Source of the DNA: Flavobacteriales bacterium
GTDB lineage: Bacteria > Bacteroidota > Bacteroidia > Flavobacteriales > Flavobacteriaceae
DNA length: 64,000 bases
Direction: 5' to 3'
NCBI GenBank assembly: GCA_027067965.1
Contig: JAMOUV010000032.1
Location: 178,315-242,314, forward strand
The notes beneath the pieces were generated by a model. It did not search any database. It saw only the letters and a program-made list of their open reading frames with translations, and was not told the DNA's origin. Below, piece by piece: positions 1 through 64,000 of this stretch. The position numbers and the translations under genes were made by a program. Within the stretch, counting starts at the first letter, position 1. The number at the start of each line of letters is the position of its first letter.

Positions 1-316
1 CGATTCTCTCCTGCTTGGCTATTCCGCAAAAAAATGGAAATGGGCGGTTGATAATGAAAAATATGTCTGGCTTTATTTTTTAGATCAAAATTTATTATTT
101 GATACGGACAAAAATTTGGACAAACGCTTTCTGGACCCAGCTCCCTTTTCGAAATTTTATTCCGAAGCCGATAGAGAATCGGCGGGTATGATAGGCAGAT
201 ATATCGGATATCAAATAGTGAAAACTTATGCAAAACGCAATAAAAACGTTGATTTAAAGCAACTTATACAACTTGATGCGCAAACAATTTTTAATCGATC
301 AAAATATAAACCCTAA
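1..316 (+). CDS. gldB: Gliding motility lipoprotein GldB, C-terminal part
   Basis: About 104 C-terminal residues are present; the signal peptide and N-terminal half lie off the left edge. The reading frame is open from base 2 and contains the GldB-like stretch DKRFLDPAPFSKFY followed by GMIGRYIGYQIVKTY, ending in FNRSKYKP. GldB is a cell-envelope protein required for gliding motility in flavobacteria, with a zincin-like fold and unknown biochemical activity. It is followed after 5 bases by gldC, the known gldB-gldC arrangement, which supports the call. An internal ATG at 116 is not the start because coding similarity continues upstream of it. This gene is the clearest taxonomic marker of the window. 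Confidence 0.88.
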   Translation, partial: DSLLLGYSAKKWKWAVDNEKYVWLYFLDQNLLFDTDKNLDKRFLDPAPFSKFYSEADRESAGMIGRYIGYQIVKTYAKRNKNVDLKQLIQLDAQTIFNRSKYKP

Positions 317-321
317 TTATT

Positions 322-672
322 ATGGCAATAAAACACCACAGTAAAATTATTCTGGAAATCGGTTTGGACGAGAATCGCATACCCGAAAAAATCACCTGGA
401 CCGCGACGGATGCGGGTATCGAAAACGAACCGGCAGAGGCCTTTCTGTTATCGGTTTGGAATGATGAAACCAAAGAAACCCTGCGACTGGATTTATGGAC
501 CAAAGAAATGAAAGTATTCGAAATGCAATTTTTTGTTTGGCAAACCATCCGTTCTTTAGCGGAAACTTATCGCAAAGCGACCGGTGATGACAAAATGGCC
601 GATACCATCTTGGATTTGGCCGATTATATGGAAGAAAAATTGGAATTGAAAAAAGGTCCGCAGGACAGATAA
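322..672 (+). CDS. gldC: Gliding motility protein GldC
   Basis: 116 residues, the usual length for GldC. The sequence has the family pattern: an N-terminal HHSKIILEIGLDENRIPEKI, then the central LSVWNDETKETLRLDLWTKE, then a C-terminal part ending in YMEEKLELKK. There is no signal peptide or membrane segment. GldC is a small accessory protein that improves gliding efficiency in flavobacteria; its molecular role is unknown. It lies 5 bases after gldB and 5 bases before menC, so it probably sits in one transcript with gldB and may read into the menaquinone genes. The ATG at 322 is the only sensible start. Confidence 0.93.
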   Translation: MAIKHHSKIILEIGLDENRIPEKITWTATDAGIENEPAEAFLLSVWNDETKETLRLDLWTKEMKVFEMQFFVWQTIRSLAETYRKATGDDKMADTILDLADYMEEKLELKKGPQDR

Positions 673-677
673 ATATA

Positions 678-1730
678 ATGAAAGCCGAGTTCATTCCATA
701 TCGGTTGATTTTCAAACGTCCCGCCGGGACATCCCGCGGCACCTTGCATTATAAAGATACCTTTTTTATTGTTTTGCGTGATGGCGATAACACCGCCATC
801 GGCGAAAGTGCACTATTTCGCGGACTAAGTGCCGACGACCGGCCCGGATATGAAAAAAAATTAAGCAATGTTATCCGTGAAATAAATTCGGGAAAGCCGG
901 TTGACCTGACTAATCTCAAAGAATGGCCTTCCATTGTTTTCGGATTGGAAAGTGCTTTTAAATCTTTAAATTCTACACAACCGGAAATCTTGTTCCCTTC
1001 CGCATTTACAAAAGGAAAGGCCAGTATTCCCATCAACGGATTGATTTGGATGGGTAGCAAAGATTTTATGTTCGAGCAAATCAAAGAAAAAATAGAAAAA
1101 GGATTCCGTGTCATTAAATTAAAAATAGGTGCCATTGATTTTGACGAGGAAATCGAATTAATTAAATTCATCAGGCAACAATTCTCCGCCGATACGATTG
1201 AAATTCGCTTGGACGCCAACGGCGCCTTTTCACCTGAAGATGCGCCGGAGAAAATTAAACGGCTGAGCGACTTTCATATTCATTCCATCGAACAACCCAT
1301 AAAACCGGGACAACGGGACGAAATGGCTTTATTATGCGAACAATCCCCCATTCCCATTGCATTGGATGAAGAATTAATCGGCATTTACGATTCTCATCAA
1401 AAAGAAGAATTATTGCAACATATCAAACCGCAATTTATCATCCTTAAACCCTCACTTGTGGGCGGATTTTCCGGAACGGACAAATGGATAAAATGGGCGG
1501 AAACGAACCGAACCGGATGGTGGATTACCTCCGCCTTGGAGTCCAATATCGGACTGAATGCCATCGCTCAATATACCTATACGAAAAATGTCCGTATCCC
1601 ACAAGGATTGGGAACGGGAGGACTTTTCGTCAACAACATACCCTCTCCTTTGTATTTAATTCGGGATGGTTTACATTTCGATCCGCGAAAGAAAATTGAA
1701 TGGCCTCCAACCAATAATTCACAAATATGA
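678..1730 (+). CDS. menC: o-Succinylbenzoate synthase (menaquinone biosynthesis)
   Basis: 350 residues, a normal size for this enolase-superfamily enzyme, which dehydrates SHCHC to o-succinylbenzoate in menaquinone synthesis. The superfamily signature is visible in order: the catalytic lysine in VIKLKIG, the metal-binding aspartate in RLDANGAF, the glutamate in SIEQP, the acidic pair in ALDEEL and the second catalytic lysine in ILKPSLVGGF. All expected active-site residues are present. It starts 5 bases after gldC, and its stop overlaps the menE start (ATGA). The neighbouring menE makes MenC more likely than a muconate-lactonizing or dipeptide-epimerase paralogue. The other men genes are not in the window. 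Confidence 0.92.
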   Translation: MKAEFIPYRLIFKRPAGTSRGTLHYKDTFFIVLRDGDNTAIGESALFRGLSADDRPGYEKKLSNVIREINSGKPVDLTNLKEWPSIVFGLESAFKSLNSTQPEILFPSAFTKGKASIPINGLIWMGSKDFMFEQIKEKIEKGFRVIKLKIGAIDFDEEIELIKFIRQQFSADTIEIRLDANGAFSPEDAPEKIKRLSDFHIHSIEQPIKPGQRDEMALLCEQSPIPIALDEELIGIYDSHQKEELLQHIKPQFIILKPSLVGGFSGTDKWIKWAETNRTGWWITSALESNIGLNAIAQYTYTKNVRIPQGLGTGGLFVNNIPSPLYLIRDGLHFDPRKKIEWPPTNNSQI

Positions 1731-2782
1731 ACATCCGCATTCAAATAAACGGCCAAACTTTCGAATCGTCCGAGGATTTGCTTGTTTATATCGGAAATTG
1801 TTTTCCGTCGCATGCGAATTTCTTATCCGCCTGGTTTTCCCCGACCGATACCGTCGATATCACCACTTCCGGCTCCACCGGCAAACCGAAAACCATTACT
1901 TTTCCAAAGGAGAAACTGATTAAAAGCGCCCGCCGGACCATCGACATATTTAAATTATACGAAGGAACCAAAACTCTTCTTAATCTGCCTTCTTCGTTTG
2001 TGGCCGGAAAAATGATGTGGATTCGTGCTTTAACCGGACATTGGGACTTGCATCTGCTGGACCCGTCCGAAAAAATTCCCGCGAATCTTTCTTATGATTT
2101 CGGCGCCATGGTCCCCCTGCAAATCCAGAAAAATCCCGGCATTACCGACAATTTTACCAAACTTATAATAGGCGGTGCACCGATAGCCGATGAATTATTC
2201 CATGACCTTTCGCATCGGAAAAATGCCATTTTTCAAACTTACGGCATGACCGAAACCCTCACCCATGTGGCCTTGATGCCGCTCACAGCGCAAGCAGCCG
2301 CCATAATAAAAAAATCTCATCCTTCCGATAAAGTATTTCATGCATTGGACGGCGTAAGTTTTTCGGTCGATGAAAGACAATGTCTGATAGTAAAAGACTC
2401 GCGAACCGATCTTAAAGTCACTACTAACGACATAGTGGAGTTGCTTGACAATCAATCGTTTAAATGGATTGGAAGATACGATCATGTCATCAATAGTGGT
2501 GGAATCAAATTTTTTCCGGAACAAGTGGAAAAAAAATTATCTCCCTACCTGTCAACCCAATTTATTATCACAGCCGTCCCCGATAAGAAATGGGGCGATA
2601 AAACCATATTGGTCATTGAAGGAACTCCTTATGAATTGCCTTCCGAAATATTTGATAAAGCGGGATTGAAATTCTATGAAAAACCCAAACGGATTATTTT
2701 CCTCCCCGAATTTCCCCGAACCGCGAGCGGAAAAATAAAACGGGAAGAAATCAGGAAATTACTTCTACGGGACAAATTTTGA
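1727..2782 (+). CDS. menE: o-Succinylbenzoate-CoA ligase (menaquinone biosynthesis)
   Basis: 351 residues, shorter than most acyl-CoA synthetases but normal for Bacteroidota MenE. It belongs to the ANL adenylate-forming superfamily: phosphate-binding loop TTSGSTGKPKTI near residue 48, the YGMTET motif in the middle, the hinge region WIGRYDHVINSGGIKFFPEQ, and the C-terminal lysine motif in PRTASGKIKREEI. It activates o-succinylbenzoate to its CoA thioester, the step after MenC. The ATG shares four bases with the menC stop, indicating translational coupling. Confidence 0.93.
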   Translation: MNIRIQINGQTFESSEDLLVYIGNCFPSHANFLSAWFSPTDTVDITTSGSTGKPKTITFPKEKLIKSARRTIDIFKLYEGTKTLLNLPSSFVAGKMMWIRALTGHWDLHLLDPSEKIPANLSYDFGAMVPLQIQKNPGITDNFTKLIIGGAPIADELFHDLSHRKNAIFQTYGMTETLTHVALMPLTAQAAAIIKKSHPSDKVFHALDGVSFSVDERQCLIVKDSRTDLKVTTNDIVELLDNQSFKWIGRYDHVINSGGIKFFPEQVEKKLSPYLSTQFIITAVPDKKWGDKTILVIEGTPYELPSEIFDKAGLKFYEKPKRIIFLPEFPRTASGKIKREEIRKLLLRDKF

Positions 2783-2916
2783 TGCTTCAAAACAAATTGT
2801 CTTTACTAAATTCCGAAGAATTATTTTTCTTTATCACAAGCATTTCCGAAAAAGAATTAACCGAAATCCAAATACTTTCACCCCGACAATTCGAAAATCA
2901 AACGGAAATGTATTGA
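2782..2916 (+). CDS. Small hypothetical protein downstream of menE
   Basis: A 44-codon frame beginning MLQNKLSLLNSEELFFF and ending FENQTEMY. Its ATG uses the last base of the menE stop codon (TGATG arrangement), so it could be translated by reinitiation. It has no recognisable domain. Codon use resembles the neighbours, but the frame is short enough to be chance. It ends 27 bases before the queA promoter. Confidence 0.3.
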   Translation: MLQNKLSLLNSEELFFFITSISEKELTEIQILSPRQFENQTEMY

Positions 2917-2942
2917 ATCATAAATTCAAGTTTTTCAATGAC

Positions 2943-2974
2943 TTGACATCGGGGTTATTATTTTCATATCTTTG
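2943..2974 (+). promoter_or_regulatory. Bacteroidota-type promoter for queA
   Basis: A TTGA element at 2943-2946, a 20-base spacer, then TATCTTTG at 2967-2974, matching the flavobacterial -33 TTTG / -7 TAnnTTTG pattern. The queA ATG follows 25 bases later. Confidence 0.72.
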
Positions 2975-2999
2975 CAAATCGTAAGCATAAAATATTTTT

Positions 3000-4049
3000 A
3001 TGAAATTATCAGAATTCGATTACCATCTCCCCAAAGAACTTATCGCAGAATACCCCGCCGACTTACGAGATGAATCCCGCCTGATGGTTGTTCATCGGGA
3101 TACGGGTGAAATCGAACACCGGCTTTTCAAAGATATTGTCGATTATTTCGACGAAGGAGATGTATTGGTTTTAAACAACACCAAGGTTTTTCCCGCCCGG
3201 CTAATCGGGACCAAGGAAAAGACCGGAGCCAAGATTGAAATTTTCTTATTGCGCGAATTGGATCCGCAAACCCGTTTATGGGATGTATTGGTGGAACCGG
3301 CTCGAAAAATCCGTATCGGAAACAAATTATTCTTCGGAGAAGACGGTGAAATGGTAGCGGAAGTTATCGATAATACCACTTCCCGCGGCCGTACCATTCG
3401 ATTTTTATCGGATGAACCTTACGAAGAATATAGAAAGCATTTAAATGAATTGGGAAAAACCCCACTTCCTAAATACATCAAACGCGAAGAAGAAGATTTT
3501 GACAAGGAACGCTATCAAACCGTTTATGCAAAAAAAGAAGGCGCCGTGGCCGCTCCTACGGCAGGTCTACATTTTTCAAAAAGATTATTAAAACGATTGG
3601 AATTCAAGGACGTCTTGCTGCCCGAAATTACGCTTCATGTGGGTATTGGCACCTTTAGTCCGGTTGAAGTGGAAGATTTGGCCAAGCATAAAATGGATTC
3701 AGAATACTTCGAAATCACTGAAGAAGCGGCAGATATTATTAACCAAGCATTGGATAAAGGGAAAAAAGTGGCTGCGGTAGGCACCACCGTGGTCCGGGCA
3801 TTGGAATCCTCCGTTTCGGCAAGCAACCGGGTGGTCCCCTCCGCCACATGGACCCATAAATTTATCTACCCGCCCTATAATTTTAAAATTCCCAACGCAC
3901 TTATCACCAATTTTCATCTTCCGAAATCCACTTTACTTATGTTGGTAGCGGCATTCGGCGGTTATGATTTGATTATGAAAGCATATAAAATAGCCGTGGA
4001 AGAAAAATATCGCTTTTATTCCTACGGCGACGCGATGCTTATTATCTGA
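3000..4049 (+). CDS. queA: S-adenosylmethionine:tRNA ribosyltransferase-isomerase
   Basis: 349 residues, the usual QueA length. It opens with the hallmark [19 protein letters not shown], followed by RDESRLMV, the [12 protein letters not shown] segment, the [10 protein letters not shown] motif near residue 185 and the C-terminal [16 protein letters not shown]. QueA transfers and isomerises the ribosyl group of SAM onto preQ1 at the tRNA wobble position to make epoxyqueuosine. The downstream metallo-hydrolase gene starts on the last base of the queA stop (TGATG), so the two are one operon. Confidence 0.96.
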
Positions 4050-4825
4050 TGAAAATTCTTTTTCTCGGTACCGGTGCATCATTGGGAACTCCCGTTTTAG
4101 GGTGTAAATGTGAAGTTTGCCGATCGGCAGATTTGCGCGATAGGCGTTTACGCAGCTCCCTTTACATCGAAAATGCAAACGAACATATTTTAATCGACCC
4201 GGGACCCGATTTTCGCCAACAATGCCTCACGCACCACATTACACATATCGATAGTTTCCTTATTACCCACCCCCATCATGATCATATCGGCGGTATGGAT
4301 GAAACACGCGCGATTTATTATGCCATGAACCGAACACCTTTGCAATTTTATGCCGAAAAATTCAGCATAGAAAAAATTCATAAATATTACGATTATTTAT
4401 TTCCCCTCGAACAAAAACCGCAATATCACGGCGCCCCGGAAGCGATTTTTAATGAAATTCATGCGGGCGAAATTTTCAATACGAAGAATAATCGAATCTT
4501 GGCCCTGCGTGCATATCACGGCCCCATGCCGGTGACGGGCTTTAAAATCGGAAATCTGGTTTACATGACCGATGTGAAAGAAATTCCCGAAGAAACCTCC
4601 CTGCATATAAATAATGATACTATGTTGATTATTAGCGCCTTGCATGTTAGGCCACATGCCTTGCATTTCAATTTGGAAGAAGCATTGGAATTTGTCCGTA
4701 AAGTCAAACCGCGCCGTACTTATCTAACCCATATCAGCCATTGGATGGGCTTATATAAAAACGTTTCCCGGATACTTCCGGAAAACGTTTATTTGGCTTA
4801 TGACGGGTTGGAAATTATTATTTAA
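4049..4825 (+). CDS. Metallo-beta-lactamase-fold hydrolase, PhnP/LipB-like
   Basis: 258 residues. It starts [19 protein letters not shown] and carries the MBL metal motif HPHHDHIGG near residue 73, with further histidines in RAYHGP, DVKE (aspartate ligand) and LTHISHWMG near the C-terminus. The cysteine pair CKCEVC near residue 25 is typical of the PhnP-like subgroup, where it binds a structural metal. These proteins are phosphodiesterases; the physiological substrate here is unknown. It is translationally coupled to queA and converges tail to tail with the DUF2147 gene, the coding regions overlapping by 8 bases. Confidence 0.85.
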   Translation: MKILFLGTGASLGTPVLGCKCEVCRSADLRDRRLRSSLYIENANEHILIDPGPDFRQQCLTHHITHIDSFLITHPHHDHIGGMDETRAIYYAMNRTPLQFYAEKFSIEKIHKYYDYLFPLEQKPQYHGAPEAIFNEIHAGEIFNTKNNRILALRAYHGPMPVTGFKIGNLVYMTDVKEIPEETSLHINNDTMLIISALHVRPHALHFNLEEALEFVRKVKPRRTYLTHISHWMGLYKNVSRILPENVYLAYDGLEIII

Positions 4826-5252
4826 CCCGGTACCAATATTGTGTGCGGCCAATCAAGGAAAAGCCGATATAACCGCGTACTTTTAGTTTATCGGGTTCTA
4901 CCAATTGCAGGTACACACTATATTCTTTTGCATTCTTGGGATCCATAATGGTGCCATCTTCCCATTCCTTATCATCCGCATCGTATTCTAAGTCTTTTAA
5001 AATATTCAACCCGATAATATTTTTGTCTTTATATTTTCCTTCGCAGGTTCTACAAACGCCGTCTTTATTTTCTTCGGTTAATAATTGCACGATTTTTCCG
5101 TAGTATTTATCACCTTTTTTATAAATTTCCACGATGGATTTGGCTTTACCCGTCGCATCGTCAATGGTTTTCCATTTTCCGACAATTTCATCCTGGGCAA
5201 GACCCAGATTTACCGCAAATATTACAGCGAATAATAAAATGATTTTTTTCAT
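4818..5252 (-). CDS. DUF2147 family secreted protein
   Basis: 144 residues with a clear signal peptide (MKKIILLFAVIFAVNLGLAQ). The mature part begins DEIVGKWKTIDDATGKAKS and ends YIGFSLIGRTQYWYRVK, the DUF2147 pattern of a lipocalin-like beta-barrel with a WKT start and a conserved RGYIG/WYR end. A CRTCEG pair near the middle is also typical. Function unknown; such proteins are abundant in Bacteroidota and are predicted to be periplasmic or exported. Transcribed alone, with about 150 bases to the next leftward gene. Confidence 0.88.
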   Translation of the reverse strand: MKKIILLFAVIFAVNLGLAQDEIVGKWKTIDDATGKAKSIVEIYKKGDKYYGKIVQLLTEENKDGVCRTCEGKYKDKNIIGLNILKDLEYDADDKEWEDGTIMDPKNAKEYSVYLQLVEPDKLKVRGYIGFSLIGRTQYWYRVK

Positions 5253-5400
5253 ATCGATAGTTTTTAAGATTAATTTGTTGTCAATTTAATAATTTTTACC
5301 GATATATAAATGAGAAAATCATGCCAAAAATAAATTTTAGCCCGAAAAAATGAAAAAACAAGCGGAAAGAATGAGAATAATACCGATTGAAATTTCGGTT

Positions 5401-6438
5401 TTATTTTTCGTAAAATTTCCGATACCAATCAATAAATTTACTCACTCCTTCGTATAAATCGGTGGATGGTTGGTAGGAGAAGTCTTTTGTTAGTTGGGAA
5501 GTATCGGCATAGGTAGAGGGTACGTCGCCCGGTTGCATAGGCAAATAATTCATAATTGCTTTTTTTCCGGTCAAATTTTCAATAGTATGAATAAAATCCA
5601 TTAGGGGAACGGGTTTTCCTCTTCCGATATTATAAATTTTATAGGGAGCAGGCGTATCAGGATTGTTTCCCGGTACGGCTACTTTTTCCACAGCGTCAAT
5701 GGTTTTTATAACACCTTCGATAATATCATCGATATAAGTAAAATCCCTTTCCATTTTTCCATAATTATATACATCGATGGGTTTATCCTCCATAATATTT
5801 TTCACGAATTTAAAAATAGCCATATCCGGCCGCCCCCAAGGGCCGTAAACGGTAAAAAAACGTAAGCCAATTGTCGGTATATTAAATAAATAGGAATAGG
5901 TATGACTAAACAATTCATCGGCTTTTTTGGTGGCCGCATATAAACTTACGGGAAAATCTACTTTATCATAAATGGAAAAGGGTTGTTTTTTATTTATTCC
6001 ATATACACTACTACTGCTGGCGTAAATAAAAGGCATCGGGCCATAATGCCTGACTGCTTCCAATAAATGAAATTGACCGGTAATATTCGAATGAATGTAT
6101 TTTTCCGGATTAGTAATCGAATATCTCACACCTGCTTGGGCAGCCAAATGACATACTTTATCGAATTTTTCCCGTTTAAAGAGGTTAAATATTTTTTCCT
6201 TATCGGCGATATCCAACTTAATAAACCGATAATTTGGATAAGAATGACTGGTAATTAATTTATTATATTCAATTTCTTTTTGTGGAATACCGGAATCTTC
6301 CAGCCGGGCCAATTTAAGACGCACGTCATAATAATCGTTTATATTGTCCAACCCTACTACTTCGTCGCCACGTTCCATTAATTGCTTAGCCAAATGGTAT
6401 CCGATAAATCCGGCTGTTCCGGTGATGAGGATTTTCAT
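5401..6438 (-). CDS. UDP-glucuronate 4-epimerase-like NAD-dependent epimerase
   Basis: 345 residues of the extended short-chain dehydrogenase fold. It has the NAD-binding TGTAGFIGYHLAKQL at the N-terminus, DNINDYYDVRLKLARL (characteristic of the UDP-glucuronate epimerase group), the catalytic SSSSVYG serine and the YAATK tyrosine/lysine pair near residue 170, and GLRFFTVYGPWGRPDMA after it. The product would be UDP-galacturonate for surface polysaccharide. It is the last gene of the leftward operon that begins with the flippase at 12480, 6 bases after the preceding glycosyltransferase. Its base composition is more GC-rich than the genes before it. Confidence 0.9.
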   Translation of the reverse strand: MKILITGTAGFIGYHLAKQLMERGDEVVGLDNINDYYDVRLKLARLEDSGIPQKEIEYNKLITSHSYPNYRFIKLDIADKEKIFNLFKREKFDKVCHLAAQAGVRYSITNPEKYIHSNITGQFHLLEAVRHYGPMPFIYASSSSVYGINKKQPFSIYDKVDFPVSLYAATKKADELFSHTYSYLFNIPTIGLRFFTVYGPWGRPDMAIFKFVKNIMEDKPIDVYNYGKMERDFTYIDDIIEGVIKTIDAVEKVAVPGNNPDTPAPYKIYNIGRGKPVPLMDFIHTIENLTGKKAIMNYLPMQPGDVPSTYADTSQLTKDFSYQPSTDLYEGVSKFIDWYRKFYEK

Positions 6439-6444
6439 ATGAAG

Positions 6445-7458
6445 TTAAATTAAAATTTGTTCTTTTATAATTTTTGAAGCAGCTTCCTTTGAAAAATATT
6501 TTTTTAATTTATTTCTTCGTTTTTCTAAAATTTGTTTAGAAATATTCGGTAATTCATTTACAATAAATTTTTTCATTTCGTCAATGGAATTAAAAGTAAA
6601 TATAAGATTTTCTTTCTCAAAAAAATCCACGCCACTAAATCGTAAAGATAACACTGGCCTTCGACATGCAATAGCTTCTAATGCTACGTTCGGAGTTCCT
6701 TCATTCGTTGAAGTTATAATTAATGCAGAACATTTTGATAAAATAGCCGGGATATTGTTTGTTGATGCAATGAATTGGATAGGTTGATTTTCTGCTTCTT
6801 TTTTGGTTTTATTTAGTAAAGGCCCTTGACCTATCATTATGCCTTTGTAATTGTATTTATTTAAATTTTTTATAAGATTAATAAATAACTCAGGACGCTT
6901 TACGGGAAACATTCTTCCGACAAAACACAATGTTTTGTTATTTTCTTTTGAATTACAATTAAATTTTTCAAAATCAATTATATTAGGTAGAACAATTATA
7001 TTTCTTTTAAAAAAAATCTTTTTTGCATTTGTGGCTCCATGATGGGAATTTGCTACAATTTTATCAGGAAGAGAATAATGTAACCATGAAAAGATTCCAT
7101 TATTCTTTTTTTCTACATATGCATCATTGCGAATGGAACCAATAGAAATACTGTTGGTAAATCTTCCTGCAATAGCACCATAAAAATTGGTGTAAAAATG
7201 AAAGCTATAAATATAATCAGGGCTAAATTCACGTGCTTTTTTTATAACGTCTCTTATTTTTAAAATTTTATTTTTTCTTTGTTTAATATATTCAACATCA
7301 ATACCTATTTTTTTTAATTTATCTTCGTAAAATTCTCCTTGAGTAAAACTTAATAATTTGATACGATATTCTTTATTTAATAAATTAAGGAGGTAATACA
7401 ATTGACGTTCAGCTCCTCCTTGTCCCAATGTACCTGCTATAAATAATATTTTTTTCAT
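6445..7458 (-). CDS. Glycosyltransferase family 4
   Basis: 337 residues with a GT-B fold signature. The N-terminal MKKILFIAGTLGQGGAERQL is the classic GT4 start; the C-terminal half has LCFVGRMFPVKRPELFI and the EX7E motif in TNEGTPNVALEAIACRRPVL. It is a retaining, presumably cytoplasmic, sugar transferase in polysaccharide repeat assembly; donor and acceptor cannot be read from sequence. Its start overlaps the stop of the upstream glycosyltransferase by four bases (ATGA). It is strongly AT-rich compared with the housekeeping genes in the window. Confidence 0.9.
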   Translation of the reverse strand: MKKILFIAGTLGQGGAERQLYYLLNLLNKEYRIKLLSFTQGEFYEDKLKKIGIDVEYIKQRKNKILKIRDVIKKAREFSPDYIYSFHFYTNFYGAIAGRFTNSISIGSIRNDAYVEKKNNGIFSWLHYSLPDKIVANSHHGATNAKKIFFKRNIIVLPNIIDFEKFNCNSKENNKTLCFVGRMFPVKRPELFINLIKNLNKYNYKGIMIGQGPLLNKTKKEAENQPIQFIASTNNIPAILSKCSALIITSTNEGTPNVALEAIACRRPVLSLRFSGVDFFEKENLIFTFNSIDEMKKFIVNELPNISKQILEKRRNKLKKYFSKEAASKIIKEQILI

Positions 7459-8600
7459 TTGAAGTGAAGCATTTTGATGTATTTATTTATTTCTTTTCGC
7501 CATTGTTCCAATGTATAGTTTTTTGAAAATTCAATAGCATGAGCAGCCATTTCAACAAATTTGTTTGGATGATTTATTAAATATTCCACATGTTTAGTAA
7601 TTTCTTCCGGTGATCTTTCTTCTAAAATGAATCCCGCATGAGATTCCGGAATTAAATCTTTCAGCACGGAAACACCGGTGCTTATTACCACATTCCCTTG
7701 GCTCATTGCTTCCATAACAACTTTAGGAAATCCTTCGGTTTTGGAAGGGAAAACAAGTATATCAGTTTTTCTCAACTCCTTTATTATTTCCTCATGAGTT
7801 AATTTTCCGGTGAATAGAATATGATTTTCAATTTGTAATTTTTTAGCCAGATTCTTGAGATAAGGCAAAAAATCCCCATCTCCTATAACTTGTAAGGAAA
7901 TTTTATATTTTTTAGAGAGTTCTTTAATACTACGAATAATAAGATCTGTACCCTTAGATTCGGTTTGTCTTCCTATATGAATTAAATTGGTTTTTTTTTG
8001 AAGAAGACCATAGTTTTTTCTAGGTTTCGAAAGAATTTCGGTTTCAGAAATAGAAGTGGAAAAAATCCAATATATATTCTTATTAGTAGATGGCGGTTTT
8101 TTCCCTCCTCCGGTTGCTAATATGATTCGTTTCGGAGAAGCATATTTTTCCATATATTTTTTCCACATTTTTTCCGCAAGTGTTTTAGTTTTATACCAAT
8201 TCCCCGAATAACGTAATAACATCGGTTTCCCGGTGAGATGAGACATAAAAATTCCTACTGTTCCTACATCCCCTGGAATAATAGGATGAATAAAATCGGT
8301 TTTTAATGTCAGTTTTATAAACAGAGGTAAATAATATAAAAACCAAAAAGGAAAAAAGATTTTACGCCAAATACCTCTCCCGGGAGGTTTTGAAATGGGA
8401 TAAAATTTAATTTTAGGGCTTGTAATAAAAATGGAACCTGATTTATTTTCTTTTTTTATTTCAGGAACTACTAATATTAATTCATCTACGTTTGCTGCAA
8501 CATTATCTATTTGAAATGGGAATCCTCCATCTGTTGCCCATCCTGTCGGAGAATTTTCCATGCGCCAACATTCTTTATGGGAAAAAACTATTGCTTTCAT
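7455..8600 (-). CDS. Glycosyltransferase family 4
   Basis: 381 residues. The N-terminal half is a diverged acceptor domain (MKAIVFSHKECWRMENSPTG). The C-terminal donor domain has LIHIGRQTESKGTDLIIRSI, LQVIGDGDFLPYL, FTGKL and the EX7E motif in SKTEGFPKVVMEAMSQGNVV. A hydrophobic stretch near residue 80 (FFPFWFLYYLPLFI) suggests membrane association. It belongs to the AT-rich leftward polysaccharide operon, 21 bases after the kinase gene, and is coupled to the following glycosyltransferase by a four-base overlap. Sugar specificity unknown. Confidence 0.9.
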   Translation of the reverse strand: MKAIVFSHKECWRMENSPTGWATDGGFPFQIDNVAANVDELILVVPEIKKENKSGSIFITSPKIKFYPISKPPGRGIWRKIFFPFWFLYYLPLFIKLTLKTDFIHPIIPGDVGTVGIFMSHLTGKPMLLRYSGNWYKTKTLAEKMWKKYMEKYASPKRIILATGGGKKPPSTNKNIYWIFSTSISETEILSKPRKNYGLLQKKTNLIHIGRQTESKGTDLIIRSIKELSKKYKISLQVIGDGDFLPYLKNLAKKLQIENHILFTGKLTHEEIIKELRKTDILVFPSKTEGFPKVVMEAMSQGNVVISTGVSVLKDLIPESHAGFILEERSPEEITKHVEYLINHPNKFVEMAAHAIEFSKNYTLEQWRKEINKYIKMLHFK

Positions 8601-8621
8601 CTATTTTCGCCTCTTACTATT

Positions 8622-9560
8622 TTAGGAAATACTTTTATGGAAATTTTTTTCATAAAACAAATTTAATTGATTTATTTTATCATTGGTTAGCTTTCTCCCT
8701 TCCCGTGTTAATAATATAATTTTTGTGTAAATAAGATAATACATTAATTCATTGAAATTTAATTTATAAATGTTGAGAAATTTTTTAATTTCTTGTTGAA
8801 TTAAATTTTCGATGTGCGTTTTCGGCGAATAAAATGACCGAACAATATTGAAATCAAAATAAATGGCATATCCCATAATATTGGATGTAAAATCAAATGA
8901 AACCAATTCTTTTGAATTTGCATATTCCCAATCAATGATTTTAACATGATTATTAGTATCAAAGAAATAATTTCCAATGAAAAAATCTCCATGACTAGCT
9001 GAAACAGGTAAGGGAGAATGAATTACAGCAATATTTTTTAAAAGGTCATTAACAATCTTATTGAGATTTTTTTGATTTGAATATTTTTTTTGTAAAGATT
9101 TGAGAGAAGTGACTATTTCAGTTTTAATATTTTCTGCAGGCCATATTTTTCCTACTGTTTCTTTTTGAAATTTATAGAGCCAATCAAAAGAACTTTTTAT
9201 ATATTGATTTATTTCTTTATGTAATTTTTTTGTGTTTTTAGAGTGATTAATATATTCTTGTATTCTAAAGACATAATCATTCCAATTAATTACTTGAAAT
9301 GAAAAGACAATGGCATTTTTAATTTCGTTTGAATTAATTCTGTTTAAAATGTTTTGCATTATTTCATTTTGTCTTTTCATTAATTGCTTAGAGCTTTTTC
9401 TATAGGTAGAAACAATATAAGAAAGTTTATTCTTATTGGAATAAACATAAAAATGAATCGTATTATTTATATTAGGGTTATATGAATGTTGGACAACATA
9501 CTTAACTTTGTTGTCGTTCAAACGAATGGAATTTATAATAAAATCTATGGCATTATCCAT
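8622..9560 (-). CDS. APH/choline-kinase-fold phosphotransferase
   Basis: 312 residues. The C-terminal lobe holds the aminoglycoside-phosphotransferase/choline-kinase catalytic loop SHGDFFIGNYFF (HGDxxxxN) around residue 200 and the metal-binding HVKIIDWEYANSKE (IIDWE) about 20 residues later, so a functional ATP-dependent small-molecule kinase is plausible. The N-terminal lobe is diverged. Among glycan genes such kinases usually phosphorylate a sugar, choline or ethanolamine; which one cannot be told. It overlaps the preceding methyltransferase-like gene by 8 bases. Very AT-rich. Confidence 0.72.
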   Translation of the reverse strand: MDNAIDFIINSIRLNDNKVKYVVQHSYNPNINNTIHFYVYSNKNKLSYIVSTYRKSSKQLMKRQNEIMQNILNRINSNEIKNAIVFSFQVINWNDYVFRIQEYINHSKNTKKLHKEINQYIKSSFDWLYKFQKETVGKIWPAENIKTEIVTSLKSLQKKYSNQKNLNKIVNDLLKNIAVIHSPLPVSASHGDFFIGNYFFDTNNHVKIIDWEYANSKELVSFDFTSNIMGYAIYFDFNIVRSFYSPKTHIENLIQQEIKKFLNIYKLNFNELMYYLIYTKIILLTREGRKLTNDKINQLNLFYEKNFHKSIS

Positions 9561-10143
9561 TTAAAAATAAAATTTTATCATTCCAATATTTTTTTACTAA
9601 TTGTACACCCAAATTCGATGTAAGCAAATTATATATTAATCGATTTTTCAGTGTTCTTTTTTTTGTATTCTTAAAATTTCGAATGAAGTTAGGATTATCC
9701 GAAATAGTCCAAGGTTTTATAATGGAAGGAAAAACAAATAATTCTTTTTGAATTTTCAAATTGTATGTAGTAAGCAAAAAAGGTAATTTTTGTCGTGGTA
9801 AACCTGAAAATTCATTATTATAGTTTTTATTATAAAAAATTCTACGATAGATTTTATTTAAAACACTACTTTTATATCTATTTACGGGAAGAACAATTAA
9901 GCCGTTTTTTTTTAATAACGAAAAAATAAATTTAGGTAAAATTTCTTCCTTTGACATATCCTTCTTAAAAAAAGGTATATAAATTACATCAAAATGATTA
10001 TATTTATTAAGGGTTGTATTCGAATAATTTTCAATTTCGCAATTTTCCGTACAAATCACTTCAATAAATTCTTGCGAAAATATTAATATTTTTATTTTTT
10101 CTGTTCTATTTACCCAAAAAAGCCAGTCTAAAAATAATTTCAT
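9553..10143 (-). CDS. Short methyltransferase-like protein, possibly truncated
   Basis: 196 residues, not confidently assigned. The segment FDVIYIPFF, then LLKKNGLIVLPVNRYKSSVL, looks like the second half of a class I Rossmann methyltransferase (beta-4 acidic motif followed by the helix and strand after LKPGG). The N-terminal SAM-binding GxGxG half is not visible, so it may be a degenerate or cofactor-less form. It is coupled to the APH-fold kinase (8-base overlap) and follows the pyruvyltransferase-like gene by 17 bases. Strongly AT-rich with many aaa/att/tta codons. It could equally be a lineage-specific protein of unknown fold. Confidence 0.5.
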   Translation of the reverse strand: MKLFLDWLFWVNRTEKIKILIFSQEFIEVICTENCEIENYSNTTLNKYNHFDVIYIPFFKKDMSKEEILPKFIFSLLKKNGLIVLPVNRYKSSVLNKIYRRIFYNKNYNNEFSGLPRQKLPFLLTTYNLKIQKELFVFPSIIKPWTISDNPNFIRNFKNTKKRTLKNRLIYNLLTSNLGVQLVKKYWNDKILFLNG

Positions 10144-10160
10144 TTAATACTTTTTGTTTA

Positions 10161-11201
10161 TTAAAGTATTTGTCTTAGAAATTCGATTTGTTTACTGATT
10201 AAATTATCCAGTTTGTTTCGATCTAATTCAACTAATTCTTTATTTACATTTTCCAATCCTATCCTATCAAATAATTGCTTTCTTGGGGAATTCGAGTATA
10301 AACGAGCCGGTGTATTAAAAATAAGTGAAGCCACACATGCATGCACCCGATCTGTATGCGTCTCTTTAGCATTCGCATATAAATTTAAATAATCATCGGG
10401 TAATTCAGAAATAAGTGTATTAGGTTTTATTAATTGAGATTTAATTTTTTTTCGAGTTTTACTTCCCCAATATGCATTATCTGAATAAAAATTCCATATA
10501 TCATGATGTGCATGGATAATTTTTTTGATACTATTTTTTAATTTAATTTCTTCTTTTTGATCAAAACAAAAGGCAATATAATCGGCATTTGGATTTTTAT
10601 GTGGTTTAAAGTATTTATCTAAAAACCATGCACAATCTATTCCATTATATGCATGTTTAAAATCCATATGAAAAGTTTGATAAGTTTCTTCATCTCGAGA
10701 AATTAAAAGATATGGATTTAATTGTTTGAGAATGGTTTTTACCTCATTAATCTCTTTTGGATTACTATACGTAGTTTCTCCCATACCACCTCCTATGGCA
10801 ATTAATTTAATTCCTTCATCTACTAATTTTTTTAATACTTTATAATGTATTTTTAAAAAGGAAGCTCCGAGACACGTACCATGAATAATAACATAATCAG
10901 CATAATTAGTAAAATCTTGAGTTAAAAAATAAGGTATTGTTGCTTCATAATAGGATTGTGACGGAATAAAACCAAGTATGGCGTTCTTAAAACTTTTTAT
11001 TTTACTTTTAAAAGAATTCTTTGAGAGTTCCAAAGATTGAAGAAACTTCTGTTTTTTCAACAAAGTGGATTGTGGAAATTTGCTTCCATTAATAATCTCA
11101 GCATCAGGGAATGCCATTTTAAGTTGAGCTAAACAACCGTAATCTAGAAAAGCGTTTCCTATATTGGAAATCCAATTCCCTCCATATAATAATATTCTCA
11201 T
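10161..11201 (-). CDS. Polysaccharide pyruvyl transferase family protein
   Basis: 346 residues. It starts MRILLYGGNWISNIGNAFLD, the usual glycine-rich opening of this family (compare GGxxxxNxGD). It has IKLIAIGGGMGE near residue 135, LISRDEETYQTF near 165 and the C-terminal ETHTDRVHACVASLIFNTPA, where the DRxHA-type histidine motif is characteristic. Known members transfer pyruvate from PEP to form ketals on exopolysaccharide sugars; other members have unrelated or unproven activity. It lies 7 bases after the flippase gene in the AT-rich operon. Confidence 0.82.
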   Translation of the reverse strand: MRILLYGGNWISNIGNAFLDYGCLAQLKMAFPDAEIINGSKFPQSTLLKKQKFLQSLELSKNSFKSKIKSFKNAILGFIPSQSYYEATIPYFLTQDFTNYADYVIIHGTCLGASFLKIHYKVLKKLVDEGIKLIAIGGGMGETTYSNPKEINEVKTILKQLNPYLLISRDEETYQTFHMDFKHAYNGIDCAWFLDKYFKPHKNPNADYIAFCFDQKEEIKLKNSIKKIIHAHHDIWNFYSDNAYWGSKTRKKIKSQLIKPNTLISELPDDYLNLYANAKETHTDRVHACVASLIFNTPARLYSNSPRKQLFDRIGLENVNKELVELDRNKLDNLISKQIEFLRQIL

Positions 11202-11208
11202 ACTATGA

Positions 11209-12480
11209 TTATGTTTTTGTTAATTTATTTTTTTGAATTTTGAATAAAATAATTATTGATAATAAAATTAAAATCAGGTTTGTAATAACAAATGACCATG
11301 CAGCTCCTATCACATTAAAATGTTTTACAAGAAAGTACAAAGTTATGAATTTAATTGGTATGGTAATTCCTCTAATAATTGATTTTATTTCGGGTCTGCC
11401 TATTCCTGAATAAAATTTATTAATCAATTGGGAAATACTTAAAAGTAAAGTCCCTATTAATAAAATAACGGCTATTTTATATGCCGGAGCAAATTCTTCT
11501 CCATATACAAAGGGCACCAAAAAATTTCCGAAAGCATAAAACAAAAATATAGCAGGCAATATAAAAAATAAGTTCAGATATATACTTTTTAATAATATGG
11601 TTTTTGCATTATTAATTGTCGAACTTTTAGAAATTTTCGGTAATATAACCACATTTATGGATGAAGGTATAAACATGACCAATTGAGCAATACCCATAGC
11701 AACCGAATAAATCCCTAAATGAGATTTATCAATTAAAGCTGCAAGAATTAATATATCAATTTGTAAGTTTAAAAACATAAAAACATGTCCCAAGTATTCT
11801 TTTAATCCGTATTTTATAGACTCAAGGAATTGTATTTTGTCAAATTTTTGAATACTTACATGTATTTTTTTTAATAAAATATAGCCACTATATAAAACTA
11901 CTGAAAGAATAGAAATTATGGTGGCTATGATGACCCATGCTACTGAAAGTTTTTTTAAAATTAGAAGGACTAACAAAATAACAGTTAAGCGAATGGCGGG
12001 TTGTATTAAGGATGCAAAATTAAATTGTTTATACTTCTCTAATCCCCTAATAAAATGAACAAAAAAATGACGATTCAAAAATAAAAAAATCAATAATAAA
12101 GAAGCAAAAGCTATGATATTATCTACCTTTTCATAATAAGTATTTTTGTAAAAAGGAAAAAGTATCCAAGCAAGAGTAATATAAATAAAGGAACTGACAA
12201 GTATAAAAATTATACTATTGGTGAGTAAAACCGATTTATCCCGACCTTTACCTATAAAATAAATATTAGAGATGGGTAAACCAAGATGCCCGAAAACCGC
12301 GATAGTTTGCGGAATAGACAATGCCGCGGCAACAATACCTTTACCTACAGGACCAAGTTTATGGGCTATAATAATACCTGCCGTTAATCTTAATATATAT
12401 ATCAATATTTTTGTTGAAAAAATCCAACCTATGATATGTAAGGTTGACGAGCGCCAAACTTTATTTCTAATTTGTTTCAA
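11209..12480 (-). CDS. Polysaccharide flippase, Wzx/MATE-like
   Basis: 423 residues with about 12-14 hydrophobic segments spread over the whole length, starting with WIFSTKILIYILRLTAGIII and the conserved HKLGPVGKGIVAAALS loop typical of polysaccharide exporters. It is predicted to flip undecaprenyl-linked repeat units across the inner membrane. It is the first gene of the leftward AT-rich operon. A TATATTTG box lies 24 bases upstream of its start on the minus strand, and wbpD is transcribed divergently from the same spacer. Confidence 0.9.
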   Translation of the reverse strand: MKQIRNKVWRSSTLHIIGWIFSTKILIYILRLTAGIIIAHKLGPVGKGIVAAALSIPQTIAVFGHLGLPISNIYFIGKGRDKSVLLTNSIIFILVSSFIYITLAWILFPFYKNTYYEKVDNIIAFASLLLIFLFLNRHFFVHFIRGLEKYKQFNFASLIQPAIRLTVILLVLLILKKLSVAWVIIATIISILSVVLYSGYILLKKIHVSIQKFDKIQFLESIKYGLKEYLGHVFMFLNLQIDILILAALIDKSHLGIYSVAMGIAQLVMFIPSSINVVILPKISKSSTINNAKTILLKSIYLNLFFILPAIFLFYAFGNFLVPFVYGEEFAPAYKIAVILLIGTLLLSISQLINKFYSGIGRPEIKSIIRGITIPIKFITLYFLVKHFNVIGAAWSFVITNLILILLSIIILFKIQKNKLTKT

Positions 12481-12503
12481 TTATAATATAGAATTTTTGA
12501 TTG

Positions 12504-12511
12504 CAAATATA
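12504..12511 (-). promoter_or_regulatory. -7 box for the leftward polysaccharide operon
   Basis: TATATTTG on the minus strand, matching TAnnTTTG, 24 bases before the flippase ATG in the divergent spacer. No good -33 element is obvious. Confidence 0.6.
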
Positions 12512-12603
12512 AGATTACTTATTGAAACGGTTTTTTTATTTTTTCTAAACTTAAACTCTCAATTTATTTTATTATTGCCCAGTTATAAAGGGAAGATTTT
12601 TCG

Positions 12604-12611
12604 TAATTTTG
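12604..12611 (+). promoter_or_regulatory. -7 box for wbpD-wbpB-wbpE
   Basis: TAATTTTG, an exact TAnnTTTG match, 17 bases before the wbpD ATG. No clear -33 element at the normal distance. Confidence 0.65.
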
Positions 12612-12627
12612 TCAAAATTTTACTTCC

Positions 12628-13218
12628 ATGCAAGAAAAAAAATACTTCGCCCATGAAACGGCGGTCATCGATGAAGGTGCCGAAATCGGAGAAGGCACTA
12701 AAATTTGGCATTTTTCCCATGTAATGCCCGGGGCAAAAATCGGCGAGCGGTGCAATATCGGCCAAAACGTGGTGGTATCACCCGGGGTGGTGTTAGGCAA
12801 AAACGTAAAGGTGCAAAATAATGTATCCATTTATACCGGCGTCATTTGCGAGGATGATGTCTTCCTTGGGCCTTCCATGGTGTTTACCAACGTAAGTAAT
12901 CCGCGAAGCGCTATTGTGCGGCGTGGCAAATACGAACAAACATTAGTAAAAAAAGGAGCTTCTATTGGTGCCAATGCCACAATAGTTTGCGGTCATACAA
13001 TCGGTGAATTTGCCTTTATCGGTGCAGGAGCCGTTGTAACTAAAGACGTATTACCTTATGCCTTGGTAGTAGGGAATCCTGCTCGGCAAATCGGCTGGAT
13101 GAGTGAATACGGCCACCGCTTACATTTCGACGAAAACGGCATTGCCGTGTGTCCCGAAAGTGGTGAAAAATATAAATTGGAAAATGGCCTCGTCAAAAAA
13201 ATGTCTAATAATGAATAA
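12628..13218 (+). CDS. wbpD: UDP-2-acetamido-3-amino-2,3-dideoxyglucuronate N-acetyltransferase
   Basis: 196 residues of left-handed beta-helix (hexapeptide repeat) acyltransferase: repeated [LIV]GxxxxI units such as [30 protein letters not shown] and [20 protein letters not shown]. The C-terminal extension ([16 protein letters not shown], then [10 protein letters not shown]) is diagnostic for the WbpD group rather than generic acetyltransferases. It acetylates the 3-amino group to give UDP-2,3-diacetamido-2,3-dideoxyglucuronate. It overlaps wbpB by 8 bases; wbpB and wbpE follow, giving three consecutive steps of the pathway. Confidence 0.9.
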
Positions 13219-14188
13219 TAATCGTAAAAAATTCGGTCTCATCGGTTTGGCAGGATATATAGCCGAACGCCATTTAAAAGCTATTAAAGAAACCGGAAAT
13301 GACCTTATAGCCGCTTTGGATAAGTTCGATAATGTGGGCAAAATAGATCGCTATTTTCCCAATGCAGATTTTTTCACCGAATTCGAACGCTTTGATCGTC
13401 ATATAGATAAATTACATCGTGAAGGCACTCAATTGGATTATATTACCATTTGCACGCCCAATTATTTGCATGATGCCCATATTCGCTTTGCATTACGAGT
13501 GGGTGCAGACGCCATTTGTGAAAAACCCATCGTTTTAAATCCCTGGAATGTAGATGCTTTACAAGAAATAGAAAAAGAAACGGGTGGTAAAGTAAATACA
13601 ATATTACAATTGCGCCTTCATCCGAGTATTATTGCTCTTAAAGAAAAAATCGATAAGGAACCGGCCGGAAAAATACATGAAATCGATCTAACCTACCTTA
13701 CTTCCCGTGGCAAGTGGTATTATACTTCATGGAAAGGAGATTTAGATAAATCCGGTGGCATTGCCACAAACATTGGTATCCATTTTTTCGATATGCTCAT
13801 GTGGATTTTCGGAGACGTTAAGAAAAATATCGTCCACTTGCACGAACACGACCGGGCGGCCGGCTACATGGAATTGGAAAAAGCCCGCGTGCGATGGTTT
13901 TTGTCCATCAATTACGATGTATTGCCCGACGAAATTAAAGCCAAAGGCCAACGAACCTACCGTTCCATCACCGTGGATGGCGAAGAAATCGAGTTTAGCG
14001 GCGGTTTTGAAGATTTACATACCAAGAGTTACGAAGAAATCCTAAAAGGTAAAGGATTCGGGCTGGATGATGCTCGTCCGTCTATTGAATTAGTCCATGC
14101 TATTCGTAACGCACCCAAACAAAAATGGCAAGGTGAAGAACATCCATTTGTTCATAAACCATTATCAAAGCATCCATTTTCTAAATAA
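13211..14188 (+). CDS. wbpB: UDP-N-acetyl-2-amino-2-deoxyglucuronate dehydrogenase
   Basis: 325 residues, Gfo/Idh/MocA family: Rossmann start [20 protein letters not shown], the EKPIVLNPW motif (catalytic lysine) near residue 100, and the C-terminal domain with [20 protein letters not shown]. It oxidises C3 of UDP-GlcNAcA to the 3-keto form used by WbpE. The frame is open upstream, but the ATG at 13211 places the glycine motif at the normal N-terminal position. It overlaps wbpD by 8 bases and is followed at once by wbpE. Confidence 0.9.
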
Positions 14189-14194
14189 TTGTCT

Positions 14195-15331
14195 ATGAAA
14201 AAGATTCAAATGGTGGATCTGCAAACGCAGTATCAAAAAATAAAACCGGAAGTCGATCAAGTAATATTTGAAGTTATTCATTCAACTAAATTTATACGCG
14301 GACCACAAGTCAAACAATTTGAAGAAGAATTGGCAAATTATTTAAATGTCAAGCATGTTGTTGCATGTGGAAATGGAACAGACGCATTACAAATTTCCTT
14401 AATGGCCCTTGATCTGCAGCCCGGTGACGAAGTCATTACAGCCGATTTTACCTTTGCCGCCACCGTGGAGGTAATTAAGTTGCTCAAAGGCAAGCCCGTA
14501 TTGGTGGACGTATTGCCGGATACGTTCAACATCGATCCCGAAGCGGTGGAAAAAGCCATTACGCCGCGCACCAAAGCCATTATTCCGGTGCATCTTTTCG
14601 GCCAATCGGCCGATATGGACGAAATTATGCGCATTGCGCGCAAGTATAATTTGGCCGTGATTGAAGACAACGCCCAAGCCATAGGTTCGGACTTCCGCTT
14701 TGCGGACGGCACGGTGAAGAAAACCGGCACCATAGGCACCATCGGCACCACTTCGTTTTTCCCGTCCAAAAACTTAGGCGCATACGGCGACGGCGGCGCC
14801 ATCTTTACGGACGACGACCGGCTGGCACACCGCTTGCGCGGAATAGTAAACCACGGTATGTATAAGCGTTATTATTACGATGAAGTGGGTGTCAATTCCC
14901 GTTTGGACACCATTCAGGCGGCTATTTTACGCGTTAAGCTTCCGCATTTGGATGCTTACAACGAAGCCCGCCGCCGAGCCGCGGATGTTTACGACGAACT
15001 TTTTGCCGGTTGCGAACAAGTGATTACACCTTACCGCGACCCGCGATCCAAACATGTGTTTCATCAATACACTTTAAAAATCAAAAACGGCAAGCGCGAC
15101 GCCCTGGCGGATTATTTGAAGGCCGAAGGTATTCCGTTCGGAATTTATTATCCTGTCCCGCTTCACCGCCAAAAAGCCTATGCCGACGAAAACTTCCGCG
15201 ACGAGAATTTTCCCGTTACCAACCGCCTGACAGAGGAAGTCATTTCCTTACCTATGCATACGGAATTGGACCGCGAACAACAGGAATTTATTGTCGGGAA
15301 GGTAAAGAATTTTTTACGGGGAAAAGTTTAA
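14195..15331 (+). CDS. wbpE: UDP-2-acetamido-2-deoxy-3-oxoglucuronate aminotransferase
   Basis: 378 residues, DegT/DnrJ/EryC1 PLP aminotransferase. Visible are ACGNGTDALQISLMAL (cofactor phosphate binding), ADFTFAATVEVI, VIEDNAQAIGSD (the aspartate contacting the pyridine nitrogen) and TTSFFPSKNLGAYGDGG with the Schiff-base lysine near residue 190. It transfers an amino group to C3, the step between WbpB and WbpD. A TTG two codons upstream (14189) is possible; the ATG at 14195 gives MKKIQMVDLQTQY. The first 200 bases are visibly more AT-rich than the rest. It converges with the next leftward gene with a four-base overlap. Confidence 0.9.
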   Translation: MKKIQMVDLQTQYQKIKPEVDQVIFEVIHSTKFIRGPQVKQFEEELANYLNVKHVVACGNGTDALQISLMALDLQPGDEVITADFTFAATVEVIKLLKGKPVLVDVLPDTFNIDPEAVEKAITPRTKAIIPVHLFGQSADMDEIMRIARKYNLAVIEDNAQAIGSDFRFADGTVKKTGTIGTIGTTSFFPSKNLGAYGDGGAIFTDDDRLAHRLRGIVNHGMYKRYYYDEVGVNSRLDTIQAAILRVKLPHLDAYNEARRRAADVYDELFAGCEQVITPYRDPRSKHVFHQYTLKIKNGKRDALADYLKAEGIPFGIYYPVPLHRQKAYADENFRDENFPVTNRLTEEVISLPMHTELDREQQEFIVGKVKNFLRGKV

Positions 15332-16548
15332 CTTTCGTCTTCGAATAAGGCAATATATTTCTCGGCGAGTTTTTCGTAGGTTAAATTTTTCCACAGATAC
15401 TCTTGGCCTTTGCGTCCCATTTCAAGGCGCTTTTCTTCGGGCATACGGGCGTATTTTAAAATAGTTTTCGCCAATACATCCGGATCATCCGCTTTGATAA
15501 ACTCACCGCAACCGCATTCGTCAATCATATGCCTGTATCCGTCAAACGGCACGATAATCGGTTTTCCGGCGTACATATAATCAATCCATTTGTTGGGGGA
15601 AATGCCGTAGTCGTATAATTTTAATTTCGCAAAGGGATTTAAAAGTATATCGCATTGTTGAAGAAATGCCACCACTTCCTTTTTAGGGATAGGATCAAAA
15701 AATTTTACATTATTCAAGTGCTTGAATTCTTCTTGAAATCGCTTTTTATGTGGACCGTCTCCCAGGATATAAAATTCTATATCAGGATATTCCTGTAATC
15801 TTTCAGCCGCCTGTAATATTAATTCTACACGATTAACATTCCCAATGGATCCGGCGTAACAGGCGATAAATTTATCTTTATTTTTTCGTGTTTTATTTTC
15901 TTTTGGATGATGAAAAATTTCGGGATCAAATCCCATGGGAATGTAACGAACTTTCTGTTCATGTCCCGGTGTCACATTTTGGACATGTTCTTTTAAATTG
16001 GGCATGGAGCCTACAATATAATCGGCATTTTTGTATCCTGTTTTTTCTATTAATCCCAACAACCAAATAAAAGGATTTTTGGAACTTATTTTTTTTACTT
16101 CTTGTAATGTCAAAGGCCAAATATCTCTTACTTCTAAAATCAATTTAACTTTAAAAAGTTTTTTTAGCAATACGCCGGTTAAGAAAGTAAATATTGATAA
16201 AGAAGAAACAATAATGATGTCGTTTTTTTTGGGGCGATTTTTAAAAAAATACCGTAAAAGATTAAATTCAAAAATAATCCAACTCCATATTCTTTTTAAG
16301 CTAAATCCTAAATTTATTTTGGGACCGTTTAATGTAATATGAGAGAAGTTATTCTCAATTTTCTCTTCTTTATAAAGGCCTTTAAATGGCTCAAAATCAA
16401 ATCCGTTGGAATTGGATGAAACAAGAATGGAAGGATAACCTTTCCGGGCAAATTGTTTGGTAAAAAGATATTGTCTTACCGGCCCGGGATGATTGGGTTT
16501 ACCGGCATATTTGGAAATGTACCATATATGTTTTTTATTTTGTTTCAT
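15328..16548 (-). CDS. Glycosyltransferase family 4, WbuB-like
   Basis: 406 residues. It begins MKQNKKHIWYISKYAGKPNH, with a long N-terminal domain containing VKLILEVRDIWPLTLQEV (the DIWP motif of WbuB/WcaL-like transferases). The C-terminal domain has FIACYAGSIGNVNRVELIL, FYILGDGPHKKRF and SPNKWIDYMYAGKPIIVPF, where the usual EX7E is replaced by a PxKxxDYMxxGKP variant, normal for this subgroup. The ATG at 16548 is preferred over the TTG three codons upstream; it overlaps the capK-like gene by 14 bases. The C-terminal third is more GC-rich than the N-terminal part. Confidence 0.88.
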   Translation of the reverse strand: MKQNKKHIWYISKYAGKPNHPGPVRQYLFTKQFARKGYPSILVSSNSNGFDFEPFKGLYKEEKIENNFSHITLNGPKINLGFSLKRIWSWIIFEFNLLRYFFKNRPKKNDIIIVSSLSIFTFLTGVLLKKLFKVKLILEVRDIWPLTLQEVKKISSKNPFIWLLGLIEKTGYKNADYIVGSMPNLKEHVQNVTPGHEQKVRYIPMGFDPEIFHHPKENKTRKNKDKFIACYAGSIGNVNRVELILQAAERLQEYPDIEFYILGDGPHKKRFQEEFKHLNNVKFFDPIPKKEVVAFLQQCDILLNPFAKLKLYDYGISPNKWIDYMYAGKPIIVPFDGYRHMIDECGCGEFIKADDPDVLAKTILKYARMPEEKRLEMGRKGQEYLWKNLTYEKLAEKYIALFEDES

Positions 16549-17938
16549 AATTAGCAAGCTTTGAAATCACCGCTTTGATTTTTCCGTTTGCCGTTTGTTC
16601 CAATTCGTCAGGATAGACGAACCGCGCTTTAACGGGGCCTAACTGGCTGAACAAGCGTTTTTTTATAATTTGTTCGTTTTCGAGCGGATAACCATCATCT
16701 TTGAGGATACGCAATTCGAAATCATCCAAGGCATGTTGCACCAATTGCATGGCTTTGATGCCCGGCAAGTCGTAGGTCAAGGCATGGAAACGCACCATTT
16801 GGCGTCCGTCCGGACCCGTGACCACATCCTCTATTCGTCCTTCGATTTCTTCAATGACGGGCATTTGCACACCTGCCTTACTTGTTTGGTTGGCCGCCAA
16901 AGTAACGCGATCACCGATGCGGTAGCGAATAAGCGGTTGATCGAAATTTAACAAGCCCGTTAAAACCACTTCTCCCGTTTTGCCGGGACTCACTTGCCGG
17001 CTATTTTCGTCCAAAACTTCCAAAATGCCCGTATCGGGACTGAAAAGCAATTCGCCATACCGGTTTTCGGAAATCAAACCGCATGCTTCCACACCGCTAT
17101 ATGCATCGTAAACTTTCGTTCCGAATGCTTGCTCGATGGTACGGCGCATGGGCGGCGTAAGTTTTTCGCTGGAAGTCAACACGGCTTTCAGCGGCGGCGT
17201 TTTCAACTTTTTATCCAAAATATATCCCGCCCAAATGTAAATGGCCATGGCATAGCCCACCAAGTATTCGGGCCGGTGTTTCCGGAGCCCTTCCACATAA
17301 TTGTCCACCGTATCGGGCGACAAGTGGTAGGCCGAAAAATAAACTTGTTTTTCCACGTAATTATAACGGTAATACGGCGGCTTGGCATGCGCGTCGGGAA
17401 TAATACGACGCCCGCCTATCATGGCACGGGACATTTTATAATTCACGCCTGCCCACCGGCGCACGCGGGCTTCATAAGCGGCATTCCAGATTTGATGAAA
17501 TTTGGGTGTATAATAAATTTTTACTGGCGTGCCCGTACTTCCGCTACTGGACAGAAAAGTGCCTTTTTCCCGATTGGAGGACAAAAGCGTGGTGGTGCCG
17601 AATTTGCGCAATTCGTCTTTTTCCAAAAACGGAAGACGCGGTAAATCTCTTAACGTAAAATTTTTTAAATCATCGCGCGTCAGTCCCGCCGCGGTATATT
17701 TTTCTTTGTAAAAAGGAACGGTGTCGAATGCATGCACCAATAATTTACGCAAACGTTCGGTTTGCCACTTTTTCCATTGTTCGCGAGTGAATTTTTCCCG
17801 TTCAATAAATTCCGGCAAGGCTTTAAAAAAATGTTTGCCGTAGCGGTGGCGTTTCCAATACATTCCGTAAGCCGAAATCATAAGATTTTGGAGCCATAAA
17901 GGAACGTGTTTGTAGATTTTTTCCGCCAATCCGCCCAT
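16535..17938 (-). CDS. CapK/PaaK-like adenylate-forming enzyme
   Basis: 467 residues, phenylacetate-CoA-ligase-like (CapK) branch of the ANL superfamily: the N-terminal VPFYKEKY motif, phosphate-binding loop FLSSSGSTGTPVKIYY near residue 130, YSGVEACGLISE as the mid motif, IRYRIGDRV, and a C-terminal small domain. Such genes recur in capsule and O-antigen clusters, where an acyl or amino-acid activation step for glycan decoration has been proposed; the substrate is unknown. It is flanked by glycosyltransferases in the same leftward operon (6-base gap upstream, 14-base overlap downstream). GC content is higher than in the AT-rich neighbours. Confidence 0.85.
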   Translation of the reverse strand: MGGLAEKIYKHVPLWLQNLMISAYGMYWKRHRYGKHFFKALPEFIEREKFTREQWKKWQTERLRKLLVHAFDTVPFYKEKYTAAGLTRDDLKNFTLRDLPRLPFLEKDELRKFGTTTLLSSNREKGTFLSSSGSTGTPVKIYYTPKFHQIWNAAYEARVRRWAGVNYKMSRAMIGGRRIIPDAHAKPPYYRYNYVEKQVYFSAYHLSPDTVDNYVEGLRKHRPEYLVGYAMAIYIWAGYILDKKLKTPPLKAVLTSSEKLTPPMRRTIEQAFGTKVYDAYSGVEACGLISENRYGELLFSPDTGILEVLDENSRQVSPGKTGEVVLTGLLNFDQPLIRYRIGDRVTLAANQTSKAGVQMPVIEEIEGRIEDVVTGPDGRQMVRFHALTYDLPGIKAMQLVQHALDDFELRILKDDGYPLENEQIIKKRLFSQLGPVKARFVYPDELEQTANGKIKAVISKLANYETK

Positions 17939-17944
17939 AAAGAT

Positions 17945-18955
17945 TTATTTAAGAAGTTCCAACCACTTCCGCCGCACTTCTTGCCAATCGAAGCTTTCGG
18001 CTTTGCGGCGGGCATTTCGCGACAAAGATACGGCTTTGGTGGGATTTTCGAGAAGCTCTTCAACGGCCGCGGCAAAAGCTTCCGGATTATTAGGTTCTAC
18101 CAAAATCCCGTCCCGGCCGTCTTCAATCAAATACGGTAACCCGCCCACATTGGTGGAAACGACAGGCAAGCCCAAAGCCATGGCTTCCATCACGCTCACA
18201 GGCGTGTTGTCCACGTTGGTGGTGTTGATAAAAATATCGTAATCTTCCGATAATTTATGCCATTCGGGCTTAGGAAGCACGCCGGTAAAACGCACGCTGT
18301 CCGTGAGCCCGTAATTTTCGGTCAATTGCTTTACTTCGGCCATGGTGCCGTCTTTATCGGGACCAACCATGCATAGTTCCGCTTCGGGATATTTTTCTTT
18401 GAGTTTTTTCAATACTTCCACCGCCAATCCGGGATTATAATGATTGGCAAAGGCGCGCACGTAGAGTAAGCGCGGACGCACCGGATTGCGTTCTTTATAG
18501 GGATATTGCGAGATGTCCAGAATATTGGGAATAAATACCGTCCGGTAGCCGCGTTTTTCGAATTCGTGTTTCAGGTAACCGGACGGGGCCACATTGGCGT
18601 AGCTGTTTTTAAAAATCATCCGGCTGAGGAGCGGATTGCGTTCTAAGCGCTTAGGAAGGTTTCCGCCATGTAGGATAGGAATATATTTTTTTTTGAAAAA
18701 TCTGGCAAGTTGAGATAGTACAAATGCATACCAAAAATTAGTTGTACTAAAAGTATCTATAAGAATAAAATCACTCGAAGGAGTATGGAGAAAAAAATCT
18801 TTAATCATGTCGGCCATTCGGAGGAATTTGTTTCGTTTGTTTGAAGAGCGATAAATTTTAAATTTCTCTAATTCTAACTTTTGACTTAATATATCATAAG
18901 CGGTTGCGTATTGGGAATGCGAAGAAAGATTATTTCCAAAATAAATTATTTTCAT
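17945..18955 (-). CDS. Glycosyltransferase family 4
   Basis: 336 residues. The N-terminal domain opens MKIIYFGNNLSSHSQYATAY and contains IPILHGGNLPKRL. The C-terminal domain has RLLYVRAFANHYNPGLAVEV, LCMVGPDKDGTM, VRFTGVLPK and the motif NVDNTPVSVMEAMALGLPVV, in which the first acidic position of EX7E is N/T-like and the second E is kept. A sugar transferase of unknown specificity. It sits between the upstream glycosyltransferase (16-base gap) and the CapK-like gene (6-base gap). The N-terminal 90 codons are AT-rich and the rest GC-richer, a composition break near 18670. Confidence 0.88.
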   Translation of the reverse strand: MKIIYFGNNLSSHSQYATAYDILSQKLELEKFKIYRSSNKRNKFLRMADMIKDFFLHTPSSDFILIDTFSTTNFWYAFVLSQLARFFKKKYIPILHGGNLPKRLERNPLLSRMIFKNSYANVAPSGYLKHEFEKRGYRTVFIPNILDISQYPYKERNPVRPRLLYVRAFANHYNPGLAVEVLKKLKEKYPEAELCMVGPDKDGTMAEVKQLTENYGLTDSVRFTGVLPKPEWHKLSEDYDIFINTTNVDNTPVSVMEAMALGLPVVSTNVGGLPYLIEDGRDGILVEPNNPEAFAAAVEELLENPTKAVSLSRNARRKAESFDWQEVRRKWLELLK

Positions 18956-18971
18956 AATCCTATGTAATAAT

Positions 18972-20105
18972 TTAGAAGTTTTTATTGAGTAATTTATAAT
19001 AATAATCCAAATTGCGATTTATTAAAATATTTATATCAAATTTGGTTCGAATAGTCTTTAAAGCATTTCGTCCAATAGTATCTCTTAAGCTTTTGTTGTT
19101 TAAAAGTTTTATAATATTTTTAGCAAGAGAAGTCGGATTTCCAACCTCTGATAATAATCCATTTTTTTCATTTTCTATGATTTCATAAGCAGGTTCAATA
19201 GTGCTACCAATCACAGCTTTCCCCATTGCCATTCCTTCCAGCCATGCTATAGGCATGTTTTCATTATGTGAAGGATAGACACATACTTGATGGGATGCTA
19301 TTAACTCCGGGATTTTTTCGTGTGCTACAGGCCCTGTGAATTTAATGGCATTCTTTGTTTTTTCCGAAATTAATGATAATATATAATCTTTATAAGATTT
19401 GTTGTTATTTAAAGTATCTCTTCCTACAATTGTAAGCTTTGCATCCGGTACCTCATTAATAACTTTTTCCATAGCCAATATAAGGTCTTTCGCACCTTTA
19501 TTTTCAGAAATTTTTCCTACAAAAATTATTGAATTTTGTATTTCATTTTTTTTTCTCGGATAAAATAAAGAGGTATTAATAGGATTATATATAACTTCAA
19601 TTAATTGAGGTGGAATTTTAAGGTTTTTACTATTTAATTTCTTAGAAAATTCACTTACGGCAATAATGCCATCGGCTGATGAAAGTGTTTTATCAATCAA
19701 ATATTTTCGAAAAAATTTTCCTCCTTTAGTTAATGAAATCTCCGAATGAATACGCATTATCTTTAATGCATCGAAGGAATTAGATATAGATGCTAAACTA
19801 ATATTGGGGGCTTCAATTATATCAATTTTTTGATTAGAATTTATTTTCTTTAATTGATTATTTAATCTGCTTTTATTTATATAAAAACTTATTTTAGGCC
19901 TCTTATTTTTAGGCAATAAATATAAATTAACCCCATTAATATTTTTATAACCTGAAATTTCTTTATTATAATGTCCCAACACACTTACGCTATGCCCTTT
20001 TTTTACCATGAATTCGGCTAAAGTTTTTGTAAATACACCTATTCCACCTTGCCGATATGGAGGGTACTCGTCCGTAACAAAACAAATATGTAAAGATTTT
20101 TTCAT
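18972..20105 (-). CDS. Glycosyltransferase family 4
   Basis: 377 residues with a classical GT4 layout: N-terminal FVTDEYPPYRQGGIGVFTKT (the glycine-rich loop GGIGVF), ADGIIAVSEFSKKL near residue 145, then the donor domain with IIFVGKISENKGAKDLILAM, LTIVGRDTL, IKFTGPV and the EX7E-type PSHNENMPIAWLEGMAMGKA. First gene of the leftward operon 20105-15328 and distinctly AT-rich. The 130 bases upstream are very AT-rich and contain TAATTCTTG-like boxes, but no confident promoter. Sugar specificity unknown. Confidence 0.9.
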   Translation of the reverse strand: MKKSLHICFVTDEYPPYRQGGIGVFTKTLAEFMVKKGHSVSVLGHYNKEISGYKNINGVNLYLLPKNKRPKISFYINKSRLNNQLKKINSNQKIDIIEAPNISLASISNSFDALKIMRIHSEISLTKGGKFFRKYLIDKTLSSADGIIAVSEFSKKLNSKNLKIPPQLIEVIYNPINTSLFYPRKKNEIQNSIIFVGKISENKGAKDLILAMEKVINEVPDAKLTIVGRDTLNNNKSYKDYILSLISEKTKNAIKFTGPVAHEKIPELIASHQVCVYPSHNENMPIAWLEGMAMGKAVIGSTIEPAYEIIENEKNGLLSEVGNPTSLAKNIIKLLNNKSLRDTIGRNALKTIRTKFDINILINRNLDYYYKLLNKNF

Positions 20106-20234
20106 ATAACTTTTATTATCAAGAATTACATTATTATTAATATTTTTATTACTAGTATTTCAGAGCAAATCTTGTGCAAACATATATTAGGTTAATTTCT
20201 TTAAAATACTTCTCAATAAGAATTCTCATATTCC

Positions 20235-21488
20235 TTACTTTATAAATTGAGGTAACAACCCCATCAACTCCACCGCCGCTGCTTTGGCCTTATTGCGGAT
20301 GATGTCCCGCGGCGTATTATCGCCTACTTCGTAAATGATACTTTCGGCTTTGAATTGGATATAGAACCAAGTCTTAGCATATGGTTCGCTTAAAGGTGTA
20401 GGTTCGTAATCCGTCCGGAAGGGATATACACAGCGGTCGATGGCAGCGGTATAGAGGCGTTTAAAATCTTTGAGATCCGTACGAAATGAGTCGTCGAATA
20501 CGTAATAGGTATCCCGGTCCATGGAATGAAAATCCAGGCCGAGTATGATTTTGTTCCGGTGCTTTTTGGCCCGGTCCAGAATAAATCGACTGATTTGATT
20601 GACTTCCGGTTGGCGGAAGTAGGCCCAATCGCGGTTAAGGTCCACGCCGTTGGCATTATAGCGCCAATGTCCCAAATCCACGCCGTCGGGATTGAGGACG
20701 GGAAAGAGCCAAATATCAAACCGGTCGAAAAACAGTTCGGAGAGGGTATCTTTTATTAATAAGTTTTCCGTAAAACTTTGCAGCGCCATAAAACCGGTGA
20801 TTTCCGGCGGATGCATGCGACCGAATACCACAATCACCTTTTTCTTATCCGGCTCACCTTTTCCGATGCGCACAAAGGGTAAATCCTTGCCCAAAGCGGA
20901 CCGGCCGGCTACATTTATTTCTTGTACATAAGGACGTGTGCGAAGATTATTTACCCAATCGTAAATATCTTTGGTGGTAATAAGTTCCTGAGCGGAAACC
21001 CAAAGCGGCGCCGTGTCCAAATTCAGGCGGAAACGCGCTTGCATAGTATCATCGTTTATTTCAATGTTTTCAATAGCGCTCCAATTTCTTCGGTCCCGGC
21101 TTATTTTGGGAATATACCGATGATGGCCGTCATAGTATTGTAAAATTAAATCCACCGTACGTGGTGTGTCCGACCAAATTTTGAATGCATACCAAGGACT
21201 GTCATTAACAGGCACCCGTTCGGGTTTAATGTCTATTTGAAAAGTCGTGTCGTCGATTTGTCTAAAGCCGTTCATGCGGGCGCCTTCGAAACGGTTGTCC
21301 ACATGAATGCCATCGATGGAAAAAATCTTTTTTTCCTGAATTTCAATTGATTTATCCGAAGTATCATTAGGAACGGGATAATCGAATGTTTTTCTCACAT
21401 AATAACTTTTACACCCCAAAAATTGAAGTGTAAAGATAAAGAAAATTATAAAACCCGTAAAATATTTTAATTTTATTTTAATCCTCAT
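20235..21488 (-). CDS. M14 zinc carboxypeptidase-like lipoprotein
   Basis: 417 residues. The N-terminus is a lipoprotein signal (FIFTLQFLGCKSYY, lipobox FLGC). An N-terminal beta-sandwich of about 170 residues precedes the M14 catalytic domain: zinc ligands H and E in GRMHPPEITGF, substrate-binding NPDGVDLGHWRYNANGVDLN (N and R), the third zinc histidine in LGLDFHSMDRD, and a C-terminal catalytic glutamate in SIIYEVGDNTPRD. All core residues are present. It is exported to the envelope and could trim peptides or act as a peptidoglycan carboxypeptidase. It sits 91 bases after apbE and may be co-transcribed with it. Confidence 0.85.
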   Translation of the reverse strand: MRIKIKLKYFTGFIIFFIFTLQFLGCKSYYVRKTFDYPVPNDTSDKSIEIQEKKIFSIDGIHVDNRFEGARMNGFRQIDDTTFQIDIKPERVPVNDSPWYAFKIWSDTPRTVDLILQYYDGHHRYIPKISRDRRNWSAIENIEINDDTMQARFRLNLDTAPLWVSAQELITTKDIYDWVNNLRTRPYVQEINVAGRSALGKDLPFVRIGKGEPDKKKVIVVFGRMHPPEITGFMALQSFTENLLIKDTLSELFFDRFDIWLFPVLNPDGVDLGHWRYNANGVDLNRDWAYFRQPEVNQISRFILDRAKKHRNKIILGLDFHSMDRDTYYVFDDSFRTDLKDFKRLYTAAIDRCVYPFRTDYEPTPLSEPYAKTWFYIQFKAESIIYEVGDNTPRDIIRNKAKAAAVELMGLLPQFIK

Positions 21489-21579
21489 TCCTATTTAATT
21501 AATAGTGAAAATATATATTATTTCCTTTTGATATGGGTTTAAAAAAATCTTGCAATAATACATCAAATTTCCCGGTTTT

Positions 21580-22596
21580 TTATTCCTTTTGTATATCTAT
21601 TCCGTCCGATTGCCATATTTTGATTTTTCCCAAACTATCGGCATATATCAAAAGTCCCTCCAATCGAGTATTCTCGGTAATATATTTCCGGGCTTGCTGA
21701 AAACCCGACACCATACAAGCCGTTGCCCATCCGTCCGCTTCCGTGCAATTGGGCGCCAAGACCGATGCACTAAGCAAGTTGGATTGATAAGGAAATCCGG
21801 TTTTAGGATGCAATGTGTGCACATATTTTTTTCCTGTTTTACGGTCAATCCTGTATTTCCGATAATTGCCGGAGGTGGCAATGGCTTTATTAAAAAGTTT
21901 TATATCGGCGGCATAATGTCCGCTTCCCGCAACAGGATAATCCACCGCTACAATCCACGGACGATTTTCTTTTATATTCTTGCCTTTTGCTAGTACTTCC
22001 CCTCCCAGTTCCACAATATAATTTTCATATGATTTTTTTGAAATCAATTCACCTATTTTGTCAATGACATAACCTTTGGCAATAGAATTAAAATCAATAA
22101 AAATCTGAGGATATTTCTTTCTTACCACCCCATTTTGATCGATGTAAACCTTATCAAATCCCACATATTTTTTCAAACTATCCACAATCGTGCTATCGTG
22201 TTCAATATTTTTAATTTTCTTTCCGGGACCGAATCCCCAAGCATTGACCAAAATTCCGATCGTCGGATCATAAAGCCCGTTTGTAGCGCGGTAAATTTTA
22301 CGTGCTTCGTTAAATACATAACGAAAATGTTCGTCCGCTTTCAATTCTTCACCCCGGTTAATACGGGATATGAGTGAACCGGGAATATAAGTCGATAATG
22401 ATCGATTGATTTGCGCAATGAGTTCCTCAATTTCCTTTTGTGTAATTTCATCTCCATTTCCCTGAATATCAATATGATAGGTTGTGCCCAGTGCTTTTCC
22501 GCTAAAATGTTCCTCCTTGATTCCCTGCCGGCATGAAATCAATACGAACAAGACAAAAAACCATAAAACCGGTCTAACAGAAATTAAATTTTTCAT
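21580..22596 (-). CDS. apbE: FAD:protein FMN transferase (ApbE), lipoprotein
   Basis: 338 residues. N-terminal lipoprotein signal with lipobox in FVLFVLISCRQG. ApbE motifs: GTTYHIDIQG, RINRGEE, YDPTIGILVNAWGFG, FIDFNSIAKGYVIDKIG, NYIVELGGEVLAKG, the catalytic/metal region GFPYQSNLLSASVLAPNCTEADGWAT (given in two parts) and TACMVSG near the end. It transfers FMN from FAD to a threonine of periplasmic flavoproteins such as Nqr/Rnf subunits. The ATG at 22596 is chosen over the TTG at 22608; both overlap the upstream nitronate-monooxygenase-like gene (23 bases with the ATG). Confidence 0.92.
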   Translation of the reverse strand: MKNLISVRPVLWFFVLFVLISCRQGIKEEHFSGKALGTTYHIDIQGNGDEITQKEIEELIAQINRSLSTYIPGSLISRINRGEELKADEHFRYVFNEARKIYRATNGLYDPTIGILVNAWGFGPGKKIKNIEHDSTIVDSLKKYVGFDKVYIDQNGVVRKKYPQIFIDFNSIAKGYVIDKIGELISKKSYENYIVELGGEVLAKGKNIKENRPWIVAVDYPVAGSGHYAADIKLFNKAIATSGNYRKYRIDRKTGKKYVHTLHPKTGFPYQSNLLSASVLAPNCTEADGWATACMVSGFQQARKYITENTRLEGLLIYADSLGKIKIWQSDGIDIQKE

Positions 22597-23539
22597 TGCG
22601 ATTATCAATTAATTCACCATATGCATTGCAAAATTCATGCATAATTTCACGAACTATCTCCCCGGCAGGCATAATTTCATCCAACAACATGGCCACTTGA
22701 CCTATTTCCAGTTCACCTTCGTCCAAATCGCCTTCGAAAATTCCTTTTTTGGCCCTACCCCGCCCCAGTAATTTTTTGATTTGTTCCGGATCGGGTTTAG
22801 TCCGATAAATTTTTTCCAATTCTTCGTAAAATTTATTTTTGATAATGCGTGTAGGCACAATTTCCTTAAGAGTCAATACCGTATCTCCTTCGGAAACGGC
22901 TATAACGGCCTTTTTGAAATTCTGATGAGCCGAGGATTCTTCACTTGCAACAAACCGGGTTCCCATTTGCACCCCGTCCGCTCCCAATACCATGGCGGCC
23001 AACATCTGCCTGCCGGTAGCAATTCCTCCCGCAGCAATCAACGGAATTTTAATTTCACGACGCACCGCCGGAATCAAAACCATGGTCGTTGTTTCTTCGC
23101 GTCCGTTATGGCCTCCCGCTTCAAATCCCTCGGCCACAATAGCATCCACACCGGCTTCTGCCGCTTTGCGAGCAAATTTTACGCTCGATACCACATGTGC
23201 CACCTTTATTCCGTTTTCTTTCAAATATCCCGTCCATATGCGAGGATTACCGGCGGAAGTAAAAACAATCCGGACTCCTTCGTCGCGAACAATTTTCATA
23301 ATTTCTTCGATATCGGGATACAATAAGGGAATATTTACCCCGAAAGGTTTGTCTGTCGCACGTTTGGCTTTTCTTATATGTTCCCGTAAAACTTCCGGAT
23401 ACATCGACCCGGCTCCGATTAATCCCAAACCGCCCGCTTCACTGACGGCCACAGCCAATTTCCAACCACTAACCCATACCATTCCGCCTTGCACAAGCGG
23501 ATATTTAATGCGAAATAATTCGGTAATAGCATTACTCAT
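22574..23539 (-). CDS. Nitronate monooxygenase-like flavoprotein (NPD/FabK family)
   Basis: 321 residues of FMN-dependent TIM barrel: IKYPLVQGGMVWVSGWKLA at the N-terminus, SEAGGLGLIGAG, the conserved IVAEGFEAGGHNG with the catalytic-histidine position, then LIAAGGIATGRQMLAAMVLG and GVQMGTRFVASEES. The family includes nitronate monooxygenases and the enoyl-ACP reductase FabK, which are hard to separate by motif. The start ATG shares one base with the subtilase stop, and apbE overlaps its 3' end, giving a tightly packed operon. Confidence 0.85.
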   Translation of the reverse strand: MSNAITELFRIKYPLVQGGMVWVSGWKLAVAVSEAGGLGLIGAGSMYPEVLREHIRKAKRATDKPFGVNIPLLYPDIEEIMKIVRDEGVRIVFTSAGNPRIWTGYLKENGIKVAHVVSSVKFARKAAEAGVDAIVAEGFEAGGHNGREETTTMVLIPAVRREIKIPLIAAGGIATGRQMLAAMVLGADGVQMGTRFVASEESSAHQNFKKAVIAVSEGDTVLTLKEIVPTRIIKNKFYEELEKIYRTKPDPEQIKKLLGRGRAKKGIFEGDLDEGELEIGQVAMLLDEIMPAGEIVREIMHEFCNAYGELIDNRNEKFNFC

Positions 23540-25131
23540 TATTCAGGTTGCTTTATGAGTTTAATAATACGTTTTTTTCGTTCATTATAAATCAACAATA
23601 AATAGATTCCTCTCTTTAATCCGGTCCATGATGTCACAGGATACAATTGTCCGTTATGAATCATTTTACCGTTTATGTCAAACAATGAATATTCCATGGG
23701 AGCAATCATGCCCGATACTTTTATTTCATTGGAAAAAGGATTGGGATAGACGCGCAAAGCTCCCACTTGGTTGTCTTTCAATGAATCCAAGTTTTTCATC
23801 ATTAATGTGAAATCCGGGAATCCGTAACCGTATAAACTGTCGGGACTGTGGAAGCGATCGGAAGATTGTAACAGATAATTTTTCATTTCCACCGGCGGCA
23901 AAAACGGATAGTGCTGCACCATATCGGCTACAAATCCGGTTATGATGGGGGCAGCCGCACTGGTTCCGCTTACGGCCCAATAATGTCCGGCATAAAATGT
24001 TTTTACCCGTACACCCCATGACATGACATCGGGTTTGATGCGTCCGTCACTCGTATTTCCCGTACTACTAAAACTTGCACGATTCTTAAATGCATCGGCC
24101 GCACCTACCGCTATAACATCTTTTGCATCGGCGGGAACGGAAATCTTTTTCCAAGGAATATTACCGGCATTCCCGGCCGAAACGACTACGTGAATACCCT
24201 TTTCGGTGGCTATTTGTGCACCACGGGAAGCAAAAGCCGTTTTTCCGTCCAGTTCTTCCCACGTATGATTATACTTCGGATTATCAAAATCAATATAACC
24301 CAATGAAGTATTAATGAGATCCACGCCTACACTATCGGCGCGTTCGGCGGCCATCACCCAATAAGTCTCCTCCACGGGCATTTCCATACTCACATCTTCG
24401 GAAATATATAAACAAAAATCCGCCTCGTATGCAGTTCCAATCAATTCTCCTTCCTCCAATCCGCCAATTAAAGACCATACCATCGTACCATGCGGATGAC
24501 GCGTGTAAACATGATTGGTCCGGTCGGGAAAATTATAGGTATCTATGACACCGTCTCTACGGTAAATATGACGTAATACCCGGGAGGTATCGGCCGTGGG
24601 AAAGCCCGCATCGATAACGGCTATGAGAATATTTTTTCCGGTCAATCCCGCCTCATGAACCGCAAAAGCATGATGCATTACATAAGCCATGGTATCATTT
24701 CCGTAATCAATCCGCCGGGCAGCCAATTTGCGGGAAGAATAAACCACCGGATTTGTATCAACTTTTGACAAAACCCGTTTGTCGGCCAATACAATGCTAT
24801 CAATAAATGTATATGTCAGCAACGAAGCAATATCTGTTGAATCGCCCTGCACATGGATAGCGTTTAACCATTTGGAATGACCTTTTATATGTATACCGGG
24901 ACTATGATAAATCATGTTATAATATGCCGAATCAATCGGTACATCTCGAATATCCAAATCTATTCCGTATCGCATCCGCCTGTCCAATGCCCTTTTTGAA
25001 AGCATTTCCGAAGGATGATTAAGATAATATTCGGCATCCGGTTTATCGTGCAAATAAATCCAAGCATCGATTTGTGAACGCATGGCGGTTAAACCGGCCA
25101 AAAAAAATACCACAACCCATAATTTTTTCAT
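23539..25131 (-). CDS. Subtilisin-like S8 protease with T9SS sorting tail
   Basis: 530 residues. Signal peptide MKKLWVVVFFLAGLTAMRS, then a propeptide-like region, then the S8 domain with an intact triad: Asp in ILIAVIDAGFPTAD (about residue 174), His in HPHGTMVWSLIGG (about 214), Ser in AVSGTSAAAPIITG (about 391), plus the oxyanion asparagine region VVVSAGNAGN. The last 80 residues form a type A T9SS sorting domain: LRVYPNPFSNEIKVSG, YSLFDINGKMI, LKRGIYLLLI. Secreted to the outside or cell surface. The ATG at 25131 is chosen over a TTG at 25146, which sits next to the promoter box. First gene of the leftward operon to 20235. Confidence 0.93.
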   Translation of the reverse strand: MKKLWVVVFFLAGLTAMRSQIDAWIYLHDKPDAEYYLNHPSEMLSKRALDRRMRYGIDLDIRDVPIDSAYYNMIYHSPGIHIKGHSKWLNAIHVQGDSTDIASLLTYTFIDSIVLADKRVLSKVDTNPVVYSSRKLAARRIDYGNDTMAYVMHHAFAVHEAGLTGKNILIAVIDAGFPTADTSRVLRHIYRRDGVIDTYNFPDRTNHVYTRHPHGTMVWSLIGGLEEGELIGTAYEADFCLYISEDVSMEMPVEETYWVMAAERADSVGVDLINTSLGYIDFDNPKYNHTWEELDGKTAFASRGAQIATEKGIHVVVSAGNAGNIPWKKISVPADAKDVIAVGAADAFKNRASFSSTGNTSDGRIKPDVMSWGVRVKTFYAGHYWAVSGTSAAAPIITGFVADMVQHYPFLPPVEMKNYLLQSSDRFHSPDSLYGYGFPDFTLMMKNLDSLKDNQVGALRVYPNPFSNEIKVSGMIAPMEYSLFDINGKMIHNGQLYPVTSWTGLKRGIYLLLIYNERKKRIIKLIKQPE

Positions 25132-25150
25132 GATCCCGTTTGTCAAAAAA

Positions 25151-25158
25151 CAAAGTTA
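25151..25158 (-). promoter_or_regulatory. -7 box for the subtilase operon
   Basis: TAACTTTG on the minus strand (exact TAnnTTTG), 20 bases before the subtilase ATG at 25131. The spacer to pruA (25132-25375) therefore holds two divergent promoters. Confidence 0.68.
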
Positions 25159-25346
25159 TCACAATTCAACCAAAGGATAAAATAAATTCTTGATCTAAAC
25201 CGTCGTTTCAAGTGGAATATAAGCAACCTAAAATTATTAATTTTTATTCACAAAAAGATAAAAGAAAAAATTAATATCTAATAATTAGCCACTCAATCTT
25301 TGGTTAAATCCACAATTTAATCATCCGGATAATCCGCAATAATTCG

Positions 25347-25354
25347 TAAATTTG
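25347..25354 (+). promoter_or_regulatory. -7 box for pruA
   Basis: TAAATTTG, exact TAnnTTTG, 22 bases before the pruA ATG. It contains the in-frame TTG at 25352 that would otherwise be taken as the start codon. Confidence 0.7.
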
Positions 25355-25375
25355 AAGGAAACAAAAAATATTATT

Positions 25376-27004
25376 ATGGACAAAGCATATGTCAAAATAC
25401 CTCAAGCAAAAAACGAACCCGTTCTGTCTTATGCACCGGGAACTCCCGAACGCGAAGAAGTACTGAAAACATACAAGGAAATGTGGAATAGCCATGTGGA
25501 AGTTCCCTTGTATATCAACGGTGAAAAAGTTTTTACGGGAAAAACCAAGGAAATTCGGCCGCCACATGATCACGGGCATGTCGTAGGCGTATTTCACCGG
25601 GCCTCCGATGAGCATGTCAAACAAGCCATCGATGCCGCCCTAAAAGCCCGTCAAAAATGGGCCGATTTGCCATGGGAACAACGCGTTTCCATATTCCTTA
25701 AAGCCGCCGATTTGATTTCCGGCCCCTATCGCGCCAAAATGAATGCGGCTACCATGATTAATCAATCCAAAACCATTCATCAAGCGGAAATTGACGCCGT
25801 GGCGGAATTGGCTGATTTTTGGCGTTTTAATGCCGAATATTTGGCACGTATTTACAAAGAACAACCCGAATCGGCCAAAGATGTATTCAACCGGATGGAA
25901 TACCGTCCGTTGGAAGGATTTATTTATGCTGTCACTCCGTTCAATTTTACCAGTATTGCGGGCAACTTGCCTACCGCTCCCGCCATGGCGGGCAATGTGG
26001 TGGTATGGAAGCCCTCGGTATCGCAAATGTATTCGGCCAATATGATTATGGAAGTGCTCATGGAAGCGGGATTACCGGCAGGTGTGATTAATATGGTCAC
26101 CGGTAGTGCTTCGAAAATTACGGAAGTAGTACTCAATCACCCCGAATTTTCAGGTTTGCATTATACCGGTTCCACGGCCGTATTTCAATATTTATGGAAA
26201 ACCATAGGAAACAATATAGATAAATACAAAACTTATCCCCGCATAGTGGGAGAAACCGGCGGAAAAGATTTTGTTTGGATGGCACCCGACGCCAATCCCG
26301 TGGAAGTAGCCACCGCATTGGCACGCGGCGCATTCGAATATCAAGGACAAAAATGTTCGGCCGCATCCCGCGCCTACATTCCCGAAAGCCAATGGGATGC
26401 CGTATTTAAAGAACTGAAAAAACAAGTGGAAAGTATGAAAATGGGCGATCCGGGTGATTTTTCCAATTTCATTACCGCCGTCATCAACGAAGCATCCTTT
26501 AATAAGTTGGCCGGTTACATTGAACAAGCCAAAAAAGATAAAGAAGTGGAAATTGTCATCGGAGGCGGCTATGACAAATCCAAAGGATATTTCATCGAAC
26601 CGACGGTTTTCCTCACCACCGATCCGCATTACGAAACCATGGTCGAAGAATTATTCGGCCCCATCCTGACCGTATATGTCTATCCGGACAAAGAATGGAA
26701 AGAAAGTTTGGATCTGGTGGACGGCACTTCACCTTACGGCCTGACCGGCGCTATTTTTGCCAAAGATCGTTACATCATCGATTATGCCACCAAACGGCTC
26801 GAAAATGCCGCCGGAAATTTCTATATCAACGACAAACCCACCGGCGCCGTGGTCAATCAACAACCTTTCGGAGGTGCACGCGCATCGGGAACCAACGATA
26901 AGGCGGGAAGTATGTGGAACCTGATACGCTGGTTATCACCACGAGCCATTAAAGAAAACTTTAATCCACCCAAGGATTACCGCTATCCTTTTTTGGGAGA
27001 ATAA
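25376..27004 (+). CDS. pruA: L-glutamate gamma-semialdehyde dehydrogenase
   Basis: 542 residues, the usual size of the single-domain 1-pyrroline-5-carboxylate dehydrogenase. Aldehyde dehydrogenase motifs: AVTPFNFTSIAGNLPTAPAM, VWKPS, the NAD loop HYTGSTAVFQ, the glutamate general base in VGETGGKDFVW, the catalytic cysteine in EYQGQKCSAASRAY, and FGGARASGTNDKAGS near the end. It oxidises glutamate semialdehyde to glutamate in proline catabolism. The start is set at the ATG at 25376 because the upstream TTG lies in the promoter box. No proline dehydrogenase gene is in the window. A hairpin terminator follows. Confidence 0.96.
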   Translation: MDKAYVKIPQAKNEPVLSYAPGTPEREEVLKTYKEMWNSHVEVPLYINGEKVFTGKTKEIRPPHDHGHVVGVFHRASDEHVKQAIDAALKARQKWADLPWEQRVSIFLKAADLISGPYRAKMNAATMINQSKTIHQAEIDAVAELADFWRFNAEYLARIYKEQPESAKDVFNRMEYRPLEGFIYAVTPFNFTSIAGNLPTAPAMAGNVVVWKPSVSQMYSANMIMEVLMEAGLPAGVINMVTGSASKITEVVLNHPEFSGLHYTGSTAVFQYLWKTIGNNIDKYKTYPRIVGETGGKDFVWMAPDANPVEVATALARGAFEYQGQKCSAASRAYIPESQWDAVFKELKKQVESMKMGDPGDFSNFITAVINEASFNKLAGYIEQAKKDKEVEIVIGGGYDKSKGYFIEPTVFLTTDPHYETMVEELFGPILTVYVYPDKEWKESLDLVDGTSPYGLTGAIFAKDRYIIDYATKRLENAAGNFYINDKPTGAVVNQQPFGGARASGTNDKAGSMWNLIRWLSPRAIKENFNPPKDYRYPFLGE

Positions 27005-27031
27005 AATTTTTCGAGATGTCGTAATAAGAAT

Positions 27032-27062
27032 CACCCTGCGTATGACGCGGGGTGTGTTTTAT
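27032..27062 (+). terminator. Rho-independent terminator after pruA
   Basis: Stem caccctgcg (27032-27040) pairs with cgcggggtg (27046-27054) across a 5-base loop, with one G-T wobble, followed by a T-rich run. Confidence 0.75.
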
Positions 27063-27091
27063 TGAAATTATTCCGAAACTTTCATACCTTT
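27062..27091 (+). promoter_or_regulatory. Promoter for the PGRP amidase gene
   Basis: TTG at 27062-27064 and TACCTTTA at 27084-27091, separated by 19 bases; a near match to the Bacteroidota promoter, 14 bases before the TTG start. Confidence 0.5.
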
Positions 27092-27104
27092 AAACAAAAA
27101 AGTC

Positions 27105-28670
27105 TTGAAACGCATCTTATTTTTAATCTTCTTTATTTCAGCAATTTATCTTTTGCCGGCCCAAAAAGGTAAGGATTTTCACATCACATGGTACAAAACA
27201 AAAAGCGGATTATTCTCCCAACCCATCGATATTGCACCCGGTAAAAACGATCCGTTTCTCAATCTGCAAATATTTTTGAAATATAAAGGTAATTCCAAAC
27301 CGCAGGTTTACCTCATCACCGCGAAAGACACCCTAAAAGTCGAAGAAGACCACCTGCAGCCCGAGCCGGGCAAATGGTTCGGATTTATCGATTTGCCTAA
27401 CCGGAAACAAACCGTCAAACTTTTGATACGACACGCCAAAGATTTCCGGCTTCGTGCACATAAAATCCGGATTTATTATCCGGGCAAATCAATGCCGGTA
27501 AACCCGAAAAAAACTCAAAATAAACATTCCGCCGAATGGTGCAACTGCCCTTATCCGCCTGCCATTCCACGCGAACAGTGGTGCCCGGACAACCATTGCC
27601 CGCCTCCATCTTCGTATGTATCTACGGATGTCAGATTTCTTATCGTGCATCATACGGCTACGCCCAACAACGAAAGCGATTGGCCGGCCCGGGTAAGGCA
27701 AATATGGGATTTTCATGTCCATACCCGCGGATGGGCGGATATCGGTTACAATTACCTGATCGACCAAAACGGATATCTTTACGTAGGACGGGGCGAAGAT
27801 GTCAAAGGAGCCCATTTTTCCGGCTACAATTCCGGTACTTGCGGTATTGCCTACCTGGGTACCTTTACGCAATTCACTCCGCCGGACACCATGCATGCCA
27901 CTTTTGAAAAATACGCCGCTTACAAATCATGTCAAAAACAATTGATTCCCGGTGAAATTTCACGTCATGCCGCTTCGGAAAGGGATTTATACACCATTTC
28001 CGGCCACCGCGATTCCGGTAGCGGCACGGAATGTCCCGGTGATGTTTTATACGGACAATTGCCCGCTCTTCGCGAAGCAACGCAAGAAACCATGTGCGGA
28101 TGCAACCGGGAACTTAATTTGGTGGCTCAGCGCTTACATGCCGATAAAGATCAGATCAAAGAAGGCGAAAAAATACGTTTTCATGCCACCATGCGCAATT
28201 TATCGGGCGTGGATTCTTCCAATGACAGTATTTACTTTACCATAAACGGCACGCCCGTTATCCGGGATTTCCTAAGTGCATGGCCGGCCTGTGGAGAAGA
28301 AAAACGATCGGGTGTTTATACTTTTACCGAAGCCGGCACCCATAGCCTGTGTGTCGAAATTATTCATTCGGGAGCCGAAACCCATACGGAAGACAATAAA
28401 ATATGCCGAACGGTTTATGTCATGCCCGACAGACCCGACCATTATGTCATTTACCCTAATCCGGCAAATCAATATTTCGGCTTAAAAATACCAAACGGGC
28501 GAAGTTTAAGACAAGTGGCTTTGTTCGATATGGCGGGAAGGAACGTCAAGAATTTTTCGCCGCCTTACTGCGAAATGGATGTCTCTAAACTCGCCGGCGG
28601 CGTATATCATCTGGTTATCGAAGATAACAGGGAAGAAACTTTCAGTTCAAAATTACTTATTACGCATTGA
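27105..28670 (+). CDS. Secreted PGRP/amidase-2 protein with T9SS tail
   Basis: 521 residues. Start codon TTG at 27105 (no ATG nearby), then a signal peptide KRILFLIFFISAIYLLPAQ. Residues 165-330 are an N-acetylmuramoyl-L-alanine amidase of the peptidoglycan-recognition type: zinc ligands H182 in LIVHHTATPN, H301 in TISGHRDSG and C310 in TECPGD, with GWADIGYNYLID between. A CARDB/Ig-like region follows (about 335-430), then a T9SS type A sorting tail (YPNPANQYFGLKIPNG, LFDMAGRNVKNF, AGGVYHLVIE). Likely exported through T9SS and able to cut peptidoglycan outside the cell or at the surface. umuC follows 2 bases later. Confidence 0.88.
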   Translation: MKRILFLIFFISAIYLLPAQKGKDFHITWYKTKSGLFSQPIDIAPGKNDPFLNLQIFLKYKGNSKPQVYLITAKDTLKVEEDHLQPEPGKWFGFIDLPNRKQTVKLLIRHAKDFRLRAHKIRIYYPGKSMPVNPKKTQNKHSAEWCNCPYPPAIPREQWCPDNHCPPPSSYVSTDVRFLIVHHTATPNNESDWPARVRQIWDFHVHTRGWADIGYNYLIDQNGYLYVGRGEDVKGAHFSGYNSGTCGIAYLGTFTQFTPPDTMHATFEKYAAYKSCQKQLIPGEISRHAASERDLYTISGHRDSGSGTECPGDVLYGQLPALREATQETMCGCNRELNLVAQRLHADKDQIKEGEKIRFHATMRNLSGVDSSNDSIYFTINGTPVIRDFLSAWPACGEEKRSGVYTFTEAGTHSLCVEIIHSGAETHTEDNKICRTVYVMPDRPDHYVIYPNPANQYFGLKIPNGRSLRQVALFDMAGRNVKNFSPPYCEMDVSKLAGGVYHLVIEDNREETFSSKLLITH

Positions 28671-28672
28671 AT

Positions 28673-29956
28673 ATGAGCAAAAACCATGTTCATAAAACAC
28701 TTTACGGCTTGGCGGATGCCAACAATTTTTATGTGTCGTGCGAGCGGCTTTTTCGGCCCGGATTAAACGGCAAACCGGTAGTGGTTTTGTCCAACAATGA
28801 CGGTTGTGTGATTTCACGCAGCAACGAAGCCAAACCGCTTATTCCCATGGGTGCGCCGGCTTTTCAATACGAAGAAATTTTTCGCAAGCACGGAGTCGAA
28901 GTATTTTCCGCCAACTTTGCGCTCTACGGCGATTTGAGTACACGTATGATGAATATTATCGGCCGCTACACGCCCGACATGGAAATTTACAGTATTGACG
29001 AAGCATTTTTGAAATTCGACGGCTTCGAAAATATACCCTTGGAAGAATATATGTCCGGAATGAAAAAAGAAATTTTCCGCGCCATCGGCATTCCGCTTAC
29101 CATAGGCATCGGTCCTACCAAGACCTTGGCCAAGGCCGCCGCCCGGATTGCCAAAAAATTTCCCGGTCGCACCCGGGGAGTGTATCTGCTGGACACGCCG
29201 GAAAAAATAGATAAAGCCCTCCGTTGGCTTCCGGTAGGGGATATTCACGGCATCGGCAGACGGATTTCGGCCAAACTCCTTCAAATGAATGTGCAAAAGG
29301 CCTCGGATTTTATCAAACTTTCCGACAGTTTCTTGCGCAAACGTTTCGGTATTCAAGTCGTGAGAATCAAGCATGAATTAAAGGGAAATGCCGTATTTGA
29401 TTTGGAAATGCCGCAACCCCGCCAACGAATTGCCACCACGCGTACATTTGCCGGCCATATCCGGGATTTTGACGAAATGCGCGAGCGTATCGCCACTTTT
29501 ACATCGGTTACCGCCGCCAAATTACGCAAGCAAAAAAGTGCTTGCAATTTTATTACGGTTTTTATCCGCACCAACCGCCACCGTCAAGACCTGAAGCAAT
29601 ATGCGGGGAGCATCACCTTAAAAACCGACTATCCGACCGATTCGTCCATCGAATTGAGTAAACTCGCCCTTACCGGTTTGCGAAAAATATGGCGCAACGG
29701 TTACGATTACAAGAAAGCCGGTATCTTGGTAAGCGAATTGGTGCCCGCCGGTGAGCGGCAACTCAATCTGTTTGTACCCACCGATGAACGTCATCACCGG
29801 CTGATGAACGTGATAGACCGGCTGAATCTCCGTTACGGACACAATCTCCTTAAACTGGGTGGACAAGACCCCCAACGCACCTGGAAAATGAAACAAGCCC
29901 GGCTTTCGCCGGCTTATACCACCCGGTTGACGGACATTATTAAAGTATATACTTAA
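28673..29956 (+). CDS. umuC: Y-family DNA polymerase UmuC
   Basis: 427 residues. Catalytic motifs LADANNFYVSCERLFRP (first aspartate), LSNNDGCVISRSNEAK and IYSIDEAFLKFDGF (SIDE catalytic pair) are intact; the helix-hairpin-helix GDIHGIGRRISAKLLQM follows. The C-terminus has the UmuC-specific DUF4113-type end (HHRLMNVIDRLN, then WKMKQARLSPAYTTR). It is an error-prone lesion-bypass polymerase. No umuD gene lies beside it, unlike the usual umuDC pair. The ATG at 28673 is preferred to a TTG at 28667 that overlaps the upstream stop. It probably shares a transcript with the amidase gene. Confidence 0.93.
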   Translation: MSKNHVHKTLYGLADANNFYVSCERLFRPGLNGKPVVVLSNNDGCVISRSNEAKPLIPMGAPAFQYEEIFRKHGVEVFSANFALYGDLSTRMMNIIGRYTPDMEIYSIDEAFLKFDGFENIPLEEYMSGMKKEIFRAIGIPLTIGIGPTKTLAKAAARIAKKFPGRTRGVYLLDTPEKIDKALRWLPVGDIHGIGRRISAKLLQMNVQKASDFIKLSDSFLRKRFGIQVVRIKHELKGNAVFDLEMPQPRQRIATTRTFAGHIRDFDEMRERIATFTSVTAAKLRKQKSACNFITVFIRTNRHRQDLKQYAGSITLKTDYPTDSSIELSKLALTGLRKIWRNGYDYKKAGILVSELVPAGERQLNLFVPTDERHHRLMNVIDRLNLRYGHNLLKLGGQDPQRTWKMKQARLSPAYTTRLTDIIKVYT

Positions 29957-30085
29957 AAAAATTTACATACTACTGATATTTTTCCAAACCTGAAAAATCC
30001 GGGGACGGATCAAGTATAAATATTGATTTTAATCATTATCCCGGCAAAAGGATTTTTTATATAAAAAACTCCCGATTAATTGATG

Positions 30086-30093
30086 TAACTTTG
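30086..30093 (+). promoter_or_regulatory. -7 box for gpmI
   Basis: TAACTTTG, exact TAnnTTTG, 21 bases before the gpmI ATG. The TTG at 30091 within it is in frame but is not the start. Confidence 0.7.
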
Positions 30094-30114
30094 TCAAACA
30101 AAATCACAACACCC

Positions 30115-31656
30115 ATGGAGCACAAGAAGGATAACAAAGCCATGTTGATTATTCTCGACGGTTGGGGCATTAATCCCGACCCAAAAGTTTCGGCCATCGA
30201 AGCGGCCCACACGCCTTTTTATGATATGCTGTGGAACAAATATCCGCATGCCACGCTCAAAACCTACGGCGAAAATGTAGGATTGCCCGAAGGTCAAATG
30301 GGTAATTCCGAAGTGGGACACATGAACTTGGGAGCCGGACGAATTGTATATCAAGATTTGGTAAAAATAAATAAAGCCATCGACGACGGTAGTTTTTTTG
30401 AAAATCCGGAATTGAAAAAAGCATTCGAATATGCCAAAAAGAACCATAAAAAACTGCATTTGCTCGGCTTGGTTTCGGACGGCGGTGTGCATTCGCATAT
30501 CAAACATTTGAACGCATTAATCGATATGGCTAAAAAATATCAAGTGCCGGTTTACATTCATGCTTTTACGGACGGAAGAGATGTGGATCCGCATTCGGGC
30601 ATAACATTTATTAAACAACTCCTTGAGAAAACAAAAAATTCGCCTGCACGTTTGGCAAGCATCACCGGACGTTATTATGCCATGGACAGAGACAAACGTT
30701 GGCCACGCATTAAAAAAGCATACGACGCACTGGTGCACGGAATAGGAAAACACGCCACCGATCCGCTCCGGGCCATTCAAGAAAGTTATGAAGCGGGAAT
30801 TACCGATGAATTTATAGAACCCATTGTCCTTGTGGACGAAAAAGGAAATCCGGTGGGCAAAATCGAACCCGGCGATGCGGTTATATTCTTTAACTTCCGT
30901 ACCGACCGCGGCCGCCAACTTACCGAAGCCCTTACCCAACGCGATATGCCCGAAGAAGGTATGAAAACCCTGCCCCTTTATTACGTCACTATGACCAATT
31001 ATGACGATACTTTCAAAAATATTCATGTGGCCTTCCCCAAGGAAGATTTAAAAGACACTTTGGGCGAATTGGTCTCGCGGGCCGGAAAAACACAACTCCG
31101 TATTGCCGAAACGGAAAAATATCCACATGTTACATTCTTCTTTTCGGGTATGCGGGAAGAACCTTTTCCCGGCGAAAAACGAATTCTCATACCTTCGCCG
31201 AAAGTAGCCACCTACGATTTGAAACCGGAAATGAGCGCTTATGAAGTAACCGATGCCTTACTAAAAGAAATACAATCCGCCAATCCGCCCGATTTGGTGG
31301 TTTTGAATTATGCCAACGGCGATATGGTCGGACATACGGGCGTATTCGAAGCGGCGGTGAAAGCCGCCGAAGCGGTGGATGACAACCTGTCGCGTTTGAT
31401 TCCCGAAGCACTAAAAAAAGGTTACGAAATTATCCTTTTGGCCGACCATGGTAATGCCGATGTAATGGTAAATGAGGACGGCTCGCCCAACACGGCTCAT
31501 ACGACCAAACCGGTTCCCGTTATTTTTATTAGCGACAAAAGGCAACTGCCGGTGAAGGAAGGCATTTTGGCCAATATTGCACCCTCGTTGCTTAAAATTC
31601 TCGGCTTGCCCAAACCGGAAAATATGACGGAAGATATCTTCGCGACGGAAAAATAA
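30115..31656 (+). CDS. gpmI: 2,3-bisphosphoglycerate-independent phosphoglycerate mutase
   Basis: 513 residues, standard length. Alkaline-phosphatase superfamily motifs: MLIILDGWGIN (metal-binding Asp), GLPEGQMGNSEVGHMNLGAG with the phosphoserine nucleophile, SDGGVHSHIKHL, the HAFTDGRDVDPHSG segment, NYANGDMVGHTG and the C-terminal LLADHGNADVM and NTAHTTKPVP metal sites. It interconverts 3- and 2-phosphoglycerate in glycolysis/gluconeogenesis with manganese. The start is set at the ATG at 30115, since a longer frame would begin inside the promoter box. It converges with radA across a 16-base gap. Confidence 0.97.
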   Translation: MEHKKDNKAMLIILDGWGINPDPKVSAIEAAHTPFYDMLWNKYPHATLKTYGENVGLPEGQMGNSEVGHMNLGAGRIVYQDLVKINKAIDDGSFFENPELKKAFEYAKKNHKKLHLLGLVSDGGVHSHIKHLNALIDMAKKYQVPVYIHAFTDGRDVDPHSGITFIKQLLEKTKNSPARLASITGRYYAMDRDKRWPRIKKAYDALVHGIGKHATDPLRAIQESYEAGITDEFIEPIVLVDEKGNPVGKIEPGDAVIFFNFRTDRGRQLTEALTQRDMPEEGMKTLPLYYVTMTNYDDTFKNIHVAFPKEDLKDTLGELVSRAGKTQLRIAETEKYPHVTFFFSGMREEPFPGEKRILIPSPKVATYDLKPEMSAYEVTDALLKEIQSANPPDLVVLNYANGDMVGHTGVFEAAVKAAEAVDDNLSRLIPEALKKGYEIILLADHGNADVMVNEDGSPNTAHTTKPVPVIFISDKRQLPVKEGILANIAPSLLKILGLPKPENMTEDIFATEK

Positions 31657-31672
31657 AATGGCTGAAAAAACG

Positions 31673-33013
31673 CTAAATTTCCGATAATTCACCGATAAAT
31701 TTCATACCGGTGACATCAATCCCGAACCGCGAGGCATCAATTTTATGATGTGCCGAAATATATATTTTTTCGAAACCGCTTTTACGGGCTTCGGAAATTC
31801 TTTGTTCAATACGTGAAACCGGCCTGATTTCGCCGGTTAATCCGATTTCGCCTGCAAATGCCACGCTATGTGGAACCGGATGATCGCCGTAAGAAGAATA
31901 AACCGCCGCCGCTACGGCCAAGTCCAAACCGGGGTCGGTAATTTTTATACCCCCGGTAATATTGAGGAATACGTCTTTGTCGCCCAAGCGCAATCCCATG
32001 CGTTTGTCCAATACGGCCAAAATCATATTCATCCGCTTCATATCATAGCCCGTTACCGAACGTTGGGGCGTGCCGTACACCGCCGGCGCAACTAATGCTT
32101 GCGTTTCTACCGGAAAACTACGAATTCCTTCCACTACAATGGCGGCAGTAGTGCCGCTATAATGCTCGCGCTGACTATGCGTCAAAATTCCTGTGAAGTT
32201 TTCCACCGCTTTCAGTCCCGCCGAAGTCATTTCAAAAATTCCGATTTCATGTGTATTGCCATATCTGTTTTTCAAACTTCGCAAAATGCGATATTGATGA
32301 TGACGGTCGCCTTCGAATTGAAGCACCGTATCCACCATATGTTCAAGCACCTTCGGTCCGGCAATGATTCCTTCCTTAGTAATATGACCGATGATAAAGA
32401 CGGGCGTGCCGCTTTTTTTGGCAAAACGTATGAGTTCGGCCGCCGATTCGCGGATTTGCGATACACTACCCGGCGAAGAATCTATATAATCGGTATGAAG
32501 TGTTTGAATGGAATCCACAATGAGAATTTCGGGATTTTCTTGTTTGACCACCTGCAAAATACGTTGAATATTGGTTTCGGGAAGGATTTTGATGCGGGTT
32601 TGTTCGAATCCCAACCGCATACCGCGCATTTTAATTTGCGAAGGACTCTCCTCGCCGGATACATACAAAGTTTTGAATGGCATTTGCAAGGAAGTTTGCA
32701 ACATCAAAGTCGATTTTCCTATACCGGGCTCACCTCCGATTAATACCACCGACCCGGGCACCATGCCGCCTCCCAACACCAAATCCAATTCACGATTACC
32801 TGTAGGAATCCGATATTCGCTTCCCGCTTTTATTTTACTGAATTCCAGGGCCCGGACCGTTGATCCGGCCGGATTTTTTTGTTTGGCTTCGCGCTTGTCC
32901 ACTACTTCCTCCACAATGGTATTCCATTGTTTACATACAGGGCATTGCCCCATCCATTGCGAAAATTGATTGCCACAATTTTGACAATAAAAAACACTTT
33001 TTGTCTTAGCCAT
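31673..33013 (-). CDS. radA: DNA repair protein RadA
   Basis: 446 residues. N-terminal C4 zinc finger FYCQNCGNQFSQWMGQCPVC, RecA-like ATPase with Walker A GGEPGIGKST and Walker B EILIVDSIQT, the RadA-specific KNRYG motif (normally KNRFG) in SLKNRYGNTHEIGIFEM, and a C-terminal Lon-protease-like domain with AFAGEIGLTGEIRPV. RadA drives branch migration in recombinational repair. Its ATG overlaps the end of the CYTH gene by 8 bases; pyk, CYTH and radA form one leftward transcription unit. Confidence 0.96.
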   Translation of the reverse strand: MAKTKSVFYCQNCGNQFSQWMGQCPVCKQWNTIVEEVVDKREAKQKNPAGSTVRALEFSKIKAGSEYRIPTGNRELDLVLGGGMVPGSVVLIGGEPGIGKSTLMLQTSLQMPFKTLYVSGEESPSQIKMRGMRLGFEQTRIKILPETNIQRILQVVKQENPEILIVDSIQTLHTDYIDSSPGSVSQIRESAAELIRFAKKSGTPVFIIGHITKEGIIAGPKVLEHMVDTVLQFEGDRHHQYRILRSLKNRYGNTHEIGIFEMTSAGLKAVENFTGILTHSQREHYSGTTAAIVVEGIRSFPVETQALVAPAVYGTPQRSVTGYDMKRMNMILAVLDKRMGLRLGDKDVFLNITGGIKITDPGLDLAVAAAVYSSYGDHPVPHSVAFAGEIGLTGEIRPVSRIEQRISEARKSGFEKIYISAHHKIDASRFGIDVTGMKFIGELSEI

Positions 33014-33464
33014 TTTTTGCCATATATGAATTATAATATTCGGGTTTTCCGGTAACTTCTTCGCCCAACCAAGGCGGTAGTTTCACCTCATCGTCCGGAT
33101 GATTCAACTCGATTTCGGCCAACACCAGTCCTTTCCTCGGCGACAGGAATTCATCCACTTCGATTAAATAACCTTGCCAAGGAATTTCATATCTGATTTT
33201 TTCGACGATTTGTCCTTTTACCCATTCAAATAATCTTTCCGCTTCTTTTTTTTCGAGTTTTTTCTCCCATTCGTTTCTTGACAAGCCACCGTCGTTGCTT
33301 TTATCTTTTATGGTAAGGAATCCTTCGTCGTCCCGAAGGCGCACACGAACGGTTAATGGCGGACCAAAAACCAAATATCCTTGTTTAATCCGGCTTTTTT
33401 TGGTCGCCGCGTGGCGCCAATCATCCGAAACAACCAGAAATTTCCGTTCAATTTCTTTTTTCAC
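33006..33464 (-). CDS. CYTH domain protein (inorganic triphosphatase-like)
   Basis: 152 residues, a single CYTH domain: N-terminal ExExK signature EIERKFLVV, RIKQGYLVFG, VRVRLRDDEGFLTIK, YEIPWQGYLIEVDEF and LAEIELNHPDDE, giving the alternating acidic/basic tunnel residues of triphosphate tunnel enzymes. Bacterial members hydrolyse inorganic triphosphate; adenylate cyclase activity is less likely for this short form. It starts with GTG, whose G is the last base of the pyk stop (TAGTG), so translation is probably coupled to pyk. It overlaps radA by 8 bases. Confidence 0.88.
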   Translation of the reverse strand: MKKEIERKFLVVSDDWRHAATKKSRIKQGYLVFGPPLTVRVRLRDDEGFLTIKDKSNDGGLSRNEWEKKLEKKEAERLFEWVKGQIVEKIRYEIPWQGYLIEVDEFLSPRKGLVLAEIELNHPDDEVKLPPWLGEEVTGKPEYYNSYMAKNG

Positions 33465-34897
33465 TATCCTTTGATTTTCGTAATACGCATGGTATTGACC
33501 ATACCGTGTTCACTGACAGGCATCGAGGTTAAATTGACCACAAAATCACCTTTGTGCACCAAATTGTTTTCTTTCAACAACCTGCTGATATCTTTGATGG
33601 TCTCATCCGTACTCACATGGCGGTCGTAGTAAAACGAATAAACGCCCCAATACAAAGTCAGCCGGTTTAGTAATTTCTTATTTTCGGTAAAGGTAAACAC
33701 ATAGGATTTCGGTCTGTGCATGGTTGTTTGAACGGATGAAAACCCGGTGAGGGTAAGCGTGGTAATGGCTTTGGCCTTGATTTCATTACCGGTTTCGGCC
33801 GCATAATAACAAATGATTTTGGAAATAAAGCGCGGATCTTTTTTAGAATTATATCGCTGCCGACCTGCATACTTCACTGCATTTTGTACCCGCAAAATAA
33901 TATCTGTCATTCGTTGGACCACTTCCACGGGATGCCTGCCGACCGAAGTTTCGGCCGAAAGCATCACTGCATCCGCACCGTCCATGACGGAATTGGCCAC
34001 ATCGTTCACTTCGGCTCGCGAGGGTAATAAGTCGTCAATCATGCTTTCCATCATTTGTGTAGCGATTATGACGGGTTTGGCCTGTTTGCGTGCCATTTTT
34101 ACTATACGTTTTTGGATCACGGGCACTTTTTCGATATCTATTTCGATTCCCAAATCACCACGGGCCACCATCACACCGTCGGCTACCTTAATAATGGATT
34201 TAATTTCCCTGACCGCTTCGGGTTTTTCAATTTTGGCAATAACGGGCAAATCGGAATCAAATTCATCCCGCAAACAATCCTTTAGATGCACGATATCATC
34301 CGCGCTTCGCACAAACGACAATGCTACCCAATCAAAGGGATGTTTGCTTATAAAAGCCAAGTCCCGCTTATCCTTGTCCGTTAATGCGGGCACGGATATT
34401 TTGGAATCGGGCAAATTCAAACCTTTTTTACTTTTCAGTATTCCTCCTTGAACCACACGGGTCACAATTTGCTTTTCCTTATCGGTAGAAATTACTTTTA
34501 AATGAATTTTTCCATCGTCCAATAAAATCATTTCGCCCGGTTTTACTTCTTTCGGTAACGGGATGTAGTTGATATGTGCCATGTGGCTATCGCCTTCAAT
34601 TTCTTCTGTAGTAAGTATAAATTCATCTCCTTCTTTCAACACGGAATTATCCTTCATTTTTCCCACTCTCAGTTTAGGCCCTTGCAAATCGGCCAAAATA
34701 CCGATATTGGTTTGTAATTCTTCCCTGATTTTCAAAATATGATCAATTTGTTCTTCGACATTTCGATAGTCGGCATGGGAAAAATTGACCCGGAAAAGAT
34801 TTACACCCGCCAGGACCATTTTCTTTTTCGTTTCGTAATCGGATACGGCCGGACCTAACGTGGCAATAATTTTGGTTTTTTTAAGAACATTTATCAT
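33464..34897 (-). CDS. pyk: Pyruvate kinase
   Basis: 477 residues, normal length. Hallmarks: TKIIATLGPAVSDYETKKKM, VNFSHADY, ADLQGPKLRVGKM, LDDGKIHLKV, the signature VIAKIEKPEAVREIKSII with the catalytic lysine, VMVARGDLGIEID, and IIATQMMESMIDDLLPSRAE. The C-terminal allosteric domain keeps AETGNEIKAKAI. It makes pyruvate and ATP from PEP. The promoter is a TAACTTTG box just upstream. First gene of the pyk-CYTH-radA unit. Confidence 0.97.
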   Translation of the reverse strand: MINVLKKTKIIATLGPAVSDYETKKKMVLAGVNLFRVNFSHADYRNVEEQIDHILKIREELQTNIGILADLQGPKLRVGKMKDNSVLKEGDEFILTTEEIEGDSHMAHINYIPLPKEVKPGEMILLDDGKIHLKVISTDKEKQIVTRVVQGGILKSKKGLNLPDSKISVPALTDKDKRDLAFISKHPFDWVALSFVRSADDIVHLKDCLRDEFDSDLPVIAKIEKPEAVREIKSIIKVADGVMVARGDLGIEIDIEKVPVIQKRIVKMARKQAKPVIIATQMMESMIDDLLPSRAEVNDVANSVMDGADAVMLSAETSVGRHPVEVVQRMTDIILRVQNAVKYAGRQRYNSKKDPRFISKIICYYAAETGNEIKAKAITTLTLTGFSSVQTTMHRPKSYVFTFTENKKLLNRLTLYWGVYSFYYDRHVSTDETIKDISRLLKENNLVHKGDFVVNLTSMPVSEHGMVNTMRITKIKG

Positions 34898-34912
34898 TCA
34901 TTATTTTTTTTG

Positions 34913-34920
34913 CAAAGTTA
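34913..34920 (-). promoter_or_regulatory. -7 box for pyk
   Basis: TAACTTTG on the minus strand, exact TAnnTTTG, 15 bases before the pyk ATG. Confidence 0.7.
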
Positions 34921-35150
34921 CATTTAATTTGCATAGAGAAATAGGAAGCGGTTCACTCCAAGCGAGGATGAGGATATCGGCCGTTTGATATCTATGGTGA
35001 GGCGGTTCGTCATGTTTTACCGGTTGTGGCATCCGACCGGTATAAATTTACCGCATATTTATCATCCGAAAAAAGAAATATATTGAAAAATCCATTAGCA
35101 TAATTTTGATTTATCTATTCTATTCATAAGCCGGGGTTTGAGCAAGGTAT
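34921..35150. other. Intergenic region between divergent pyk and ahcY promoters
   Basis: No gene is visible in this spacer. It contains two inverted repeats: a GATATC pair at 34973-34978 and 34987-34992 (8-base spacer), and TACCGGT/ACCGGTA at 35018-35024 and 35036-35042 (11-base spacer). Both lie upstream of the two predicted start sites rather than within a leader, so they would be candidate operator sites rather than riboswitch stems. Confidence 0.4.
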
Positions 35151-35182
35151 TTTGTCATGAAACATTTTTTGGTTTATCTTTA
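35151..35182 (+). promoter_or_regulatory. Bacteroidota-type promoter for ahcY
   Basis: TTTG at 35151-35154, a 20-base spacer and TATCTTTA at 35175-35182, 17 bases before the ATG at 35199. It lies inside the longest open frame, which shows that the upstream ATG at 35157 is not the start. Confidence 0.75.
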
Positions 35183-35198
35183 CAAAAAAAGAAAATTC

Positions 35199-36614
35199 AT
35201 GTCCGGAATCAGTGTCAAACACGATTATAAAGTCAAAGATCTTTCCCTGGCCGATTGGGGAAGAAAAGAAATACAATTGGCCGAAGCCGAAATGCCCGGA
35301 TTAATGGCATTGCGAAAAAAATACGGTAAAACAAAACCCTTAAAAGGGGCAAAAATCACCGGCTCCTTGCATATGACCATTCAAACGGCGGTTTTAATAG
35401 AAACCTTGGTTGAACTCGGAGCCGATGTACGTTGGGCGAGTTGCAATATTTATTCCACGCAAGATCATGCGGCGGCTGCCATTGCCAAAGCGGGTATTCC
35501 CGTATTCGCTTGGAAAGGCGAAACCTTGGCGGAATACTGGTGGGCCACGGAAAAAGCCCTCACCTGGCCCGATGGAAGCGGCCCGAACCTCATCATCGAT
35601 GACGGCGGCGATGCCACGCTTATGGTCCACCTCGGATATGAAGCGGAAGAAAACCCTGCTGTATTAGACAAGCAAGCCGAAAGCGAAGATGAAGAAGAAT
35701 TACTAAAAAAACTAAAGGACACCCTTCGCAAAGATCCCGGCAAATGGCATCGCATGGTTCCGCATATCAAAGGCGTTTCCGAAGAAACCACTACGGGCGT
35801 TCACCGTTTATACGAACGGTTCGAGCAAGGCAAACTCCTCTTTCCCGCCATCAACGTGAACGATTCGGTGACCAAGTCGAAATTCGATAATTTATACGGT
35901 TGCCGCGAATCCTTGATCGACGGCATTAAACGCGGCACCGATGTGATGATAGCCGGAAAAACCGCCGTGGTATGCGGATACGGCGAAGTGGGCAAGGGTT
36001 CGGCTCAAGCGTTGAAAAATTACGGTGCCAAAGTGATTGTGACCGAAATAGACCCCATTTGTGCCTTGCAAGCGGCCATGGAAGGATATGACGTGAAAAC
36101 AGTGGAAGACGTGGTGGAAAAGGCCGATATTTTCGTGACGGCCACCGGTAATAAAGATGTGATTCGCATCGAACACATGGAAAGAATGAAGGACAACGCC
36201 ATTGTGTGTAACATCGGACATTTCGATAATGAAATCCAAACCGACAAACTCAAAAAATATCCCGGGATAAAAAAAATCAACATTAAACCCCAAGTGGACA
36301 AATATGTTTTTCCCGACGGACACGGCATCATCCTTTTGTCCGACGGGCGTTTGGTCAACCTGGGCAATGCCACCGGCCATCCTTCATTCGTGATGAGTAT
36401 GTCGTTTACCAATCAGGTTTTGGCCCAATTGGAATTATGGGAAAAAGAATATCCCGTGGGCGTATATGTCTTGCCCAAAAAATTGGACGAAGAAGTGGCG
36501 CGCTTGCATTTGGACCATCTTCAAGTGAAATTAACCAAGCTGACGCCCGAACAAGCGGCCTATATCAACGTGCCCGTGGAAGGACCTTATAAGCCGGAGC
36601 ATTATAGATATTAA
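35199..36614 (+). CDS. ahcY: Adenosylhomocysteinase
   Basis: 471 residues. It starts [20 protein letters not shown]; motifs include [63 protein letters not shown], the NAD-binding [22 protein letters not shown] and the C-terminal [20 protein letters not shown] ending in HYRY. An insertion of about 40 residues ([11 protein letters not shown] onward) is of the type found in many bacterial and plant enzymes. It hydrolyses S-adenosylhomocysteine to adenosine and homocysteine. The upstream ATG at 35157 is rejected because the promoter lies downstream of it. Confidence 0.96.
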
Positions 36615-36709
36615 AAAAGGGGAGGAATTATATAGAACTTAATATTCCCGCACGAATCTCTTAATCCTCGTTCCCGCGCGAATCTTTAGTCTGTGACTAT
36701 TCGCGCGGG

Positions 36710-36790
36710 CAAAAAACCACCACCGCCTCGTCATTACTCAAAAAGCGGAGCCCGAGCTTGTCGAGGGCGGTGGTCGATATCTCACAAAAC
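36710..36790. repeat. Repeat core copy A (81 bp)
   Basis: First of four nearly identical 81-82 bp cores. Each carries inverted ends accaccgcc / ggcggtggt around a segment with gagcttgtcgag. It is preceded at 36671-36709 by a hairpin arm pair cccgcgcgaa / ttcgcgcggg with a 17-base loop. Confidence 0.88.
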
Positions 36791-36793
36791 CTC

Positions 36794-36823
36794 GTTCCCG
36801 CGCGAAGGGATTCGCGCGGGAAC
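36794..36823. repeat. Perfect 13-bp palindrome P1, loop GGGA
   Basis: gttcccgcgcgaa and its exact inverse separated by ggga. One of four copies in the region. Without a T-run it is not a canonical terminator. Confidence 0.88.
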
Positions 36824-36914
36824 TTAGAAAGTTCCTGGGGAAATTCTTACCCCCCCCGTTCCCGCGTGAATCTATTTACCCTGTGGGTTTTAAGTCTGTG
36901 ACTATTCGCGCAGG

Positions 36915-36995
36915 CAAAAAACCACCACTGCCTCGTCATTTCTCAATAAGCGGAGCCCGAGCTTGTCGAGGGCGATGGTCGATATCTCACAAAAC
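36915..36995. repeat. Repeat core copy B (81 bp) with 102-bp tail
   Basis: Same core as copy A with several substitutions. The inverted ends are accactgcc / ggcgatggt; the two changes are not at paired positions, so they are not compensatory. A tail to 37097 begins actcaaggaccgg and repeats ctcaaggaccgg near its end. Confidence 0.88.
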
Positions 36996-37097
36996 ACTCA
37001 AGGACCGGCCCTTCGACAATGGTTCGACACATCCTTCAGTTCTACTCAGGAAACACTCAACAATCCCTCAAGGACCGGCTAAGTCATTGTTCCCATC

Positions 37098-37127
37098 GTT
37101 CCCGCGCGAATCCCTTCGCGCGGGAAC
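37098..37127. repeat. Perfect 13-bp palindrome P2, loop TCCC
   Basis: Same 13-bp arms as P1 but with the loop in the opposite orientation (tccc). Confidence 0.88.
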
Positions 37128-37248
37128 TTAGAAAACTTTCGGAACCTAGAAGACTTTCAAAAGCACCTATAGGGCTCCATATATAAATAACACCCTTTGA
37201 AAAAGGTATTTGTAAATTAAATTGAGGAAATAAAAAGATGAAAATACG

Positions 37249-37256
37249 TATATTTG
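37249..37256 (+). promoter_or_regulatory. -7 box for the toxin-antitoxin operon
   Basis: TATATTTG, exact TAnnTTTG, 18 bases before the antitoxin ATG at 37275. Confidence 0.65.
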
Positions 37257-37274
37257 ATGTATAAAAAGTTTCCA

Positions 37275-37502
37275 ATGAACATAAAAGACCGACAACTCAA
37301 ACTTATCGGCCGTATTTTAAAAACCGAAGATGAAACTCTACTTAAACGCTTGGAAATGCTTTTTCATTATGATTTTCCATCCGGAAGCGCACTTACCGAA
37401 GAACAGTTTGATAAAATTGAAGAGCGACATCACCTATATCACTCAAAGAGGATGGATACTTTGGAATGGAAAAAAGCCAAAAAGAAAATCAGAAAATCGT
37501 GA
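37275..37502 (+). CDS. Probable type II antitoxin
   Basis: 75 residues: MNIKDRQLKLIGRILKTEDE, a central GSALTEEQFDKIEERHHLYH and a basic end KKAKKKIRKS. Small, charged and helical, as expected for Bacteroidota ParE/RelE partners, in which a short N-terminal dimerisation region precedes a toxin-wrapping tail. No DNA-binding fold can be assigned by eye. The ATG at 37275 is preferred over the ATG at 37257, which is one base from the promoter box. Its stop overlaps the GTG of the toxin (GTGA), the order and coupling expected of antitoxin-toxin pairs. It lies between repeat blocks 1 and 2. Confidence 0.75.
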   Translation: MNIKDRQLKLIGRILKTEDETLLKRLEMLFHYDFPSGSALTEEQFDKIEERHHLYHSKRMDTLEWKKAKKKIRKS

Positions 37503-37786
37503 GCCGGAAAATTTACCTGTTGACCGCCGCCATTAATGATATTTCGGATGCAGTGAATTATTACAATGAACAAAAAGAAAATTTGGGAGAGAGCTTTCTT
37601 GAAGAATTAGACAAATTATTTGAAATATTATCATTCTTTCCTGAGATTTTCCCCATTAAAAGAAAAAATTATCATGAAGCTGTAATGAAAAAATTTCCCT
37701 ATGTGGTGGTTTATACCGTCGAAGGTAATAAAATATTGATTTATGCAGTATTCCACACGCGCCGTTCTCCGGATGAAAAACCGTAG
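37499..37786 (+). CDS. RelE/ParE family toxin
   Basis: 95 residues from the GTG at 37499, which overlaps the antitoxin stop by four bases. An ATG at 37466 would add 11 residues and a long overlap. ParE/RelE pattern: IYLLTAAINDISDAVNYYNE, LGESFLEELDKLFEIL, FPEIFPIKRKNYHEAVMKKF, PYVVVYTVEGNKILIYAVFH, then TRRSPDEKP. The ending YAVFHTRR is typical of the ParE-like branch. The target could be gyrase (ParE) or ribosome-bound mRNA (RelE); this cannot be settled from sequence alone. Repeat block 2 begins about 100 bases downstream. Confidence 0.88.
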   Translation: MSRKIYLLTAAINDISDAVNYYNEQKENLGESFLEELDKLFEILSFFPEIFPIKRKNYHEAVMKKFPYVVVYTVEGNKILIYAVFHTRRSPDEKP

Positions 37787-37940
37787 ATAAAAATTCTTAC
37801 ATAGCAATTAGTTCAATGCATTTTTCATCGATGAATGCTTAGTACGAAACCTTTCCCTTTTCCAACAACAATTTCCGGCAACCATTCCCGCGCGAATCTA
37901 TTTACCCTGTGGGGTTTAAGTCTATAACCCTTCGCGCAGG

Positions 37941-38022
37941 CAAAAAAACCACCACCGCCTCGTCATTACTCAAAAAGCGGAGCCCGAGCTTGTCGAGGGC
38001 GGTGGTCGATATCTCACAAAAC
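37941..38022. repeat. Repeat core copy C (82 bp) with 103-bp tail
   Basis: Core with one extra A at the 5' side. Perfect inverted ends accaccgcc / ggcggtggt. The tail to 38125 differs from that of copy B at only a few positions. Confidence 0.88.
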
Positions 38023-38125
38023 ACTCAAGGACCGGCCCTTCGACAATGGTTCGACACATCCTTTCGGTTCTACTCAGGAAACACTCAACAATCCCTCAAG
38101 GACCGACTAAGTCATTATTCCCATC

Positions 38126-38155
38126 GTTCCCGCGCGAAGGGATTCGCGCGGGAAC
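38126..38155. repeat. Perfect 13-bp palindrome P3, loop GGGA
   Basis: Identical arms to P1 and the same loop orientation. Confidence 0.88.
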
Positions 38156-38228
38156 TTAAAAAGTTCCTGTGGAAATTCTTACCCTCCCGTTCCCGCACGA
38201 ATCTTTAGTCTGTGACTATTCGCGCAGG

Positions 38229-38309
38229 CAAAAAACCACCACCGCCTCGTCATTACTCAAAAAGCGGAGCCCGAGCTTGTCGAGGGCGGTGGTCGATATC
38301 TCACAAAAC
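38229..38309. repeat. Repeat core copy D (81 bp)
   Basis: Identical or nearly identical to copy A, followed like copy A by ctc and then a palindrome. Confidence 0.88.
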
Positions 38310-38312
38310 CTC

Positions 38313-38342
38313 GTTCCCGCGCGAATCCCTTCGCGCGGGAAC
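38313..38342. repeat. Perfect 13-bp palindrome P4, loop TCCC
   Basis: Same arms and loop orientation as P2; both P2 and P4 are followed by ttagaaaactttc and end their blocks. Confidence 0.88.
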
Positions 38343-38449
38343 CTTAGAAAACTTTCAAAAGCCCCTTCGGGGCTCCATAAGTGTTTATTGTTTTTAGACC
38401 GGCTTTAGATTTTCGTTTTTTATCGCACCAAGCATTCAATACTTATTTT

Positions 38450-38457
38450 TATATTTG
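38450..38457 (+). promoter_or_regulatory. -7 box for rpoN
   Basis: TATATTTG, exact TAnnTTTG, 28 bases before the rpoN ATG. Confidence 0.62.
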
Positions 38458-38485
38458 TAAAAAATAAAGTTTCCAAATCCCGTCT

Positions 38486-40000
38486 ATGCTTAAACAAAGT
38501 TTACAACAAAAATTATTACAAAAACTTACACCGCAACAGATTCAGTTAATGAAATTGATTCAATTGCCGACTATTGAATTCGAACAGCGTGTAAAAACTG
38601 AAATAGAGGAAAACCCCGCCTTGGAAATAGGACCCGACGAAGAAGATGATTTGTTGGTAAACCGCGAATCGATGCCCGATAACCAAAATGATTCCCAATC
38701 CGATGCCATATCGTCCGAAAATCAATTCGATCAGACCGAATCAAATTATGACGATGATTTGGACTTATCCAAATATCTTAATCAAGACGATACGCCCGAT
38801 TATAAATTGCGCACCAACAATTATTCACCCGATGACGAAGAACCCGACTTACCCCTTGCCGTCAATCAATCGTTTCGCGAATATCTTACTTCACAATTAG
38901 CACCGTTTCAACTGGATGAAAAACAAATGAAAATTGCCGAATACATCATCGGAAGTTTGGACGATGCCGGTTATTTACGAAGAGATATTATGGATATTTC
39001 CGACGATCTCGCTTTTAACGAAGGAATCTTGGTAAGTGAAGAAGAAATTGAAAAAATCCTGAAAGAAGTGATTTGGCTACTGGATCCTCCGGGCGTGGGC
39101 GCAAGGAATCTCCAAGAAAGTCTTATCATCCAACTCAAACGAAAAAAAACTAATCCCGTACGGGAACTGGCCGGAAAAATACTCGAAAGGGCATTCCATG
39201 AACTGACTCATAAACATTATCAAAAAATACTTAACAAATTTAAAATAGATGAAGAACAACTCAAGGAAGCCATCGAAGAAATTCGAAAATTAAATCCCAA
39301 ACCCGGCGGTTCGTTGAGCAATATCCGGATTACCACCCATATTATTCCCGATTTTAAGGTCCGAATAGAAGAAACTCCGGAAGGCGAAAAAAAACCTGTA
39401 GTGGAACTCAATTCCCGCAACCTTCCCGAACTTCGTATTTCGAGACATTACAAAGAAATGCTGGAAGGATTTAAATTGGAAAAAAACAAAACCAAATCCC
39501 AGCGCGAAGCCATTACCTTTATCAAACAAAAACTCGATTCGGCCCATTGGTTTGTAGATGCGGTGAAGCAACGCTACAACACCTTACTCAAAACGATGAA
39601 TGCCATAGTCGATTATCAAAAAGAATATTTTTTGACCGGCGACGAACAAAAAATCAAACCCATGATTCTCAAGGACATCGCCGAACGCGTAGGATTGGAT
39701 ATATCCACCGTGTCGCGCGTGGCCAATAGCAAATATGTCGATACGCCATACGGCACCAAACTCCTGAAAGAATTTTTCTCCGAAAGTTTAACCGACCTTA
39801 AAGGCGAGGAAGTTTCTACCATCAAAATCAAAGAAGTGCTCAAAGAAATCATTGAAAACGAAGACAAAAAGAAACCTTTTACCGACGACGCGCTGGTAAA
39901 AGAACTGGCTAAACGTGGAATTAAAGTAGCTCGAAGAACCATTGCCAAATATCGCGACCAACTCAAAATTCCACCCGCACGTTTACGTAAAAAATTATGA
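38486..40000 (+). CDS. rpoN: RNA polymerase sigma-54 factor
   Basis: 504 residues. The glutamine-rich activator-interacting N-terminus (LKQSLQQKLLQKLTPQQIQL, then IEENPALE) is followed by an acidic linker (residues 50-120), the core-binding domain (FREYLTSQL, LDDAGYLRRDI, LLDPPGVGARNLQESL), a helix-turn-helix (DISTVSRVANSKYVDTPYG) and the RpoN box RRTIAKYRDQLKIP at the C-terminus. It directs transcription from -24/-12 promoters with enhancer-binding activators, none of which is encoded here. The stop overlaps the next ATG by four bases. Confidence 0.96.
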   Translation: MLKQSLQQKLLQKLTPQQIQLMKLIQLPTIEFEQRVKTEIEENPALEIGPDEEDDLLVNRESMPDNQNDSQSDAISSENQFDQTESNYDDDLDLSKYLNQDDTPDYKLRTNNYSPDDEEPDLPLAVNQSFREYLTSQLAPFQLDEKQMKIAEYIIGSLDDAGYLRRDIMDISDDLAFNEGILVSEEEIEKILKEVIWLLDPPGVGARNLQESLIIQLKRKKTNPVRELAGKILERAFHELTHKHYQKILNKFKIDEEQLKEAIEEIRKLNPKPGGSLSNIRITTHIIPDFKVRIEETPEGEKKPVVELNSRNLPELRISRHYKEMLEGFKLEKNKTKSQREAITFIKQKLDSAHWFVDAVKQRYNTLLKTMNAIVDYQKEYFLTGDEQKIKPMILKDIAERVGLDISTVSRVANSKYVDTPYGTKLLKEFFSESLTDLKGEEVSTIKIKEVLKEIIENEDKKKPFTDDALVKELAKRGIKVARRTIAKYRDQLKIPPARLRKKL

Positions 40001-40626
40001 TACAAATTCGTAAAAAGAAATGTGATTTTTACACCTGCGCCGCATGGCTCATATCCGTTATTTTTCATCCGGTTTTTATTCCTTTTTACGTACTACTCGT
40101 TTTTCTTTCCATATCGCATTATTTTTTCTATGATATCAACAAAATAACCCGGTTGATTTTTTTATCTACCGTGGTCGTACCGCTTTTGATTCAATTTTTG
40201 CTATACCGGCTAAAAATTTTACATTCCTTTTTTCTCGTCCGGCTCAAGGCCCGCATAGGTTTTACGCTGCTGATGGCCGTGATTTATTACTTGCTCTACC
40301 GTATTCTGGATCCGATTGCCGTTCTGGAATATTTTGCCCTCTTCTTCAGAGGAATCGCCTTGTCACTTCTGCTTGCCGTCCTGTTCAATCTATCAAAAAA
40401 ACGCATCAGTTTACACGGACTGGCCATGGGAGGTGCACTCTATTTTCTTTTGCATTGGAGTTACACCCACCGGACCAATATTCTGGATATTATTTCCATA
40501 AGCATAGGCATCACATCGCTTGTATTGGCCGCCCGGCTTAAACTTAAAGCCCATACCCTCGATGAAATTGCCATCGGGCTTTTCATAGGCATTGCCGGAC
40601 AAGCACTCTCGTTTTGGTTATCCTGA
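39997..40626 (+). CDS. PAP2-like multi-pass membrane protein
   Basis: 209 residues with about six hydrophobic segments (WLISVIFHPVFIPFYVLLVF, LIFLSTVVVPLLIQFLLY, IGFTLLMAVIYYLLY and others). The C-terminal LKAHTLDEIAIGLFIGIAGQ resembles the HxxxEVxxGxxxG end of PAP2-superfamily membrane phosphatases, but the full KxxxxxxRP and PSGH motifs are not visible, so catalytic activity is doubtful. It is translationally coupled to rpoN (ATGA overlap). Function unknown. Confidence 0.7.
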   Translation: MIQIRKKKCDFYTCAAWLISVIFHPVFIPFYVLLVFLSISHYFFYDINKITRLIFLSTVVVPLLIQFLLYRLKILHSFFLVRLKARIGFTLLMAVIYYLLYRILDPIAVLEYFALFFRGIALSLLLAVLFNLSKKRISLHGLAMGGALYFLLHWSYTHRTNILDIISISIGITSLVLAARLKLKAHTLDEIAIGLFIGIAGQALSFWLS

Positions 40627-40639
40627 TTATGGACGCTTC

Positions 40640-40662
40640 AAAGCCCCTTCGGGGTCTTTTTC
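40640..40662 (+). terminator. Hairpin terminator after the rpoN unit
   Basis: aaagccccttcggggtcttttt: a short GC stem with a ttc loop and one bulged base, followed by T5. The same aaagccccttcgggg string ends repeat block 2. Confidence 0.55.
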
Positions 40663-40668
40663 GCGCTT

Positions 40669-40717
40669 CGCCGGGCTTATAATCCCGGCTCATAACGGCA
40701 AGCCCGGGGTCTTGCCT
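40669..40717. repeat. Small palindromes upstream of trkA
   Basis: Two adjacent inverted repeats: gccggg/cccggc around cttataat, and ggcaag/cttgcc around cccggggt. No coding content. Confidence 0.5.
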
Positions 40718-40720
40718 TTT

Positions 40721-40754
40721 GTTGCGGGGCACTCGCAAGCGAGTGCCCCGCAAC
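40721..40754. repeat. Perfect 15-bp palindrome upstream of trkA
   Basis: gttgcggggcactcg and its exact inverse around a caag loop, with no T-run afterwards. Its sequence is unrelated to P1-P4 but its design is similar, suggesting a second REP-like family. Confidence 0.8.
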
Positions 40755-40783
40755 CTATCAAAATTCTCATACGATTTATTTGA

Positions 40784-40791
40784 TATATTTG
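40784..40791 (+). promoter_or_regulatory. -7 box for trkA-trkH
   Basis: TATATTTG, exact TAnnTTTG, 18 bases before the trkA ATG at 40810. Confidence 0.65.
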
Positions 40792-40809
40792 TATAAAATT
40801 AATGTATTC

Positions 40810-42159
40810 ATGAACATTATTATTGTCGGTGCGGGTGACGTAGGATTTCATATAGCCAAACTATTGTCATTCGAATCACAAAACATTTACGTCATCGATT
40901 TAAACGAAGAAAAACTGGATTATATTAATAATCATATCGATGTAATTACCGTTAAAGGAGATGCCACCCTACCCAGCGTACTTCGTCAAGCGCAGATTCA
41001 TGAAGCCGATTTACTCTTGGCGGTAACCGAATCTCAAAATACCAATTTTACCGTAGCCGTAATCGGGAAACGATTGGGAGCCAAAAAAACATTTGCCAGG
41101 ATCAATAATCCGGAATTGGCCCATCCCGATTCCACCATTAATTTACGCGAAATCGGTTTGGATTTCGTCATATCTCCGGAAGAATTGGCCTCAAAGGAAA
41201 TTGTGTCCTTAATGGAAATGTCCGTATTCAACGAAAGTATTTCCTTCGAAAACGGAAAACTTTTGATTTTAGGAGCACAACTCGATGCATCGGCACCCAT
41301 CAAAGACATGCCCGTGAGTGAAATAAAATCCCGCTTTACCCGTCATGATTTCTTAATTGTAGCAATAAAACGGGTCGGCTCCGATCATGTCATTATTCCG
41401 CGAGGCGATACCATTCTTAAACCCAACGACCAGGTTTATTTTTCCGTTGCCGCCGAACACTTCGAATATTTATATGAATTATTGGGCAAAGAAGAATTCG
41501 AAATTAAAGATGTGATGATTTTGGGAGGAAGCACAATTGGTGAGAAAGCAGCAGAAAAATTGGTACATAAAGGGTTCCGGGTCAAATTGATAGAATTAAA
41601 CAAAAAAGTGGCTTACGAAATTTCAGAAAAATTACCGGAAGTATTGGTTATACACGGTGATGGAAGAGATGTGGAATTACTGGAAGAAGAAAACATCGAT
41701 CAAATGGATGCCTTCGTAGCAGTCACCGGTAACTCGGAAACCAATATTCTTTCCTGTTTGGTGGCCAAGACAAAAGGCGTAACCAAAACGGTAGCCCTGG
41801 TAGAAAACATCGACTATATCCAAATTTCCCAAACTATTGGAATTGATACGCTGATAAATAAAAAATTATTGGCGGCGGGAAGCATTTTCGCCCATGTGAG
41901 AGAAGGTGACGTCTTGGCCGTAGCCAATATTTTTAAACTCAATGCCGAATTACTTGAATTTCGTATTCATGAAAATTCAAAAACAGCCGGTAAAAAAATT
42001 AAGGATATCAAACTTCCTCGCGAATCGGTTTTGACGGGAATTATTCGTGAAAATAACGTCATCATTCCGACAGGTGAAAGCATTTTATTACCCGGCGATA
42101 AAATCATTATCATGGCGGTTACCCATGCGATCCATAAGGTGGAAGAATTATTCAAGTAA
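40810..42159 (+). CDS. trkA: Trk potassium uptake regulator TrkA
   Basis: 449 residues made of two RCK repeats. Repeat 1 has the NAD-binding GAGDVGFHIAKLL and VIDLNEEKLDYI with DVITVKGDATLPSVL; repeat 2 has VMILGGSTIGEKAAEKL and LVIHGDGRDVELLEEE. Each Rossmann part is followed by a TrkA-C domain (GDTILKPNDQVYFSVA and GESILLPGDKIIIMAV). It gates the TrkH channel in response to nucleotides. The start is moved to the ATG at 40810 because the longer frame begins upstream of the promoter box. trkH starts 1 base after its stop. Confidence 0.95.
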   Translation: MNIIIVGAGDVGFHIAKLLSFESQNIYVIDLNEEKLDYINNHIDVITVKGDATLPSVLRQAQIHEADLLLAVTESQNTNFTVAVIGKRLGAKKTFARINNPELAHPDSTINLREIGLDFVISPEELASKEIVSLMEMSVFNESISFENGKLLILGAQLDASAPIKDMPVSEIKSRFTRHDFLIVAIKRVGSDHVIIPRGDTILKPNDQVYFSVAAEHFEYLYELLGKEEFEIKDVMILGGSTIGEKAAEKLVHKGFRVKLIELNKKVAYEISEKLPEVLVIHGDGRDVELLEEENIDQMDAFVAVTGNSETNILSCLVAKTKGVTKTVALVENIDYIQISQTIGIDTLINKKLLAAGSIFAHVREGDVLAVANIFKLNAELLEFRIHENSKTAGKKIKDIKLPRESVLTGIIRENNVIIPTGESILLPGDKIIIMAVTHAIHKVEELFK

Positions 42160-42160
42160 T

Positions 42161-43657
42161 ATGAGGGGATTTAATTACAAAATAGTACTTTCTTTTTTGG
42201 GGCTAACTTCGGTTTTAAACGGTTTTTTTATGTTATTGGCCGTGCCCGTGGCATTATATTATCAAGAAAAGATTTATCTCCCTATTCTCGAAGCAGCCCT
42301 GATAACCGTTGGACTAGGACTTGTACTTTGGTATTTCAACCGGCATGCCCCTAAAAAAATCCTAAAAAAAGAAGGTTTTATGATTGTTACGGCAGGTTGG
42401 GCCATGTTGGCCTTGACCGGCTCGCTGCCTTATTTATTGAGCGGGGCTATTAATCATCCGGTGGATGCCGTTTTTGAAGCCATCTCGGGCTACACCACCA
42501 CCGGCGCTACCATTTTGACCGACATCGAATCCATTCCTAAAGGCATACTTTTCTGGCGAAGCGCTACTCATTGGATAGGCGGGATGGGAATTATTGTATT
42601 AACCATTGCCATTCTACCTTTCCTTGGCATTGGCGGTATGCAATTGTTTATGGCGGAAGCGCCGGGACCTTCGGCAGACAAAATCCATCCCAGAATTACG
42701 GAAACCGCCAAACGTTTATGGGGCATTTATATCGGTTTTACCCTCACGGAAAGCGTTTTGCTCAAATTAAGCGGAATGACATGGTATGACGCGATAAATC
42801 ATTCCATGTCCACCATGAGCACAGGGGGTTTTTCCACTAAAAACGCAAGTATTGCCTTTTGGAATGATAACCCGTGGGTAGAATACGTAATAATAATTTT
42901 TATGTTTATCGCCGGGACTAATTTTGTTCTTTCCTACTATGCACTGAAACTAAACTTTAAAAAAATACTTCGGAACGAAGAATTCAGATATTATGCTGCC
43001 GTAATAGCGGGCACCACGGTTTTGGTAACCCTCTACCTGCTGTTTGCCGGAAACATTTCCGGTGGAGGCACTTCGCATCCTATGGTATGGGGCAGAACGG
43101 AAGCCCATTTTCGTCATGTATTATTTCAGATATTAACTGTAGTTACAACCACCGGATTTATTTCCTCCGATTATTTGAGTTGGAGTCCGTATGTAATTAC
43201 GTTGATTTTTGCGCTCTTTTTTGTAGGCGGTTCGGCCGGTTCCACTGCAGGCGGAGTAAAAATAGTTCGCCATGTGATTTTGATCAAAAATGCTTTTTTG
43301 GAATTTAAAAAACAACTTCATCCCAAAGCCATCATTCCGATCTTTTATGGTGGAACCCGGGTTCCGGAAAAAATTATTTACAATATCCTGTCATTCTTTG
43401 TCCTATACGTGTCCATTTTTATTGCAGGAGCCGTTCTGTTTAATCTTATGGGATTGGATTTGGTCACATCACTTGGTGCCTCGGCATCATCATTAGGCAA
43501 TGTAGGTCCCGCTTTCGGAAAATTAGGACCGGTGGACAATTATGCATGGCTTCCTTATCCGGCCAAAATACTTTCGTCGTTTCTCATGTTAATCGGCAGG
43601 TTGGAGATATTTACGGTCATTGTGTTGTTTACACCGTTTTTTTGGCGTAAAAATTAA
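42161..43657 (+). CDS. trkH: Trk potassium uptake transmembrane subunit TrkH
   Basis: 498 residues, four M1-P-M2 units. Selectivity-filter-like loops are seen at AISGYTTTGATILTDIES, HSMSTMSTGGFSTKNAS, ILTVVTTTGFISSDY and GASASSLGNVGPAFGKLGP. GGSAGSTAGGVKIVRH is the conserved glycine/serine stretch that follows the third filter. The first helix begins at KIVLSFLGLTSVLNGFFML. It is the potassium-conducting subunit, paired with TrkA. The ATG at 42161 follows the trkA stop directly; the upstream part of the open frame overlaps trkA and is not used. Confidence 0.95.
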   Translation: MRGFNYKIVLSFLGLTSVLNGFFMLLAVPVALYYQEKIYLPILEAALITVGLGLVLWYFNRHAPKKILKKEGFMIVTAGWAMLALTGSLPYLLSGAINHPVDAVFEAISGYTTTGATILTDIESIPKGILFWRSATHWIGGMGIIVLTIAILPFLGIGGMQLFMAEAPGPSADKIHPRITETAKRLWGIYIGFTLTESVLLKLSGMTWYDAINHSMSTMSTGGFSTKNASIAFWNDNPWVEYVIIIFMFIAGTNFVLSYYALKLNFKKILRNEEFRYYAAVIAGTTVLVTLYLLFAGNISGGGTSHPMVWGRTEAHFRHVLFQILTVVTTTGFISSDYLSWSPYVITLIFALFFVGGSAGSTAGGVKIVRHVILIKNAFLEFKKQLHPKAIIPIFYGGTRVPEKIIYNILSFFVLYVSIFIAGAVLFNLMGLDLVTSLGASASSLGNVGPAFGKLGPVDNYAWLPYPAKILSSFLMLIGRLEIFTVIVLFTPFFWRKN

Positions 43658-43671
43658 TTAACTCGCAAGCA

Positions 43672-43711
43672 AATTCATCTTATTTTCATTCTTAAATAAG
43701 ATCCATGAATT
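43672..43711. terminator. Inverted repeat between convergent trkH and GCS2-CBS genes
   Basis: Arms aattcat-cttattt and aaataag-atcc-atgaatt pair as two 7-bp helices with a small bulge around an 8-base loop. AT-rich, so a weak bidirectional terminator at best. Confidence 0.35.
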
Positions 43712-43739
43712 CCATTATCGATAAAACGGCTGCCTGTTC

Positions 43740-45647
43740 TTATAATCTGCTAAATAACCTCCTGCTCAAATGGAAAAACTCGGTCTCGGTAAGCATTCCT
43801 ACCAATTTACCATTATGAACCACCGGCAAACTGCCGATTTGATTATCGGCCATGAGTTCCACCGCTTTAAACAATTTTTCGGAAGGTTCGATGGTGATAG
43901 GGTCGGTAATCATTAAATCTTTGACTCTCAAGTCGGCATATTTCTTTTCATTCACCACTTGTCTGAGGTATTTCAATATACTGCGAGCCGTGACCAAGCC
44001 GGCGAATTCGCCATTGGGTTTTTCCACCGGCACATAGCGCAATTTGGCCCAATCCATCATATCGGCTACCAAATCTACTATATCGTCGGGCTGAACGGAA
44101 AGCACATCGGTTTCCATTACTTCTTCCACCAGCAATTGCGAAGGATGCCAATGGGCCAATTCTTTCATTTCGGGTAATTTCCATTTATGCACCGGAATAT
44201 CTTTTTTCTGATATTTCACGCTCGACGAAGTGAGCAAGGTCATTATTTCTTCGCGGGAGGCGGAATCTTTGAATTTCGAATAAGTACTTAACATCCAATT
44301 GGCACCGGTTTGCGACGATTTGACACGTTCTTCGATAATGCCCAAATACCTGTCGATATCGTCTTTATCAATATTTCTGCTTTGCAAACCTTCGCGCGCT
44401 ACGTCGATCATCTCGTTTAGAATCAAATCGTCCGCGTAATAAGACTTGCCGTCAAACCACTTGAAGCGCTTGCCCAATCCGGTACTGGCGGCCGAATAGA
44501 AATTATCTTTGACATCTTCGAATTTCACATGCTTGCGAATATCGTCAATCTTATTGAAATAGGCCTCCATCAAACCCAACCAAAAAGCGGCATTGGCCAA
44601 TTCGTCCGCAACGGTCGGTCCTGCCGGAAACATACGGGCTTCGATACGAAGATGCGGTTTTCCGTTGGGAGAAATACCGTAAACAGGCCGGTTCCAGCGG
44701 TAAATGGTGGAGTTATGAACGGTCAATGCCTTTAGGACGGGTACTTTCCCTTTTTTGACATATTCCAAACTGTCATGCGGAATATGGGCTCCCAATAACA
44801 CACGATAACGCAAAATATCTTCTTTGTAAATATCCAAAATCGATTCGTCCACCCATCGCGTACCGAAAGTTACACGCGGATGACGATCGCGAATATGCTC
44901 GCTGCTTACGCGGGTGTCAATGGCTTGTTGGAACAAGGCGATTCGTGTTTCGCGCCATAATCGCTTGCCGAATAAAAGGGGAGAATTGACCGCAGGCGCC
45001 ATCACAATGCCCGCTATGGCTTGGGCAATATTATACCGCTTGGCAAAATTTTCGGCACTTACCTGTAAATGTACTTGAAAACCCGTATTGGCCGCTTCAA
45101 TCAAACCGCTGTCTAATTTCATGTTCAATTCATCGATTCCTACAATATTGATAATAAATTCTTCGCCTCGCATTTCTCGCAAAGCATCCATTAAGGCAAA
45201 ATAACGCGGAATCGGCGTGATATTTTCGCTTTCGATATCGAATTTTCTTACCGTAGGTAAAATGCCGGTAATAATAATGTCGGCTTTATGTTTTTTGGCC
45301 ACTTTTCGGACTTTTTCCAAATCCTCTAAAATTTCTTTCTCCATTTTGCTCAATGCCTTGCCCTCGAATTTTTGAGGCGTGACGTTGGTTTCCAAATTAA
45401 ATTTGGCCAATTCCGGACTGAGGTTATCCATCTTGGCCTCGGCCATAATTTCCAAATTATGAGGATAAGGTTTGTAATTCTCGTCCACCAAACAAAATTC
45501 CTGTTCCGCCCCAATATGCGTGGCCGATTTTTCAAACCACCCGTTCTTAATCATATACTCCAGGGCCTGCACATCACGGAGCAAATACTTGGTGAATTTG
45601 GCGATTTCTTCCGGAGAATTGGCTTTGGTTACGTTAAAATCTCCCAT
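43740..45647 (-). CDS. Glutamate-cysteine-ligase-like (GCS2) protein with CBS pair
   Basis: 635 residues. Residues 20-400 are GCS2-like: IGAEQEFCLVDENYKPYP with the metal-binding glutamates, LAKFNLETNVTP, ILPTVRKFD, GFQVHLQVSAENFAKRYN and LRIEARMFPAGPTVADELAN. The last 130 residues are two CBS domains (VMETDVLSVQPDDIVDLVAD, then LMITDPITIEPSEKLFKAVE and GSLPVVHNGKLVGMLTE). GCS2 members ligate glutamate to an amine-bearing partner with ATP; CBS pairs bind adenine nucleotides, so a ligase tuned by energy state is plausible. The in-frame start at 45710 overlaps promoter-like sequence, so the ATG at 45647 is used. Divergent from ccsBA. Confidence 0.82.
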   Translation of the reverse strand: MGDFNVTKANSPEEIAKFTKYLLRDVQALEYMIKNGWFEKSATHIGAEQEFCLVDENYKPYPHNLEIMAEAKMDNLSPELAKFNLETNVTPQKFEGKALSKMEKEILEDLEKVRKVAKKHKADIIITGILPTVRKFDIESENITPIPRYFALMDALREMRGEEFIINIVGIDELNMKLDSGLIEAANTGFQVHLQVSAENFAKRYNIAQAIAGIVMAPAVNSPLLFGKRLWRETRIALFQQAIDTRVSSEHIRDRHPRVTFGTRWVDESILDIYKEDILRYRVLLGAHIPHDSLEYVKKGKVPVLKALTVHNSTIYRWNRPVYGISPNGKPHLRIEARMFPAGPTVADELANAAFWLGLMEAYFNKIDDIRKHVKFEDVKDNFYSAASTGLGKRFKWFDGKSYYADDLILNEMIDVAREGLQSRNIDKDDIDRYLGIIEERVKSSQTGANWMLSTYSKFKDSASREEIMTLLTSSSVKYQKKDIPVHKWKLPEMKELAHWHPSQLLVEEVMETDVLSVQPDDIVDLVADMMDWAKLRYVPVEKPNGEFAGLVTARSILKYLRQVVNEKKYADLRVKDLMITDPITIEPSEKLFKAVELMADNQIGSLPVVHNGKLVGMLTETEFFHLSRRLFSRL

Positions 45648-45720
45648 TTCGATAAGTTTTTCAAATAATATTATCGGATAAATATATGTAAAATAATATT
45701 TCAAATCCAAATAATAAATT

Positions 45721-45728
45721 TAATTTTG
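45721..45728 (+). promoter_or_regulatory. -7 box for ccsBA
   Basis: TAATTTTG, exact TAnnTTTG, 27 bases before the ATG at 45756. It overlaps an in-frame TTG that is not the start. Confidence 0.65.
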
Positions 45729-45755
45729 CAATTAATTAATTGCATTTCAATAAAT

Positions 45756-48700
45756 ATGAATCAGTATTTACGAAAAATATATAATTTTCTTATTTCCACC
45801 CATACCACCGCATTTCTTTTTATCGTTTTTGGCTTATCTATGGCTTTAGCCACATTTATTGAAAACGATTACGGCACGGAAACCGCCCGTAAACTCATTT
45901 ACGAAGCATGGTGGTTTGAAGGAATTATGCTTTGGGGAGTCATCAATTTAATAGGAAATATAATCCGGTTCAGATTATATAGCAAAGAAAAATGGCACTC
46001 CTTTATTTTTCATTTGGCATTTATCATCATATTGATTGGCGCATTTATTACCAGATATATCAGTTACGAAGGCCAAATGCCTATCAATGAAGGAGAAACC
46101 ACCAATATTTTGCTTAGCGAACGAAACTATCTTATGCTTCGTATCGACGACGGGAAGAAGCAAAAAAATCCCATTTACAAACGGCTTCAACTTTCGAAAA
46201 TAGGAAAAAACGAGTTAAAACTCAAAACGGATTTTAAAAAGGGAAACGATTATGTACCCATTGAAGTGGAATTAAAGGAATTTATTCCGCATGCCGAAAA
46301 AGTTTTTGAAAAAAAGGCAGACGGCAAAAAATATTTGGAATTGGTCGAATCGGTGAGCGGCACGCGTAAATCGCGTTTTCTTGAAGAAGGCAGCGGCATT
46401 TTACTAAACGGCGTTTATATTTCATACAACGACACCATGCGCGGGGGCGTAAATATTTTTGAGGACGCAAGCGGCCGCTTAAAAATTAAAACCGAACTGC
46501 CCGGCAGATATCAAGTGATGAAAACCGGCGAGGCGGGTATTCTTTTGCGCGATTCCATCTACGATTTTCATACGGGCGCTTTATATGAATTCGACATGAT
46601 TCGTTTCGTGGCACCGGGCCCACCCGCCAAAGGAAAAGTTTACTATGTGTCGGGTAACAAACAAAAAAATCCTTGGCACCTGCTGCGCTTTAAAGTCAAA
46701 GCCGGCGACCAAGAAAGAATCGTGGACTTAACCGGCGGGCAATATTACGAAGGCAATCCGACCATTTTTCGTTTAAACGATCTGAATTTCGTCATGGCCT
46801 ACGGCCCCAGGCGCATCGAATTGCCTTTTTCGATTAAATTGCGCGATTTTCAAATCGAATATTATCCCGGCTCCAAAAGTCCCAAATCCTATGCCAGCGA
46901 AATAACGGTATTGGATCAAGATACGGCCTTCGATTACCGCATTTATATGAATCATGTATTGGATCATAAAGGGTACCGGTTTTTTCAAGCATCATACAGC
47001 ATTACGCCGGAATACGAACGCACGATTCTTTCGGTTAATCACGATTTTTGGGGGACTTGGATCACTTATATCGGCTATGCCCTGCTCTACTTCGGACTTA
47101 TTATGATTTTCTTTAATAAACACTCGCATTTTAATCACCTTCGACGACATCTTAATCAAATTATCGAAAAGAAAAAACAATTAGGGCTTGTCATTGCATT
47201 GCTTTTAGGGCTTCAACTTTACGGCCAACAGGACACCATCGCTCCTGCTCCACACGGCGATTTAAACGATCCGGCCGTTCTGACGGAAAATCTCATGCCT
47301 TCCATTGCGCCCGATTCCATTGCCGAAAAATTCGGCCGGTTGATTATTCAGGATTTGGACGGCCGTATGGAACCGGTCAATACTTACTCTTCGGCTTTGC
47401 TTCGCAAACTCAGCAAGCATGATACTTATAAATTGCCCGGCACCAAAACCAAAATCTCTTCCGATCAGGCCATGCTTTCGATGATTATCCTGCCCCACAT
47501 TTGGGCCTATGCGCCCGTTATTTACCTAAAACGGGGCGACGATAAACTCCGCGACATACTCCATTTGCCAAAAGAAACCAAATATGCACGCTTGGCAGAT
47601 TTCTTTGATGAAAAAGGAAATTATATCCTGATGCCTTATGTGGAAGAAGCATCCAAGGCACGAATTAAAAGTAAGTTTCAGCAAGATGTTCAAAATACGG
47701 ACGAGAGAGTCAATTTGCTATATATCACCCTTACCGGTCAAACTTTACGTCTATTTCCCAAAAAAGACGACCCGAACCACCGTTGGTATGCGCCCGTGGA
47801 AATTCCTCAAGCAGGTTTTGACGAAGAAGATGCTTTATTTGCCAGCAATGTACTGAAATTGATTGCATCCAATATTTTGAAAAAAGATTATAAATCCGCT
47901 TCGACTTTTATTGATGCCATTGCCGATTATCAAAAAAAATTCGGAAGCGATGTGCTCCCCTCACCCGAAAAAGTCAAATGGGAATTATTTTACAACAAAT
48001 ACGACGCCTTCCGCACCATGTTTTGGAAACTCATGTTGCTTTCATTGGTATTGCTTTTCTTGGCCATCGCCTATATAATCAGCCCGAAGAAATATTGGTT
48101 GTATCTCATTAAAATAGCCAAATGGATTGTAATTCTTATGTTTTTATGGATGGTTTTCTTTTTGGGCTTGCGATGGTACATCAGCGGACGGGCACCATGG
48201 TCCAACGCTTACGAATCATTGATTTATGTGGCCTTGGCCACCTTGGCAGCCGGATTATGGTTCGGCAGAAAATCAAACTTAACATTAGCCGCAGCGGCAT
48301 TTGTATCTTCCATTATATTGATGGTGGCGCATTGGAGTTGGATGGACCCTGAAATTGCCAATTTGGTACCGGTATTGAATAGTTATTGGCTCAATATTCA
48401 CGTATCCATTATCGTGGCAAGTTACGGACCGTTTTTTCTAAGTGCTATTCTGGGCTTTTTGGCCTTGGTGTTTATCATCTTAACCACCCATAAAAATAAA
48501 GAACGTTTCGAATTGACTGTCAAAGAATTAACTTATATCAACAAAATGTCGATGATTGTGGGATTGGTACTTTTGACCATCGGCAATTTCTTGGGCGGAC
48601 AATGGGCCAATGAAAGTTGGGGCCGTTATTGGGGATGGGACCCCAAAGAAACATGGGCCTTAATCAGTATTATGGTTTATGCCTTGGTAATACATGAACA

Positions 48701-48929
48701 TATCATTCCGGCCATTCGCGGAAAATTCAAACTCAACGTCATGTCCATGTTTGCCGTTTGGAGTATTATTATGACGTATTTCGGGGTGAATTTTTACCTG
48801 TCCGGCTTACATTCTTATGCCAAAGGCGACCCGGTACAAACGCCCATGTCTATTTACATTACGTTGGCAGTAATGATAATCGTATCGGTCTGGGCTTATT
48901 TTAAATACCGGAAGTATTACGAAAAATAA
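45756..48929 (+). CDS. ccsBA: Cytochrome c maturation protein, fused ResB/CcsA
   Basis: 1057 residues. The N-terminal part (about 1-470) is ResB-like: transmembrane starts FLISTHTTAFLFIVFGLSMA and SFIFHLAFIIILIGAFITRY, then a large periplasmic region containing GQMPINEGETTNILL. A long linker follows. The C-terminal 300 residues are CcsA-like with several helices, LNIHVSIIVASYGPF (heme histidine), the WWD-type motif GRYWGWDPKETWALI and SGLHSYAKGDP (second histidine). It transports heme and attaches it to apocytochrome c in the System II pathway. This fused form is typical of Bacteroidota. The ATG at 45756 is chosen because the longer frame begins inside the promoter. Confidence 0.94.
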   Translation: MNQYLRKIYNFLISTHTTAFLFIVFGLSMALATFIENDYGTETARKLIYEAWWFEGIMLWGVINLIGNIIRFRLYSKEKWHSFIFHLAFIIILIGAFITRYISYEGQMPINEGETTNILLSERNYLMLRIDDGKKQKNPIYKRLQLSKIGKNELKLKTDFKKGNDYVPIEVELKEFIPHAEKVFEKKADGKKYLELVESVSGTRKSRFLEEGSGILLNGVYISYNDTMRGGVNIFEDASGRLKIKTELPGRYQVMKTGEAGILLRDSIYDFHTGALYEFDMIRFVAPGPPAKGKVYYVSGNKQKNPWHLLRFKVKAGDQERIVDLTGGQYYEGNPTIFRLNDLNFVMAYGPRRIELPFSIKLRDFQIEYYPGSKSPKSYASEITVLDQDTAFDYRIYMNHVLDHKGYRFFQASYSITPEYERTILSVNHDFWGTWITYIGYALLYFGLIMIFFNKHSHFNHLRRHLNQIIEKKKQLGLVIALLLGLQLYGQQDTIAPAPHGDLNDPAVLTENLMPSIAPDSIAEKFGRLIIQDLDGRMEPVNTYSSALLRKLSKHDTYKLPGTKTKISSDQAMLSMIILPHIWAYAPVIYLKRGDDKLRDILHLPKETKYARLADFFDEKGNYILMPYVEEASKARIKSKFQQDVQNTDERVNLLYITLTGQTLRLFPKKDDPNHRWYAPVEIPQAGFDEEDALFASNVLKLIASNILKKDYKSASTFIDAIADYQKKFGSDVLPSPEKVKWELFYNKYDAFRTMFWKLMLLSLVLLFLAIAYIISPKKYWLYLIKIAKWIVILMFLWMVFFLGLRWYISGRAPWSNAYESLIYVALATLAAGLWFGRKSNLTLAAAAFVSSIILMVAHWSWMDPEIANLVPVLNSYWLNIHVSIIVASYGPFFLSAILGFLALVFIILTTHKNKERFELTVKELTYINKMSMIVGLVLLTIGNFLGGQWANESWGRYWGWDPKETWALISIMVYALVIHEHIIPAIRGKFKLNVMSMFAVWSIIMTYFGVNFYLSGLHSYAKGDPVQTPMSIYITLAVMIIVSVWAYFKYRKYYEK

Positions 48930-49010
48930 TATCTAAATTGTAAAAAATTATTTTCACGGGAAATATTACGATGTAAAGTGACACCCCACTTTTACTTTTA
49001 ACTTTATCCG

Positions 49011-49018
49011 TATCTTTG
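49011..49018 (+). promoter_or_regulatory. -7 box for the acyltransferase gene
   Basis: TATCTTTG, exact TAnnTTTG, 5 bases before the ATG at 49024, implying a very short leader. Confidence 0.6.
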
Positions 49019-49023
49019 TTTTT

Positions 49024-49908
49024 ATGAAACGAATCCTACAATTCATCGGATTTATTGCTACCTTACCGTTAATTATACTTCTTTCATTATTACCGTTTCC
49101 CATTCTCTATCTTATTTCGGATTTTTTGTATCTGATTTTATATTACGTCATTCGATTCAGGCGCGAGGTGGTGAGGAAAAATTTGGCCATCGCTTTCCCG
49201 GAAAAAACCGAAGAGGAACGAAAACGGATCGAAAAAGCATTCTACCGGCATCTATCAGATTTATTTATGGAAATGATTAAAACAACCACTATTTCACAGC
49301 AAAATTTAAATAAACATTTATTTATCGAAAATCCGGAAGTGCTTAATGATTTATATGATGAAGGAAGATCCGTCATTTTGTACGGCGGTCATCAAGGAAA
49401 TTGGGAATGGATTTCGGGGGTAGGCCTGCAACTCAAACATAAAAGCATGGCCATATATAAACGCTTGTCCAACCCGTTTTTTGAAAAATGGTTATTAAAA
49501 AATCGTTCGAAATTTAATTTTGACTTAGTGCCCACCTATCTGGCCAAGGAATATATAGATAAAAAAGAAAAGGCCGGAGAAAAAATAGCATACGGATTTT
49601 TAGGCGACCAAAATCCTCTTCCGCACAAAGCGAAGCTTTGGCTTCCTTTCTTCGGAAAGGAAGTCCCCGTGCTCACGGGGGCGGAAGAGATTGCAAGAAA
49701 ATATAATATACCGGTCGTTTTCTTCGAAATGAAAAAAATCAAACGTGGATACTATACCGTTGAATTATTTTTGCTGAACAAAAATCCCGAAAAAACCGAA
49801 GAATTCGAAATAACCCGTGAATATTTTAAACGCTTGGAAGAACTCATCAAAAAACAACCGGCTTATTATTACTGGATTCACCGTAGATTTAAACACACAC
49901 GTTCATGA
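49024..49908 (+). CDS. LpxL/HtrB-family lipid A acyltransferase-like protein
   Basis: 294 residues, one N-terminal membrane anchor (FIGFIATLPLIILLSLLPF), then VVRKNLAIAFPEKTEEER, the catalytic HX4E motif in YGGHQGNWEWISGVG near residue 122, IAYGFLGDQNPLPHKAKLWL and FFGKEVPVLTGAEEIARKY, and the end YYYWIHRRFKHT. It is an inner-membrane acyltransferase adding a secondary acyl chain to lipid A or a related aminolipid. The stop overlaps a possible pth start, but pth probably uses a downstream ATG. Confidence 0.9.
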   Translation: MKRILQFIGFIATLPLIILLSLLPFPILYLISDFLYLILYYVIRFRREVVRKNLAIAFPEKTEEERKRIEKAFYRHLSDLFMEMIKTTTISQQNLNKHLFIENPEVLNDLYDEGRSVILYGGHQGNWEWISGVGLQLKHKSMAIYKRLSNPFFEKWLLKNRSKFNFDLVPTYLAKEYIDKKEKAGEKIAYGFLGDQNPLPHKAKLWLPFFGKEVPVLTGAEEIARKYNIPVVFFEMKKIKRGYYTVELFLLNKNPEKTEEFEITREYFKRLEELIKKQPAYYYWIHRRFKHTRS

Positions 49909-49926
49909 TTTTACGATTTATTAAAT

Positions 49927-49934
49927 TATTTTTG
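49927..49934 (+). promoter_or_regulatory. Possible -7 box for pth
   Basis: TATTTTTG, fits TAnnTTTG, 30 bases before the pth ATG at 49965. Confidence 0.4.
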
Positions 49935-49964
49935 CCCTGCAAAAAACAATCGCATACCGAACCT

Positions 49965-50534
49965 ATGAAAAAATTTCTCATTGCCGGTCTGGGAAATCCC
50001 GGCCCCGAATATAAATATACCCGCCATAACATCGGTTTTCTAGTAGCCGACCGGCTTGCCGAACAATTAAATAGCCGTTTTCAAAGCGAACGATACGCGC
50101 AGGTGGCTAAGGCACGTCACAGAGGAAAAGCATTGACTATCATTAAACCGCAAACCTATATGAACCTATCGGGCAAAGCCGTCCGTTATTGGTTGGATAA
50201 AGAAAAAATTCCCTTGGAAAATCTCTTGGTCATCACCGATGACCTTAATCTCCCATTCGGTCAAATACGCCTTCGGGCAAAAGGTTCGCACGGCGGACAT
50301 AACGGGCTGAAAAACATTATCGAAGTTTTAGGCACGGAAAAATTCGCACGACTGCGAATCGGCATCGGAAAGGAATTCGCTCCGGGCGAACAAGTGGATT
50401 ATGTATTGGGAAAATGGTCGGAAAAGGAAATGGAAAAACTTCCGGAAATTATTGCTCACGCTGCCGAAGCCGCATTAAACTTTACCATGGAAGGCCTCCA
50501 ACCGACCATGACCAAGTACAATAAAAAATTATAA
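49965..50534 (+). CDS. pth: Peptidyl-tRNA hydrolase
   Basis: 189 residues, standard Pth size, from the ATG at 49965. Motifs: FLIAGLGNPGPEYKYTRHNI with the catalytic histidine, IIKPQTYMNLSGKAVRYW, VITDDLNLPFGQIRLRAKGS (catalytic aspartate) and GSHGGHNGLKNIIEVLG. It frees tRNA from stalled peptidyl-tRNA. A longer frame starts at 49905, overlapping the acyltransferase stop by four bases. The extra 20 residues (ILRFIKLFLPCKKQ) do not look like Pth, and a promoter box lies between the two starts. Confidence 0.95.
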   Translation: MKKFLIAGLGNPGPEYKYTRHNIGFLVADRLAEQLNSRFQSERYAQVAKARHRGKALTIIKPQTYMNLSGKAVRYWLDKEKIPLENLLVITDDLNLPFGQIRLRAKGSHGGHNGLKNIIEVLGTEKFARLRIGIGKEFAPGEQVDYVLGKWSEKEMEKLPEIIAHAAEAALNFTMEGLQPTMTKYNKKL

Positions 50535-50535
50535 A

Positions 50536-51768
50536 ATGAATCCGCAAACCGTTTTTTGGATTTTTATAGCCCTGATTGTAATCGACTTTGTGTTCAATAC
50601 ATGGTTGGATATTCTTAATGCCCAGCACTTCGACGACCCGCTACCCGACGAAGTTTCGGATATTTATGACGAAGAATCCTACCGCCAATCCATTGCTTAC
50701 AAAAAAACCTATTTCCGGTTCGGGCTAATCAAATCCGTTTTTCATTTTATCATTGTCTTGCTCTTCTTATTTTCGGGCGGATTCGCATGGCTGGACGGGC
50801 TTGTATCTCAAATAACCGCCCATCCAGTATGGCAATCCCTTATTTTTTTCGGTATCCTTATTTTGGCGGAAATGCTCATCAATTTACCCTTCGCTTATTA
50901 TGCTACTTTTCGAATAGAAGAAAAATTCGGGTTTAATAAAAGTACCCTGAAAACATTTATAAGCGACAAAATCAAATCCGCTTTCCTCTCCCTTATTTTT
51001 CTTGTTTTGGTCGGCTATCCCGTTATATGGATTTATTACCGGGATTCCGAAAATTTTTGGTGGAAAGCATGGCTGGTCATTAGCATTTTTTCTATTATCA
51101 TAAACTTTTTGTATTCCGATTTGATTGTCCCGTTATTCAATAAACAAACACCCCTCGAACCCGGTGAGCTACGAAACCGCTTGGAAATACTGGCAAACAA
51201 AACGGGATTCAAAATCAAAGATATTTATGTCATAGACGGAAGCAAACGCAGCACCAAAGCCAATGCCTATTTTTCGGGCTTCGGACCGCGAAAACGCATC
51301 GTTTTGTTCGACACTTTGATTCAAGATTTGGAACCCGGCGAAATAGAAGCGGTTTTGGCTCATGAAATCGGTCATTATAAAAAGAAACACATCCTTTGGA
51401 ATATCGCTTTGTCCGTATTGCTTACGGGGCTCACTTTATATTTACTCTCTTTAGCCCTTCAAAACCAAGTACTTGCCCAAGCATTGGGAGTAGAGAAACC
51501 GTCTTTTCATATAGGCGCCATTGCATTTGCCTTGCTCTACGGCTTAATTGAAGATATTCTGTCGGTTATTCAAGGAATTATTTCCCGGAAATTCGAATTT
51601 CAAGCCGACCGCTATGCCGCCCGCTACGGCTATGCAAAGAGTTTGATATCGGCATTGAAAAAATTAGCCCGTAAAAGTTTTTCCAATCTTACACCGCATC
51701 CGCTTTATGTATTTGTTCATTATTCACATCCACCCTTACGAGAACGCATTAAAAATTTATTAAAATGA
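50536..51768 (+). CDS. M48 family (Ste24-like) membrane metalloprotease
   Basis: 410 residues with several membrane spans (WIFIALIVIDFVFNTWLDIL, SVFHFIIVLLFLFSGGFAWL, LSLIFLVLVGYPVIWIYY, LLTGLTLYLLSLAL). The zinc site is intact: HEIGH in AVLAHEIGHYKKKHIL (near residue 280) and the third ligand in SRKFEFQADRYAARYG. Family members are CAAX-type or quality-control proteases of the inner membrane; no prenylated substrate is expected in bacteria. It lies 1 base after pth, and a small membrane protein gene overlaps its stop. Confidence 0.93.
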   Translation: MNPQTVFWIFIALIVIDFVFNTWLDILNAQHFDDPLPDEVSDIYDEESYRQSIAYKKTYFRFGLIKSVFHFIIVLLFLFSGGFAWLDGLVSQITAHPVWQSLIFFGILILAEMLINLPFAYYATFRIEEKFGFNKSTLKTFISDKIKSAFLSLIFLVLVGYPVIWIYYRDSENFWWKAWLVISIFSIIINFLYSDLIVPLFNKQTPLEPGELRNRLEILANKTGFKIKDIYVIDGSKRSTKANAYFSGFGPRKRIVLFDTLIQDLEPGEIEAVLAHEIGHYKKKHILWNIALSVLLTGLTLYLLSLALQNQVLAQALGVEKPSFHIGAIAFALLYGLIEDILSVIQGIISRKFEFQADRYAARYGYAKSLISALKKLARKSFSNLTPHPLYVFVHYSHPPLRERIKNLLK

Positions 51769-51944
51769 AAGACATACTTATTTTTTTTGCTTTACTTGCA
51801 GGCGCAATCATAGTATATTACGGTTTATTGGTCGCACCCGGACGGGTAACGGCCGGAAATTTGATACTTTTTGTGATCTATCTTTCGGCAGCGAGCTTTT
51901 TGATTATGCGTCGCAAACGGAAAAACAATGAAAAATCCGATTGA
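51765..51944 (+). CDS. Small two-helix membrane protein
   Basis: 59 codons: MKDILIFFALLAGAIIVYYG (first hydrophobic helix), LLVAPGRVTAGN loop, LILFVIYLSAASFLIM (second helix), and a basic tail RRKRKNNEKSD. Its ATG overlaps the M48 protease stop by four bases (ATGA), and the alternation of hydrophobic helices with charged ends argues for a real gene. Function unknown; it may associate with the protease. The next 429 bases hold no confident gene. Confidence 0.6.
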   Translation: MKDILIFFALLAGAIIVYYGLLVAPGRVTAGNLILFVIYLSAASFLIMRRKRKNNEKSD

Positions 51945-52007
51945 GAGATTTCCAAACTTTAACTTTGACTTTTACTTTTACTTTCCCCTGCTTCGGCGCA
52001 ATGACAT

Positions 52008-52169
52008 TTAATCCACGATATCAAAGTCCCGGGCGTTTAAGAAAAGCCCTTCTATATTCGGGGTCATTATGAGGAGATATCCCGCTTTGCCAGATAAACT
52101 AATGTCTCCCTGAACACCGCCTCCGGCACATGCATCAACTGAAGAAGAAAGATATAATCCCGGATTTAC
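52008..52169 (-). pseudogene. Possible 3' remnant of a protein-coding gene
   Basis: In the gap 51945-52373 the minus strand reads, to a TAA, a protein-like stretch: VNPGLYLSSSVDACAGGG, then VQGDISLSGKAGYLLIMTPN, then IEGLFLNARDFDIVD. Codon use resembles genuine genes of the window, but there is no start codon, and the frame upstream is AT-rich and soon meets a stop. It could be the decayed end of a lost gene or chance. The rest of the gap is AT-rich with nothing recognisable apart from the promoter box of the next gene. Confidence 0.3.
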
Positions 52170-52343
52170 TCTAAAAACGTAAGGAATTATTCGTAGAATA
52201 AAGATAAAGAATATTTTAAAAATTAAATTTTCAATAAATTTTTAAGGTTTCGTTATTCAAGACGGAAATAATGGTTTATGTCAGGCAAATTTACTTAATG
52301 GGCATATAATTAAATTATCATGGAAATCTTCGGTTCTTTCATG

Positions 52344-52351
52344 TATCTTTG
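52344..52351 (+). promoter_or_regulatory. -7 box for the Cys/Met PLP enzyme
   Basis: TATCTTTG, exact TAnnTTTG, 22 bases before the ATG at 52374. Confidence 0.65.
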
Positions 52352-52373
52352 AATAAAATATAAACAATGCAAT

Positions 52374-53558
52374 ATGGAAAATAATAAGTTTAACGGCATA
52401 CGAACCAAAGAAGTGCATGCCGGAGATTTTCAAGATCAATTCGGGAGTGTGGTTACCCCTATCTATCAAACTTCCACCTTCGAATTCAAAAATGCCGATC
52501 ATGGCGCCCGGTTATTTGCCGGAGAAGAAGACGGGTTTATTTATACTCGAATAGGCAATCCCACCACCCATTCGTTGGAAGAAAAATTAGCCGCATTGGA
52601 ATTCGGCAAATATGGAATCGGTTTTGCTTCCGGTATGGGAGCTGTTTCCACCCTATTCGCCTATTTTCTCGGACAAGGCGATCATATTATTAGCACCGAC
52701 GCCGTTTATGGTCCGTCGAGGGGTATTTTGGAAACCTATTTTAAAAAATTCGGTGTGGCGGCCGATTTTATCGATACTTCGGATCCATTTGCGGTGGAAA
52801 AAGCCATTAAACCGAATACCAAGTTAATCTATATCGAAACACCCACCAATCCTACTATCAAATTAACGGATATAGAAGAAGTGGCCTCTATTGCCCATCA
52901 ATATGACATACCCCTTGCCGTGGATAATACTTTTTCGAGTCCCGTATTGCAAAATCCATTGAATTTGGGAGCCGATATTGTTTTGCATTCATTAACCAAA
53001 TTTATAAACGGTCATGCCGATGTGGTGGGTGGCGCCTTGATTTTAAAAGATGAAAAGCACCATAAAGGCCTGCGTAAAACTATGGCTTATTTCGGTGCCA
53101 ATATGGACCCGCATCAGGCCTATATGGTATATCGCGGAGCAAAAACCTTATCACTTCGGGTCTTACAAGCCCAAGAAAATGCTATGAAAGTAGCAGATTT
53201 TCTGGAAAATCATCCCAAAGTAGCATGGATTAATTATCCCGGATTAAAATCACATCCGCAATATGATTTGGCCCGCCGGCAAATGAAAGGTCCGGGTTCC
53301 ATGTTAAGCTTCGGTGTAAAAGGAGGGTTGGAAGCAGGGAAAAAATTAATGAATGCGGTGGAATTGGCCAAATTGGCCGTTTCCCTAGGCGGTGTGGAAA
53401 CGCTTATTCAGCATCCGGCCTCAATGACCCATGCCGGCATGTCGCCCGAAGCGCGTCTTGCCGCAGGCATTACCGATGATTTGGTCCGGTTTTCGGTTGG
53501 AATCGAAGAAGCGGAAGATATCATAGCCGATTTGAAACAAGCATTGGATAAAATTTAG
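52374..53558 (+). CDS. Cys/Met-metabolism PLP enzyme (methionine gamma-lyase-like)
   Basis: 394 residues. N-terminal VHAGDFQDQFGSVVTPIYQT, YTRIGNPTTHSLEEKLAALE (phosphate-binding YxR), FASGMGAVSTLFAYFL, YIETPTNPTIKLTDI, VDNTFSSPVLQNPL (cofactor aspartate), the Schiff-base lysine in HSLTKFINGHADVVGG, and HPASMTHAGMSPEARLAAGI with IEEAEDIIADLKQAL at the end. Whole-protein pattern fits methionine gamma-lyase or cystathionine gamma-lyase. The position of the cysteine in characterised methionine gamma-lyases (YGC) is proline here (DAVYGPSRG), so the substrate is uncertain. Monocistronic by its own promoter and a 165-base gap to prs. Confidence 0.88.
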   Translation: MENNKFNGIRTKEVHAGDFQDQFGSVVTPIYQTSTFEFKNADHGARLFAGEEDGFIYTRIGNPTTHSLEEKLAALEFGKYGIGFASGMGAVSTLFAYFLGQGDHIISTDAVYGPSRGILETYFKKFGVAADFIDTSDPFAVEKAIKPNTKLIYIETPTNPTIKLTDIEEVASIAHQYDIPLAVDNTFSSPVLQNPLNLGADIVLHSLTKFINGHADVVGGALILKDEKHHKGLRKTMAYFGANMDPHQAYMVYRGAKTLSLRVLQAQENAMKVADFLENHPKVAWINYPGLKSHPQYDLARRQMKGPGSMLSFGVKGGLEAGKKLMNAVELAKLAVSLGGVETLIQHPASMTHAGMSPEARLAAGITDDLVRFSVGIEEAEDIIADLKQALDKI

Positions 53559-53698
53559 TCCAAGACATTAAGCGATCATTCTTACATTCCGTTAAAGCAT
53601 AAATTTTCCTCAACGAAATCGCAAATGGATTTGCTTGATTATTTGTTAAACTAAAAAAACAGCCAATATTTTCCGTTTATTTTGAATTGAAATTAATG

Positions 53699-53706
53699 TA
53701 ACTTTG
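53699..53706 (+). promoter_or_regulatory. -7 box for prs
   Basis: TAACTTTG, exact TAnnTTTG, 17 bases before the prs ATG. Confidence 0.7.
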
Positions 53707-53723
53707 TAAAAAACCGCAAACCC

Positions 53724-54659
53724 ATGTCCTCCACCGAAGCCAAAATTTTTGCCTGTTCCCAAAGCATGGAATTGGCCCAAAAAATTGCAAACGAATACGG
53801 CCAACCCCTCGGCCGGGTTGAAATTCAACGCTTTGCCGACGGCGAATTTCGTCCTTCATTTAAAGAATCCATTCGCGGAAGGCGCGTTTTTATCATCGGT
53901 TCCACCTTCTCGCCCACCGACAACCTTATGGAAATGCTTTTGATGATCGATGCCGCCAAACGAGCATCGGCCATGCATATCAATGCGGTGATACCTTATT
54001 TCGGTTGGGCCCGTCAAGACAGAAAAGACGAACCGCGTGTGCCTATAGCGGCCAAATTGGTTGCTTCCATACTGGAAACCGCCGGCGCCACCCGTGTGGT
54101 AACCATGGACTTGCATGCCGATCCTATTCAAGGATTTTTTGAAATTCCCGTGGACCATTTATATTCCAGCGCCATGTTTATTCCGCATATCGAATCCTTG
54201 AATTTGGATAATCTGGTCATCGCATCTCCCGATATGGGCGGTGCTAAACGGGCTTATGCTTATGCCAAATATCTCAAAACCGATGTAGCCATTTGCTACA
54301 AACAACGCTTGAAAGCCAATGAAGTCTCCTTTATGGAGTTGATCGGTAATGTCGAAGGGAAAAACGTCATTTTTGTAGATGATTTGATTGATACCGGACG
54401 GACTTTGGTCAAGGCGGCCAATTTGATGCTTGAACGTGGGGCCAAAAGCGTGCGGGCGGCCATCACTCATCCTATCCTTTCGGGTAATGCGGTGGAATTG
54501 ATAGAAAATTCGCCCTTGGAAGAACTTATCGTCACCGATAGTATTCCACTAAAAACTTTGTCAAATAAAATAAAAGTATTAACTTGCGCCCCGTTATTTG
54601 CCGATGTGATGCACAATATTCATTCGCACCGGTCGATTAGCAAGAAATTTATTATGTAA
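53724..54659 (+). CDS. prs: Ribose-phosphate pyrophosphokinase
   Basis: 311 residues, normal for class I PRPP synthetase. Motifs: EIQRFADGEFRPSFKESIRG, STFSPTDNLMEMLLMIDAAK, IPYFGWARQDRKDEPRVPIA (ATP loop), VVTMDLHADPIQGFFEIPVD with the catalytic histidine, ASPDMGGAKRAYAYAK, and the PRPP-binding loop NVIFVDDLIDTGRTLVKAA. It makes PRPP for nucleotide, histidine and NAD synthesis. It is followed 15 bases later by rplY, an order common in Bacteroidota, and both end at a strong terminator. Confidence 0.97.
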   Translation: MSSTEAKIFACSQSMELAQKIANEYGQPLGRVEIQRFADGEFRPSFKESIRGRRVFIIGSTFSPTDNLMEMLLMIDAAKRASAMHINAVIPYFGWARQDRKDEPRVPIAAKLVASILETAGATRVVTMDLHADPIQGFFEIPVDHLYSSAMFIPHIESLNLDNLVIASPDMGGAKRAYAYAKYLKTDVAICYKQRLKANEVSFMELIGNVEGKNVIFVDDLIDTGRTLVKAANLMLERGAKSVRAAITHPILSGNAVELIENSPLEELIVTDSIPLKTLSNKIKVLTCAPLFADVMHNIHSHRSISKKFIM

Positions 54660-54674
54660 AACAAGTATAGTATT

Positions 54675-55274
54675 ATGAAATCACTCATTATCAAAGGATC
54701 TAAAAGAGAAAGCGTGGGCAAAGCGGCAAGCAAAGCCCTACGTAATGCTGGCAGGGTCCCTTGCGTATTGTACGGAGGAGACGAGCCGATGCATTTTCAT
54801 GCCGATGAACGCGAGTTCAAGGATTTGATTTACACTCCGGATACGCATACCGTAGTGATTGAATTGGAAGACGGAAGTAAGCACGAAGCCATTATGCAAG
54901 ACGTGCAATTTCATCCCGTAACCGACCGCATTTTACACGTGGATTTCTACCGGTTATATCCCGACAAAGAAGTAACGGTAGTCGTCCCCGTAAAAACCAA
55001 AGGTATTGCACCCGGCGTGGTCAAAGGGGGAAAATTATTCTACAACGAACGTAAATTACGCATTCGCGCCATTCCGGCTAACTTGCCCGATTATGTGGAA
55101 ATTGATATTTCCAATCTTGACTTGAACGACAAAGTCTATGTCTCGGAATTAAGAAACGATAAATACAAAATTCTTCATCCCGACAACGTGGTAGTGGTTC
55201 AAATCAAGATGTCGCGTGCGGCCATCAAAGCAGCCCAAGAAGCGGCCAAAGCCGAAAAAGAAGCCGAAAAATAA
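54675..55274 (+). CDS. rplY: 50S ribosomal protein L25 (CTC/TL5 form)
   Basis: 199 residues: the long form with an N-terminal 5S-rRNA-binding domain ([20 protein letters not shown], then VLYGG) and a C-terminal TL5 beta domain ([38 protein letters not shown]). The end is a charged alanine-lysine tail ([10 protein letters not shown]). It binds 5S rRNA in the large subunit. It shares a transcript with prs and ends before a clear terminator. Confidence 0.95.
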
Positions 55275-55300
55275 TAAATAAAATTTTAAGTGAACTATAA

Positions 55301-55332
55301 ACCGTCTCTTCCTCAAAAGAGGCGGTTTTTTT
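55301..55332 (+). terminator. Rho-independent terminator after rplY
   Basis: Stem accgtctctt (55301-55310) pairs with aagaggcggt (55317-55326), one G-T wobble, 6-base loop, followed by T7. Separates prs-rplY from the nonulosonate locus. Confidence 0.85.
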
Positions 55333-55357
55333 ATAAAAATTTCCCGGGAAAAATTAA

Positions 55358-55365
55358 TAAATTTG
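55358..55365 (+). promoter_or_regulatory. -7 box for the nonulosonate locus
   Basis: TAAATTTG, exact TAnnTTTG, 41 bases before the cytidylyltransferase ATG. Likely the main promoter of the locus. Confidence 0.62.
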
Positions 55366-55406
55366 CGATAAATCACGCTATTTAATCAAATATCCCGAAA
55401 TACCTC

Positions 55407-56153
55407 ATGTATTCTACAGGCCTCATCATTCAAGCCCGAACCACCTCAACCAGATTGCCAGGCAAGGTGATTTTGCCGTTTGATAATCAGCGGTCTATTT
55501 TGGAAATTCTCATCGACCGGCTAAAAAACCATTTTAATAAAGAAAAAATTATAGTAGCCACCACCACCAATCCGGAAGATGATACCATTGTAGGGCTTTG
55601 TAAAAAAACCAATACCGCTTATTACAGAGGCGACGAAAATAATGTATTGCAACGTTTTATTGAAGCGGCCGAAAAATTCGACATACGAAATATCGTAAGA
55701 ATCAATGCCGATAACCCTTTTTTGCTTCCCGGTTATATCCAAAATTTAATCGACCGGTTCAATGAAGTCGATTATCTTTCTTACTGCTTCGATGACGGCA
55801 CACCGGTCATCAAATCCCACATCGGACTTTTTGCCGAAATGACCCGGTTGGAAACTTTGAAAAAAGTTGCCCGTTTAACCGGCGAACCTCTTTATAGGGA
55901 ACACGTAACCAATTATATTTACTCACACCCGCAGAAATTTAAAATAAACTTATTACCTTTACCCGGCCTCATTAAAAACCGGAAGGATATCCGCTTGACG
56001 GTGGATACAAAAAGAGATTTTGAAATGGCTCGTGAGATTTATAAAAAAACCGGAGAAAAGAATCTCGATATTGAACATTTAATTACACTCATTGACAATA
56101 ATTCCGATTGGAAAACGATTATGTTGAAGGAGATAAAAAATAATGCCAAATGA
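55407..56153 (+). CDS. SpsF-like cytidylyltransferase
   Basis: 248 residues of nucleotidyltransferase fold: GLIIQARTTSTRLPGKVILP with the nucleotide-binding Q-R-S/T-R-x-x-K pattern, IIVATTTNPEDDTIV, YYRGDENNVLQRFIEAAEKF, IVRINADNPFLLPG (metal-binding aspartate) and DIRLTVDTKRDFEMARE. This is the SpsF/NeuA-like branch that activates nonulosonic acids or related sugars with CTP. It overlaps the NeuB-type synthase gene by four bases (ATGA), so it probably makes the CMP-activated form of that enzyme's product. Confidence 0.85.
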   Translation: MYSTGLIIQARTTSTRLPGKVILPFDNQRSILEILIDRLKNHFNKEKIIVATTTNPEDDTIVGLCKKTNTAYYRGDENNVLQRFIEAAEKFDIRNIVRINADNPFLLPGYIQNLIDRFNEVDYLSYCFDDGTPVIKSHIGLFAEMTRLETLKKVARLTGEPLYREHVTNYIYSHPQKFKINLLPLPGLIKNRKDIRLTVDTKRDFEMAREIYKKTGEKNLDIEHLITLIDNNSDWKTIMLKEIKNNAK

Positions 56154-57190
56154 ATCATACCTACATTATCGGAGAGATAGGACAAAATCATAACGGTTCG
56201 GTTGATATTGCCAAATTGATTGTCGATATGGTGAGCCGCCCGATTCGAGAAGAATTTTTCGGGCTTAAATTACCAGGTATTGATGCGGTTAAGCTCACCA
56301 AAAGAGACCTGAAGCAAGAACTATCCTCCACACAGATGAATGCACCTTATGACAGTCCGAATTCTTTTGGCAAAACTTACGGCGAACACAGGGCATACTT
56401 GGAACTTTCGGATGAAGAACACTTTGAAGTATTTAAATATGCCAAGGAAAAAGGATTGGATTTTGTCGAAACCCTTACCGCCCCCGGTGCCATGAGTGTG
56501 CTGAAACTTTTTACCCCGGATTATCTGAAAGTAGCCAGCCGCGATTTGACCAATTTACCGCTTTTGGAAGCATTGGCCGAAACAAAGTTACCCATTATAT
56601 TGTCCACGGGCATGGGCGGAAAAAAAGAATTGGACGAAGCATTGGAAGTCATCACGAGATATCACGATAAGATATCCATTCTGCATTGTGTGTCACAATA
56701 CCCCACCCACCCCAAAAACGTGAATTATAATACCATACCCTACCTCATTAAAAATTATCCGCAATATACCATCGGATATTCCGATCATACCATAGGCATC
56801 TTAGCCCCCTCGATAGCCGTGGCACTCGGTGCCAAGATAATAGAAAAACACGTAACCATCGACCGCCGAATGAAAGGGACCGACCATGCCGTCTCACTCG
56901 GGCCCGATGGTGTAAATAGAATGATTCGAGATATCCGGTTGACGGAAATGGGAATGGGCGAAGAGGATATTTTTATTGTGGACGATATTAAAAGCGCTCA
57001 AGTAAAATTGGAAAGAAGCATTGCATCCAAAAGACCAATCAAAGCGGGAGAAATCATTACGGAAAAAGATATTCATATGCTCTCGCCGGGTGATGGAATT
57101 AAATGGCGCGACAGACACCTAGTTATCGGAAAAAGAGCAATCAAAGATATTCCGAAAGACGAAATCATTTACAAACACCTAATCGAATAA
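56150..57190 (+). CDS. NeuB/SpsE-type nonulosonic acid synthase
   Basis: 346 residues. The TIM-barrel NeuB domain has YIIGEIGQNHNGSVDIAKLI, AVKLTKRDL (catalytic-site lysines), KYAKEKGLDFVETLTAPGAM, YLKVASRDLTNLPLLEAL, IILSTGMGG, ILHCVSQYPT and IGYSDHTIGILAPSIAVALG, with EKHVTIDRRMKGTDHAVSLG before the C-terminal antifreeze-like SAF domain (KRPIKAGEIITEKDIHML). It condenses PEP with an N-acetylhexosamine-type or hexose-type aldose to give a nine-carbon 2-keto acid. The exact sugar (Neu5Ac, KDN, legionaminate, pseudaminate) is not fixed by these motifs. It lies between a cytidylyltransferase and a KdsC-like phosphatase. Confidence 0.9.
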   Translation: MNHTYIIGEIGQNHNGSVDIAKLIVDMVSRPIREEFFGLKLPGIDAVKLTKRDLKQELSSTQMNAPYDSPNSFGKTYGEHRAYLELSDEEHFEVFKYAKEKGLDFVETLTAPGAMSVLKLFTPDYLKVASRDLTNLPLLEALAETKLPIILSTGMGGKKELDEALEVITRYHDKISILHCVSQYPTHPKNVNYNTIPYLIKNYPQYTIGYSDHTIGILAPSIAVALGAKIIEKHVTIDRRMKGTDHAVSLGPDGVNRMIRDIRLTEMGMGEEDIFIVDDIKSAQVKLERSIASKRPIKAGEIITEKDIHMLSPGDGIKWRDRHLVIGKRAIKDIPKDEIIYKHLIE

Positions 57191-57192
57191 AC

Positions 57193-57711
57193 ATGTTACC
57201 CAAACTTATTCTTACGGACATTGACGGCGTATGGACCGACGGCGGAATGTATTATGACAATACGGGAAATGAGTTGAAAAAATTTAATACCTATGATAGT
57301 GCAGGTGTATTATTTTGTAAACTCATGGATATTACATTCGGTATTATCACGGGCGAAAAAAACAAAATAATAGAAAACAGAGCCAAAAAATTGGAAGTCG
57401 AATATGTGTTTACGGGTGTTCGAGATAAGGTGAAAGTAGTGGATGATTTGCTAAATAAATTGGGGCTTACCTACGATGAAGTGGCCTATATCGGTGATGA
57501 TATAAATGATTTGGAATTATTGAAAAAGGTTGGAATCAGTGCGTGTCCGTCCGGCGCACCGGATTATATCAAATCCGAAGTGGATTTTATTGTTTCCAAA
57601 AAAGGAGGCGAAGGGGCATTTAGGGAATTTGTAGAAATTATTTTGAAGGAAAAGGGGTTGCTTCAAGAAGCCCTGCAGCGTTATTTTCAACAGAAGAAAT
57701 TAAATCAATGA
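57193..57711 (+). CDS. KdsC-like HAD phosphatase (nonulosonate-9-phosphate candidate)
   Basis: 172 residues from the ATG at 57193, 2 bases after the synthase. Type C0 HAD phosphatase: nucleophile motif LILTDIDGVWTDGGMYYD, SAGVLFCKLM, GIITGEKNKI (motif II threonine), the lysine in GVRDKVKVVDDLL (motif III) and VAYIGDDINDLELLKKVG (motif IV), with SACPSGAPDYIK. It looks like KDO-8-phosphate phosphatase, but its neighbour is a nonulosonate synthase, not kdsA. Close relatives in Bacteroides dephosphorylate KDN-9-phosphate, which would fit a pathway going through a 9-phosphate. Confidence 0.88.
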   Translation: MLPKLILTDIDGVWTDGGMYYDNTGNELKKFNTYDSAGVLFCKLMDITFGIITGEKNKIIENRAKKLEVEYVFTGVRDKVKVVDDLLNKLGLTYDEVAYIGDDINDLELLKKVGISACPSGAPDYIKSEVDFIVSKKGGEGAFREFVEIILKEKGLLQEALQRYFQQKKLNQ

Positions 57712-57715
57712 TTTT

Positions 57716-58951
57716 TTGAAAAAAAAAATTTCTTTATATAAATTATTAAATTTATTTCTGCGTGCAGCCGGAATGGGCGCAAAGTTTGTTTTAATTCTAT
57801 TATTATCAAAATATTATACTGATACCGATTATCGTGATCTTACCTTAATTATGACTTTTGTTACACTCTCAATATATGTTATCGGAGTGGATTTTTATAA
57901 TTATAGCATTCGTGATATTTTAATGGGGAACGAACAGGATGGATTACAAAAAGTGGTCAATTCCTTTTTTTTATACGGCATCATTTATATTATTTTCGGT
58001 ATTCTTTATTATTTGTTTTTCGACTCATTGGATTTTATCAATCAATACGCTTTGGCAGTTTTTGTCATTGCTCTAACCGAACATCTTTCTCAAGAAATTT
58101 ACCGGCTTTTGATAGCTTTCGGCAAGGTATTATTAGCCAATTTTATTTTATTTTTTCGACTTTTCGGATGGGTAAGTTATGTGATTTATTATATACAATT
58201 CAAAGGAAGCATATCTCTTCATCATCTACTCACCATATGGTATATTTTTAATTTAATAAGCATCATCACAGTAGCCCTTTATTTCGGAATAAAAAATATT
58301 AAACAAATACTTACGGTTAAAATCAAAAAGAAATGGATTATTAACGGACTTAAAATTTCCAGTGTATTTTTTGCAGGCACCATTTTATTAAAAATCATCG
58401 AATACGCCAATCGCTTTGTAGTGGATTATTTTTTGGATGATATATATGTAGGGATATACGGATTTTATACAACCATAGCCCTTATAGTTACTATTTATAT
58501 TAACACAATTGTTATATCTTTTGAATTACCCTCACTTATAAAAAACACTCCCAAAGATCCCGGTTTATCTAACTTCGCTTATTTTAGAAGATCTATAATC
58601 AAACAGTTGATAATTATTATTTTTATTCTTTCCCTCTTTATTTATCCTCTGTTACAATGGCAAGGAAAAAGTGTATATAGCAAGCATATATCTGTCTTTT
58701 TTATTGTGCTGGGAGGTGTATTTTTTATGAATTTATCATTGGTAGAACATTTCATGTTATATGTTAAACATCAGGACAAACGAATATTATACATAATGGT
58801 TATTTCGGGAATTTTCAGTTTATTTTCCGCAATAATTTTAACTTATGTGGCAGGAATTTACGGAACGGCAATTTCTTTTTTTATAACCGGTGTATTGATG
58901 TATTATCTTCGTAAATATGAAGTGAGAAAAATGAAGCTACCCTTTAATTAA
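57716..58951 (+). CDS. Polysaccharide flippase-like membrane protein
   Basis: 411 residues with about 12 hydrophobic segments (LRAAGMGAKFVLILLLSKYY, LTLIMTFVTLSIYVIGVDFY, SGIFSLFSAIILTYVAGIYG and others). The overall pattern fits Wzx/MATE polysaccharide exporters, including the YIYVGIYGFY-like central segment (DDIYVGIYGFYTTI). The start is a TTG at 57716, 4 bases after the phosphatase stop; the next internal ATG would cut into the first helix. Presumably exports the nonulosonate-containing repeat unit. AT-rich. Confidence 0.82.
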   Translation: MKKKISLYKLLNLFLRAAGMGAKFVLILLLSKYYTDTDYRDLTLIMTFVTLSIYVIGVDFYNYSIRDILMGNEQDGLQKVVNSFFLYGIIYIIFGILYYLFFDSLDFINQYALAVFVIALTEHLSQEIYRLLIAFGKVLLANFILFFRLFGWVSYVIYYIQFKGSISLHHLLTIWYIFNLISIITVALYFGIKNIKQILTVKIKKKWIINGLKISSVFFAGTILLKIIEYANRFVVDYFLDDIYVGIYGFYTTIALIVTIYINTIVISFELPSLIKNTPKDPGLSNFAYFRRSIIKQLIIIIFILSLFIYPLLQWQGKSVYSKHISVFFIVLGGVFFMNLSLVEHFMLYVKHQDKRILYIMVISGIFSLFSAIILTYVAGIYGTAISFFITGVLMYYLRKYEVRKMKLPFN

Positions 58952-58999
58952 TTTCCTTTATTTTTAAAAAAAACTCTATCCTCAAACTTTAATTAATGG

Positions 59000-59007
59000 T
59001 ATATTTG
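59000..59007 (+). promoter_or_regulatory. -7 box within the nonulosonate locus
   Basis: TATATTTG, exact TAnnTTTG, 27 bases before the ATG at 59035, after an 83-base AT-rich gap. The transferase, polymerase and later genes may have their own promoter. Confidence 0.55.
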
Positions 59008-59034
59008 TAAAAGAAGTATTTATAATTAGAATTT

Positions 59035-60063
59035 ATGCCGAAAACCAAGCAGATAAATATATTCGTGGGATTATCACAAAATCAAGTAGATAATTTCGAA
59101 CTCGTTATCAAACAAACCGGGATTGAACATGAACATAATATTTTACTTACTTCGAGTTCCATTTCATATAATCCACAAATATACAAGGAAGTTTATCAAG
59201 CCGATATAAGTTTTGATAACCAATCGGGTAATACTTTTCAAGCCATTAGAAACATTCATCAAAAAATCAGGGCATATAAAAAATTAATACAAAAAATTAA
59301 ATCGTTTAAATCTGAAAAAAAAATTCGGGTTTATTTCTCTTATATTGAAGATGTTCTTTCAAATCATATGGTTTTATCATTTAACAAAAATACCCGTGCC
59401 ATCGTAGTGGAAGACGGTATTTTGAATTATTATATGCATACTATTCACAATTTGCCACGTCATAAGATATTACTTAAATACTTGATTTCCAACTTAAATG
59501 GTGTTCGATTCAAGTTTTATAAAGGTCATTCGTCCGGAATCGATTATGCGCATGTCGAAAAACAATATGTGCGACTTCCAGAATTAAGTGTGAAGCCCGA
59601 AAAATCCGAAAAACTTCAAGTACCACCTATTTTTATTGAAAATTTTAGCGATTCAGCTATTATCATAGGGAAAGAAGAATTGGAAGGAAAAATTGGTAGT
59701 GAACAATATTATTCCAAAATGAATCTTTTGTTTGACAAAGCCATTGAATTGGCAAAAAACAAAAAAATTAAAAAAATTTATTATAAACCACACAGGCACG
59801 GCAAAAGATTATCCGAAGAATTTATTAAAACAAAACTGCAATCTATTCCTTATGAAATTTTAAATGCCTCGGCACCTTTAGAGAATTTATTTTTCAATCA
59901 ATTACGTTCAAAATATATTATCGGATTTAATTCCAGCGCAATTATTAACATCAAAATTCAATTAAAAAATGCAAACGAATTAAAGACTTATGTATTTATG
60001 GAAAAAGATGACATATTGCGAAATCTATTCAAAAAATTAAACAGTAATATTTTAGAGATGTAA
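59035..60063 (+). CDS. Candidate sialyltransferase-like GT-B glycosyltransferase
   Basis: 342 residues that I do not recognise as a named family by overall sequence. Three features recall bacterial sialyltransferases (GT38/GT52/GT80 type). IVVEDGILNYY (EDG at 126-128) matches the D/E-D/E-G motif. IYYKPHRHGKR (K251 to G256) sits where the K-P-H-P motif would be, with arginine in place of the second proline. IIGFNSSAIINI (S300-S301) matches the serine motif. No signal peptide or membrane span. It follows the nonulosonate synthesis genes and flippase and precedes the polymerase, where the linking transferase is expected. Specificity and family are inference. Confidence 0.62.
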   Translation: MPKTKQINIFVGLSQNQVDNFELVIKQTGIEHEHNILLTSSSISYNPQIYKEVYQADISFDNQSGNTFQAIRNIHQKIRAYKKLIQKIKSFKSEKKIRVYFSYIEDVLSNHMVLSFNKNTRAIVVEDGILNYYMHTIHNLPRHKILLKYLISNLNGVRFKFYKGHSSGIDYAHVEKQYVRLPELSVKPEKSEKLQVPPIFIENFSDSAIIIGKEELEGKIGSEQYYSKMNLLFDKAIELAKNKKIKKIYYKPHRHGKRLSEEFIKTKLQSIPYEILNASAPLENLFFNQLRSKYIIGFNSSAIINIKIQLKNANELKTYVFMEKDDILRNLFKKLNSNILEM

Positions 60064-60066
60064 AAC

Positions 60067-61329
60067 ATGAGTTTTTATTTCAATATATTATTTGCCATTA
60101 TTTTACTAATCATTACTTTTTGGTTTTTAAAAAGAGATTTTAAACTCTTTTTTTTAAACGGGTTGATTATTTTTCAAGCATTTACCATCATACCTTCTCT
60201 TATTTACATAGAGACAGGAAAAATGATTTCCGAACAAGGAAGAGAAGGATTTTATGTGGGAGCCGTATTTTATTTCGGATTATTTTATTTACTTTCGCTT
60301 CTATTTTTATACTTGACTTTTAATACGCTTTATAAAGTAAAATTAAGAACCTTCTATTTTACATACCATGGAAAAAATATTGAAATACCCGTACTGCTCG
60401 GCTTGGTAATAATGGCTCTAGGGCTATTGATATATAATGCACTTCAGTCACCTTCTCCTTTATTCAATGAAGGCATAAGTCGTTTCAATTATTGGGAACA
60501 TGCCAAATACCCTGTTCTTAATAAATTATTCGGTAATACCGCTATGTTCATACCCTTTGCATTGGGTATATTATTTACCAGAATGAAAAAAATCAGTCTA
60601 TTTCTTCTCCTATTGTATTTCGGTTACAATTTCTACATCGGTCAAAAATTCTCGCCCATCATAAATGGCACATTTGCCTTTTTACTTCCCCTGGCTATTT
60701 TATATGATAATAAAATTTTCTTAAGAACATTAATTAATAAACGAACCTTAATTTTAGTTGCGCTTATGGGACTATTAATGTATAAAGTTATTTACGAACG
60801 ATATGAGAGGGTTCATCCTTTTGCGATAATAAAAATTTACGATCCTAACGAAGCAATGTTCTATAGGATTTTCGGCTTGCAAGGGCATTTGTTTTGGGGA
60901 GCCACCGAACGCTATGTTTATCATCATAAATCCCCTTCATGGGATTTGGCCTCTTTACCATACGGCATGCATGTGATGATGAAAGAATTTGCAGCCGGAG
61001 GTGAAAAATTTGCCGAACAGGCAGCCAAAAAAGGATTTAATTTTACCAATGCCTATCCAAGCATTCTTTTTATGATTTTTCCGCCTTTGGTCGCTTATCT
61101 TTTCCATATTTTCATCGTCATTTTTGTCTTAAGTGTAAGCGGTTGGATATTAATGCGTTTACTTCAAAATCAATCTTATGTTCTAGCTGTGATTTCCTTT
61201 CAATTTTTTATCTGGACAATTTATGCCTTAACAATGGGATATTTTTACAAACTGATATTCGGACTTATATTTAATTTCATTATCCTATTAATGGGTGCAT
61301 ATTTCGAAAGAAAGAAAATTTATTCATGA
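60067..61329 (+). CDS. O-antigen/capsule repeat unit polymerase (Wzy-like)
   Basis: 420 residues with about 10-12 membrane segments (FNILFAIILLIITFWFL, FYVGAVFYFGLFYLLSLLFL, VLLGLVIMALGLLIY, FPPLVAYLFHIFIVIFVLSV) and a large non-membrane loop at about residues 255-325 (RVHPFAIIKIYDPNEAMFYR onward, then HHKSPSWDLASLPYGMHVMM). This layout matches oligosaccharide repeat-unit polymerases, whose sequences are poorly conserved. It would join repeat units in the periplasm. 3 bases after the candidate sialyltransferase; its stop overlaps the next ATG by four bases. Confidence 0.75.
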   Translation: MSFYFNILFAIILLIITFWFLKRDFKLFFLNGLIIFQAFTIIPSLIYIETGKMISEQGREGFYVGAVFYFGLFYLLSLLFLYLTFNTLYKVKLRTFYFTYHGKNIEIPVLLGLVIMALGLLIYNALQSPSPLFNEGISRFNYWEHAKYPVLNKLFGNTAMFIPFALGILFTRMKKISLFLLLLYFGYNFYIGQKFSPIINGTFAFLLPLAILYDNKIFLRTLINKRTLILVALMGLLMYKVIYERYERVHPFAIIKIYDPNEAMFYRIFGLQGHLFWGATERYVYHHKSPSWDLASLPYGMHVMMKEFAAGGEKFAEQAAKKGFNFTNAYPSILFMIFPPLVAYLFHIFIVIFVLSVSGWILMRLLQNQSYVLAVISFQFFIWTIYALTMGYFYKLIFGLIFNFIILLMGAYFERKKIYS

Positions 61330-62333
61330 ATCATGTGAATTTCATATTATCCATACTTTTTCTTTTCTCGTATTTCTATTCATGTAACAGATCCCAAGAA
61401 AAACTTTCTGCGAATTTTGATACCAATTTAGAAAAAAAACTAAGTATCAATAGAGAATTTCATATAGGAGATGTGCGAAGATACGGACTCTTTCCTGAGA
61501 AATCCGATAAACAAAATATTTATAATAAAACCCAAAATCCTGAAGCTATTTTTCGGTTGGCATCTACCGGACTTAAGATTTATTTTCCGCCTGGCTATTA
61601 CAATCATGCATTAATATTGGAAAACATCAAAAATATTAATCTTTATTTTAATCACGCAGAATTCGGCAGTGTTATTCAAATTAAAAATGCCGAAAATATT
61701 CATATCGAAGGCCACTTTATATCTTATAACATGCTGGAAATCAATCGTTCTAAAAAAATTTTTCTGGATACTATACAAATAATCAATAACCCGTCATTAC
61801 ATTCGGGAAGAAGAGAAAGCAGCGGAATACAGATCTTGTATAACAGTTCCGATATTCATATTCATTATGCACAAATCTATGGATTGGGTTCGGGAAAAAA
61901 TTTTAAATATATCCATGCCGCCTTAAAAATCTATGGTTATCCCGAACTTCCCCAAGATGTATATATAGATAAAGTCATTATCAAAAATTCCGCCGTTCAT
62001 GGTGCAATTATTATGGGACATCATATTATTATCAATAAAATGATTATTGACGGCTATGGAATGAAGCCAAATAATTATTTAATAAAATTAAGTCATGTTA
62101 GCGACATGCCAAAAAATTATTATGCTTTATGGTTACAAAAAAATACGCTTTCGGAATATACTTTCATCGAAATACCTAAAGTCAATCGTAAGGCCATGCG
62201 ACTCGGACCGGGAAATATATACCAACCTACCTTAATAGATACCCTATCAATTAACTATCACGGAAATTTAGACGAAATTATAGATGATGATAAAAATACT
62301 AACATTATAGTAAAACATGTTATAATCCATTGA
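61326..62333 (+). CDS. Right-handed beta-helix lipoprotein-like protein
   Basis: 335 residues. N-terminal SILFLFSYFYSCNRSQEKLS looks like a signal peptide with a weak lipobox (FYSC). The body has successive short beta-repeats rich in I/N/H, such as ALILENIKNINLYFNHAEFG, NAENIHIEGHFISYN, SSDIHIHYAQIYGLG and HHIIINKMIIDGYG, the spacing of a right-handed parallel beta-helix (pectate-lyase-like). Such proteins in glycan loci are lyases, epimerases or binding proteins; no catalytic site is obvious. Coupled to the polymerase gene (ATGA) and 4 bases before the ligase-like gene. Confidence 0.65.
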   Translation: MNHVNFILSILFLFSYFYSCNRSQEKLSANFDTNLEKKLSINREFHIGDVRRYGLFPEKSDKQNIYNKTQNPEAIFRLASTGLKIYFPPGYYNHALILENIKNINLYFNHAEFGSVIQIKNAENIHIEGHFISYNMLEINRSKKIFLDTIQIINNPSLHSGRRESSGIQILYNSSDIHIHYAQIYGLGSGKNFKYIHAALKIYGYPELPQDVYIDKVIIKNSAVHGAIIMGHHIIINKMIIDGYGMKPNNYLIKLSHVSDMPKNYYALWLQKNTLSEYTFIEIPKVNRKAMRLGPGNIYQPTLIDTLSINYHGNLDEIIDDDKNTNIIVKHVIIH

Positions 62334-62337
62334 ATTA

Positions 62338-63528
62338 ATGAATAGAGAAAAGATTTTTACCGCATTACTGATGCTTTATACCTTGTTGCTCTCCACCACA
62401 TTTCTTGCCGGTGGGGCCATTTTGTTAATGCTTATCTTTTTTTTAATCGACCGCAAAGAAAATCTTCGCAAGAAATGTAAAATTGCATGCAACCATCCTT
62501 TAACAATCTTGTTTATTATATATTTCCTATTTCATATTGTAGGATATTTTATGTCCAAAGACAAATCAATGGCCTTAACGGATATAGAACATAAATTATC
62601 ATTTTTAATTTTACCTCCGATTATTTTAGGCGAGTATATTTCCAAAAATAATATCAAAAAAGTATTTCTATTCTTTAAAAACGTAATAATAATTACGCTC
62701 TCCGTTTTGCTTATGTATCATTTTATTCGTTACAATAAAGGGCTCGGAGAATTTACACATTTCGGATTTAGAGATTTAAGCATTTCATATTTCTATTTTT
62801 CGGTTTTTATTATTTTTTCCATTTTAATTATTGATTATTTTAAACCTAAATATTATAAATTTCAAATACTCATCCTTCTTTTCTTTTTATTATTGATTTC
62901 GAATAGAGCTGCTATTTTATTCATATTATTTTATTATATTTTCTGGAAAAAAGGTTATAAATTTTTATTGAATATCAGGGTGGTTTTTATTTTGGTTTTG
63001 CTTGGCTTATTTCTTTTTTCAACCGATAACCTTCTTATTCGAAAAATGAAAGTATTCTATCGTACAACCGACCTGAACATGGAAACAATTAGAACTAAAA
63101 ACAGTATAAGCATTACTCATAACACGTTAGAACATCGTATTTATATATGGAAATTGGCAAGTTCGCTTATTAAAGAAAACTTTTTATTTGGAATAGGAAC
63201 CGGCGATTTTCAAAAAGAACTTAACAAATTATATCATCAGTATAACTTTAAAGCCGCCAAACTTAAAAATTACAATACCCATAATCAGTATTTGGAAGAA
63301 TTTTTAAAATTCGGTCTCATAGGAGGATTGTTTTTCATAGGGATGATATGGTATTTACTAAAAATCAGCCGGCGAAAACCTCTTTTTTTCCTTACCGTAT
63401 TACTTATAGCATGGGGGAGCATTTTCGAATCATACTGGTTCAGACACCATGGTATTCTTTTTATAAGTTTTTTTATTCCTTTATTGTATAAATATTATTT
63501 ACCAAACAATGTACTTGATGAAAAATAA
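62338..63528 (+). CDS. O-antigen ligase/polymerase family (Wzy_C/WaaL-like)
   Basis: 396 residues, about ten hydrophobic segments (FTALLMLYTLLLSTTFLAGG, FILLPPIILGEYI-type region near residue 90, FQILILLFFLLLISNRAAIL). The diagnostic periplasmic loop and following helix are visible: EHRIYIWKLASSLIKENFLF, GIGTGDFQKELN, then YNTHNQYLEEFLKFGLIGGL, where the H-N-x-x-L motif of the Wzy_C domain is intact. It is either the ligase that joins the polymer to lipid A core or a second polymerase. The next glycosyltransferase overlaps its 3' end by 11 bases. Confidence 0.85.
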   Translation: MNREKIFTALLMLYTLLLSTTFLAGGAILLMLIFFLIDRKENLRKKCKIACNHPLTILFIIYFLFHIVGYFMSKDKSMALTDIEHKLSFLILPPIILGEYISKNNIKKVFLFFKNVIIITLSVLLMYHFIRYNKGLGEFTHFGFRDLSISYFYFSVFIIFSILIIDYFKPKYYKFQILILLFFLLLISNRAAILFILFYYIFWKKGYKFLLNIRVVFILVLLGLFLFSTDNLLIRKMKVFYRTTDLNMETIRTKNSISITHNTLEHRIYIWKLASSLIKENFLFGIGTGDFQKELNKLYHQYNFKAAKLKNYNTHNQYLEEFLKFGLIGGLFFIGMIWYLLKISRRKPLFFLTVLLIAWGSIFESYWFRHHGILFISFFIPLLYKYYLPNNVLDEK

Positions 63529-64000
63529 AGAAAAGAAAATAAAAATTCTTCATGTAGCTCGGGCTGCCGGCGGAATCGGTGTATATATCGATCTGATAGT
63601 AAAACATATAAACGACGAAAGATTTAAAAATTATATTATTCATGAAGACGATTATCAATCCATAAGTTTTGCATCAAAATCCGGTCTTCCGGTCAAGTCC
63701 TATAAATTACCCATTCCAAGGGAAATTTCGCCAAGGAAAGATTGGCAAGCCGTTCTAAAAACCCGTAAAATAATCGAAGAAGAAAATATCGATTTAATTC
63801 ATGCCCATAGTGCCAAAGGCGGGGTAATTGCGCGCCTTGCCGCTTTAGGAAAAGGAGTAAAAGTACTTTATACTCCTAATGCATTCTCCTATCTGAGTAC
63901 GCCGAATACGATAAAAAAATTTATTTTCTTAAATGCCGAGCGAATACTCAAACATTTTAATTCCAAATTATTAGCTTCTTCTCCTTCCGAACAAGAAAGA
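63518..64000 (+). CDS. Glycosyltransferase family 4, N-terminal part
   Basis: 161 codons before the right edge cuts the gene. It starts MKNKEKKIKILHVARAAGGI (an ATG three codons upstream at 63509 is also possible) and has the GT4 N-terminal pattern: ARAAGGIGVYIDLIVKHI (glycine-rich loop), IEEENIDLIHAHSAKGGVIA (HAHSAKGG acceptor-domain motif) and LLASSPSEQER, the usual position of the ASxxE-type hinge. The donor domain is off the edge. It extends the nonulosonate polysaccharide locus beyond the window. Confidence 0.88.
   Translation, partial: MKNKEKKIKILHVARAAGGIGVYIDLIVKHINDERFKNYIIHEDDYQSISFASKSGLPVKSYKLPIPREISPRKDWQAVLKTRKIIEEENIDLIHAHSAKGGVIARLAALGKGVKVLYTPNAFSYLSTPNTIKKFIFLNAERILKHFNSKLLASSPSEQER

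What the first reader, a model, noticed from the sequence alone, without database searches (positions are those of the whole stretch)
55407..60063. Nonulosonic-acid polysaccharide locus with an unfamiliar candidate sialyltransferase
Synthase, phosphatase and cytidylyltransferase for a nine-carbon sugar are followed by a flippase and a 342-residue protein that I cannot place in a known family. It has an EDG motif, a KPHRHG segment and an NSSA segment in the order and spacing of bacterial sialyltransferase motifs. The replacement of the second proline of the KPHP motif by arginine suggests a diverged branch. If correct, it would be a new bacterial sialyltransferase-type enzyme.
Basis: partly seen in the sequence, partly recalled or inferred. 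Interest (0 to 1): 0.62.

Follow-up and report, generated by a model that had tools for sequence, protein, structure and literature searches.

The report
Divergent polysialyltransferase-like nonulosonic-acid transferase
A flavobacterium carries a gene set for making a nine-carbon acidic sugar (probably KDN) and building it into a surface polysaccharide; the puzzling protein in it is very probably the enzyme that attaches that sugar, a distant branch of a known bacterial polysialyltransferase family whose relatives sit beside gene sets for several different nine-carbon sugars.

Summary
Window 55407-60063 holds a cytidylyltransferase, a NeuB-type synthase, a KDN-9-phosphate phosphatase (over NCBI's cut-off), a flippase-like protein and a 342-residue protein with EDG (126-128), KPHRHG (251-256) and NSSA (299-302). 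Alone, the protein reaches no Pfam or NCBIfam cut-off. It is not without family, though. Its syntenic orthologue (64% identical) passes the PF07388 (alpha-2,8-polysialyltransferase) cut-off. Profile-profile comparison with eight outlying relatives is nearly full length (99.9%, 1e-32). The predicted fold (pLDDT 91) is GT-B, nearest the solved GT38 polysialyltransferase (Z 18.9; next 15.6). The conserved residues align with that enzyme's catalytic base and its phosphate and ribose contacts. Arg after the histidine is the rule in this branch (23 of 29 loci). Of 31 family loci, 28 have a nonulosonic-acid synthase in the DNA held: KDN type 11, pseudaminic type 13, other 4. Donor type switches on the tree, and the window's KDN locus is sister to a pseudaminic one. 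Verdict: very probably a CMP-nonulosonic-acid transferase, a new variant of a known kind, interesting for its donor-module swaps. No activity has been tested.

The parts
55299..55328 (+). terminator-like hairpin that closes the upstream gene; the cluster starts after it
   Evidence: consensus match only; 7 found, mean 6.5 in shuffles
55407..56153 (+). CMP-nonulosonate cytidylyltransferase, 248 aa
   Evidence: PF02348 E 1.2e-28; below the cut-offs of all 8 NCBIfam models listed
56150..57190 (+). NeuB-type nonulosonate synthase with SAF domain, probably KDN-9-phosphate synthase
   Evidence: PF03102 E 1.3e-64 and PF08666; below both the NeuB and the PseI equivalog cut-offs; the only PF03102 match in the genome
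57193..57711 (+). HAD phosphatase, KDN-9-phosphate phosphatase
   Evidence: NF058599 251.2 bits, cut-off 180; start codon read
57716..58951 (+). membrane protein, probable repeat-unit flippase (Wzx-like)
   Evidence: no family hit; a phmmer-detected homologue stands directly upstream of the target in 22 of 31 family loci, the window included; function inferred
59035..60063 (+). the 342-aa protein: probable CMP-nonulosonic-acid (CMP-KDN) glycosyltransferase, GT-B fold
59410..59418 (+). EDG motif, residues 126-128; D127 aligns with the proposed catalytic base E153 of the GT38 enzyme
   Evidence: roles from PMC5517516 (passages)
59785..59802 (+). KPHRHG segment, residues 251-256; H253 aligns with H291 (CMP phosphate), R254 stands where the HP-motif proline is
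   Evidence: roles from PMC5517516 (passages)
59881..59883 (+). E283, invariant in 21 relatives, aligns with the ribose-binding E323
59929..59940 (+). NSSA segment, residues 299-302; S300/S301 align with phosphate-binding S339/T340
60067..61329 (+). DUF6418 multi-spanning protein, candidate polymerase (Wzy-like)
   Evidence: PF19982 64 bits, cut-off 25; a homologue directly downstream of the target in 23 of 31 family loci, the window included; function inferred
61326..62333 (+). 335-aa protein, predicted beta-helix (my reading of the strand pattern); function unknown
   Evidence: no Pfam or NCBIfam hit; AlphaFold2 model on 6 sequences, pLDDT 87.1, mostly strands; no fold search was made
62338..63528 (+). 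O-antigen ligase / Wzy_C-type membrane protein
   Evidence: PF04932 65 bits, cut-off 31.7
63509..64000 (+). GT4-type glycosyltransferase, runs past the window end
   Evidence: full 382-aa ORF in L005:13824-14972; the GT4 label comes from my reading of the sequence and was not scanned against Pfam

Best explanation
The 342-residue protein is the transferase that takes the nonulosonic acid made by the three genes before it (in this genome most likely KDN, as CMP-KDN) and adds it to the growing lipid-linked repeat unit of a surface polysaccharide. The flippase then turns the unit over, and the DUF6418 and Wzy_C-type proteins polymerise or ligate it. By homology to GT38 it should be an inverting GT-B enzyme: D127 of the EDG motif as general base, H253 (helped by S300/S301) holding the CMP phosphate as leaving group, E283 holding the ribose. 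Shown here by computation: gene content, homology, fold, residue correspondence, genomic association. Inferred: activity, donor, inversion, acceptor, order of assembly steps.
For: Syntenic orthologue over the PF07388 cut-off (38.3 against 23.3 bits, residues 10-306). 8 of the 12 members of A2, which were gathered without PF07388, match it at E<=1. Profile-profile against eight outlying relatives 99.9%, E 1e-32, 301 columns, and against eight more remote PF07388 hits 80.8%, E 1.3e-5 over 100 columns of the C-terminal half; control GT4-type profile 0.2%. AlphaFold2 on 12 sequences: pLDDT 91.3, pTM 0.88. Foldseek top hits 5wcn and 5wc6 (GT38 polysialyltransferase), E 5.4e-13 and 4.3e-11, then the Neisseria LOS sialyltransferase. 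VIA-align Z 18.9 and 18.7, next 15.6 and 14.3 (sialyltransferases), with rows that are not sialyltransferases at 14.1 and below. Profile A4 finds 5wcn in the PDB by sequence (E 3.2e-4), aligning EDG, KPH, E283 and SS with E152-E153-G154, K289/H291, E323 and S339/T340 (residue roles). A nonulosonate synthase lies in the DNA held around 28 of 31 distinct family loci, which were found by the protein and not by its neighbours. One synthase and one copy of the target in the own genome.
Against: The window protein itself gives no PF07388 hit at E<=1, and its relatives L026, L053, L054, L056, L058 and L059 give none either. The profile of the 12 rows of A2 finds no glycosyltransferase in the PDB (best E 0.47); only the 21-row profile does, and its next hit is a 70-residue stretch of a teichoic-acid polymerase at E 0.0031. 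The proline of the HP motif is replaced by Arg; alanine there left the meningococcal enzyme below 10% activity in lysates and with a four-fold lower Vmax when purified. Foldseek TM-scores are only about 0.5 and the VIA rmsd is 6.5, so domain orientation or details differ. Three of 31 loci have no synthase in the DNA held: two are cut by contig edges (L057, L059), and in the third (L052) the genome's only PF03102 match, a PseI, is on another contig. No activity, donor or acceptor was measured.
Confidence: 0.8

Rival explanations
1. It is a GT-B enzyme of the same superfamily that uses another CMP-sugar (for example CMP-Kdo) or another nucleotide-sugar, and sits beside nonulosonate genes only because both serve the same polysaccharide.
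For: Lizak et al. state that the HP motif is shared with beta-Kdo transferases (passages), and the KpsC paper says the same (passages). The other glycosyltransferase in the cluster suggests that further sugars are added. In one genome the target block is not linked to the nonulosonate genes (L052/L026).
Against: 28 of 31 loci have the synthase in the DNA held. The closest solved structures and the families hit are CMP-sialic-acid enzymes. The column four places after position 213, which would carry the nucleophilic Asp of retaining Kdo enzymes (QXXXD), is not a conserved acid.
Confidence: 0.12
2. It is a true polysialyltransferase-like polymerase that makes a homopolymer of the nonulosonic acid (poly-KDN), as GT38 enzymes make polysialic acid.
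For: The closest solved relative is a polysialyltransferase.
Against: The neighbours look like those of a flippase/polymerase (Wzx/Wzy-like) route: flippase-like protein, DUF6418, Wzy_C protein and another glycosyltransferase, which a homopolymer synthase would not be expected to need (inference). The acceptor groove was not examined.
Confidence: 0.05
3. A degenerate, inactive paralogue or a non-catalytic subunit.
For: The HP proline is lost; residue 213 is K where most relatives in A2 have Q.
Against: G128, H253, E283 and S300 are invariant in 21 relatives that are as little as 16% identical to the window protein. It is the only copy in the genome, with no other PF07388 match there.
Confidence: 0.03

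Closest known systems
Pfam PF07388 A-2_8-polyST
   Same: Same relationship by sequence: orthologue L004 38.3 bits (cut-off 23.3), L028 25.1, L029 30.4, L032 30.2, L034 55.6, L035 31.8
   Different: The window protein scores below detection, L033 is just below the cut-off (21.8) and six of ten nearer relatives have no match; HR in place of HP; the branch lies beside KDN, pseudaminic and other nonulosonate gene sets
CAZy GT38, Mannheimia haemolytica polysialyltransferase (PDB 5wc6, 5wcn; PMC5517516, passages seen)
   Same: GT-B fold, acidic-acidic-Gly motif, His for the CMP phosphate, Glu for ribose, Ser/Ser where it has Ser/Thr for phosphate
   Different: 14-15% identity; Wzx/Wzy-like gene setting; donor gene set is not that for Neu5Ac; polymer synthesis not indicated
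GT52 LOS sialyltransferases (PDB 2yk4-2yk7) and PF07922
   Same: Second group in Foldseek, prob 1.00; shared motifs as described in PMC2169525 (passages)
   Different: No PF07922 hit for the window protein; 1 of 12 members of A2 (L032, 23.5 against a cut-off of 26.1 bits) and 2 of 21 of A4 touch it
KDN pathway (NF058599 phosphatase; Bacteroides thetaiotaomicron KDN synthesis, seen only as a reference title)
   Same: Phosphatase over the curated cut-off
   Different: The pathway models do not include a transferase; no bacterial KDN transferase appeared in the listings

Membership tests
PF07388 A-2_8-polyST | The window protein scores over the gathering cut-off of 23.3 bits | tested here: not met
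   no PF07388 match at E<=1; none in the whole genome
PF07388 A-2_8-polyST | Nearest relatives over the cut-off (branch-level membership) | tested here: met
   L004 (64% identical, same gene block) 38.3 bits; of 10 relatives scanned 4 are over the cut-off and 6 have no match
PF07388 / bacterial sialyltransferase motifs | D/E-D/E-G motif | tested here: met
   E126-D127-G128. EDG in 30 of 31 family loci, YEG in L035; the count is biased, because one of the two scan patterns contained EDG
PF07388 / bacterial sialyltransferase motifs | HP motif, His and Pro | tested here: not met
   His met, Pro replaced by Arg. Residue after His: R 23, P 3, H 2, Y 1 of the 29 loci that cover it. PMC2169525 (passages) records a natural HA variant and residual activity of P279A
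GT38 | GT-B fold with GT38 as best structural match | tested here: met
   Z 18.9 and 18.7, rmsd 6.5, 305 aligned; next 15.6
GT38 | CMP-site and catalytic residues E153, H291, E323, S339, T340 | tested here: met
   profile alignment of A4 with 5wcn: D127, H253, E283, S300, S301, with Asp for Glu and Ser for Thr; sequence alignment only, no superposition of coordinates
GT38 | Makes alpha-2,8-polysialic acid | not testable with these tools
   needs an assay
GT52 / PF07922 | Score over cut-off | tested here: not met
   no hit for the window protein at E<=1
Retaining beta-Kdo transferases (GT99/GT107) | QXXXD nucleophile | tested here: not met
   Q213 is K in the window protein, and the fourth position after it is E, I, G or H among rows I read; read from alignments, with the correspondence of this Q to the KpsC motif assumed (motif)
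CMP-nonulosonic-acid transferase (function) | Transfers from a CMP-nonulosonate | not testable with these tools
   genomic association 28 of 31 only

The most novel reading that the evidence does not exclude
One transferase scaffold (the HR branch) accepts or easily re-tunes between CMP-KDN and CMP-pseudaminic acid, sugars of different ring stereochemistry (recalled), so that flavobacteria change the acidic sugar of their surface polysaccharide by swapping only the donor-synthesis cassette while keeping flippase, transferase and polymerase. The Arg that replaces the HP proline would be part of a donor site unlike that of known sialyltransferases.
Probability: 0.3. Interest if true: 0.65.

Novelty: new variant of a known kind. 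Interest (0 to 1): 0.4.

Why it matters
Transferases for KDN and pseudaminic acid are less well known than those for Neu5Ac (recalled). A branch whose members lie beside KDN, pseudaminic and other nonulosonate gene sets gives candidates for such activities and a natural test of how donor choice evolves in a bacterial polysialyltransferase-like fold. It also shows that a protein with no family annotation of its own can be placed through its relatives and neighbours.

Tried and rejected
Single-protein searches led nowhere. Pfam gave only below-cut-off rows (best FYRC, E 0.0027), PHROGs only E 0.15 and 0.3, NCBIfam nothing, and the PDB only a dethiobiotin synthetase (E 0.039) and an antibody chain. 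Plasmids and phages gave no match, 395 phylum genomes only the window itself, and the first genome-contig scan nothing. The two-row profile over 397 genomes of the family opened it up. Of its 20 loci I took as real the 10 with E from 1.2e-214 to 1.6e-32 (the window itself included) and L016 (1.7e-6); L017 and weaker rows were dropped. L036, fetched around L017, shows no such gene.

A weak match in congener G396 is a MoxR-type ATPase frame by reading and was rejected. The genome search with PF07922 is uninformative because its control rang nowhere. L095 is a UDP-GlcNAc 2-epimerase-like protein by reading and was left out of A4 and A8. Rows for these alignments were chosen by hand, and 6 of the 21 rows of A4 came from the PF07388 searches themselves, so '17 of 21 match PF07388' is partly circular. 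NCBIfam has no useful model for any A4 member (best E 0.0015, a ribosomal protein). L078 alone finds a Photobacterium sialyltransferase in the PDB only at E 0.013.

Residues that track KDN against pseudaminic loci: 10 columns with disjoint sets, none fixed on both sides. 25 of the 1001 possible partitions of the 14 rows do as well or better, but relatedness is not controlled. I draw nothing from it. The tree used 28 of the 31 loci; L035 (too distant), L065 and L073 (fragments) were left out. The placing of L034 and of the gammaproteobacterial rows is unsure (long branches). The label 'Leg' in that script for L067, L068 and L070 is a guess: the synthases of L068 and L070 are below both NCBIfam cut-offs, and that of L067 was not tested. 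Known Kdo-transferase structures do not appear among the rows shown; this says nothing about them.
Full report
What is there. The window lies in a 2.05-Mb, 33-contig genome (98% complete) whose relatives by match are mostly Flavobacteriaceae and Flavobacteriales. From 55407 runs a forward cluster: cytidylyltransferase, NeuB-type synthase, KDN-9-phosphate phosphatase, flippase-like protein, the 342-residue target, DUF6418 protein, a 335-residue protein, a Wzy_C-type protein and a glycosyltransferase that ends just outside the window. GC falls from about 0.42 at 54-56 kb to 0.29-0.31 at 58-64 kb. The phosphatase is over the curated NF058599 cut-off (251 against 180 bits). The synthase is below the cut-offs of both the NeuB and the PseI equivalog models (253 against 400; 201 against 340), which fits a KDN-9-phosphate synthase (inference).

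Is the target really without a family? Alone, yes: no Pfam or NCBIfam match over a cut-off, and only chance-level rows in PHROGs and the PDB. A syntenic orthologue in one congener (64%, L002/L004) gave a two-row profile, which found relatives in other genera of the family. A second genome-contig scan with ten rows found 27 loci.

Homology. The orthologue in L004 matches PF07388 with 38.3 bits (cut-off 23.3) over residues 10-306. L028, L029 and L032 are also over the cut-off, and the six others of the ten scanned have no match. L034, a distant member with the canonical KPHP, has 55.6 bits; L035 has 31.8 and L033 21.8, the last below the cut-off. Of the 12 members of A2, 8 match at E<=1. Of the 21 of A4, 17 match at E<=0.01, but six of those rows came from PF07388 searches. 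hhalign of the ten-row branch (A3) against eight outlying relatives (A6): 99.9%, E 1e-32, 301 columns. Against eight more remote PF07388 hits (A8): 80.8%, E 1.3e-5, over 100 columns of the C-terminal half. Against the cluster's GT4-type family as control: 0.2%. So the target is an outlying branch of the PF07388 relationship. By Pfam's own rule the window protein is not a member.

Fold and site. AlphaFold2 with 12 sequences: pLDDT 91.3, pTM 0.88. The best PDB match is the GT38 polysialyltransferase (Foldseek E 5.4e-13, TM 0.53/0.48; VIA Z 18.9 and 18.7, rmsd 6.5, 305 aligned), then other sialyltransferases (Z 15.6, 14.3) mixed into a plateau of other enzymes at 14 and below. The A2 profile finds no relative in the PDB by sequence (best E 0.47). 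The broader A4 profile finds the same GT38 entry (E 3.2e-4; the next unrelated row is a 70-residue stretch of TarL at 0.0031). Its alignment puts EDG on E152-E153-G154, KPH on K289-L-H291, R254 on P292, E283 on E323, and S300-S301 on S339-T340 (numbering by my own count, with an offset of 19 between chain index and the paper's numbers). In the paper (passages) E153 is the proposed catalytic base, H291 and S339/T340 contact the phosphate, and E323 the ribose. The invariant columns of A4 are G128, H253, E283 and S300.

The Arg. After the motif histidine, 23 of 29 loci that cover it have R, three have P (L034, L076, L077), two H (L035, L075) and one Y (L074); L058 has KSHR. The His is present in all 29. 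In the meningococcal enzyme P279A kept below 10% activity in lysates but 60% of the capsule signal, and a natural HA variant exists (PMC2169525, passages). The proline is thus helpful but not essential there, and this branch has a nearly fixed alternative. The EDG count (30 of 31) is biased, because one of the two patterns of the scan contained EDG.

Genomic association and donor type. A synthase lies in the DNA held around 28 of 31 loci. L057 and L059 sit at contig edges. In L052 (the same locus as L026) it is not linked; the only PF03102 match of that genome is a PseI, 82% identical to that of L004, on another contig. Types by neighbours: KDN 11, pseudaminic 13, other NeuB-type 4. Five synthases of pseudaminic-type loci that I tested are all over the PseI cut-off; five of the other types are below both cut-offs. 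On the tree of 28 loci the window (KDN) is sister to L051 (pseudaminic) with support 100/99, and L064/L071 (pseudaminic) group with L063 (KDN) at 99/97. The KDN label needs 5 changes, with at least 4 forced by supported branches, though labels are still clustered (8 changes in all against 15.7 in shuffles). Block by block, the window's synthase is 66-70% identical to the ten other KDN-type synthases, while its target is 35-44% identical to theirs (49% to the fragment L065) and 64% to L051's. The donor-synthesis module has therefore been exchanged against a kept flippase-transferase-polymerase core. Whether one enzyme takes both donors, or was re-tuned each time, cannot be told from sequence; no column is fixed by donor type.

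How it probably works. CMP-KDN is made from the sugar precursor by synthase, phosphatase and cytidylyltransferase. The target transfers KDN to a lipid-linked oligosaccharide in the cytoplasm, probably with inversion as in GT38. The flippase exports the unit and the DUF6418 and Wzy_C proteins polymerise or ligate it. The family-level steps are supported by homology; donor, acceptor and stereochemistry are inferences.

Known or new. The listings showed no bacterial KDN transferase, and no pseudaminic-acid transferase assigned to PF07388; the term PF07388 had no occurrence in the 25 papers listed. These were listings of titles and abstract beginnings, cut at 10 to 25 rows. KDN in a bacterial capsule is known from Serratia marcescens (PMC9000132, passages). 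The library holds open-licence papers only, so a published characterisation elsewhere is possible. Verdict: a new variant of a known kind, moderately interesting.

Noticed in passing
window 61326-62333: 335-residue protein without Pfam or NCBIfam match, predicted as mostly strands, like a beta-helix, with an N-terminal hydrophobic stretch and a lipobox-like Cys by reading; homologues in several related clusters (L004, L026, L027, L033, L056). Perhaps a polysaccharide-acting or polysaccharide-binding lipoprotein.
   Followed up: partly
window 5401-12480: A second surface-polysaccharide region of low GC (0.26-0.30 at 6-12 kb), on the minus strand: sugar epimerase, two glycosyltransferases, a kinase-like protein, a pyruvyltransferase-like protein and another flippase (by reading).
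   Followed up: no
L067:7989-9011: The target homologue of an uncultured Muricauda assembly has one in-frame stop shortly after the KPHRNG segment; pseudogene or sequencing error.
   Followed up: no
L026/L052 and L038 (genome G769): The flippase-target-DUF6418 block lies on another contig than the pseudaminic-acid genes.
   Followed up: partly
L073: A fragment of the family beside a PseI in a MAG labelled Planctomycetota (4.2-kb contig): lateral transfer or misbinning.
   Followed up: no
L068:5672-6715: A polysaccharide pyruvyltransferase (PF04230) stands between the synthase and the flippase-sized gene in a non-KDN, non-pseudaminic locus, suggesting pyruvylated repeat units there.
   Followed up: no
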